A stretch of 35,400 bases of DNA from Puniceicoccaceae bacterium (GTDB lineage Bacteria; Verrucomicrobiota; Verrucomicrobiia; Opitutales; Opitutaceae): assembly GCA_007695295.1 (NCBI GenBank), contig REEB01000124.1:1-35400 (forward strand). The letters are read 5' to 3'. The stretch's first letter is position 1, and each line of letters begins with the position of its first letter. Below the pieces are notes generated by a model. It searched no databases, was not told the DNA's origin, and saw only the letters and a program-made list of their open reading frames with translations. Both the position numbers and the translations under genes were made by a program. Shown here in pieces: positions 1 through 35,400 of this stretch.

Positions 1-168
1 GCGAGGTTGCGGCGAAGGAGGTCGAAGCCGCTCCCGCGGCTCCGCTACGACGGAGGGGGCGCGGATGGCCCGGGGGTAGCGGAAGCGCGGAGCGCTTTCG
101 TGATGGGAAGGGTGCGAGGTTGCGGCGAAGGAGGTCGAAGCCGCTCCCGCGGCTCCGCTACGACGGAG
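1..168. repeat. 55-bp direct repeat pair with internal hairpin (REP-like)
   Basis: Positions 1-55 and 114-168 are identical over 55 bases, separated by 58 unrelated bases. The first copy may continue beyond the window edge. Each copy contains a perfect hairpin, AGCCGC-TCCC-GCGGCT (27-42 and 140-155), surrounded by GC-rich sequence. A short intergenic palindrome in tandem or paired copies is the usual form of REP/BIME elements mobilised by REP-associated tyrosine transposases. No transposase is visible in the window, so the class is an inference. A few translated readings start inside the repeat, but none resembles a protein. Confidence 0.6.
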
Positions 169-345
169 AGGGGGGAGGCGTCCCGGGTGATTTGGATTTT
201 TACGCCGTGGGCGCATTTGAAACGTCCGATCTCCAGCTCCGGGCTCCGGCCCGGACCCCACCACGAAAAACGATCGCCGCCCCCTCCGTTTCCCCCGAGT
301 TTGGCCGCATGTTCGTTGGTTCCCCACCCTTCCACCTTCGCCGCC
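169..345. other. Non-coding leader of the GH32/GH43-like gene
   Basis: No credible gene is seen here. The plus-strand frame of the downstream hydrolase stays open through this stretch, but the translation is arginine/proline-rich shadow sequence. A short inverted repeat, TCCGGGC-TCCG-GCCCGGA, lies at 238-255. It is not followed by a T-run, so it is not a typical terminator. No convincing -35/-10 pair was found. Confidence 0.4.
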
Positions 346-1869
346 ATGATCATTCGGCCCGCTGACGGCGAAACCCTCTGGGACAGTTGGATGCTCGAGG
401 CCGATGGCCTCTTCCATCTGTTTTACCTTGCTTCAAACCGATCCGAAGGACGCATCGGCCATGCCGTGGGCTCCGATTTGCTCACCTGGGAGAGGCGTCC
501 CGACCTCGTGCTGCCCTTTCACCCCTACACCGGCATGGTGGTGGCGGACGGGAAACGCTTCATCCTCGCCATTGGCGAAATGCTGGACGCGGTGCAGACG
601 ACGGTTTTCTACGAATCCACCGATCTTGAGCACTGGCGGCCGCTGCGCGGCGCGGCCCGGCTTCGCCCGGCGGGACCTTGGTATCTGGAACGACCGGACC
701 AATGGCGGCCCCTGGTGCCATGGCGCGACCCCTTTTTGTATCACTCCGACGAGGACGGATGCTGGCATGCGATTGTCTATGCCGGCCGGCCGGAGTTCGG
801 CCCCGATGACACCGGGGCGACCCTGGCCCATGCCCGCACCCGCGACTTCACGAGCTGGCAACTGCTGCCGCCATTGGACACGCCTTCCAACCGGTTCTAT
901 CACTTGGAAGTGCCGGAGTTGGTTTCCATCGAAGGCAGCCATTACCTGCTTTTCTCGACCGGCAGTGCCTACGGTATCCGCTGGGACACCCCCGGTCGCC
1001 GCGAATCCGTCGGCACGTATTACTTCAAGGCCAACTCGATGGAGGGACCCTACGAACTGCCGGCTGATCCCCTTTTGGTGGGTGCCGGACTCGGTCGCAT
1101 GGGCCCCTACGTCGCGCGAACGATCAAGGTTGGCCGCCACTGGATGCTCTACCACCACAACCGCTGGCATCAGGATGCCTGGGAGGGCGCCTGGGGTTTC
1201 CCCAAGCAACTCCGGCAGGACCATCAGCGCGATCTCAGGGCGGAGTTTTGGCCTGCGCTTTACGCGCTCACCCGGCCCGCCGCCATTTATTACCCGCCAG
1301 TCGGCGGCCACCCGTGGCGAAGCACCGCCGGGGGCGCGGCCGCCCAAGCGCAGTCCATGGGTACATCCTTCCGCCTCGCCGGCGAAGAGTCGGATTTGAT
1401 CCTCGCCTGCCGGCTGTGCAGCGCATCCGCCCAACGGTGTTCCGTGGCCCTGCGAACTTCGGCCTCGAAGGGTGTGCTTGTGACGTTGGATTTTGCCGCC
1501 GGCACCCTCGAAATTGCTCTTAGCCATCGTCATCCCATCGCCGGCTGGGGCCGTGACCGGACGGGCTTCGTCCCGGATTCCCGCGCACGCGGGGATCCCC
1601 ACACGCTCGATCGCTGCGAAGTGGCCCTGACGTTTTCCGTGCCCCACCAGCTAACGGTAGTGGCGCGCCACGAATGCATCGAAGTCTACCTCGAAAACCA
1701 ATGGAAGCTGACCACCATGCTCCCCACCCCGATGGTTTCGACCGGTGGCATCGAGCTGGTGCTGGAACGCGGTGCTGCGGAATTCAGCGACATTTCCCTC
1801 CACCGCTTCGAACCGCTCAAGCCTTCGGAGCGATCCGGAGAACGCAGGCTCGATCCCTTTCCGGGCTGA
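346..1869 (+). CDS. GH32/GH43-type five-bladed beta-propeller glycoside hydrolase
   Basis: Predicted carbohydrate-active enzyme of 507 residues. Residues 1 to about 320 have the repeated blade pattern of the GH32/GH43/GH68 propeller superfamily. The three acidic positions are recognisable: Asp13 in LWDSW (nucleophile position), Asp128 in WRDP (transition-state stabiliser) and Glu188 in LEVPEL (acid/base). The last 170 residues form a beta-sandwich like the GH32 C-terminal module; the stretch around VYLENQW resembles its conserved strand. The canonical WMNDPNG motif of true beta-fructosidases is not present, so sucrose, inulin or levan cannot be assumed as substrate. The frame is open back to position 7, but homology begins only at the ATG at 346, and upstream residues look non-coding. 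No signal peptide is seen, so it is probably cytoplasmic. It is convergent with mtaB, 30 nt away. GH43 or GH117-like activity is an alternative. Confidence 0.82.
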   Translation: MIIRPADGETLWDSWMLEADGLFHLFYLASNRSEGRIGHAVGSDLLTWERRPDLVLPFHPYTGMVVADGKRFILAIGEMLDAVQTTVFYESTDLEHWRPLRGAARLRPAGPWYLERPDQWRPLVPWRDPFLYHSDEDGCWHAIVYAGRPEFGPDDTGATLAHARTRDFTSWQLLPPLDTPSNRFYHLEVPELVSIEGSHYLLFSTGSAYGIRWDTPGRRESVGTYYFKANSMEGPYELPADPLLVGAGLGRMGPYVARTIKVGRHWMLYHHNRWHQDAWEGAWGFPKQLRQDHQRDLRAEFWPALYALTRPAAIYYPPVGGHPWRSTAGGAAAQAQSMGTSFRLAGEESDLILACRLCSASAQRCSVALRTSASKGVLVTLDFAAGTLEIALSHRHPIAGWGRDRTGFVPDSRARGDPHTLDRCEVALTFSVPHQLTVVARHECIEVYLENQWKLTTMLPTPMVSTGGIELVLERGAAEFSDISLHRFEPLKPSERSGERRLDPFPG

Positions 1870-1899
1870 CCGGCCCCGGCGGCCCGGCGGACGCCCGGC

Positions 1900-3225
1900 T
1901 CATGGGGGCGTGATGAGCGTCCCCTCGGTGAAATCCGCGCAGACGCGCTCCAAGCGCACGGTGGCGATACGGTTGGCGAGGTCCCGCCCGGGGGCCGCCG
2001 CCGCCGGCACCACCACCCGAATGTAGTTGGATGTGTAGGACGGCCAGAGCTCTCCGTCGCGATTCTCGCAAAGCACCCCCATCTCCCGGCCGAGGTGGGC
2101 GCGGTGAAAGGCATGCTTCTTGTCCGCGGCCAGCCGGCGGAGGAGGGCGCCGCGGCGGTTCCGCTCTGACTTCGGAATCGTATCCGCCATCCGCACCGCG
2201 GGAGTCCCCTCCCGCTCCGAGTAGGTGAAGCAGTGGGCGGAGGCAAAGGGGCCTTCGCGGAGCACGCGGTAAGTGGCGCCGAAGTCCTCCTCGGTCTCCC
2301 CCGGAAAACCGGTCAGCAGGTCTGTGCCGAGGTGGAGGCCAGGCACGCGCGCGACCGCCGCGCGGGCATAGTCCATGTATTCATCCAAGCAATACTTTCT
2401 TCGCATGGCCGCGAGGATGCGGTCGGAGCCGGATTGCAGGGGCAGGTGAAGAAAGGGCTGGAGGCGGTGCGCCGGATCAGCCATCCGATCGAGCAGGCCG
2501 TCCGGCACGGTGGTGGGCTCGATGCTGCTGATCCGCACCCGCCGCAGACCGGGGATGGCGTCGATCGCGTCGACCAGGTCGGCCAAATTTTTCCCGCCGG
2601 AGGCGTAGGTGCCGAGATTGACGCCGGTCAGGACCAGCTCCCGCACTCCGCGTTCGACCAGGGAGCGAGCCTCCGCGAGCAGATTCTCCCACTCCCGCGA
2701 GCGCGCCCGGCCCCGGGCCATTGGGATGATGCAGAAGCTGCACATGAAATCGCACCCGTCCTGGATCTTGAGGTTGGCCCGCTGGTTGCAGGGCTTTTCT
2801 CCGACAAAGCTGATGCTGAAGTCCGACCGGTCGATCCGGTCCCTCAGGATGAGCGGCCGCTCGAGCTTGCCCAGCCGCACGTGGTCGAGCACCGCGAGTT
2901 TGTCCTGGTTGCCGACGATGAGATCGACGCCGGGAATACCGGCCAGCTCGCGCGCGCCCATCTGCGAATAACAACCGATGACGGCGGTGAAGGCCCGGGG
3001 ATTGCGGCGGATGAAGCCGCGGATGACCTGCCGGGCCTTCGCCTCCGCCAAGCGGGTCACGGTGCAGGTGTTGATGATCCCCAGGTCCGCGGGTTCGCCG
3101 AAAGGCACGACCTCATAGCCCTCGGCCTCGAGGCGGTCGCGCAGGAGCAGCGACTCCGCCTGATTGAGGCGACAGCCGAGGGTGTGGATGGAAGCGCGGC
3201 GGCGCGTGGCAAGGTTTGAAACCAT
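1900..3225 (-). CDS. mtaB: tRNA (N6-L-threonylcarbamoyladenosine(37)-C2)-methylthiotransferase MtaB
   Basis: Radical-SAM methylthiotransferase of 441 residues, which adds a methylthio group to t6A37 of ANN-decoding tRNAs. The N-terminal UPF0004 domain has its three cluster cysteines: Cys18 (HTLGCRLNQAE, the MtaB signature), Cys54 (NTCTVT) and Cys85 (VIGCYSQ). The radical-SAM CxxxCxxC motif is Cys158, Cys162 and Cys165. A C-terminal TRAM-like RNA-binding domain follows (about 370-441). The LGCRLNQ sequence favours MtaB over MiaB (which has GCxMN) and RimO. Length and all six ligands are normal, so the gene looks functional. The ATG at 3225 gives the usual short lead-in to the first domain; no Shine-Dalgarno sequence precedes it. 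It stands alone, with a gene relic upstream and a convergent hydrolase downstream. Confidence 0.93.
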   Translation of the reverse strand: MVSNLATRRRASIHTLGCRLNQAESLLLRDRLEAEGYEVVPFGEPADLGIINTCTVTRLAEAKARQVIRGFIRRNPRAFTAVIGCYSQMGARELAGIPGVDLIVGNQDKLAVLDHVRLGKLERPLILRDRIDRSDFSISFVGEKPCNQRANLKIQDGCDFMCSFCIIPMARGRARSREWENLLAEARSLVERGVRELVLTGVNLGTYASGGKNLADLVDAIDAIPGLRRVRISSIEPTTVPDGLLDRMADPAHRLQPFLHLPLQSGSDRILAAMRRKYCLDEYMDYARAAVARVPGLHLGTDLLTGFPGETEEDFGATYRVLREGPFASAHCFTYSEREGTPAVRMADTIPKSERNRRGALLRRLAADKKHAFHRAHLGREMGVLCENRDGELWPSYTSNYIRVVVPAAAAPGRDLANRIATVRLERVCADFTEGTLITPP

Positions 3226-3436
3226 CAGCGGAACGGTGCGTTGGAGGCATCCTTGAAATGGCCTTCCATAGGTTCAACTCCAGAGTGCCGCTCCCAGCCG
3301 CCGGCGCATGATCTCAAGGGGATGCGGTTTTCCCAGCGCCACTGCACATCGCTTGCAGACGCCTGGGGCCGGGCTTGGCGCACGGCACAGAGTGCTTCCG
3401 ATGCCCCTGGGGGCCGGGTGGATGATGGCACCTCGA

Positions 3437-3823
3437 TCAGACGTGGAGGAGGATCGGTTGGCGTTCGACTGTGACGGGGTAGGTTTCGACGGCGGGATCA
3501 GGTTCGTTCTCGCCAACCGTACGCATCATGCTTTTTGGCCGTCGGTGGATTCCACGCTGATCCGGTAATTCTTAACGCGGCCGCGGTTGGGGTTGAAGAC
3601 GTTTCGGTCGGTTGCGATGTCAAACTCCCAGCCATGCCAAGGGCAGCGGATGAGTTCGCCGGTCTCGAATCCACCGCCCCGGCCAGGGGCCGGTTTCCAA
3701 GTGCTCGGTGGTGCCGGTGATCACCCCCTCGCAGAGCGGCGCGAACTGGCGCGGGCAGATGTTGCGGAGGGCGTAAAAGGTACCGTGGACATTGAAGCGA
3801 TCGGGGCGGCAGGCCTTCCTCAT
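3437..3823 (-). pseudogene. Broken Rieske [2Fe-2S] ferredoxin-domain gene (5'-truncated, frameshifted)
   Basis: Three reading-frame pieces together spell the C-terminal three quarters of a small Rieske protein. Frame A (3823 to about 3662) reads RFNVHGTFYALRNICP and APLCEGVITGTTEH, ending in RWIRD. One extra base at 3661 then shifts to frame B, GELIRCPWHGWEFDIAT, continuing to VKNYRISVES and a TGA. A second shift near 3520-3535 leads to frame C, DPAVETYPVTVERQPILLHV, with stop at 3437-3439. The second cluster box CPWHGW is intact. The first, normally CPHxxAPLC, reads CPRQFAPLC, so a ligand histidine is replaced by arginine. The usual N-terminal 20-30 residues are missing: upstream sequence is the end of the neighbouring surface-protein gene, whose TGA overlaps the first ATG. 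Truncation, two shifts and a lost ligand indicate a dead gene. In intact genomes such proteins often sit next to amidohydrolases; none is seen here. Confidence 0.85.
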
Positions 3824-6630
3824 TTCAGTCTCGCACGCCGCCGCAAGAAGAGCCGCTCTGGCGCGGCCGCGCCGAGTTCCACCGCCACGGTGATCCTGAT
3901 GCGATCGCCGAGATCCTCCGTATCCTCAATGCTGATTCGGCTATTTTCCTCCCATATCTCCAAGTGCTCCGAGACCTCCACCAGCACCTCGGCATCGGTG
4001 GCCGCTTTCATCACTTCATAGGTGAACCGAAGCCCATCCTCTGTGCGGACGGCCCGCGGCAAGAGAGCCTGCGAAGGCGATTTCGGATCCAGTCCCAGCA
4101 GGTATTTGAGCACATTGCCAATGTTGTCGTGCGCGGGAGCCGCAGCGGCGCCACTGATCGCTTCATCGGCCAGCTCCCCGGGATCGAAGTGCAGCGCCCG
4201 CCACTGGTCAAAGGGTGCCAGCAGGGTCTCGAAGGCGGTGAGAACAATGTGGTTCGGGTTAAAGGGGCTGCCGGGACCGTAGTGGACGAAAAAGGATCCA
4301 CGACCGTCGGCGGTTTCCAATCGTTGCCCGGTGGTGATGTTGGCAAAGGTGCCGAACAGTCCGCCGGCGGCATTGAGAATGGTGAAGGTGTGGTGCGCCT
4401 CGGGAACAAACCCGTCGATCATGCTCAGCTCGAGCCGGCCACCGAGAAGGGCGGTGCCGGTGATACCGACGAGATCATGCGTGCCACCGGCGGAAGTGCC
4501 TCCGATCTTGATTGCAAGTATTGCGCCAGCCTGTTGCGTATAGTTGCCGACGATGGTGGTGCCGCCGGCGAGGCCGGTTTCGACACCGAGGAGAGTCCGC
4601 CCCGGCGCGAGGACGCCGCTCGCATTGACAAGATTACCGTGGAAGACGTCAACCTGCAGCATGCCGCCCGTCCACTCCAGGGTGCCACCGTCGAGAAAGG
4701 AAATTTCTCCCGCCGCCAGGCGCCCTCCGGCCAGTCGAATCGTGCCGGAGGGATGAACTTTCAGCGTGTCGGTGGAGAGAACGGATCCCGGGCCGGATAG
4801 AACAATGAGTCCCTCCTCGGTGGAACCGTTGCCGACCTGGGTCACCACACTTTCAGCCTTGGCGTGGTCTTGAATCCGCAGCGTACTGCCCGGGACGGAC
4901 GCCACCAGAAGCGTCTCATGGCATATGAACGTGGCCTGACCTCTCAGATGAAAAGGTGCGGCCGAGGGCGGGCGGTGGGTGGATTGATGAACCTCCATCC
5001 TGGCGTCGCCTTCGAGCGCCAATCCTTCGGTGAAGCTGCCGGAAAGAATTCCATGGCGGTCAAGCCGCAGCAGCCCTCCATCGGCAATCAGCGCCTTCTG
5101 GACAATCAACTCGCCACCATGGTCACCACTGCCGACGAGGATGCGTCCTCCATGCCCGAGCGAAACCTCTTCAGCCACCAGTTTTGGGGGGGCGTTGGGA
5201 GCGCCAATTGAGACGGTTGATTGGATATGTGGTTGGGGCGAGTTCGACCCCAATTTAATCTGCGAAACCACGGTCTCCGCATCGGTGCCTTCGATAGAGA
5301 GCCGATTGCCCCACAGCTCGGACCGCAGATCAAGGCTTTGTGTTTGAAGCCGGGAGCCCCACAATACCCTGATGTGCGCGGAACCGACCGGGTCGACCCG
5401 GATCGTTTCCGTGAAAACGGCCGACGATCTGAGGTTGAGGTTCAGTTCGCTGTGTGCGCCGCCCACTCCGAGGACGAGAGCGCCGCCCGTTATCGAGGCG
5501 TCATCCTGTGCAAAAATGCGTCCTTGCTCCACGACCAACTCCCCGGGATCAATGTCGAGAATGCCTCCGAACAGGCTGACCCTTGCGCCATCCGCGATAA
5601 TCAACGGCCTGGATGACCAGGACTCGCTCATGTCGAAACGCGAGGGGCCGGAATGGATTTCGTAAACGCTGTTGGGAGGTGTTCTGTGAGGTGCCCGCCG
5701 CATCCGGAAAACGCCGCCACCGGTTAGGGTCATAGAGTGTCCGGCCGCCCACTCGAACGGGATCACTCCGATTGCGAAGCATTCCACCTCGATGAGGCCG
5801 CCGTTGATGTTGATGTCACCATCCACCTTGAGGTTTGCCACTTGATTCCAGCTTCCCACCGTCAGTCTGCCGTGTTGCCGAACCCGCAGCCCCTGGGCCC
5901 CAACCCTGAGCGAAGCCCCTCCATGTTGCGTCCCCACATTGACGACACCGCTGCTGGAGGCCGCCCCGAGCGGACCGATAATCAGGCCCCCCGAGTCCGT
6001 CTGGCTGACGATGGAGCCCTGACCCTGGAGCTCAAGGGTGCAGACGGCGCCCCCTGTGCGGGTCCCGATGCGAATGTCTCCGGCGGAAACCTGGGAACCG
6101 GAGAAAACCCGCAGCGTGGGATTGGAGACCAGTGCACCAACCACGAGGGCGGCTGCATTTTGCTCCGTGGTGGTCCCTCCGACGGTGAGCATTTCTCCTC
6201 CCTGCAGATTCACGTAACTACCGGTCGTCAGGGTGAGATCGCGGCCGATGTATATTCGCGAAGAGGGGGCCGCATGGGCCGGGCCGAGAAGCAGACCGGC
6301 ACCACTGCTGAGTCCGACCTGTTGCGATACGGTGAGCTGGAAATTCTGGGGATGCAGCGTACCGGCGGTCATCGTGAGGCTGCGGGCGCTGCCGTGGGCG
6401 TTGAGCATGACCAGGTTGGCGAAGCTGATGAAGCATTCATCGTTGGGGGTCGGGGTGCCGGATGGATTCCAGTTCCCGGCCGTATTCCAAGTGCCGTATC
6501 CGAATGGCTGGAAGCGCCAGTCCCGGATGACCGCGTCCGCGGGAGATGCCGTGGCTAAGACCAAGCCCACCAGCACCGCACTCGAGGATGAGCGGTGGAG
6601 GAGAAGGTGCCTGATGGGCGTTGCGGCCAT
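3820..6630 (-). CDS. Large exported beta-solenoid surface protein (autotransporter-repeat-like)
   Basis: A 936-residue exported protein of unknown function. Residues 1-33 form a signal peptide ending in SPADA. A WNTAGNWNPSGTPTPND segment (about 48-64) follows, which resembles the opening of many secreted bacterial beta-helix proteins. The long middle is built from short Gly/Ser/Thr/Val-rich strands in the manner of autotransporter-associated beta-strand repeats. No C-terminal beta-barrel is present. Instead the last 130 residues hold a module with FDQWRALHF, LKYLLGLDP and a VLVEVSEHLEIW strand. This tail is common on secreted proteins of Verrucomicrobiota and normally carries a DGDG calcium loop; here that loop is degenerate. 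The start ATG at 6630 lies directly before the signal peptide and has no Shine-Dalgarno sequence. It is 88 nt downstream of the coupled giant-protein genes and may share their transcript. Its stop overlaps the Rieske relic. Confidence 0.75.
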   Translation of the reverse strand: MAATPIRHLLLHRSSSSAVLVGLVLATASPADAVIRDWRFQPFGYGTWNTAGNWNPSGTPTPNDECFISFANLVMLNAHGSARSLTMTAGTLHPQNFQLTVSQQVGLSSGAGLLLGPAHAAPSSRIYIGRDLTLTTGSYVNLQGGEMLTVGGTTTEQNAAALVVGALVSNPTLRVFSGSQVSAGDIRIGTRTGGAVCTLELQGQGSIVSQTDSGGLIIGPLGAASSSGVVNVGTQHGGASLRVGAQGLRVRQHGRLTVGSWNQVANLKVDGDININGGLIEVECFAIGVIPFEWAAGHSMTLTGGGVFRMRRAPHRTPPNSVYEIHSGPSRFDMSESWSSRPLIIADGARVSLFGGILDIDPGELVVEQGRIFAQDDASITGGALVLGVGGAHSELNLNLRSSAVFTETIRVDPVGSAHIRVLWGSRLQTQSLDLRSELWGNRLSIEGTDAETVVSQIKLGSNSPQPHIQSTVSIGAPNAPPKLVAEEVSLGHGGRILVGSGDHGGELIVQKALIADGGLLRLDRHGILSGSFTEGLALEGDARMEVHQSTHRPPSAAPFHLRGQATFICHETLLVASVPGSTLRIQDHAKAESVVTQVGNGSTEEGLIVLSGPGSVLSTDTLKVHPSGTIRLAGGRLAAGEISFLDGGTLEWTGGMLQVDVFHGNLVNASGVLAPGRTLLGVETGLAGGTTIVGNYTQQAGAILAIKIGGTSAGGTHDLVGITGTALLGGRLELSMIDGFVPEAHHTFTILNAAGGLFGTFANITTGQRLETADGRGSFFVHYGPGSPFNPNHIVLTAFETLLAPFDQWRALHFDPGELADEAISGAAAAPAHDNIGNVLKYLLGLDPKSPSQALLPRAVRTEDGLRFTYEVMKAATDAEVLVEVSEHLEIWEENSRISIEDTEDLGDRIRITVAVELGAAAPERLFLRRRARLK

Positions 6631-6718
6631 CGGCGGGTGCGGGGGTTGGAGGACTCCCGGAGCCGCCGAATGAAACGACGGCCGGGGGGCGGTCTGGGGA
6701 CTACGGATTTCGGATGCT

Positions 6719-9700
6719 TTACTTCAGGGACAAGCCGACCATCCAGAACTCCTTCAGGGAGCCGGGATCGGGAACTTCAATGAGCCACTCGTCGTCACCG
6801 AGGTAATGGACGACGGCGGGGGCGTTGGTCCAGGGGCCGGTGGGAGCCGGGGCCTGGAAGAGGCCAAAATCGAGCATGGGGGCGTACTGGACCGGAAAAC
6901 TGTACATGAGATTGTAGTTGGCGCCGCTTCCAGAGAGTTGGATCTCCACTTCAGGCACGGCGAGAAATGCCGGCGGCTCGGTCCAGGAGGCGGGGAAAAA
7001 CGGGTCGGCGCCGTCGAGGAAGAGCTGTAAAAGCGAGTAGCCGTTGTTAAAGGGCTCGGCGAAGGGATCGTTATCCAAGCCACCGAGAAAGAGCTCCTCC
7101 CACTCATCGCCGAGCAAATTGCCATCTGTATCCGTTTCAATGATACCGGGAAATGAGACAATCTCGCCGGCGACTCCACTGTCGAGCCGAAGGACAACGA
7201 TCGTCTCCGGCGCACAGGTGCCGGACAGATCGGTGAAGCCGGTCACGCGGACCACAGTGCCCGCCAGCACTGGCGGCGAGAGAGGCAGGGCAAAGGGGCT
7301 CCCGTCCTCCTCAAGCAGGGCGACGGGATTGGCGGTGTGCGCATCGAGCAGGACGGTGCAGGTGGCGGTTTCGGCGCCGGCCGGCACGATCAAGTCGCGC
7401 TCGACCACGGTACGGGGCTGGACGGCGGCGAGGACTTTCCCGATACCGACCGCGGCGGAGGCGTAGGTTGCCGGCGTCAACTCGGTGATGGTTTCAGGCG
7501 CCCCACCCGGCCAGTCATTGGTGTAGGAGGGTGGCAGCACACCGGCATGGATAAAGCGCCGGAGGGCGTCGAAGGGCGGAAGAAAGGCTCCCGTGTAGGT
7601 GTTGTTAAAGCGGGCGCTGATCCGGTGGACATCCAGCGCGACCCGGCGGAGATTCATAATGTCGGTATCGGCGGATGTCCGCAGGGTGTCGCGGATCGTC
7701 TCGACCGCGGCATCGAGCCGATAGAAGGGATGCGCGGTTGAGCCGCCGGCCACCGGAGCTTCTAGGTCGGACAAATCGTCCATTTCCGCATAGACCAAGG
7801 GCGTTTCAGGATCCCCCGCGAAGGCCACGGGGACGGCCGCACTGTCCGCAGAGCGGCCGGGGGTGATGGTGAAGCGGAAGGCATTCAATGCGCCTGCGGT
7901 CGGCGCGTAGGCGGGCGGGAGCACTCCACGCTCCAGCAAGGTCTGTTGCAGGAAGCGCTCGACCAACAGGGTGACCACGCTCTCGAGTGAATCGAGGGTG
8001 TAGCCCATTTCCATGACCTCGAGGGCTTGGTAATAGCCGATGGCTTCATTGCGCCAGTGCTGGGCTTCCGGGATGACACCCGTGCCTCCATAGGGTCGGA
8101 CAAACGGCGCTGACTCGGGTCGTGGCATTGTGAATACGCCGATGATCTCCCGGCCAATGAACGGTTCTTCCTCCGGGGGAGGAAAGGGCGCATCAAGCGC
8201 GAAGGCCGGCCGCGTGGAAAAGACCGCCAGGGATCGTGCACCGAGCGAGCCGAGGTGGACGAGTTGGGCCGAGGGCTGCGGAAAGAACGAGTGCTGCCGC
8301 ACGCCGGCTTCCTCGTCGGGCAGCATTGGATCGGGTGTCCCGACATCGATCAGGCTGCCCGCGACATCGCGGGCGAAAATCTGATTGCCGGGGTTGGGCG
8401 TCGTATCGGGGAGGAGGTCGCCGGGGAGCAGGCTGGCGGTGGCCTCGTTATTGTCCCCGTCATGGGAGAGTGGCCGGACGTAGACTCTCACGCCGGCATC
8501 GGAGAGCTTCTCAGGCGGGAGACCGGCCCCTTCGAGCAGGCGTTGGAGGCTGTTGCCCGTGTTGGTCGCTCCGTCGGCCGGGATGGCCTGGAAAGGATCG
8601 TGGCCGAGACCGATCTTGGCGTAATCCGGCACGCCGTCGCGCAGGGAACTGAGGGTATCGGCAGGTTCGGTGAAACGGTAATGGGCCTGTTGGATCGGGG
8701 AGGCGGCCATTCCGACCGCGGTGAACCACTCGACCACTGTTTCCTTGTAGACAATACGTTCCAAGTGGCGGCTGAGCCAGACCGGATACTGGGGATCTTC
8801 CGGATCCGGTTGCGGACCCGGCGCGATGAAAGGCAGCCACGGAGCGCCGGGGCCGCGTCGCCAGAGCAGATCGGCGCCGGGAGGGATAGCGAACTCCACC
8901 GCCACGGAGGTCCGGTAGAGACCGGGCGCGGGGGAGATGGAAACCATCGGTACTTCGGAGCCCCAGCCGGGGTCGAGTGGCGCGAGGGAGATGTCGGACC
9001 GGTACTGGTTGAAGAGGGCGTGGGTGGTGCCCGGCGGTTTGGCTCCGTAGGCATAATTGACCGGCCCGCCGATCCCGGCTTGCGGGCCTTGGAAAAACGA
9101 GCCCGTGGCGGTGACATTGCCGCCGGGCTGGTTGGGGTCGCCGGAACTCCACTCGCCGGCGCTGTGCCGGGCGAGGATGCGGGCCGCCGGGTTCGCGAAG
9201 GGCTCGCCGGCGAAGACCAGAACATTGCCCCGGGTGCGGCTGGAGGGGGCGGGGATCCATTGCGCGGTGTCGATGGAATCGAAGACGCCCGTGCCATTGT
9301 TATGGCGCCGAGTGTCCACGCCGGTTGAGCGCCCGGCCACAATGCCGTCGGCTTCAAAGCCGGGCAGCCCGACCTTGACCAAATGCAAAGTCCCGCCGCC
9401 CACCGGCAACGCCGATGCATAGGCCTGGCCCGGCGGTGGGATGAATTGCTGGAGGATCGGCCCGACAGTGGTGCCGCTAATGGACCGCACCACGGCTTCA
9501 CCGGTCTCCAACAGCTCGATCAAGCGAAACTCGCCCGCACCCGCTGTTACCAGCGAGAGGCGGTGGAGCGGGCCGCTGGCGTTGACCGCCGTGGCGGTGC
9601 CGAAGGTGAAAGTGCCGGGAACCGGCTCCTGCACCGGAAAGATGCGGAAGTTGCTGTTGCCGGGGGTGTAGAAGATGAAAAAAGCCAGCCCGCTGGCGGT

Positions 9701-10441
9701 GGTCGGGCCGCCGACATAGCGGGTTGCCGCCGGCAGGGATGGAATGGTGAAGACCTCCGGTAAACCGGCCGCACCGAGATGATAGACCCGGAAGGTGGCC
9801 ATCGCGGGCATGCGCTCGAGTACGGCCAAGGTGGGGCCGAAGCCGGTCTTGAGGATGACCCGGTTGAGACTGTCGAACGGATGTGGCGTGGAAGCCTTCA
9901 CTGCCTGCTGGGGGAAATCGGGCAGGCTGTTGCGGTAGAAGGCGAGTCGATGGTTGTTGGGGGCGTTGTTGAGCGTCGACACCACCAGCAGATCCTCGGG
10001 AGGGCTGGTGCCCGTGAGCTGACCCGCGGCGAGGGCGGTCGGTCCGACCGCCGGGAGGTGAACCGACTGCGGGACGGATTGTGCGGTGCTGTTGAGCGGC
10101 AAAAGGACGATGCGGTTGAATTCCGGCCCGGTCAGGGCCAGCGAATCGCGGAGCATGGTTTGCAGCCGTCCGGCGGTTACGCCGGTGATGCCGGCGGCTC
10201 CGGAAGAGCGCGGATCGACCCAGTTGAAAACACCCTCGGAGGTCTGGTAGCCGACCCGCAGCGCCCCGGTTTCCTTGTCCACCACAACCGCGTCGGCGAA
10301 GCCATTGCCCGTGAAATCGGCCCAGCCGTGGAATTCGGCCCCGGCATCCTCGAACCAGACCGCGGGCAATGGCTGGGCGGCCAGCGGGACCAGCCAGACT
10401 CCGGCAAACCCGAGGATGAGGATGGGAAGGAGCGGTTTCAT
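6719..10441 (-). CDS. Giant secreted FG-GAP/VCBS-like protein of unknown function
   Basis: A 1,240-residue exported protein. Residues 1-23 are a signal peptide (ends PLAAQ). The N-terminal third contains FG-GAP/VCBS-type propeller repeats, such as WADFTGNGFADAVVVDKETG. In the middle, an Ig-like strand set starting APGLYRTSVAVEF resembles chitobiase/beta-hexosaminidase C-terminal domains. Further on are acidic loops such as TDTDGNLLGDEWEE that resemble degenerate thrombospondin-3 or dockerin calcium sites. No catalytic motif was recognised. Its ATG overlaps the stop of the upstream FN3-like gene (TGATG at 10439-10443), so the two are translationally coupled. That implies the products are made in fixed ratio and may act together. 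It could be an adhesin, a surface-layer component or part of an extracellular complex; the sequence does not decide. Confidence 0.75.
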   Translation of the reverse strand: MKPLLPILILGFAGVWLVPLAAQPLPAVWFEDAGAEFHGWADFTGNGFADAVVVDKETGALRVGYQTSEGVFNWVDPRSSGAAGITGVTAGRLQTMLRDSLALTGPEFNRIVLLPLNSTAQSVPQSVHLPAVGPTALAAGQLTGTSPPEDLLVVSTLNNAPNNHRLAFYRNSLPDFPQQAVKASTPHPFDSLNRVILKTGFGPTLAVLERMPAMATFRVYHLGAAGLPEVFTIPSLPAATRYVGGPTTASGLAFFIFYTPGNSNFRIFPVQEPVPGTFTFGTATAVNASGPLHRLSLVTAGAGEFRLIELLETGEAVVRSISGTTVGPILQQFIPPPGQAYASALPVGGGTLHLVKVGLPGFEADGIVAGRSTGVDTRRHNNGTGVFDSIDTAQWIPAPSSRTRGNVLVFAGEPFANPAARILARHSAGEWSSGDPNQPGGNVTATGSFFQGPQAGIGGPVNYAYGAKPPGTTHALFNQYRSDISLAPLDPGWGSEVPMVSISPAPGLYRTSVAVEFAIPPGADLLWRRGPGAPWLPFIAPGPQPDPEDPQYPVWLSRHLERIVYKETVVEWFTAVGMAASPIQQAHYRFTEPADTLSSLRDGVPDYAKIGLGHDPFQAIPADGATNTGNSLQRLLEGAGLPPEKLSDAGVRVYVRPLSHDGDNNEATASLLPGDLLPDTTPNPGNQIFARDVAGSLIDVGTPDPMLPDEEAGVRQHSFFPQPSAQLVHLGSLGARSLAVFSTRPAFALDAPFPPPEEEPFIGREIIGVFTMPRPESAPFVRPYGGTGVIPEAQHWRNEAIGYYQALEVMEMGYTLDSLESVVTLLVERFLQQTLLERGVLPPAYAPTAGALNAFRFTITPGRSADSAAVPVAFAGDPETPLVYAEMDDLSDLEAPVAGGSTAHPFYRLDAAVETIRDTLRTSADTDIMNLRRVALDVHRISARFNNTYTGAFLPPFDALRRFIHAGVLPPSYTNDWPGGAPETITELTPATYASAAVGIGKVLAAVQPRTVVERDLIVPAGAETATCTVLLDAHTANPVALLEEDGSPFALPLSPPVLAGTVVRVTGFTDLSGTCAPETIVVLRLDSGVAGEIVSFPGIIETDTDGNLLGDEWEELFLGGLDNDPFAEPFNNGYSLLQLFLDGADPFFPASWTEPPAFLAVPEVEIQLSGSGANYNLMYSFPVQYAPMLDFGLFQAPAPTGPWTNAPAVVHYLGDDEWLIEVPDPGSLKEFWMVGLSLK

Positions 10442-13400
10442 CAGTTCAGGGGAATGTCCACCTCGTTGGTGGGGATGATGGTGACGAGTTCCCGGGTTGT
10501 TTCATCGTAGAGGGCGATCAAGTACCGGTAACGGGCTCCGGTCAGAACCGGCAGGCTGTCGATGACATACATATCGACAAAACTGCCGACGGCTCCCGTG
10601 CTCGGGACGAGAAACATGAAGGGATCGTAGACGATATGCCCGGCCGGTGCCGCGCCGGTTTCGAAAGCACTGGCAATCTGGTCCATCATGGGCGACACCT
10701 GCACGACATCGCCGGGCACGGTTTCGAAGAAAGCGAACGGCTTGCCCGGCGGCATCGCCTCGTCCGGCACTTGGATACGGTACAGCACCATGGGAAACAG
10801 CCGCCGCTCCACACCGCCAATAAGCCCTTTGAAGATGTACTCGAAAGGATCGACATTCGTGGCGATACCGGGCACCGGCTCGCGCCCGACCGTGTAGCTG
10901 GTGGCTCGGCCCGGATAGCGCCCCACCCTGACCCCGACACGCTGATGGTTGGAGTTCCAGACCGCTTGGACCATGCCGTTGAACACCATGGCCGCGGGCG
11001 TCACCGAAGGCAGCGGCCGAGCGGGCCAAGGCACATCGGGATCTTCGGGATCGGGAGGCGGCGACCAAGTGAACCGTTCTTCGTTGCTGAAAGGCCCCTT
11101 CAGGCCCGACTTGGCGACGGCGCGGACACGGACAAGCCAATTGGCGTTGGGTGGGTCAATGGGCGTCTCGATGGTGAAAGTGGCGCCGTTGCCGAAAAGC
11201 GGACCAACCTTCTCGGTCTCGAAAACCGTGGTGTTGACGTTGCTGTTGAGGATCGGGCTGTGCAACACGATGATGGGGATCGGACCCACGGGCGAGTACA
11301 GCTCGGTCGAAAAGCCGGGAGAAGGATGGGAGCCGGTCGTGTTGGCGATGGTGACTTCGAAATGCGAAATGCCGTGTGGAGGGCAGAACCATTGGATTAA
11401 GGCGACCGGATTCTGTGCGGATCCTCCGCCAAGGATGGGGGCCAGCATGGGCTTGGGGATCGGTTGTGAGCCGGGGGCGTCCACGCACCCGAAGAACGCC
11501 AGGGCACTGGGATTGCCATGCACATCGAACACGCGGGCGTAGAAGCAGACCCGGGCGGCGGCGGCGGGCAGGGGATTCATCAGAACTGGCGGAATCGGCA
11601 TCGGGCCTTCCTTCAGCAATAGCATCGGCCCATCGTCGATGGTGTAGTAAATCTTGTACTGGGCCGTCCCGGTGGTGGGAGTGACATCGATCCAAATGCC
11701 GGGGCCATTGGGCGGGGTACTGCCCGGAGGCGGCGGATAGTGCGTGCGGCAGGGTCGTCCCCGCCCGGTGGGATCCAAGGGATGGCGGGTGTAGCGCATC
11801 TGCGCGATGAACTGAAAACGGTAACGCTCGGCGCCGGACAAAGCAACCTGGGTCGAGGTGTGATACCACTCACTGACCTCCCCCGTCTGGGTGCCGGCGC
11901 GCGCCCTCACGAAGACCAGAGGATCGAGCAGCTCCCGTGCTATGAAAAACTCAAGCAGCAGTTTGTCTTCGTTGCCAAGAAAGTGATACGGACCGGTGGC
12001 AAGCAGGAGAATGGTCTCCTCTGGATTGCGGTAGAACTCGAACTCCACCCAAGCGATGTTGGGGTCGGCATGGAGCCGGTGGGTGAGCATCTCGAAAGCC
12101 ACCGTACCACGTTCCGGCCCATCGTCGTCGCGGATGACCTCGATGTTGCCGCCGCGGGACATCTCCGGCTCGCCGCAGAGGATGCGGACTGCGCCGCCCG
12201 GCTTTTCCGGACCTTCGCGATCGCGCAGCACACCGAAGACGGGCGGGCTGTGCCCGGAAAGGTTTCCGGTGAAGGGCGGGAACGGGCAAAAGACCTCGCC
12301 ATTTTCGACAAAGCTGGAGTCATCCACGGCCCGCAGGGTGTACCAGTAGGTCTGGTCGAGATCTGCCGGGACGGAGGGCGATCCGGGGCCGTCGTCGAGA
12401 TATGTGTAGGTGGTTTGTCCCGGAACATGCGGGATGGGGCCGGCGATCAGATTCGCCAGTGGATTGGCCCCGAGAGAATAGACATCGGCAGAGTTTTCCC
12501 AGCGATAAACCAGGTAACCGGAGGTGCCGGAATACTCCCCTGGAGGGTTGGCATCCCAGGTAAGTTTGAGAACTTGCTTCGGGGTGGCACCGTCAAAGTG
12601 GTAATAATTCTCAACCACCAGTCCATCCGGAGTCGGCGGCGGCATCCGGGTGCAGAACGTGCCGAGAACCCCGTGCGAAAAGGCGTGATCGCGGCCGAGT
12701 GCGTCGCGCGGGCTGACAAAGTAATAAAACTGGAGCCCGTTTTCGACCGGGGTGTGACTGTCGGGATACCCGGGCATCTGCGATTCGTGGTCGCGGGCGA
12801 AGTAAGGCTCAGGCTCGGGGGCGACGACTTCGGCCGGGCTGAGCACTTCGGCCGGATAGAGGGGACCGCGATTGACCCGGCCGATGCCAAGGTTGGGATC
12901 GAACATTGCGGCCGCCAGTTCCTCGGGCAGCGGCGGAACTGCATCCCAACCGAAGGACTCGGCCACGCTGCGGGGCACCCGGTAGAGGTTGAAACCGCGC
13001 ATGAGCAGCCCGAGTCGCAGCAGATCCGGCGGGGTGTCCCAGCGGAAGCGGATGTTGAGATCGTCGTAGCCCGGCTCCTGCGTAAAGGGCGGTGCAATGG
13101 CCAGCGTGGTCGGCGGCGGCAGCAGAGTCGGATTGGCGTGATCGAGCGTGACCCGCCCCACCACCGAACGCGCCTCCATCCCTGGGAAATCAGCCATGCG
13201 CAATTCAAAGGTGGCCACACCGCCGGCGGGCAGCGGCACGGCGAAGGCATTGCCGAAAGCCATGTTGAGAGACGGGAGTGTGCTCACCGCCACCAGCAGC
13301 AGATCGGCCGCTTCTTCATCCTCCATCGCCGCGCGCACGAGGGCGGAAACCTTTTGGCCGAGGGAGAGGTCGGCCGTTGGCAATAAATCCTGGAACAACG

Positions 13401-13791
13401 CATCGATCGTTCGGCCGGCCAGCCCGGGCTCCTCGCCGAGGGCATGGACCGCGCGGTTGACCAGCGTCTCGATGACTTGCGGAGAGGTTTGCGGCCGCAG
13501 CACCGCGATGCGGGCATAGGGGTTGGCCGAATCCGAGGAACCGGCTTTCATCCAAAGACTCACTTCCTTGGATCCGATGGTCTTTATTTTCGAGGGCCAA
13601 GCTTCGAAGAAGACGTAAGCGGTGGGCGTGCCGGAGACGTCGGTCGTCAGCCCTCCAAGGGTGATGACCGGATCGACGGGGATGTCCTGGGCGGCCAGTG
13701 GGACCGCGCCCAGGCCAGCAACGAGCCAGGCTCCGGCAAGGAGGCGGGCGGTGCGCCTGGGCAAGGATGTAATTGAACTCCGGTTGTTCAT
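10441..13791 (-). CDS. Giant secreted fibronectin type III-like protein of unknown function
   Basis: A 1,116-residue exported protein. Residues 1 to about 33 are a signal peptide with an arginine-rich n-region and the end VPLAAQ. After an N-terminal domain of about 200 residues come several FN3-like beta-sandwiches. Signs are repeated patterns such as LKLTWDANPP, GYLVYRW, YWYTLRAVDDSS and WLVRVRAVAKSGLKGPFSNE, the last typical of an FN3 G-strand. No enzyme motif was recognised. The frame stays open for 73 codons upstream. The ATG at 13791 is chosen because it precedes the signal peptide and overlaps the stop of the preceding gene (ATGA, 13788-13791). The stop again overlaps the next start. 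Both overlaps indicate a translationally coupled set. The role is probably structural or adhesive, by analogy with other FN3 arrays. Confidence 0.77.
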   Translation of the reverse strand: MNNRSSITSLPRRTARLLAGAWLVAGLGAVPLAAQDIPVDPVITLGGLTTDVSGTPTAYVFFEAWPSKIKTIGSKEVSLWMKAGSSDSANPYARIAVLRPQTSPQVIETLVNRAVHALGEEPGLAGRTIDALFQDLLPTADLSLGQKVSALVRAAMEDEEAADLLLVAVSTLPSLNMAFGNAFAVPLPAGGVATFELRMADFPGMEARSVVGRVTLDHANPTLLPPPTTLAIAPPFTQEPGYDDLNIRFRWDTPPDLLRLGLLMRGFNLYRVPRSVAESFGWDAVPPLPEELAAAMFDPNLGIGRVNRGPLYPAEVLSPAEVVAPEPEPYFARDHESQMPGYPDSHTPVENGLQFYYFVSPRDALGRDHAFSHGVLGTFCTRMPPPTPDGLVVENYYHFDGATPKQVLKLTWDANPPGEYSGTSGYLVYRWENSADVYSLGANPLANLIAGPIPHVPGQTTYTYLDDGPGSPSVPADLDQTYWYTLRAVDDSSFVENGEVFCPFPPFTGNLSGHSPPVFGVLRDREGPEKPGGAVRILCGEPEMSRGGNIEVIRDDDGPERGTVAFEMLTHRLHADPNIAWVEFEFYRNPEETILLLATGPYHFLGNEDKLLLEFFIARELLDPLVFVRARAGTQTGEVSEWYHTSTQVALSGAERYRFQFIAQMRYTRHPLDPTGRGRPCRTHYPPPPGSTPPNGPGIWIDVTPTTGTAQYKIYYTIDDGPMLLLKEGPMPIPPVLMNPLPAAAARVCFYARVFDVHGNPSALAFFGCVDAPGSQPIPKPMLAPILGGGSAQNPVALIQWFCPPHGISHFEVTIANTTGSHPSPGFSTELYSPVGPIPIIVLHSPILNSNVNTTVFETEKVGPLFGNGATFTIETPIDPPNANWLVRVRAVAKSGLKGPFSNEERFTWSPPPDPEDPDVPWPARPLPSVTPAAMVFNGMVQAVWNSNHQRVGVRVGRYPGRATSYTVGREPVPGIATNVDPFEYIFKGLIGGVERRLFPMVLYRIQVPDEAMPPGKPFAFFETVPGDVVQVSPMMDQIASAFETGAAPAGHIVYDPFMFLVPSTGAVGSFVDMYVIDSLPVLTGARYRYLIALYDETTRELVTIIPTNEVDIPLN

Positions 13792-16646
13792 ACTTTGACT
13801 TTGCCCTTTATTCGGCCGCTGGATGTCACGCGGCCGTCGAACCGCACCGACTTCGATTTTTTGACGCACAAGGGACAAATGCCGAACTTGCCGGTGACCG
13901 TTCCCTTGCCGGTCAGTTTGAGTTCGAGATTGCTTGAACTGCTGAGGATGTCGGGGGAGCCCTTGATCAAGCCGACCAACTCGACCTTGCCCGTGACCGA
14001 GGCGACGCAAAGGACGGTTCCGGTGACGCCGAACATGATTTTACTGCCGAGCGTCGGACCTTCGAGGAAAAGGAAGAAGCCGGCCCCGAAGTGAACGGTG
14101 ACGCTGAAAAAGCAGGTGTCGGGCAAGCCCAGGAGCGGCAGCAGCGGCACCGAACCCTGACCGTAGACATACATCCCGGTCAGCGGGACGCTCCCGAGCA
14201 CATCCGCCACGAGCGGATCCCAGAGTTTGATCGGATCGAGGGTGCAGGTGCGGCCAAAGAAGACGCCGCCCAAGGCGCCGTAGTTGTTGCCGAACTTCAT
14301 CCCCAGCATCGCGGTGATGTAATTTTCGGTCGCCCCGAAAGCCAAACCGGCCGCGAGATTGGTGATTTTAAACCCTTCGAACCCGATTTCCCCTTCGGCC
14401 ATCTTGAAGCTGCCCGCCATGCCAACGGGGAAGAGCTTCCAAGCCTCGTTGGTACTGAGGAAGGTGAGCTTGGTCGCGACATTGACCCTCACGCCGGGCG
14501 TGATGAAGTCAATCGGCACATTGTTGGCGCCGAGAGTGACTTCAGTCGCGAGCCCGCCCTCCGGCACGCAGGAGGGGCTCTGGTCGTCGGACTGGTATTG
14601 GTTGATTTCAAGAAAAGCCTCGATCCGGGTGTCGGTCGGAATCATGAGGCGGAACTCGCCGTCGATCCGGACCTTGCGCAGGGCATTGTCCTGGAAAACC
14701 GCATACCCCTGGACCTTGGCGGCGGCGAAGGAGGCATTGAGCCGGTCGCCGACGGCTCCGCGCACTTTGTCGTCGATCGCGGCGATGGCCGCGGCCAGCA
14801 CTTCGCGCACAATGGTGTTGACCGAGCCGAAGACGGAGTCGGTCAGCGAGTGCATCAGGATATTGACGTCGAAGATCCGGTGTTTGATGGCGGTCTGGAC
14901 CTTGGCTTTGTAGGCGGTGCCGTAGAAGCGGTCCATGAACTCCTTGCGGATGCGATTACGTACTTGATCGGCCGATACGGCCTTGAAGTTGTTGCCCGGG
15001 CCGAATTGGTCCAGGTAGACCGAGAGGGCGAAGCGGGCGGAGTCGGCGACCTGGGCGAGTTCGCTGCCGGCACCGACGAAGGCATCCTGGAAAAGTTGCT
15101 GCAGCTCGGCGCGAAGCTCGCCGCCGGTGCCGATGGCGTCCTGGATTTCCCCCAGCACTTTGTCGACGTTTCGAAAAGCACCGGCGATGTCGCGCAATCC
15201 CGGCTCCACCTCGCTGAGGAGCGGGGCCATGAGTTGGTTCAGCTCCTGGTCGATGCCAGCCCCGACGGCGGCGGCGAGATTGGCGCCGAACTCCCCGGCG
15301 AGCTCCTTGATCAGCGCCCGGGCGAGATTGCGGACGACGTTGATCTGGATGGCGTTGTTTTGCGGATTGCCCGGCTCGAGGAGCTGGATGACGCCGTTCG
15401 GGCCGATCAATCCCTGAATGCCGGCGCGGATGTCGCCGATCCGATCATGCAAATGGTCGAGCTGGTCGAGCTGCGCCGGGAGAACGCCGAGGCGGTTGAG
15501 CACTTGGGTGCGCAGGGTGCCATTGGGATAACCGAAGGTCTGGGCGAGGACGACGTCGGGGTTGGTGGTCCAGTTGCCGCCGGACCAGCTTTGGTCGAGC
15601 TGGTTGTAGAGCTGGTTGATGGCCTGGTTTAGCGCGGATCCCAGCAGTTCCTCGAAGTAGCTGTTGAGGTTGTCACTGAGCAGCTTCGTCATCGTCGCGG
15701 TGGACTGATGGATAAGCTGCTGGACGCCCGGAGTGATGGCATCGGCGACCACTTGGGCCATGCCGGTGCTGTCCGTGAGACCGTTGATGACGAGGTTGGC
15801 GAGATTGAGCTGCGGCAAGGTGTCGAACTGCGCACCGAAGCGGATCTCGGCCCGCTCCGCACTCAGGTAGCGGATGTCGTGCTCGATGTTGAGAACGACG
15901 AAATCGTTTTTCTCGGCCTGGGCGGATCGGAACGTGCGGGTGTTGGTGTCCCAGGCGACGGGGTAGTTGAAGTCGATGGCGCCACCGAGCCAAGTTTGCC
16001 GGGCGCGGGGTTGGTATTGCTGGGATGTGCGGTAGGTGTTGATGGATTGCCCGGTGCCGCCGGCGCTCTGCGGGTAGGGGTAGCCGCGATTCCAGGAGTC
16101 GTGGTCGTTGTTGTCGAAGAAGCCGGAGGGGTTGCCACCGATCTGCCAGGAACCGTTGGCGAGGAAAACGGGCGCGGTGCCCCAAAGCACACTCTCCGGA
16201 GCAGCGGCAAAGGTCTGGAAATGCACTGGCAACTGCTCGAAAAAGCTGACCCGGACGTGGCCGGCGAAGTTTAGGAAACCGAAGGGGATCGCAGCAGGCG
16301 GCGAATGGATGAAATTCGGCGCCACACCGGTGACATTGAGATAGGCGAAGGTGAGCGGGATGAAGGTGTACGTTTCGTAGGGATCGGAGGGGTTGGCGGG
16401 CTGGCGGAGCGGCCCGCGCAGGGTGGCTTGGGCGGGCGCTTGGAAGCGCGAGCGAGGTCGGGGATGCCGCGGGCCGCCGGGATCAGGTTGCCGTGGGGAA
16501 ATACTCCGATGGTGCCATAAAGCACTTCGGGCATGTGGGCCGAAAACGTGGCCGTGCCAAGGGTGAGAAAGGCGTTCGATGGGTCGCACTCCTGCCCCGG
16601 CTCCTGGACGAACTGCATCGCGAAAACATCCAGGGGTGCATTCCAA
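13788..16646 (-). CDS. 3' part of a frameshifted giant secreted protein
   Basis: Open frame of 952 codons whose first 60 or so residues (down to about 16455) look like out-of-frame, proline/arginine-rich shadow sequence. Real protein seems to begin at FQAPAQATLRGPL and continues the product of the ORF upstream. No plausible start codon or signal peptide exists near that point, which argues against an independent gene. The region has a beta-rich part rich in Asn/Tyr/Phe, then about 350 residues of predicted helical sequence (from ADAITPGVQQLI to DDKVRGAVGDRLNASF) with heptad-like spacing. A hydrophobic glycine-rich beta region with scattered cysteines follows, and a Lys/Gly-rich tail containing CPLC and ending GRIKGKVKV. 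No family is recognised. Its stop overlaps the FN3-like gene start. The natural product is probably one protein of about 1,864 residues covering 13788-19381. Confidence 0.65.
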   Translation of the reverse strand: MECTPGCFRDAVRPGAGAGVRPIERLSHPWHGHVFGPHARSALWHHRSISPRQPDPGGPRHPRPRSRFQAPAQATLRGPLRQPANPSDPYETYTFIPLTFAYLNVTGVAPNFIHSPPAAIPFGFLNFAGHVRVSFFEQLPVHFQTFAAAPESVLWGTAPVFLANGSWQIGGNPSGFFDNNDHDSWNRGYPYPQSAGGTGQSINTYRTSQQYQPRARQTWLGGAIDFNYPVAWDTNTRTFRSAQAEKNDFVVLNIEHDIRYLSAERAEIRFGAQFDTLPQLNLANLVINGLTDSTGMAQVVADAITPGVQQLIHQSTATMTKLLSDNLNSYFEELLGSALNQAINQLYNQLDQSWSGGNWTTNPDVVLAQTFGYPNGTLRTQVLNRLGVLPAQLDQLDHLHDRIGDIRAGIQGLIGPNGVIQLLEPGNPQNNAIQINVVRNLARALIKELAGEFGANLAAAVGAGIDQELNQLMAPLLSEVEPGLRDIAGAFRNVDKVLGEIQDAIGTGGELRAELQQLFQDAFVGAGSELAQVADSARFALSVYLDQFGPGNNFKAVSADQVRNRIRKEFMDRFYGTAYKAKVQTAIKHRIFDVNILMHSLTDSVFGSVNTIVREVLAAAIAAIDDKVRGAVGDRLNASFAAAKVQGYAVFQDNALRKVRIDGEFRLMIPTDTRIEAFLEINQYQSDDQSPSCVPEGGLATEVTLGANNVPIDFITPGVRVNVATKLTFLSTNEAWKLFPVGMAGSFKMAEGEIGFEGFKITNLAAGLAFGATENYITAMLGMKFGNNYGALGGVFFGRTCTLDPIKLWDPLVADVLGSVPLTGMYVYGQGSVPLLPLLGLPDTCFFSVTVHFGAGFFLFLEGPTLGSKIMFGVTGTVLCVASVTGKVELVGLIKGSPDILSSSSNLELKLTGKGTVTGKFGICPLCVKKSKSVRFDGRVTSSGRIKGKVKV

Positions 16647-19381
16647 TAGGCGGCGATGACCGACTGTTGCCCGCCCGCGACTTTCATCCCGTCGAGCGCG
16701 CCGTGGCAGAGGAAAGTCAGCTCCTCGAAGTCGAGGTCATAGTCGGAAGGATGCGGCAGGTAGAGGGTACCTTCGGTGCGCGAGTCGACCACTTCCGTAT
16801 CCAGAAAAGCAAGACCAAAACTGCTCAGGGTGAAGTCGTAGCCGCTGAGGAAAACCTTGGCCGGATCCATCGCGATCTGGTCGTGGATGCCGGAAACGCC
16901 GCCAAACCGGAGGTAGTATTTGCTGCGGTTTTTAAGCGTGTACCAACCATAGGGGGAACCGGCGAGATAGCTGAAGCCCTCGACCGGCGAGGCGGCGTTG
17001 TCGGAGACCGGCCCGGCCCGGAAGTTGAGGCCCGCGTAGTCGTGCAGTCCGTTTTGGTAGGCGGTGGTGCCGGCCCGTTCGGCGATTTGCCCATTGTTGC
17101 GGTTGACGCCCGAGAGATGGATGACCGCGGGGCGGAGATTGGCGGAGAGGCTGGAGCTGCCGCCGCGCAGGAAGTGGCCGGAGGAGGCGAACGTCGCCTC
17201 GATGAAGTCCGATGCGCGATGGGTGTAAACGTTCGCCCCGCTCTGCCAGGCCCAACGGAGGATGAAGGGGGATGGGAAAACTCCTTCAGCGATCAACCCG
17301 CCTTCCTGGTGGATGCGAAGCCGGTCATTGTCGGGCCGGAAGTTCGCGGTCTGAAAGCCAAGACCCGCACCGCAGCCGGGTGACCGGCAATCGGCCGGGA
17401 AACGCACCACCACTGAATCGCCGGGGAAAAGCTGCAGCCAACTGTTGGCGGTGTTGACCAAGTCGGAGGACACCGCCACCTGTCCGGATTCAAAGACCGC
17501 TTCGCTGGCGAAAGGCGCATGCATTCTCACCTGTCCGGATCCGAGCGTGAAGGTGGCGGTGAGCCGGGCGCCCTTGGCGGAGCCGACCGAGGCCACCCGG
17601 TACGTCCCGCCCACGGCGATCGCGCTGCGCCAGTATTGGTCGTTCGAATGCTTGATCTTTTTTGTCCCCGGCACCGGCGCCGCATCCATTTCTTGGTAGA
17701 GGTTGCCGAAGACGGCGCGGGCATTGTTCGTCCCCTCCGTCCACGGCGTACCTTCAAACCGCCCCAGCGGCACATTCCAAGTCAGCGCGCTCATCCGGGC
17801 CGCCACCGGTTTGGACTCTTCCACGACCCACAATTCGGATGTGGGCGGGACATTGATGACGGGATTGATGAGCGGATCAAGGGATTGGTTGAGGGGGACA
17901 TTCGCGAAAGGTATGGCCGGATTGAGCCGCGTGGCATGGGGGCTGTTCGCGAAACCGAAGCCGGCTGGAAAAAACGGTTGCACTGCGGTGGTCTCCGCTC
18001 CGTTCGGGGTCAGCCGGGTGCTGATGCGAAAGTAGCGGACATTGGCGACCTCCCCAAAGTCCGGCAGGCTCGGCGGCGTGACCGCGATGTTCGCTCCCCC
18101 GCGGTAGGCGGCGTCGCCATTGGGCAGGAGCCCGACCGGGATGCCGTTTTGACCGTAGGTGTGGCCCGGCATGCCTTCGATCGATCCTGCGTCGGCCGGC
18201 ACATTCCAAACAGTGTGGATTTCGCTGCCAACGTTGTTCGCACCGATCGAAGGGTCGTTGGTGATCTCGGAGACCATGGTCGCAATCTGGGCGTTGCCGG
18301 TGCCGAAAAGCAGACGTCCGCTGAAATGCAGCAATTGCGCGGGCGCCGAGTCCACCGTGTTTCCCGGCAGCACCAGCGGCGTGGGCGGGGGACGCTCCAA
18401 GTGGGAAATCTGTGCCCGGAGGCGGTACTGGTGGTTGACCGAGTCAAGCTGCACCCCGGGCTCGGGACGGAACTGGACCAGGCGGGTGAAGGCGGTCGTC
18501 TGGGGCCGTTGGAAGGGGGGGACGAAGGCGAAACTGTAGCTGTTGAGCGTCGGCTGCGGTGCGGCATTCACAAAAGTGTCCGCCACCGCGATGACCTCGT
18601 CGTTTCCATCCACCATTTCCAAACGGAAAATGACCGGGATGGTGTCATTGGTGGCGGGGAGAGTGGGGGAATCGTAGCGGTAGAGCCGGAATCCCACCTC
18701 CGCCGCAAAGGTGTCGCTGGCATTGGGACCGAAGATGGACCGGTCGGTGATCGTGACAGACTGCAGTAAGGCGACCGCGTTGAGGTTGGGATCCGCGCCC
18801 GGGGCTCCGGTGAAGTGAATGAAGCTGTTCGCAACCACCGATTGCTCCGGCCCGAGGGACTGGATGATCTCGCCGACCTCCCAGAAAAAGTCACCCTCCA
18901 CCCGGTAGGTGGTGTAGGGGTTCAGCCGCTCGGCCGGGCGGACAAAGTGGTCGATGGTGATGATCTCGTTGTTCGCCCCGGCCGGAATGGCAAAAACCAT
19001 GGGATCCGTCAGTACCTGCGGCGGCTCCATGGACGTCTCATCCCGGAGACTCACGGCCTCCCCGGTTTCCACATCGATGAGCCGGAAGCCGGCAAATCCG
19101 TGGACCTGGTCGACATTGGCCCCGGGATTGTCGAAGGCGACCCGCATGCGCACCCGGATCATGTCCCGGTTGTAGCCGGAACCGGGGTTAAATTCATCCG
19201 CATCCAACACATACCCGGGCGACGTGTAGCCCAAAAACTCGACCGTGTGGGAAACCGGCTCCGCCGAACCTGCTGCCAGAGAAGCGAAAAAACCGAAAGC
19301 CATCCCAACTGAGAGAACTTTCGGCGAGAATAAGCGTCTCCGGGAATCCGTGGCTACGGCCGAAGGCAGGGGGATTTTCAT
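16271..19381 (-). CDS. 5' part of a frameshifted giant secreted protein (signal peptide and beta-rich domains)
   Basis: Open frame of 1,036 codons encoding the exported N-terminal portion, about 976 residues to the apparent shift near 16450. The ATG at 19381 precedes a signal peptide (KVLSVGMAFGFFASLAAGSA, residues about 26-45). An upstream in-frame start at 19414 is possible but adds nothing typical. Several beta-sandwich-like segments follow, the last ending YGTIGVFPHGNLIPAARG. After IPDLA the translation turns into Arg/Pro/Ser-rich noise, while the protein-like sequence resumes in another frame. The whole interval 13788-19381 is 5,594 nt, which is two more than a multiple of three and so fits one missing base. 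This is the first gene of the coupled secreted-protein set. The cause may be a sequencing error or a real mutation; no slippery heptamer was found. No family is recognised. Confidence 0.65.
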   Translation of the reverse strand: MKIPLPSAVATDSRRRLFSPKVLSVGMAFGFFASLAAGSAEPVSHTVEFLGYTSPGYVLDADEFNPGSGYNRDMIRVRMRVAFDNPGANVDQVHGFAGFRLIDVETGEAVSLRDETSMEPPQVLTDPMVFAIPAGANNEIITIDHFVRPAERLNPYTTYRVEGDFFWEVGEIIQSLGPEQSVVANSFIHFTGAPGADPNLNAVALLQSVTITDRSIFGPNASDTFAAEVGFRLYRYDSPTLPATNDTIPVIFRLEMVDGNDEVIAVADTFVNAAPQPTLNSYSFAFVPPFQRPQTTAFTRLVQFRPEPGVQLDSVNHQYRLRAQISHLERPPPTPLVLPGNTVDSAPAQLLHFSGRLLFGTGNAQIATMVSEITNDPSIGANNVGSEIHTVWNVPADAGSIEGMPGHTYGQNGIPVGLLPNGDAAYRGGANIAVTPPSLPDFGEVANVRYFRISTRLTPNGAETTAVQPFFPAGFGFANSPHATRLNPAIPFANVPLNQSLDPLINPVINVPPTSELWVVEESKPVAARMSALTWNVPLGRFEGTPWTEGTNNARAVFGNLYQEMDAAPVPGTKKIKHSNDQYWRSAIAVGGTYRVASVGSAKGARLTATFTLGSGQVRMHAPFASEAVFESGQVAVSSDLVNTANSWLQLFPGDSVVVRFPADCRSPGCGAGLGFQTANFRPDNDRLRIHQEGGLIAEGVFPSPFILRWAWQSGANVYTHRASDFIEATFASSGHFLRGGSSSLSANLRPAVIHLSGVNRNNGQIAERAGTTAYQNGLHDYAGLNFRAGPVSDNAASPVEGFSYLAGSPYGWYTLKNRSKYYLRFGGVSGIHDQIAMDPAKVFLSGYDFTLSSFGLAFLDTEVVDSRTEGTLYLPHPSDYDLDFEELTFLCHGALDGMKVAGGQQSVIAAYWNAPLDVFAMQFVQEPGQECDPSNAFLTLGTATFSAHMPEVLYGTIGVFPHGNLIPAARGIPDLARASKRPPKPPCAGRSASPPTPPIPTKRTPSSRSPSPISMSPVWRRISSIRRLLRSPSVS

Positions 19382-19472
19382 GGCTGCTGACGGAGGTGAA
19401 ACCCCAAGTGTCACGGGCTCGACAGCAATCTCGACCCCAAAACTCCCGGAGCAAGGATGGACAGGGCAACGA

Positions 19473-19500
19473 CCTCAACCCTGCCGCTTGAGGGTGTCAA
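19473..19500 (-). promoter_or_regulatory. Possible control region of the giant-protein operon
   Basis: The intergenic stretch 19382-19583 must hold the start signals for the minus-strand operon. A consensus -35 hexamer TTGACA lies at 19500-19495 on the minus strand. A perfect inverted repeat, CCTCAA-9 nt-TTGAGG (19473-19493), follows at once, in the place where a spacer or operator would be. No good -10 hexamer is found at 16-18 nt spacing, so this is only a weak candidate. Confidence 0.22.
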
Positions 19501-19583
19501 GTGTTTTTACTCAACCCATTAGCTGTTCTTCACCAGTTGTCCGGAGGGAGGCATCACTCTTCATCCCCGGGGCCCAAGCTTTC

Positions 19584-20936
19584 TCACTCCGCCAAGCCGC
19601 CCAGCAGGGCCGAAGCGATGGCGAGGTAAATGAGCACGCCGCTAATGTCCGCGATCGAGGTCACCAGCGGAGCGCTGGCGGTGGCCGGGTCGAGCTTCAA
19701 CTTCTTCAGGATGAAGGGCAGCGACATCCCGATCACGCTGCCGATGATCACGATCGCGACCATGGAGATGGCGACCACTTGGGCGACTTCGATGCCGGAC
19801 CGGAAGTAGGCGACCGCAAAAACCGCCACCGCCATGCTCAAGCCGAGGAGGAAAGCCACCCGCAGTTCACGGAAGACTGCGAAGAGGTAGTGCTTCATTT
19901 TCACTTCACCGAGGGCCATGGCGCGGATGACGAGGGTCGAGGCCTGGGAGCCGGCGTTGCCGCCACTGTCGATGAGCAGCGGCAGGAAAAACACCAGGGC
20001 AACAACCGACTCGATCAACTCCTCGTAGGCGGCGATGCCGGCCCCGGAGAAAATATTCACAAACACCAGCAGCACCAGCCAGACGATCCGCCGTGCGTAG
20101 AGCGCGGTCACCGGGGTGGCAAGCAACGGGGTCTCCAATGGCTTGATCGCACCGCCTTTATGAATGTCTTCGGTGGCTTCTTCGACCGCGACGTCAAGCA
20201 CGTCATCGGCCGTCACAATCCCGAGCAGGACACCGTCGCGGTCGCACACCGGGAGAGCGAAGTAGCCGGTCTGCTTCATCAGGCGCACCGCCGCTTCCCG
20301 GTGCTGGGCGGCCTGCAAAGAAACGAAACGGCCGTCGAGCAAGTCGCTGACCTTGGCATCGTCCGGGGCCGCGATGAAGCGCCGCAGCCGCACGTCGTCG
20401 ATGAGGCGCCCTTGGTCATCAGTGACGTAGATCATGTTCAGCGTTTCGCTGTCTTGGGCGTGGGCCTTGATGTGACGCATGGCCTCCTGGACGGTCATTT
20501 CCTGCCGTACCGAGGCGAAGTCCGGCGACATCAACCGCCCCACGCTGTCCTCGGGGTAGCCGAGGAGGGTCAGCGCCACCTTGCGGTCATCCTGGTCGAG
20601 CAAACCAAGCAGCTTCTGAGTGGCCGCGGCCGGCAGCTCTTCGAGGAGAAAGGTGCGGTCGTCCGGACTGAGGTTGGCCAGTAGATCGGCGGTCTCCTTG
20701 TCCGTAAGGTCCGCGAGCAGGGATCGCTGGTGGGCGTCGTCGAGAAAGGAAAACGCATCCGCTGCCTTGTCCCGCGGAAGGCTGCGGAAAAGCAGGACCC
20801 GATCGCTCTTTCCGAGGGTGTCGAAGAGCGGGGGGAGCAGCTCGGGTGAAACCCTGGCAAGCACGTCGCGCAGCTCGCCGAAATTCTTCTTGGCGAGCAT
20901 TTCATGGATGATCTCGTTGGCCAAATTCCGGGTCAT
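19584..20936 (-). CDS. mgtE: Magnesium transporter MgtE
   Basis: Inner-membrane Mg2+ channel/transporter of 450 residues, the usual family length. Residues 1 to about 130 form the acidic helical MgtE N domain. About 135-260 are two CBS domains, which sense cytoplasmic Mg2+ (second one ending GIVTADDVLDVAVEEATEDI). From about 285 the five-helix membrane domain begins; it contains the conserved pore-region stretch LLIDSGGNAGSQAS and a C-terminal helix rich in Ala/Leu. The frame is open far upstream to 21305, but the N domain begins at the ATG at 20936 and the extra residues look non-coding. There is no Shine-Dalgarno sequence. The gene is divergent from the GH9-type enzyme gene and stands as a single transcription unit. 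The family also carries Co2+ in some species. Confidence 0.93.
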   Translation of the reverse strand: MTRNLANEIIHEMLAKKNFGELRDVLARVSPELLPPLFDTLGKSDRVLLFRSLPRDKAADAFSFLDDAHQRSLLADLTDKETADLLANLSPDDRTFLLEELPAAATQKLLGLLDQDDRKVALTLLGYPEDSVGRLMSPDFASVRQEMTVQEAMRHIKAHAQDSETLNMIYVTDDQGRLIDDVRLRRFIAAPDDAKVSDLLDGRFVSLQAAQHREAAVRLMKQTGYFALPVCDRDGVLLGIVTADDVLDVAVEEATEDIHKGGAIKPLETPLLATPVTALYARRIVWLVLLVFVNIFSGAGIAAYEELIESVVALVFFLPLLIDSGGNAGSQASTLVIRAMALGEVKMKHYLFAVFRELRVAFLLGLSMAVAVFAVAYFRSGIEVAQVVAISMVAIVIIGSVIGMSLPFILKKLKLDPATASAPLVTSIADISGVLIYLAIASALLGGLAE

Positions 20937-21165
20937 GGTTGGTTGGGAGGGTGCAGGGTCTGTCGCTTGGGTCGAGGCCGTGTCGCCGGAAACGAATTGA
21001 AAAAACACGGGGCCCGCCCTGTAAAGCCTTTCTCTGGGCAAATCCCCGCGTAGCGCCCCTGCGGATACGAAGCGCCGCTCGGCCAGCCCGGCGGGTTTAC
21101 ACATAAGCCTCTCTTTTTTCGGGATTGCTTCGCAGGTGGCTGCGTTCCCTCCCAGCATTCTCAGC

Positions 21166-23541
21166 ATGCTGACACCATCCCTGCCCCGGATCCTCCCGGT
21201 GATCGCGATCTTTTTGGCCATGAACCTTCTCACCCCTGTTGCTCCGGCCGCCCGCCTTGCGGAAGCTTCCATTCTGGACCGGGAGTTTCTGCTCCTGTAC
21301 TTCACCGACGGCGAAGTCGAGTTTCTCGACGATGCCTCCGGGCCGACCGCTTACGGAGGACACAGCCACGAACCGCGCTTGAACTGGGTTACCCCCCACG
21401 GCGAGCCGCTCGATGTGGCCGCGGCCACGTCCCGGAAGAGCTGGCGGCTGAGTTCGGCGGAGGACGAGCGCTACGGCCCGGACGGGCTCCCTCCCGAAGA
21501 CTGCCATCGCAAATCAAAAATCAACGGCCATGCCCAGCTCGAATGGGACGCCGCGGCCGACGACTGGCACAATGCATACACCCACAAGCACTTCATCTAC
21601 CTGCGTCTCCCCCACCCGCTTCGCGAGGGCGCCGCCTACACCCTCACCATCGCGCCGGAAACCAACACCGACCGCACCGAAGTGGAGCTGACTTTCGACA
21701 GCCGCCACTCCCGCTCCGAGGCCATCCGGGTCAATCTTGTCGGCTATCTTCCGCAAGCCTCGCTCAAAGCCGCCGACCTCTACCACTGGATGGGTGACGG
21801 CGGTGCGCGCGACTACAGCGGATTCGAAGGCAGCCGGGTCTACCTTTTCGAACCCTCCACCGGCGAAAGCCACCCGGTCGGCACGGTCCGTTTACACCAG
21901 CCCTCAGGAGCCGATGTTTCGGGCCATAATTTTACCCAGTCGCCGGTCTGGACGGCGGACTTCGGCAGCTTCGACCGCCCCGGCACTTACCGGCTCGTCA
22001 TCGAGGGCGTCGGATGCAGCCCGGACTTCGAGATCCGGGAGGACGTCTACCGCGATCCCTTCCGTGTCTCCACCCTCGGCTTTTTCTACATGCGCATCGG
22101 GGCCGACGGCATGCATCTGACGCCGGTTCCCCGTCGTCCCCTCTGGATCCCCGGCATGGACCCGGAGGACTGCCGCGTCCTCATCACCGACATGCACCCT
22201 TGGCGGCCCGAGTGGCCCGGTGGCGGCGACCGCTGGGATCAACCGCGCTTCTTCGCCCAGTTTGTCCTTCCCGGCGAACCGGAAAACCCCAACGCCTACG
22301 GCGGCCACTCCGACGCCCTCGACTGGGACCGCCACCTCGGCCACATCTCCATCATCTACGACATGCTCCTGCCCTACCTGCTGACCGGCGGTGCGCTCGA
22401 TGACGACGACATCGGCATCCTCGAGAGCGGCAACGGCATCCCCGACATCATCGATGAAGCCCGCGACGAGGTGGACTTTTTTCTCCGCCTCCGCCACGAA
22501 GGCGGGTACAGCCAGGGTCTCTCCAACCCCGACACCCGAACCAACATCCTCTACCAGGCAGGCAACACCCCGCTGGCCGCCTGGGCCAACGCCGTCAACG
22601 CCGCCATCCTCGCCGAGGCCTTCCGCGTCTCCGGCCACGATGAGTTGATGGACGAGTACATCGAGCACTCCCTCGAGGCCTTCCACTACGCGGACGCCCT
22701 TGAAGATCCCTGGCTGGAGCGCCGCCAAAACATCGGCGAAGGCTTCATCAGCGGCCGCGACCTCAAGGCCACGGCCGCGGCTTTTCTGTACAACCTCACC
22801 GGCGAAGAGCGATGGGAAACCGTCTTCGTGGAAAACTGCGTCATCACCACCCCGGAAACTCCGGTCCTCCGCTACATCTCCGGCAATCCCGGCGACTCCC
22901 ACAACCAGCTCTACGCCGCCGTCGCCTACCTCACCAGCCCCCGCGCCATCAACCACCCCGTCCTGCGCGACCGCCTCCGGGCCGCCATCCTCAACGACGC
23001 CCGCGCACAGGAAACCCGCCATGCCGAAACCCGCCCCTCCCGCCGCACCACCGACGACGCGACCGGTTGGTTTCAAACCGTGCAGAATGTCCACCGCACC
23101 ATCGCCGCCCATGCCTTCGCCAGGGATGCCGCCGATCGCGACGCCTTTCTCAACGCCCTCCTCTTGGAAGCGGACTGGGGCCTCGGCCGCAATCCCCTCA
23201 ACATCATCCAGATGACCACCGCGACGACCCCGCTGGAACGCCACCGCAGCGTCGTCAACATTTACACCAGCGGCCGCAACGATGGCACCCCCGGCCTTCA
23301 CCCCGGCCACACGCCCTACCTCAATCTCGGCCCCTGGGGCACCCACCGGGTCATGGGCAACCCGCTCAAACTCCATGAAGAGAGCCACCCTTATCCCGAT
23401 GACTACCGCGCTTGGCCGATGGCCGAATTGTACTACAGCACCCGCTTCGTTTACGCCCACTCCGAGTTCACCCCCCAGCAAACGATGCGCGGCAAGGCCG
23501 CCCTCTACGGCTACCTCTACGGGCTCGCACGAATGGACTGA
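21166..23541 (+). CDS. Secreted glycoside hydrolase family 9-type enzyme (cellulase-like)
   Basis: Exported 791-residue enzyme. Residues 1 to about 28 form a signal peptide; the GTG at 21136 and the ATG at 21220 are alternative starts. An N-terminal beta domain is followed by a CelD-type Ig-like domain (about 185-300, from AIRVNLVGYLPQ to the FEIREDVYRDPF linker). The (alpha/alpha)6 catalytic domain then runs from about 305 to the end. The GH9 catalytic motif, normally DAGD, reads DALD here (Asp383 and Asp386 in GGHSDALDWDRH), keeping both aspartates. Glu754 in MAELYYST is at the place of the acid catalyst. GH9 enzymes cleave beta-1,4-glucans or release glucose/glucosamine from oligosaccharides. 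The specificity here is unknown, and the neighbourhood suggests plant cell-wall material. It heads a run of plus-strand carbohydrate genes, 155 nt before the PL22-type gene. Confidence 0.83.
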   Translation: MLTPSLPRILPVIAIFLAMNLLTPVAPAARLAEASILDREFLLLYFTDGEVEFLDDASGPTAYGGHSHEPRLNWVTPHGEPLDVAAATSRKSWRLSSAEDERYGPDGLPPEDCHRKSKINGHAQLEWDAAADDWHNAYTHKHFIYLRLPHPLREGAAYTLTIAPETNTDRTEVELTFDSRHSRSEAIRVNLVGYLPQASLKAADLYHWMGDGGARDYSGFEGSRVYLFEPSTGESHPVGTVRLHQPSGADVSGHNFTQSPVWTADFGSFDRPGTYRLVIEGVGCSPDFEIREDVYRDPFRVSTLGFFYMRIGADGMHLTPVPRRPLWIPGMDPEDCRVLITDMHPWRPEWPGGGDRWDQPRFFAQFVLPGEPENPNAYGGHSDALDWDRHLGHISIIYDMLLPYLLTGGALDDDDIGILESGNGIPDIIDEARDEVDFFLRLRHEGGYSQGLSNPDTRTNILYQAGNTPLAAWANAVNAAILAEAFRVSGHDELMDEYIEHSLEAFHYADALEDPWLERRQNIGEGFISGRDLKATAAAFLYNLTGEERWETVFVENCVITTPETPVLRYISGNPGDSHNQLYAAVAYLTSPRAINHPVLRDRLRAAILNDARAQETRHAETRPSRRTTDDATGWFQTVQNVHRTIAAHAFARDAADRDAFLNALLLEADWGLGRNPLNIIQMTTATTPLERHRSVVNIYTSGRNDGTPGLHPGHTPYLNLGPWGTHRVMGNPLKLHEESHPYPDDYRAWPMAELYYSTRFVYAHSEFTPQQTMRGKAALYGYLYGLARMD

Positions 23542-23696
23542 GCCCGGATCGGGCCTTTCGGCCACGCCACCCGCTCCGCCGCGGAGCGCCGTCCCCGCTG
23601 GCGATCCCTTCGGCAACCCGGATGCACCGGAGGTGAGAACGAAGTCCTTTCCTTGATTGAATTGGCGTCCGCTCCGGTTCACAACACGGAAAACCC

Positions 23697-24845
23697 ATGC
23701 CGCCGCAGCCCACCTTTCCCTCCGAAAAATCAAACTTCCCCGATCCACTCACCGGCCGGACCGTCACCCGGTGGACCTGCGGATCCAGCAAAGACCAGCA
23801 TCTCTACTTCACTTCGTTCAGCGTCACGGTCGACAACCGCTGGCTCGTTTTTCTCTCCGAACGCGGCGGCCACCCCAATCTCTACGCTCTCTCCCGGCCC
23901 GAAGGCGCCCTCCGGCCGGTATCGCAAAACGGCAAAGGCCTCCTCCGCTCCTATGTCTACCCCTACGGCGGGGCGCACGGTCTCAGCAAAGCCGGTCCCG
24001 TCCTTGACCCCGCCCGCAACCGGCTTTTCTGGATCCAGGATAACGCCGTTTGGATGGGCGTGCTCGACGAGGCCGGGGCTCCGCTTCGCCTTGCCTCCCT
24101 GCCCCCCGGCACTTGGTCGGCCTTCACCCATGTGTCACCGGACGGTCGATACGTCTGCGTCCCGGTGACCGATGAGCGCGCCTTTGACCCCGCGATGAAG
24201 AGCCAGGGCGAACAGATGCGGGACACCGTCGCCCGTATCCGCCGGCACGGCTGGAAAAGCCATATCCTGCTTTTGGACACTGAAAGCGGCCGGATCGACA
24301 CCGTCGCCGAAGTGCCCTTCTGGGTTACCCATGTCCAGTTCGATCCCGCCGAGAGCGGCCGCATTCTTTTCAACCAGGAGGGAGGGTCGATCGTGCGCCC
24401 CCGCATCTGGTGCCTGGAAACCAACGGCAGCTTCCGCCCGCTCTACGACCCCGACGCCGAAAAGGTCGAATGGGATTCTCATGAAAACTGGGATCCCCGC
24501 GGCGGCGCCGTCGTCTACCATGGCCGGATCGATGAACAACCCTACCTCGCCGCACGCACTTGGGAGGGCCGGCTGCTCTATCGCCACTTTCTTCCGCCGG
24601 CCCTCGACTTCCTCCACGCGACTCTCACCATGGACGGCCGCTTCCTGCTCATCGACTGCCGGGACGGCGTCCTTGCCCGGGTCGATCCCTCCTCCGGAGC
24701 CGTTGAACCCCTCTGCCGCCACGACTCCTCCAGCCGCGAACAGGACTGCCATGTCCATCCCATCACCACACCCGATGCCGCCAGTGTCATCTTCACTTCC
24801 GACCGCGCCGGGTCCGTCGACGTCTATGAGGTCTCGCTTTCGTAG
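23697..24845 (+). CDS. Oligogalacturonate lyase-type beta-propeller (PL22)
   Basis: A 382-residue seven-bladed propeller resembling oligogalacturonate lyases, which beta-eliminate short pectin fragments to unsaturated uronates in the cytoplasm. No signal peptide is seen, in line with an intracellular role. Blades show TolB-like turns (VSPDGRYVCVPV, VIFTSDRAGSVDVY). The Mn2+ ligands of PL22 are a histidine in one blade and a Q-x2-H-x-H cluster in the last. Here they are His262 (WDSHENWDP), Gln349, His352 and His354 (EQDCHVHP), with His212 (WVTHVQFDP) at the place of the catalytic base. All key residues are present, so the enzyme is probably active. It lies between the GH9-type and GH78-type genes on the same strand. 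A non-enzymatic TolB-like protein is less likely, given the intact metal site. Confidence 0.8.
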   Translation: MPPQPTFPSEKSNFPDPLTGRTVTRWTCGSSKDQHLYFTSFSVTVDNRWLVFLSERGGHPNLYALSRPEGALRPVSQNGKGLLRSYVYPYGGAHGLSKAGPVLDPARNRLFWIQDNAVWMGVLDEAGAPLRLASLPPGTWSAFTHVSPDGRYVCVPVTDERAFDPAMKSQGEQMRDTVARIRRHGWKSHILLLDTESGRIDTVAEVPFWVTHVQFDPAESGRILFNQEGGSIVRPRIWCLETNGSFRPLYDPDAEKVEWDSHENWDPRGGAVVYHGRIDEQPYLAARTWEGRLLYRHFLPPALDFLHATLTMDGRFLLIDCRDGVLARVDPSSGAVEPLCRHDSSSREQDCHVHPITTPDAASVIFTSDRAGSVDVYEVSLS

Positions 24846-24976
24846 CAATATTCTCACTACGGAACTTTCCACCATCACGGTGGGAGTCCACGTCCCCTGC
24901 CACCGGTAAGCCGGCCGTTGATCGCTCCGTTGGAACAGTGCGCAAACTTGCGACTGCCCAGACCTTCTCACCAATT

Positions 24977-27391
24977 ATGGACCTCTCCCCCGCCCGCTGG
25001 ATCTGGCTCCCCTCGGAGCGCACCCCCGCCAACACCTTCGTCGTCTTCCGGCGATCCCTTGACCTGCCCTCCGTCGTGCCACCGGTTTCCGGATACATCT
25101 CGGCCGACAGCCGCTACCGGGTCTGTGTCAACGGCCGGTTCGTCCAATTCGGCCCCGGTCCCTGCGATCCCCGCGAACTCGAAGCCGATCCGCTCGACCT
25201 GACCCCGTTTCTCCAGCCCGGAGAAAACCGCATCGAAATCACCGTGCTCTTCTACGGCCACGGCGAAGGCACCTGGGTCTGCGGCAAACCGGGCCTGATC
25301 GTGCGCCTCGAGATCGGCGGGCCGTCGCCCCGGCTCCTCATCAGTGATCGCGATTGGCTCTGCCGCCCCGATCCTTCCCGCCCCCCCGGTGGCCCCAAAC
25401 GCTCCTACCTGCGCGCTTTGCAGGAAATCGCCGACCTCACCCTCCCGGAGACGGATTGGCGCCCCGCCCTCGAGCTCGACCTGCCCGCCGACCGCCCGCC
25501 CCTCGCCGGCCATTACCTCGACTACCAGACCGACGCCGCGGCCGCCTCCTCGGAGTGCCGCCTCGTGCCCAGGGGCATTCCCCTCCTCAAGTGCGATGAG
25601 GAAGTCGAGGCACGGCCGGTTTACTCGCGGGCCATGATCTGGAAACGAAATCCCGAGGAGTGGTTTGCCTTTCGTGCCCCGGACAGCTTCGAAATTCCCG
25701 AAGGCGCCGACATTCATGACCTCGTGGGCGCCTCGTGCCGCCTGCCGGCCGCCGTAAGGGGTCCCGACAGCCGGTCAACCGCCGCCATCCTCACTTGCCG
25801 CCTGCCCTTCCAATTGGTGGGCTGGCCGTTCCTGGAAGTGGAGTCGGAAGGAGAGTCCGTGATCGAGATCCTCCTCCAGGAGAGCCACGATCCCGACCGT
25901 AACCGCTGGATGGATACCCACCACTTCCGATGGATCCGCCTCACCTGCCCGCCCGGGCGGACGTGCTTCCAAGCCTTCGAGTTCGACTCCGCCATGTGGA
26001 TTCAGCTCCACGTCCGCGACAATCCCCTCCCCGTCACCATCCACCGTGTCGGACTGCGCCACCGGGTCTATCCCTTCGCGCAGCCGGCCGCTTTCACCTT
26101 GGGCGAGCCCGCCCTCCAACGCCTCGCCGATGCCTGCATCCGCACCGTCTGGAACAATGCCCACGACACCCTCGTCGACTGCATGGGCCGCGAACGCCAG
26201 CAATACAGCGGAGACGGCGGCCATGAGATCCTCGCTCTCCTGACCGCCTTCGGAGAATCCCGTCACCCCGCCCGCTACCTCAAGACCTGGAGCCAGGGTC
26301 AGACCCGGGAGGGCTATTTCCTCGACTGCTGGCCCGCCTGGGACCGCATGAACCGCATCCCCCAGCGCATGCTCGGCCTCACCCCATGGGGTCCTCTGCT
26401 CGACCACTCCATCGGTTTCGTATTCGACACCTGGCACTTTTGGCTCTGCACCGGTCAGAGGGAGGCCGTCGCGGATCTCCTCCCGCGCTTCGAGCGTTTC
26501 CTCGGCTACCTTGAATCCCTCGTCCTGCCCGACGGGCTGCTCCCGGTGGAAGATCTCGGCATCCCCACCGTCTGGATCGATCATGACGCGTACCGCGAGC
26601 AACGCGAAAAGCAGTGCGCCTTCACCCTCTATGCCGAAGCCATGCTCAGGACGGCACTCGCGCCTCTGGCCCGGGATCACGGCTACCCCGAGCTCGCCAA
26701 TGGCGCCGAGAAACTGGCCGCCACCCTCTTACACGCCGCCCGCATAACCTTCTGGTGCGCGGCCACCCGGAGCTTCGTCAACAACCTGCCCTGGCGGCAA
26801 AACAATGCCGACTCCCGCTGGTGCGACCGCTCCCTCGCCACCGCCCTCCTTTTCGACCAATGCCCGGACAGCGACACCACCGCCGCGGTCCGCTTGCTGG
26901 CGAAGCGCCCCGCCAGTCTCGGTTTTTCCTACGTGCCCAACCAGATCTGGCGCCACCGCGCCCTCGCCCGCGCCGGCCGGATCGACATCCTCCTCCATGA
27001 ATACCGCACCGAGTGGGCGGAGCTGCGTTCGGTCCGCGAAAACGGCACCATCAGCGAGTTCTGGAATCCCCGGCCCGACAGCAAAGACCAATTCTCCCAC
27101 CTCGGAGTCTTTCCCCTCATCGTGCTCCACCACGACCTCGTCGGGCTGCGGCCCACCAGCCCGGGCTACGCTTCCTACGAAGTGTATCCGCAACTCGGCG
27201 ACATCCGGTCCCTCGACACAACCTGCCACACCCCCGCCGGCCCCCTCCGCTTCTCCAGCCGCCTCCAACCCGACGGCCGCCAATCCATCACCCTCACCGC
27301 CCCGCCGGAAGGCGCAGGCAGGCTGAAAATCGGTTCTGAAACCCGACCGCTGATCCCGGGAGTGGCGTTCAGCTTCGAGCTGCCTGCCTGA
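24977..27391 (+). CDS. Alpha-L-rhamnosidase-type glycoside hydrolase (GH78)
   Basis: An 804-residue hydrolase. Residues 1 to about 400 hold the beta-sandwich domains typical of GH78 (ARWIWLP start, then YISADSRYRVCVNG). The (alpha/alpha)6 catalytic domain covers about 400-720 and a C-terminal beta domain ends the protein. The GH78 acid cluster is conserved in spacing: Asp401, Glu406 and Asp413 in DCMGRERQQYSGDGG, matching the family's DCPQRDERxGWxGDA block. Glu694 in GTISEFW matches the second catalytic glutamate. GH78 enzymes invertingly release terminal alpha-L-rhamnose from rhamnogalacturonan, glycosides or saponins. No signal peptide is visible. A GTG at 24938 is in frame, but the ATG at 24977 is a better fit to the domain start. 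It follows the PL22-type gene by 131 nt and its 3' end overlaps the convergent GH110-type gene by 23 nt. Confidence 0.85.
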   Translation: MDLSPARWIWLPSERTPANTFVVFRRSLDLPSVVPPVSGYISADSRYRVCVNGRFVQFGPGPCDPRELEADPLDLTPFLQPGENRIEITVLFYGHGEGTWVCGKPGLIVRLEIGGPSPRLLISDRDWLCRPDPSRPPGGPKRSYLRALQEIADLTLPETDWRPALELDLPADRPPLAGHYLDYQTDAAAASSECRLVPRGIPLLKCDEEVEARPVYSRAMIWKRNPEEWFAFRAPDSFEIPEGADIHDLVGASCRLPAAVRGPDSRSTAAILTCRLPFQLVGWPFLEVESEGESVIEILLQESHDPDRNRWMDTHHFRWIRLTCPPGRTCFQAFEFDSAMWIQLHVRDNPLPVTIHRVGLRHRVYPFAQPAAFTLGEPALQRLADACIRTVWNNAHDTLVDCMGRERQQYSGDGGHEILALLTAFGESRHPARYLKTWSQGQTREGYFLDCWPAWDRMNRIPQRMLGLTPWGPLLDHSIGFVFDTWHFWLCTGQREAVADLLPRFERFLGYLESLVLPDGLLPVEDLGIPTVWIDHDAYREQREKQCAFTLYAEAMLRTALAPLARDHGYPELANGAEKLAATLLHAARITFWCAATRSFVNNLPWRQNNADSRWCDRSLATALLFDQCPDSDTTAAVRLLAKRPASLGFSYVPNQIWRHRALARAGRIDILLHEYRTEWAELRSVRENGTISEFWNPRPDSKDQFSHLGVFPLIVLHHDLVGLRPTSPGYASYEVYPQLGDIRSLDTTCHTPAGPLRFSSRLQPDGRQSITLTAPPEGAGRLKIGSETRPLIPGVAFSFELPA

Positions 27392-29027
27392 GGTCCAGCT
27401 CCACCGTGCCGCAGAGACGCGCTTCGACGGCCCGGCCGTCTTCCGGCAGCGGGGATTCGGCAAGGTTTCCCGAGCCCGAAAGCCGCTCCACCGAAACGGC
27501 CTCGACCAGCCGGCCCTGGGGGCCGGTGAAGCGGTTGCCCTCCAGCCGGACCGCACCGTGGTAGGGAGTGGAGCGCTGCCCGGGATCACCGCTCTCGGGA
27601 CCGATCTGGAGGACGGCCCGGCCCCAGGCGGGCTCCACGGCGCAGTGGTGGAATTCGCAGTTTCTCACCGTCAGCTCTCCGACCGGGCCGCTCTCGCACC
27701 AGAGTCCGAGGCCGCCCGCCGCCTGGATCGCCGCCCCGCTGGAGCGGAAGGAACAGGCTTCGACCAGCACCTTCCCCCGGGAGGAAAGCAGCACCCCGCG
27801 GGCCCGGTTGTACCGGAAGTCGCAACGGCGCAGAACGGCGTCGGGATGCCAGTCGAGATTGTCGAGCGCATCGCCCATGGCCAGGTCGTCGGGTAACCGA
27901 TCCTCGAATACAACCCGGGCATAGTGGCGATTGAGATCCTCGACCGCACGGGCGCGGCCGGTCCAGTAGTCCTCGAGGCTGACCTCCCGGGCGATGGCAA
28001 AACGCTCGCCCGGCCCGCCCACCGGGGCGCCGGCCTGTTGGAAATGGCGTCGCTCCACCACCACGCTATGGTCATCCAGCCGCCGAACGACCGGGAAATA
28101 GGCCCCGTGGATGTTGCAGCCGTCGTCGAGCTGCCCCTGAAAACGGCAGCCCTCCAATCGGATGATGCCGCCACAGTTGGCAAAGTGGGTCGCGTCCTCG
28201 AGGTCCGAATACACTCCGGGTCCCCGCGGAGAAGGGGCGGTCGCACAGGCCCGGAGATCGATGTCGCGGCTGCGCTGGGCGATCAGCCCCATGCCGGCGG
28301 CCGCATGAATCAGGACCGACTCCAGCCGGACCGCCTCGCACCCATCCAACACGATCCCGGGAGCGGGCCGGACCAGGCTGCGGAGGGTCAGCCAGTTGCC
28401 CACCGCCGGCCGCCGGCTGCTCCGGCCGCGGATTGCCAGATGCTCACGGTCGACAGGCTCGAAGGTCCAGTGATTGCCCCAGGCACCGAGGTTGTCGCCG
28501 CTGCCGGCCACGGGATGACGGCCTTCGCGGTCCCATTCGATGAGACTTCGGATCTTTTCCCGCCAGTGCGTCCCTTCCAGGTGGACCTCGCCGGAATAGA
28601 CCGACCAAGGACCGTTCCAGGCCGGATCCAGACGCACCACCACGCGGTCCTCCGTCACCTCCACGACTTCCGAAAATCGGTTCTGGGACTCGGCCCGATC
28701 CAAGGTCAGGTTGCGAAGGGAGAGCCCGCGGCAGTTGCGGAACCAGAAGGGCGAGACTTTGCCCAGCGAACGGAGCGTGCAGCCCTCGCCCTCGAGGGTG
28801 ATGTCCGACCGGTCCGCCAGCGAAAACGCCGTCAGGCGCGCCCCATCATCGTGGTTGGTGACGGCCAGGGACTCGGAGGCGGCGCCCTCCGGATGGAGGA
28901 TCCAGTCACCTTCCGGAAAAACCAACGTCGTTCCCGACGGGATCGAGCGGGCGGCCCGGCGCAGAGCCGGGGCGAGATCGCCGGCCCGGTCGGCGGTCTC
29001 GCGAAAATCCAGCAGGGCTTTATTCAT
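27369..29027 (-). CDS. Alpha-1,3-galactosidase-type beta-helix enzyme (GH110)
   Basis: A 552-residue right-handed parallel beta-helix protein. It opens with FPEGDWILHPE, the GH110-like entry to the helix, and shows repeated short strands with asparagine/leucine ladders (FRNCRGLSLRNLTLDRA). The catalytic region reads EDATHFANCGG followed by QLDDGCNIHGAYFPVV. It gives Asp278, Asp301 and Asp302, whose spacing of 23 and 24 residues is that of the three catalytic aspartates in characterised GH110 galactosidases. GH110 enzymes cleave terminal alpha-1,3-galactose, for example from blood-group B antigen or carrageenan oligosaccharides. The substrate here is open. No signal peptide is seen. The gene is convergent with the GH78-type gene, and the aguA stop is 28 nt upstream of its ATG, so it may be read from the hisG-agu operon. 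Confidence 0.82.
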   Translation of the reverse strand: MNKALLDFRETADRAGDLAPALRRAARSIPSGTTLVFPEGDWILHPEGAASESLAVTNHDDGARLTAFSLADRSDITLEGEGCTLRSLGKVSPFWFRNCRGLSLRNLTLDRAESQNRFSEVVEVTEDRVVVRLDPAWNGPWSVYSGEVHLEGTHWREKIRSLIEWDREGRHPVAGSGDNLGAWGNHWTFEPVDREHLAIRGRSSRRPAVGNWLTLRSLVRPAPGIVLDGCEAVRLESVLIHAAAGMGLIAQRSRDIDLRACATAPSPRGPGVYSDLEDATHFANCGGIIRLEGCRFQGQLDDGCNIHGAYFPVVRRLDDHSVVVERRHFQQAGAPVGGPGERFAIAREVSLEDYWTGRARAVEDLNRHYARVVFEDRLPDDLAMGDALDNLDWHPDAVLRRCDFRYNRARGVLLSSRGKVLVEACSFRSSGAAIQAAGGLGLWCESGPVGELTVRNCEFHHCAVEPAWGRAVLQIGPESGDPGQRSTPYHGAVRLEGNRFTGPQGRLVEAVSVERLSGSGNLAESPLPEDGRAVEARLCGTVELDLRQAARS

Positions 29028-29054
29028 GGCGCAATCGCAGCCGAGGATAGCCGA

Positions 29055-30092
29055 TCAGGCCGGCTGCTGCTGGGAAATGCAGTGCAGCGTGCCCAGGCCC
29101 CAGACGAGATCGAGGCAGTCCACCGGGATGATCTGCCGCCCGTCAAAACAGTCCGCCAGCACCACCCCGGCTTGGAAATCCCGCGCGGGCTGGCGAAAGG
29201 TCGGGTACAGCACCGCCCCATTGATGATGAGAAAATTGGCGTAGCTGGCCGGCATGACCTGGCCTTCGCGCTCGCAGCGTTCGGGCATGGGCAACTCGCG
29301 GATATCGAAGGGCCGGCCGGCGGGGGTGCGCAGGGTGCGCAGCCGGGCCAGGTTTTCCCGGAGCGGTTCATGATTGGGGGAGGCCGGGTCGGGGTCGACC
29401 ACGGTCACAATGCCGTCTTCGCGGAAAAACCGGCTCAGGTCGTCGATGTGGCCATCCGTATCATCGCCCTCGATACCGTCCCCCAGCCAGAGGATGCCAT
29501 CGACCCCGAGGCCGTCCCGCAGCATTCGCTCCACCGCGCCCCGGTCGAGGCCGGGGTTGCGGTTCGGATTGAGCAGGCAGGCCTCGGTGGTGAGGAGCAG
29601 GCCGGCGCCGTTGACGTCGATCGAGCCGCCTTCAAGCACTGAATCGAAAACAAACCTCCGCAACCCGAGCGCTTCCGCGATCAAGCCGGGGATGCGGTTG
29701 TCCTGCTCGTAGGGCGGGTATTTGTCGCCCCAGGCGTTGTAGCGCCAGTCTGTCGCGGCGACTTCTCCCGTTTCGCGGTGCTTGACGAAGATCGGACCGT
29801 GGTCTCGGCACCAGGCATCGTCGGTGGCATGATCGAAGAGGCGGATGCGGCCGGGGACGGCGCCGGAAGCGTCGAGCCAGTGGCGGGCGGTGTCCTGCAG
29901 CTCCGCGGCGCAGTTGATGCGGACCTCCTGGAAACGGCTGATGAGGGCGGCGATTTCGGCAAACTTTGGCGGGATGGCTTCGAAGAAACCCGGCCAGGAT
30001 TCGGTCTTGTGCGGCCAGGACAGCCAGACGGCCTCCTGATGGGCCCACTCCGCCGGCATCCGGAAGCCGGCCTCACGCGGGGTCGTGCTCAT
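29055..30092 (-). CDS. aguA: Agmatine deiminase
   Basis: A 345-residue enzyme that hydrolyses agmatine to N-carbamoylputrescine and ammonia, in the arginine-to-putrescine route. Motifs of the penta-propeller guanidino-modifying family are intact: the Trp/Arg/Asp substrate block DDAWCRDHGP (91-100), EGGSIDVNG (154-162), LTTEACLLNPNRNP (167-180), the acid/histidine pair in GDDTDGHIDD (209-218) and the nucleophile Cys338 in LHCISQQQP. The frame is open upstream, but the ATG at 30092 overlaps the aguB stop (ATGA) and starts the family's normal N-terminus. Coupling to aguB means the two steps are made together. Length and active site are normal. Confidence 0.95.
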   Translation of the reverse strand: MSTTPREAGFRMPAEWAHQEAVWLSWPHKTESWPGFFEAIPPKFAEIAALISRFQEVRINCAAELQDTARHWLDASGAVPGRIRLFDHATDDAWCRDHGPIFVKHRETGEVAATDWRYNAWGDKYPPYEQDNRIPGLIAEALGLRRFVFDSVLEGGSIDVNGAGLLLTTEACLLNPNRNPGLDRGAVERMLRDGLGVDGILWLGDGIEGDDTDGHIDDLSRFFREDGIVTVVDPDPASPNHEPLRENLARLRTLRTPAGRPFDIRELPMPERCEREGQVMPASYANFLIINGAVLYPTFRQPARDFQAGVVLADCFDGRQIIPVDCLDLVWGLGTLHCISQQQPA

Positions 30093-30979
30093 CGCTCGCC
30101 GGGTTCGTCGAGAAACCGCTTCTGCAGGCCGGCATAGGTTTCGATCCGCCGGTCGCGGAAAAACGGCCAGTTGCAGCGGACGTCGTCGAGATAGCCGAGG
30201 TCGCACTCGACCAGCAGGATTTCCTCCCGGTCGCTCGATCCTTTGGCGAGAAGCTGGCCGTGCGGATCGGCGACAAAGGAGCCCCCGAAGAACTGCACCG
30301 ACTCCTCCAGGCCGACCCGGTTGACGGCCGCCACGTAGCAGCCGTTGGCGACCGCATGGCCGCGCTGGATCGTCTCCCAGGCGGTGTGCTGGGCCTTGCC
30401 GAAGGTTTCCTTCTCGTGCAGGTGCCAGCCGATCGCGGTCGGGTAGAAGAGAATCTCCGCTCCTTGGAGCGCGGTCAGCCGGGCGGCCTCGGGAAACCAT
30501 TGGTCCCAGCAGACCAGCACCCCGATCCGCCCGAAGCGGGTGTCCCAGACGCGGTAACCGAGATCCCCGGGCGTGAAGTAGAATTTCTCATAATAGCCCG
30601 GATCGTCCGGGATGTGCATCTTGCGGTATTTTCCAAGGTAGGAACCGTCCGCATCGATGATGGCGGCTGTATTATGGTAGAGGCCGGGGGCGCGTTTCTC
30701 GAAAAGCGAAGCCACCACCACCACGCCCAGCTCACCGGCCAGTTGGGCCAGCCGCTCGGTCGTCGGCCCCGGCACCGGCTCGGCCAAGGCAAACAAGGCC
30801 ACCTCCTCCCGCTTGCAAAAGTAGGGGGTGAGAAACAGCTCTTGAAGGCAGATGATATGCGCCCCGCCGGCCGCGGCCTCGCGGATGTGCGCCTCGGTGC
30901 TCTCGAGCGCCAGCCGAGGTGTCTCTTCCGCCTTGCCCTGGATGAGCCCGAGGGTGACTTTTCTCGCTGCCGTCGCCAT
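30089..30979 (-). CDS. aguB: N-carbamoylputrescine amidase
   Basis: A 296-residue nitrilase-superfamily amidase that converts N-carbamoylputrescine to putrescine, CO2 and ammonia. The Glu-Lys-Cys triad is visible: Glu47 (LQELFLTPYF), Lys120 (KYRKMHIPDDPGYYEK) and Cys157 (VLVCWDQWFPEA). The stretch MHIPDDPGYYEKFYFTPGD is highly characteristic of AguB. The ATG at 30979 is 4 nt after the hisG stop and gives the standard N-terminus; the longer open frame overlaps hisG. The stop overlaps aguA by ATGA. With aguA it forms a complete agmatine-to-putrescine module in the cytoplasm. No arginine decarboxylase is in the window. Confidence 0.95.
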   Translation of the reverse strand: MATAARKVTLGLIQGKAEETPRLALESTEAHIREAAAGGAHIICLQELFLTPYFCKREEVALFALAEPVPGPTTERLAQLAGELGVVVVASLFEKRAPGLYHNTAAIIDADGSYLGKYRKMHIPDDPGYYEKFYFTPGDLGYRVWDTRFGRIGVLVCWDQWFPEAARLTALQGAEILFYPTAIGWHLHEKETFGKAQHTAWETIQRGHAVANGCYVAAVNRVGLEESVQFFGGSFVADPHGQLLAKGSSDREEILLVECDLGYLDDVRCNWPFFRDRRIETYAGLQKRFLDEPGER

Positions 30980-30983
30980 GATT

Positions 30984-31868
30984 TTAATACACCACTTTGT
31001 TGAGCGGATACTCGATGATGCCCTCCGCCCCGTGGGACTTGAGCACGGGGATGATTTCGCGAACGACGGCCTCGTCGACGACGGTCTCGAGGGCAACCCA
31101 GTCCGCACTGCTTAGCGGGGAGATGGTCGGGTTGCGCAGGGCGGGCAGGCCGTTGAGGATCTCGTCGAGCCGGTCCTTGGGGGCATTGAGCTTGAGGCCG
31201 ACTTTGCTTTCCGCTTCCAGCGCGGCCGTCAGGAGCAGGGCGATGTTCTCGATCTTGCGGCGTTTGGCCGGAATTTCCCAGCTCTGGCGGTTGGCGATAA
31301 GCTTTGTGTTTGTCTCCATGATCGTGGCCACGATCCGCAGCTTGTTCGCCCGCAGGCTCCCGCCGGTCTCGGTGATGTCCACGATCGCGTCGACCAAGTC
31401 GGGCGCCTTCATTTCGGTCGCCCCCCAGGAAAACTCCACCTCCGCGGAGACACCCCGCTCCTTCAAGAAGGCACGGGTCGTCTCGACCAGTTCAGTGGCG
31501 ATGCGCTTGCCCTGGAGGTCCTCGACCGCGCGGATGGGGGAGCTCTCCGGCACCGCCATCACCCAGCGGGACTTCAGCCGGGTGGCGCGGCTGTAGATCA
31601 AATCACAGACCTCGACCACATCGGAGCGGTTTTCGCGGATCCAGTCCAGCCCGGTTAGCCCGCAGTCGAAAAAGCCGTGCTCGACGTACCGGCTGACCTC
31701 CTGGGCGCGCACGAAGCGGCCGTCCAGCTCGGGATCGTCGATCACTGGCCGGTAGGAGCGCGAACTGAGTGTGATGGAAAACCCGGCCTTGCCGAAGAGT
31801 ACACGGGTCGACTCTTCGAGGCTGCCCTTGGGCAGGCCGAGCATCAGAAGCGGTTTTGATTCGGACAC
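30984..31868 (-). CDS. hisG: ATP phosphoribosyltransferase, long form
   Basis: First enzyme of histidine biosynthesis: ATP plus PRPP gives phosphoribosyl-ATP. The 294-residue length and a C-terminal regulatory domain (about 215-294, with [21 protein letters not shown] at the end) mark the long, homohexameric form, which is feedback-inhibited by histidine and needs no HisZ. Motifs [12 protein letters not shown] near the start, [10 protein letters not shown] and the PRPP-loop region [16 protein letters not shown] are present. The GTG at 31868 is preferred because GGAG stands 5 nt before it; the ATG at 31844 lacks such a site and would start right at LGLPKGS. It is the first gene of hisG-aguB-aguA. 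No other his gene is in the window. Confidence 0.93.
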
Positions 31869-32071
31869 GGCTCCGAAACAGCCCCAGCCCTCCACCCGGC
31901 TCAAGGAAATTCGCCGATTGCAGCCATTCGTTAAAAGATTGAAAAGATTCGCCTTCAGGTGACCCCGTTTTTTCCGATCAGTTTTCCTGATAAGGCACCA
32001 CCGGGCGCCATCCATTTCCCCGGTCAATTCTGTTGCCACCGCACCATTTTTTTACAAACTTGCTTTCGACC
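31869..32071. promoter_or_regulatory. Divergent control region between hisG and the response regulator gene
   Basis: This 203-nt gap separates two divergently transcribed units and must contain both promoters. It is locally AT-rich around 31925-31955. A short inverted repeat ATCAG-TTTTC-CTGAT lies at about 31977-31991. I found no pair of hexamers close enough to consensus to name a promoter. Confidence 0.3.
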
Positions 32072-32818
32072 ATGCCAAATACGCCCAAACCGCTGGTTCT
32101 AATCGTGGAGGACGAGGTCGAGCTGGCCAACTTGATCGCCGAATACCTCGAGGGGAACAACATGCTCACCCAGGTCTGCCACCGCTGCAATCTGGCTTTC
32201 CGCTTCCTCAAGAACAACTTCGCCAACATTCTCCTCCTCGACCTCACCCTGCCCGACCAAGATGGGTTTTCCTTTTACGAGGAGCTCAAGCGCAACGACA
32301 TCAGCGTCCCCACCATCTTTCTCACCGGCAACGCCTCCGAAGTCTCCAAGGTCAAAGGCCTCGAGCTGGGGGCGGACGACTACGTCACCAAACCCTTCAG
32401 CATGGCCGAGCTGGTCGCCCGGATCAACGCCGTCCTCCGGCGCGCCGAGGTCGCCGGTGATTTCAACCTCACCAAAAACGTCCGGCTGACCGACGAGCCT
32501 TTCACTTTCAACCTCGCCCGGGTCGATCCCAAAACCCTGCTCGTGACCTTCCCGAACGGCAACACCGCCAAAATCGGCCGCAAGGAGCTGGGTATCATGG
32601 CCTACCTCGCCAACTCTCCCAGCTCCATCGTCACCCGCAAAAACCTCATCCACTCCGTCTGGGGCATCCATGCGGACATCCGCAGCCGATCCCTCGACCA
32701 GTATATCGTCAAAATCCGCGACCTCTTTCAGAAGGAGGGGGTCCCCCTCGACAACCTCAAAACCATCCACGGCATCGGCTACCAATACGAGCCCCTGGAA
32801 CAAACTCCCTCCGAGTAA
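32072..32818 (+). CDS. OmpR/PhoB-family two-component response regulator
   Basis: A 248-residue DNA-binding response regulator. The receiver domain (about 5-125) has the acidic pair Glu13/Asp14, phospho-acceptor Asp57 (LLLDLTLPDQDG), Thr85 (FLTGNAS) and Lys107 (YVTKPFS), so it should accept phosphate. The C-terminal winged helix (about 145-242) has the OmpR pattern, with a recognition helix region RSRSLDQYIVKIRDLF and the terminal hairpin IHGIGYQYE. A long linker of roughly 25 residues between the domains is slightly unusual. The ATG at 32072 gives the normal receiver start, and upstream codons (TTG at 32033) are not protein-like. No histidine kinase is nearby, so the partner is unknown and the gene is an orphan in this window. 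Targets cannot be told from the sequence. Confidence 0.92.
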   Translation: MPNTPKPLVLIVEDEVELANLIAEYLEGNNMLTQVCHRCNLAFRFLKNNFANILLLDLTLPDQDGFSFYEELKRNDISVPTIFLTGNASEVSKVKGLELGADDYVTKPFSMAELVARINAVLRRAEVAGDFNLTKNVRLTDEPFTFNLARVDPKTLLVTFPNGNTAKIGRKELGIMAYLANSPSSIVTRKNLIHSVWGIHADIRSRSLDQYIVKIRDLFQKEGVPLDNLKTIHGIGYQYEPLEQTPSE

Positions 32819-32854
32819 CCAGGCGCCCGCGGCGGCCTCCGTGGTCCCGCCATC

Positions 32855-33385
32855 ATGCCGCTGTATTTTGCCTACGGGTCAAATCTGCTGACCCCCCGCC
32901 TGCGTGCCCGCAGTCCTTCCGCTCTGCCCATGGGCGTCGCCAGCCTTCCCGGCTACCGCTTCGGCTGGCAAAAGATCGGCTCCGATCGCTCCGGCAAAGC
33001 CGCTCTCATCCCCGGCCGCCCCGGCGGTCGCCAGGCCGTCTGGGGAGTCCTCTTTTCCATCCATGAGTCCGATCTCGCTCCCCTCGATCAGGCCGAGGGC
33101 GAAGGGACCGAATACCACCGCCGCGAGATCACCGTCCAGACCATCGAAGGCCCCCACGCCTGTTTCACCTACTTCCCCGATCCGGGCCGGATCGACCCCT
33201 CCCTGAGTCCCTTCGACTGGTACCATGCCCTTGTCCTCACCGGAGCCCGCCAACACCGACTGCCGGCGGACTGGATCCGCCTCCTCGAAGATGTCAAAAC
33301 GGTGCCAGATCCCGACCGCGTCCGGGCTTCACGCCATTTTCTTCTTCTCGAGGGCTTGGAACACGGCGCCGTTCACCGCCACTGA
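32855..33385 (+). CDS. Gamma-glutamylcyclotransferase-fold (AIG2/GGCT-like) protein
   Basis: A 176-residue protein of the gamma-glutamylcyclotransferase-like family. Its N-terminus carries the substrate-binding loop YFAYGSNLL (residues 4-12), and Glu81 in LDQAEGEGTEYHR is at the catalytic glutamate position. The GYRFGW and VWGVLFSI strands are also typical. Members cyclise gamma-glutamyl groups to 5-oxoproline, or act as gamma-glutamylamine cyclotransferases. The exact substrate is not clear. It is 36 nt after the response regulator gene on the same strand and may be co-transcribed with it. The aguA/aguB operon opposite makes putrescine, so a role on gamma-glutamyl-amines is conceivable, but that is speculation. 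The last residues (HGAVHRH) run just past the domain. Confidence 0.85.
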   Translation: MPLYFAYGSNLLTPRLRARSPSALPMGVASLPGYRFGWQKIGSDRSGKAALIPGRPGGRQAVWGVLFSIHESDLAPLDQAEGEGTEYHRREITVQTIEGPHACFTYFPDPGRIDPSLSPFDWYHALVLTGARQHRLPADWIRLLEDVKTVPDPDRVRASRHFLLLEGLEHGAVHRH

Positions 33386-33424
33386 CCGAATCCAGGGCCA
33401 GGCTCCGTCGGCTTGCCGGCCGCT

Positions 33425-33780
33425 GGCGTGGCCTTTGGCAGGGCTCCGGCCCGGGCCTGGTAATTGGCCATTTCAAATGCACCAACGGCGTAATAATTCA
33501 GTAGCCCGGGCCAACGGCCTGCCGATCATACACGTCTTGAGCATGGTGTCGCACCTGGCCCCAAGGGCCAAAATACCATAGCCCGGTCCGAAGGGCGGGG
33601 TTTGCGGCCAAGGAACATGCGGGCTGAAAGTCCGCTGCCCGCATCGCGTCCTTTCAGGCCGCAGACTCCTTCCAATCCGGATTCCCAACCCGCTGGGCGG
33701 GCTGTGGAACTGCCGCACCTTTGGTGCTGAAGAACGTCCAAACTCCAAGGCAGGGACCCGGCCCTGCCAGACCCACCTGC
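33425..33780. repeat. Palindrome-rich intergenic segment
   Basis: The 569-nt gap 33386-33954 has no credible gene on either strand. It is dense in inverted repeats: GGCCCGGGCC (33448-33457); an 8-bp stem ATGCGGGC/GCCCGCAT (33617-33644); CTGAAAG/CTTTCAG (33624-33657); TGCGGCC/GGCCGCA (33603-33663); and GGCAGGG/CCCTGCC with a 6-nt loop (33749-33768). Two similar phrases, TAGCCCGGGCC and TAGCCCGGTCC, occur near 33502 and 33579. This looks like degenerate dispersed repeat material rather than a regulatory RNA, but neither can be excluded. Confidence 0.45.
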
Positions 33781-33954
33781 GGTCGTTATCTATCTCTCCC
33801 CGGCACCGAAGGGACGAAGACCAACCCCCTCCGGAATGGCCGCCACACCCTGCGGCAAGAGCGATTCCAGCGCACCGATGCCGGCACCCGCACCGGCCGG
33901 GCCTTTTTGACAATCCAAGGCCACCGGACTTTGCTGCCTTCTTCCTCTTTCCTC

Positions 33955-35400
33955 ATGAAGCGCAAACTCATCCTCGCCCTCTGCATCGGGCTTCTCCTTT
34001 ACCTCCTCACCGGCTTTCTGGTCGCACCTTGGATCCTGCGCACCCAGGCCGAGCAGCGACTCGCCGAAGCGCTTGACCGCTCCGTCACGATCGAAACCCT
34101 CCGACTCAACCCCCTCACCTTTTCCCTCTCCGTGCGCGGGCTTTCCGTGACCGACCATGACGGTGCCGAGCTGGCGGGCTGGGACGAGTTTTACGGCCGC
34201 TACAGCCTCTCCTCCCCCTTCCGGCGCGCCTGGACGTTCGCCACCCTCCACTTCGTCAACCCGCGCTTGCGTTTGGTGCTGGACGAATCTGGTACGCTCA
34301 ATCTGGCCGATCTCCTCGCAGCCTCCACCCCGGCACCCGACGCCGCCCCGGCGGAACCTGCCCCTCCGTCCGGCCCAGCCAGCCTCCCGGCCATCCGGAT
34401 TCAGCGCTTGGTTGTCGAAAATGGGCGGGTCGATTTCTCCGATCGTTCCCGCCGCCTGCCTTTCGACACCCATGTCGGCCCGTTCACCTTTCATCTCAGT
34501 GAATTCACCACCCGCCCCGGCGACGGCAGCCCCTACGCCTTTGAAGGCATCACCGGTGCAGGTGAAACCTTCCTCTGGAGCGGCACCATTTCCGCCGATC
34601 CTCCCGGCTCGGAGGGCAGGATCCGCCTGTCTGGAATCGATCTGCCGCGCTTTCATCCCTTCATGAACGAGTTCGCCACCGCCGTCGTGGAGTCGGGGAA
34701 ACTGTCCTTGGAAATCGACTATACGGTGACTTGGGATGGGTTCGCCGCTTGGTCGCTTTCCGATGGCCGCATCCTTCTCGAGGACCTTGCCATCGCCGGC
34801 CCCGGAAGGGACCAGCCTTCCGTCTCGCTGGCCGGCCTCCGGATCGAAGGCCTCGCCGCCGATCCGATCACCGGCCTGCTCTCCGCCGATCAGGTCCGGC
34901 TGGAAACCCCGCGCTTGGCGGCGGTCCGTCTCGCCGATGGCGCCATCGACGTGCAGGCATGGCTGCGGCCCATGCACCCGCCCGCCGAGCCGGAGGCCGA
35001 ATGGGATTGGGAAATTGCGGTCAAGCACATCGCACTCGACGACGCCGGGCTGCAGTGGACCGACCACAGCACACCCGTCCCGGCCCGGATCGAGGCCCGG
35101 GACTGGCGTCTGCGCCTCGATGGGTTTTCCAGCCTCCCCGGCACCGTGATGGAAATCGAAGCCGAGGGCGGCGTCGGTGAAGGCGCGCGGCTCGACCTCT
35201 CCGGCACGGCGGCCATCGATCCACTGATGGCCGAATTGGCCATAGAATCCAGCAACCTCCCCCTCGCCCTCGCCACACCCTACCTTCGGGGGCGGGTCAG
35301 CGCCGATCTTCACACCGGTCGTCTTCAGGCCGACGGAACCCTTCGCGCCACCGTCACCTCCCTGGGCACGCCCCCAAACCAATGGGAGGCCGCCCTCGCC
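33955..35400 (+). CDS. DUF748/AsmA-like membrane-anchored protein (partial, runs off window)
   Basis: The frame from the ATG at 33955 is open for 482 codons to the window edge, with no stop, so the gene is incomplete at its 3' end. Residues about 4-26 form a single hydrophobic segment (LILALCIGLLLYLLTGFLVA) that anchors it in the inner membrane. The rest is periplasmic and beta-rich. The order is typical of DUF748, an AsmA/TamB-related family: the AEQRLAEALDRSVTIETLRLNPLTF block right after the anchor, then LSVRGLSVTDHDG, and later VVENGRVDFSDRS. AsmA-type proteins are thought to bridge the membranes and move lipids; DUF748 members have been linked to outer-membrane integrity. No Shine-Dalgarno sequence precedes the ATG, which follows a pyrimidine-rich run. 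A large antisense frame over the same bases is a shadow. Confidence 0.85.
   Translation, partial: MKRKLILALCIGLLLYLLTGFLVAPWILRTQAEQRLAEALDRSVTIETLRLNPLTFSLSVRGLSVTDHDGAELAGWDEFYGRYSLSSPFRRAWTFATLHFVNPRLRLVLDESGTLNLADLLAASTPAPDAAPAEPAPPSGPASLPAIRIQRLVVENGRVDFSDRSRRLPFDTHVGPFTFHLSEFTTRPGDGSPYAFEGITGAGETFLWSGTISADPPGSEGRIRLSGIDLPRFHPFMNEFATAVVESGKLSLEIDYTVTWDGFAAWSLSDGRILLEDLAIAGPGRDQPSVSLAGLRIEGLAADPITGLLSADQVRLETPRLAAVRLADGAIDVQAWLRPMHPPAEPEAEWDWEIAVKHIALDDAGLQWTDHSTPVPARIEARDWRLRLDGFSSLPGTVMEIEAEGGVGEGARLDLSGTAAIDPLMAELAIESSNLPLALATPYLRGRVSADLHTGRLQADGTLRATVTSLGTPPNQWEAALA

Follow-up and report, generated by a model that had tools for sequence, protein, structure and literature searches.

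The window analysed here, a stretch of 35,400 bases that makes up one whole contig of a 4.6-Mb draft genome in 278 contigs, carries on its minus strand three genes arranged head to tail, designated A, B and C, which as judged from their sequences form a lineage-specific module of Verrucomicrobiota that is inherited as a unit and codes for three large exported proteins. We infer from the same comparisons, with a probability of about one half, that the three products are the subunits of a hitherto undescribed envelope complex, probably one for adhesion or ligand capture, both its assembly and its function being deduced rather than observed. That A-B-C is a unit is suggested by the adjacency of the genes, their near-constant order, the matched copy numbers where these were counted, the congruence of the trees and the export signals, and the recurrence of the gene order in relatives excludes chance. 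The original prediction of an undescribed extracellular three-protein system gained support from the recurring gene order and from the agreement of the three trees, and needed correction in one point, its first gene being split in the window.

Genes B (10441..13791, minus strand; 1,116 codons) and C (6719..10441, minus strand; 1,240 codons) are intact single frames of the predicted lengths, the first encoding a probably FN3-like protein, and A, B and C lie adjacent, in that order, on one strand. The end of A overlaps the start of B in an ATGA (GTATGAAC) and the end of B overlaps the start of C in a TGATG (CTGATGAAA), as had been anticipated, and signal-peptide-like N termini were recognized by eye in all three products, in agreement with the proposal that each carries its own signal peptide. 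The prediction of a first gene of about 1,864 codons did not hold, because the region 13788-19381 has 5,594 bases, which is no multiple of 3, and is read in two frames. The N-terminal part of A (frame 1a, 16271..19381, minus strand) encodes a signal peptide and about 970 residues matching no Pfam family, and its final 50-65 codons or so constitute an out-of-frame tail; the C-terminal part (frame 1b, 13788..16460, minus strand) encodes about 880 residues that comprise beta strands, a helical region, a meander of about 16 strands and a CPLC motif near the C terminus. The corresponding open frames, 16271-19414 (with an ATG at 19381) and 13788-16646, overlap each other, and the family-like sequence crosses between them at about 16421..16475 (minus strand).

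Just downstream of C lies a gene of 936 codons (3820-6630, minus strand) for an exported protein matching no Pfam family, whose C-terminal 120 residues or so resemble by eye another Verrucomicrobia-type C-terminal module; the C profile gave no match at E<=1 to this protein. Carbohydrate-related genes flank the trio at 1-1869 and 21166-29027 and include a GH32-type gene, a CelD_N gene that we take to be of the GH9 type, an oligogalacturonate-lyase-like gene, a GH78-type rhamnosidase gene and a gene for a GLAA-B/beta-helix protein. MiaB-like and MgtE genes are also found among the flanking genes of the window.

When aligned to relatives, the two pieces of A in the window jointly span one A protein. 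In most relatives A is a single frame of about 1,800-2,230 codons, the full-length proteins of seven relatives having 1,786-2,225 residues, and the genome of the window itself contains two further sets, on contigs C65 and C115 (the latter stopping inside C), in both of which A occupies one frame. A single open frame was not found in the window copy, nor in four other split copies of A (L088, L092, L132 and L134), whose breaks fall at sites unlike that of the window. Because most homologues have one frame and the four other splits break elsewhere, the sequences indicate that the break in the window is a mutation or a sequencing or assembly error, and programmed frameshifting in A was ruled out. 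Gene B is also split between two frames in one relative (L080), and the split copies all come from draft assemblies.

A profile of the C-terminal half of A matched 24 of 387 genomes of the phylum and 16 of 198 genera, one of the 24 matches being weak (E 6.8e-5) and the best two candidates being scored in most genomes. A search with the C protein matched three of 57 genomes, the window's own included and one of them (G005) solely in short C-terminal stretches, and when B and the second half of A were compared with five hand-picked genomes, the same two gave matches; a genome from another family of the order (G056) carried five A-B pairs. Scanning a collection of species genomes yielded 59 A loci in 47 assemblies (counted by contig name), nearly all from Verrucomicrobiota, and by title these belong to Opitutales, Verrucomicrobiales/Akkermansiaceae, Pedosphaera-type bacteria, Kiritimatiellae/Pontiellaceae and other Verrucomicrobia, along with one bin labelled Sumerlaeota and two of no stated phylum. 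The 59 loci are partly dependent, several being near-identical and five lying on the same contigs as the sets of G056. The distribution of A-B-C across the phylum is patchy.

The recurrence of the three-gene order in other genomes, which had been proposed as the check on a true system, was clearly observed. A B frame was found to start on the same strand within 600 bases of the end of A in 57 of the 59 loci; C came next in 45 of these, that is, in 45 of the 45 loci where the contig continues, the contig ended in or just after B in the remaining 12, and among the 57 A-B loci there was none where the contig continues without C. The exceptions are L098, from Roseibacillus persicicus, where A stands alone, and L127, where the order is B-C-A. 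The R. persicicus genome has two copies each of A, B and C, distributed as one full set, the lone A and, on another contig (L153), a B-C pair that lacks A. Homologues occurring singly would have told against a system; they are seldom seen, the clear case being this lone A, whose genome also has the A-less B-C pair. Among the 30 loci of the phylum search, each inspected with 1.5 kb of flank, B adjoined A in 26, and the other four comprise the same lone A (L059), a locus that stops before B (L068), the weak match (L069) and one real exception (L052). A longer stretch around L068 (L152) revealed B beside A at the contig edge, and further sequence of the contig of L052 (L151) shows A parted from B-C by 6.6 kb containing a gene for a 2,124-residue protein, exported as judged by eye. 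This protein (L151, 5829-12203) contains repeats that we read as being of the right-handed-helix type, and by eye its end is again a C-terminal module of the Verrucomicrobia type. In one further locus (L099) a C fragment lies directly ahead of another A-B-C.

Copy numbers of A, B and C were equal in five of six genomes in which they were counted (2/2/2, 1/1/1, 2/2/2, 1/1/1 and 7/7/7); in the last of these, six sets share contigs, and the remaining A and the B-C presumed to belong to it are on separate contigs. For the sixth genome, which is fragmented, the tally is five A, seven B pieces and five C pieces. No general flanking gene was found among the 59 loci, the largest shared family occurring at five of them, when up to two gene calls per side (fewer at contig ends) were clustered. 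A sigma-factor-like gene and a gene for a Ser/Thr-kinase-like protein of about 1,000 residues, both recognized by eye, adjoin three sets (L101, 2915-6793; L105, upstream; L127, 11143-14759) and may regulate the operon in that branch; since they stand beside three of 59 loci, they were discarded as a general part of the system. A mobile-element origin was likewise set aside, B having no match in a plasmid collection and the C-terminal half of A none in a phage collection.

Maximum-likelihood trees built for the two halves of A, for B and for C from the 27 loci with all parts shared 18-20 of 24 splits in pairwise comparisons, and after label shuffling of the A-B tree pair the mean was 0.24 shared splits and the maximum 2. 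The trees are not identical, with 0-3 strongly supported conflicts per comparison and up to three for A versus B. The nearest neighbour agreed for 26-28 of 35 loci, and the distance matrices of these 35 loci were correlated with rho values of 0.52 (A-B), 0.32 (A-C) and 0.67 (B-C), each of which was reached in 0 of 500 permutations. Sets compared within one genome are 25-41% identical, and in eight of nine paralogous sets A, B and C had the same nearest relative, located in another genome, A being the part that differs in the ninth (L123). We read the sets as old parallel lineages that, to judge from these sequences, were duplicated and retained as units.

Export signals are found in the relatives as well. 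By a simple heuristic, 41 of 49 A, 57 of 60 B and 45 of 47 C frames begin with a sequence resembling a signal peptide; as a control, the same heuristic was applied to internal positions of the module proteins, where 52 of 1,010 were positive, and to other long frames, where 72 of 594 positions were. Of the eight A frames that failed, seven carry extra sequence ahead of the matched region. A homologues of about 2,225 codons with extra N-terminal sequence occur in L076 (5966-12649) and, at similar length, in L078, L079 and L094, the extra sequence of L076 giving DUF5122/Rax2-type propeller matches.

Protein C is the part with the most familiar domains. At E<=0.1, the Pfam families TSP3_bac (26, best 3.9e-10), FG-GAP_3 (18), FG-GAP (7) and CHB_HEX_C_1 (6) were matched by the indicated numbers of 38 C relatives, which bears out the prediction of an FG-GAP-like protein; the window C alone matched FG-GAP_3 at E=0.2 and gave no match to TSP3_bac. 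An AlphaFold2 model of C computed from 38 sequences, excluding the first 40 residues, reached a pLDDT of 82.9 and a pTM of 0.66 and starts with 28 strands arranged in seven blades, which correspond to an N-terminal beta-propeller of the FG-GAP/integrin-alpha type at 9122..10321 (minus strand). Integrin alpha, LGI1 and bacterial lectins are among the best structural matches of this propeller, which have Z values of 21.6-23.6 and rmsd values of 3.2-4.3 over 274-321 residues; the search bears mainly on the propeller, and a chain missing from its listing is no evidence of absence. Both the fold, in the model, and the repeats, in the relatives, place C among FG-GAP beta-propeller proteins, and TSP3 repeats, which elsewhere bind calcium, are present in the relatives; the shared propeller fold says nothing of the function of C. 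Besides the seven-bladed propeller and TSP3-type repeats that the C proteins of relatives have in common with FG-GAP/integrin-alpha proteins, C differs from the latter by an Ig-like piece in some relatives, a helical region of no assigned family, a lineage-specific C-terminal module and its tie to A and B. One C homologue (L101, 16242-22697) extends beyond 2,150 residues and contains a DUF5122 propeller and cadherin/Ig-like domains.

The TSP3 stretches of C also matched, at E<=0.1, the NCBIfam models of MtsD (29 of 38 C proteins) and CglD (17 of 38), the myxobacterial surface proteins of cohesion and gliding (NF047639 and NF033765), and the best match of the Amuc_1099 model among C relatives had an E value of 7.7e-12. 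Nevertheless, C is not a member of these families: in eight C proteins scanned singly the three models scored 10-41 bits against cut-offs of 800, 400 and 50, and the likeness to MtsD and CglD covers about 30-60 residues at 10-36 bits against 800 and 400. The window C matched none of the three models. The 'pilus-like' lead offered by Amuc_1099 was abandoned, the TSP3 stretches alone accounting for the matches in the singly scanned proteins.

C ends in a shared module. In six genomes the C profile gave 15-47 matches each, and among the listed matches below the full-length ones most were short and fell at positions of about 560-640 or 1000-1150, so that the C-terminal 140 or so profile positions recur in other proteins. 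At 16 sampled places where a match extended to the last profile positions or almost so far, 11 ended at most nine residues from a stop codon, one ended 40 residues before it and four were in frames that run on. In the window this module (6719..7141, minus strand) consists of a TSP3-like loop and a beta domain, and is common to many other exported proteins of these bacteria; its position and recurrence suggest that it would be a lineage-wide sorting or attachment module. The earlier statement that no anchoring domain explains the proteins is accordingly weakened by the finding that C ends in a module shared by many exported proteins.

For protein B, nine of 45 relatives matched the fn3 family at E<=0.1 (best 2.3e-5), and every other Pfam family was confined to at most two of them; the window B gave no fn3 match, and B may be FN3-like, as predicted, on the evidence of its relatives. 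Comparison of B with PDB sequences gave none at E<=0.01.

Protein A appears, on sequence criteria, to match no known family. Its N-terminal half showed no recurring Pfam family (none in more than two of 41 members) and had no match among PDB sequences, profile comparison of its N terminus with B revealed no relation, and when the window proteins A and B were compared with NCBIfam the A pieces matched no family. The C-terminal half gave weak Pfam matches, mostly to helix-type families and in up to 25 of 54 members (among 25 of 62 families listed), and its helical region weakly matched amphipathic-helix families. A model of this half (877 residues, 54 sequences, pLDDT 74, pTM 0.50) runs in the order strands to residue 200, helices at 207-554 (14760..15803, minus strand) and an amphipathic antiparallel meander of about 16 strands at 565-876 (13794..14729, minus strand), most of which alternate hydrophobic and polar residues. 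This agrees with the predicted beta/helical/beta protein with a CPLC near its C terminus. No match to a viral fold library was obtained at E<=0.001.

The fold of A admits two other interpretations of the trio. One is that A is a new outer-membrane barrel, autotransporter- or translocon-like, whose C-terminal strands would anchor or export the N-terminal region and pass B and C to the surface. Some 16 long strands do follow the helices, a second structural alignment of A retrieved porins, TOM40/VDAC and ushers at Z 9.1-12.3, and the A proteins of many relatives close with W-x-V/Y-D-F/Y/L, a motif unlike the ends of B and C that resembles the C-terminal signal of outer-membrane proteins; of 63 frames, duplicates included, 42 have W at -5 and 45 finish with F, Y or L. 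However, the porin-type matches have rmsd values of 6-11 A, the last strand is short and the clade of the window lacks the terminal motif. The loops of the meander, moreover, show no alternation of long and short and vary little (13 of 15 have a length sd <=1.6), and the hydrophobic face of the strands contains 0.4% W and 3.6% Y, against the alternating loops and the W and Y on the hydrophobic face that are generally expected of porins. We regard a barrel as a credible though unlikely explanation. The same face is rich in A, G, V, F, L and I, which would also suit a carrier of hydrophobic, lipid- or sterol-like ligands in which strands and helical domain enclose a cavity and B and C serve as docking parts. 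The five best Foldseek matches of the A model in the PDB are large lipid transfer proteins, namely microsomal triglyceride transfer protein (two chains), lipovitellin, ApoB and vitellogenin, which run in the same beta-helical-beta order, and 19 of 54 A members gave apolipoprotein-type helix matches at E<=0.1. These Foldseek matches (E 1.5e-4 to 5.5e-2, probabilities 0.08-0.28) have TM-scores of 0.03-0.11 and rmsd values of 37-71 A, which means no real superposition; helix matches of this kind are typical of any amphipathic helix, the PDB matches including designed bundles and coiled coils; and the A model reaches a pTM of 0.50 only. No large lipid transfer protein was among the 50 listed matches of the second alignment, where absence from the list is no evidence. 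We regard the carrier as quite improbable.

A third interpretation dispenses with a complex altogether and holds that A, B and C serve a polymer-degrading pathway as extracellular enzymes, or parts of enzymes, under common regulation. The window contig does carry GH32, GH78-type and pectin/cellulose-type genes, and FN3 and CHB_HEX_C domains, seen in relatives of B and C, respectively, are found in secreted glycosidases; co-inheritance would fit a pathway of three separate enzymes as well, and A and B mostly lack a family, so that an enzyme is possible. Against this, no catalytic Pfam family recurs (for the C-terminal half of A, among 25 of 62 families listed), the weak matches being confined to single members (for example GHL5 at 0.061, Peptidase_M4_C at 0.074 and Isoamylase_C at 0.0066), the flanking genes, compared by clustering rather than annotation, vary by locus, and a constant three-gene order with congruent trees would in our judgement be unusual for independent enzymes. 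We consider separate enzymes improbable. The envelope complex, which we prefer, has to accommodate the broken order of L098 and L127 and the separation of A from B in L151, the tree conflicts (most numerous for A versus B), an uncertain membrane role of A, the broken A of the window and the patchy distribution (24 of 387 genomes, one of them weak). A toxin complex, likewise an A/B/C trio with FG-GAP, was also considered and rejected, the 12 Pfam families listed for C including no Rhs/SpvB type and the proteins having their own signal peptides.

In the proposed envelope complex, A, B and C would bind one another at a fixed ratio. A would act as the scaffold, its beta meander and helical region placing it in the outer membrane, against that membrane or around a hydrophobic partner, B would be an FN3-type connector, and C would present a propeller stiffened by TSP3 repeats, the C-terminal module routing or fixing C to the cell surface as it may do for other proteins of the lineage. 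The likeliest task of such an assembly would be the recognition or capture of an extracellular ligand, whether a surface, a partner cell or a macromolecule, and the ancient paralogous sets of one genome would then provide different specificities, as in SusC/D pairs or adhesin families. A bolder, speculative and rather unlikely extension is that A founds a new class of envelope protein, of beta-helical-beta order and forming a barrel or a hydrophobic cavity, and together with its two exported partners makes up a new surface apparatus; this would take up, transport or export some substance across the outer membrane and would have diversified into ancient parallel sets in Verrucomicrobiota.

Several known systems resemble A-B-C in part. 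The SusC/SusD pairs of Bacteroidota are envelope partners that were duplicated together and persist as several diverged paralogous sets in one genome, a feature that A-B-C shares; in contrast, A-B-C comprises three exported proteins and has no general neighbour, and no TonB-dependent receptor or SusD family was among the Pfam families listed for A, B and C. The large lipid transfer proteins (MTP, lipovitellin and ApoB) resemble the C-terminal half of A in their beta-helical-beta order and head its Foldseek list by name, whereas A is bacterial, cannot be superposed on them and has none of them among its 60 listed sequence matches. With type V autotransporters and outer-membrane barrels A has in common a signal peptide, a large N-terminal region, helices, C-terminal strands and, in many relatives, the terminal aromatic motif; it differs in that its barrel is only a candidate, in loops unlike the porin expectation and in having two separate exported partners. 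No description of the A-B-C trio was found in searches of the open-access full-text literature, PMC13274419 included. The individual domains are familiar, and the trio would be a multi-subunit surface protein system, with nothing yet pointing to a new mechanism.

Each copy of A-B-C costs about 12.5 kb, so that the seven-copy genome devotes close to 90 kb to it. Direct testing is possible in the named strains that carry the trio: Luteolibacter marinus NBU1238, in which the set of L129 is intact, Roseibacillus persicicus KCTC 12988, and the Pontiellaceae B1224, which has a single set (L090), and B12219, the records of these last two bearing no MAG label. Verrucomicrobiota are common in soils, lakes and seas, and the surface biology of this phylum would become accessible once it is clear what A-B-C binds or moves.
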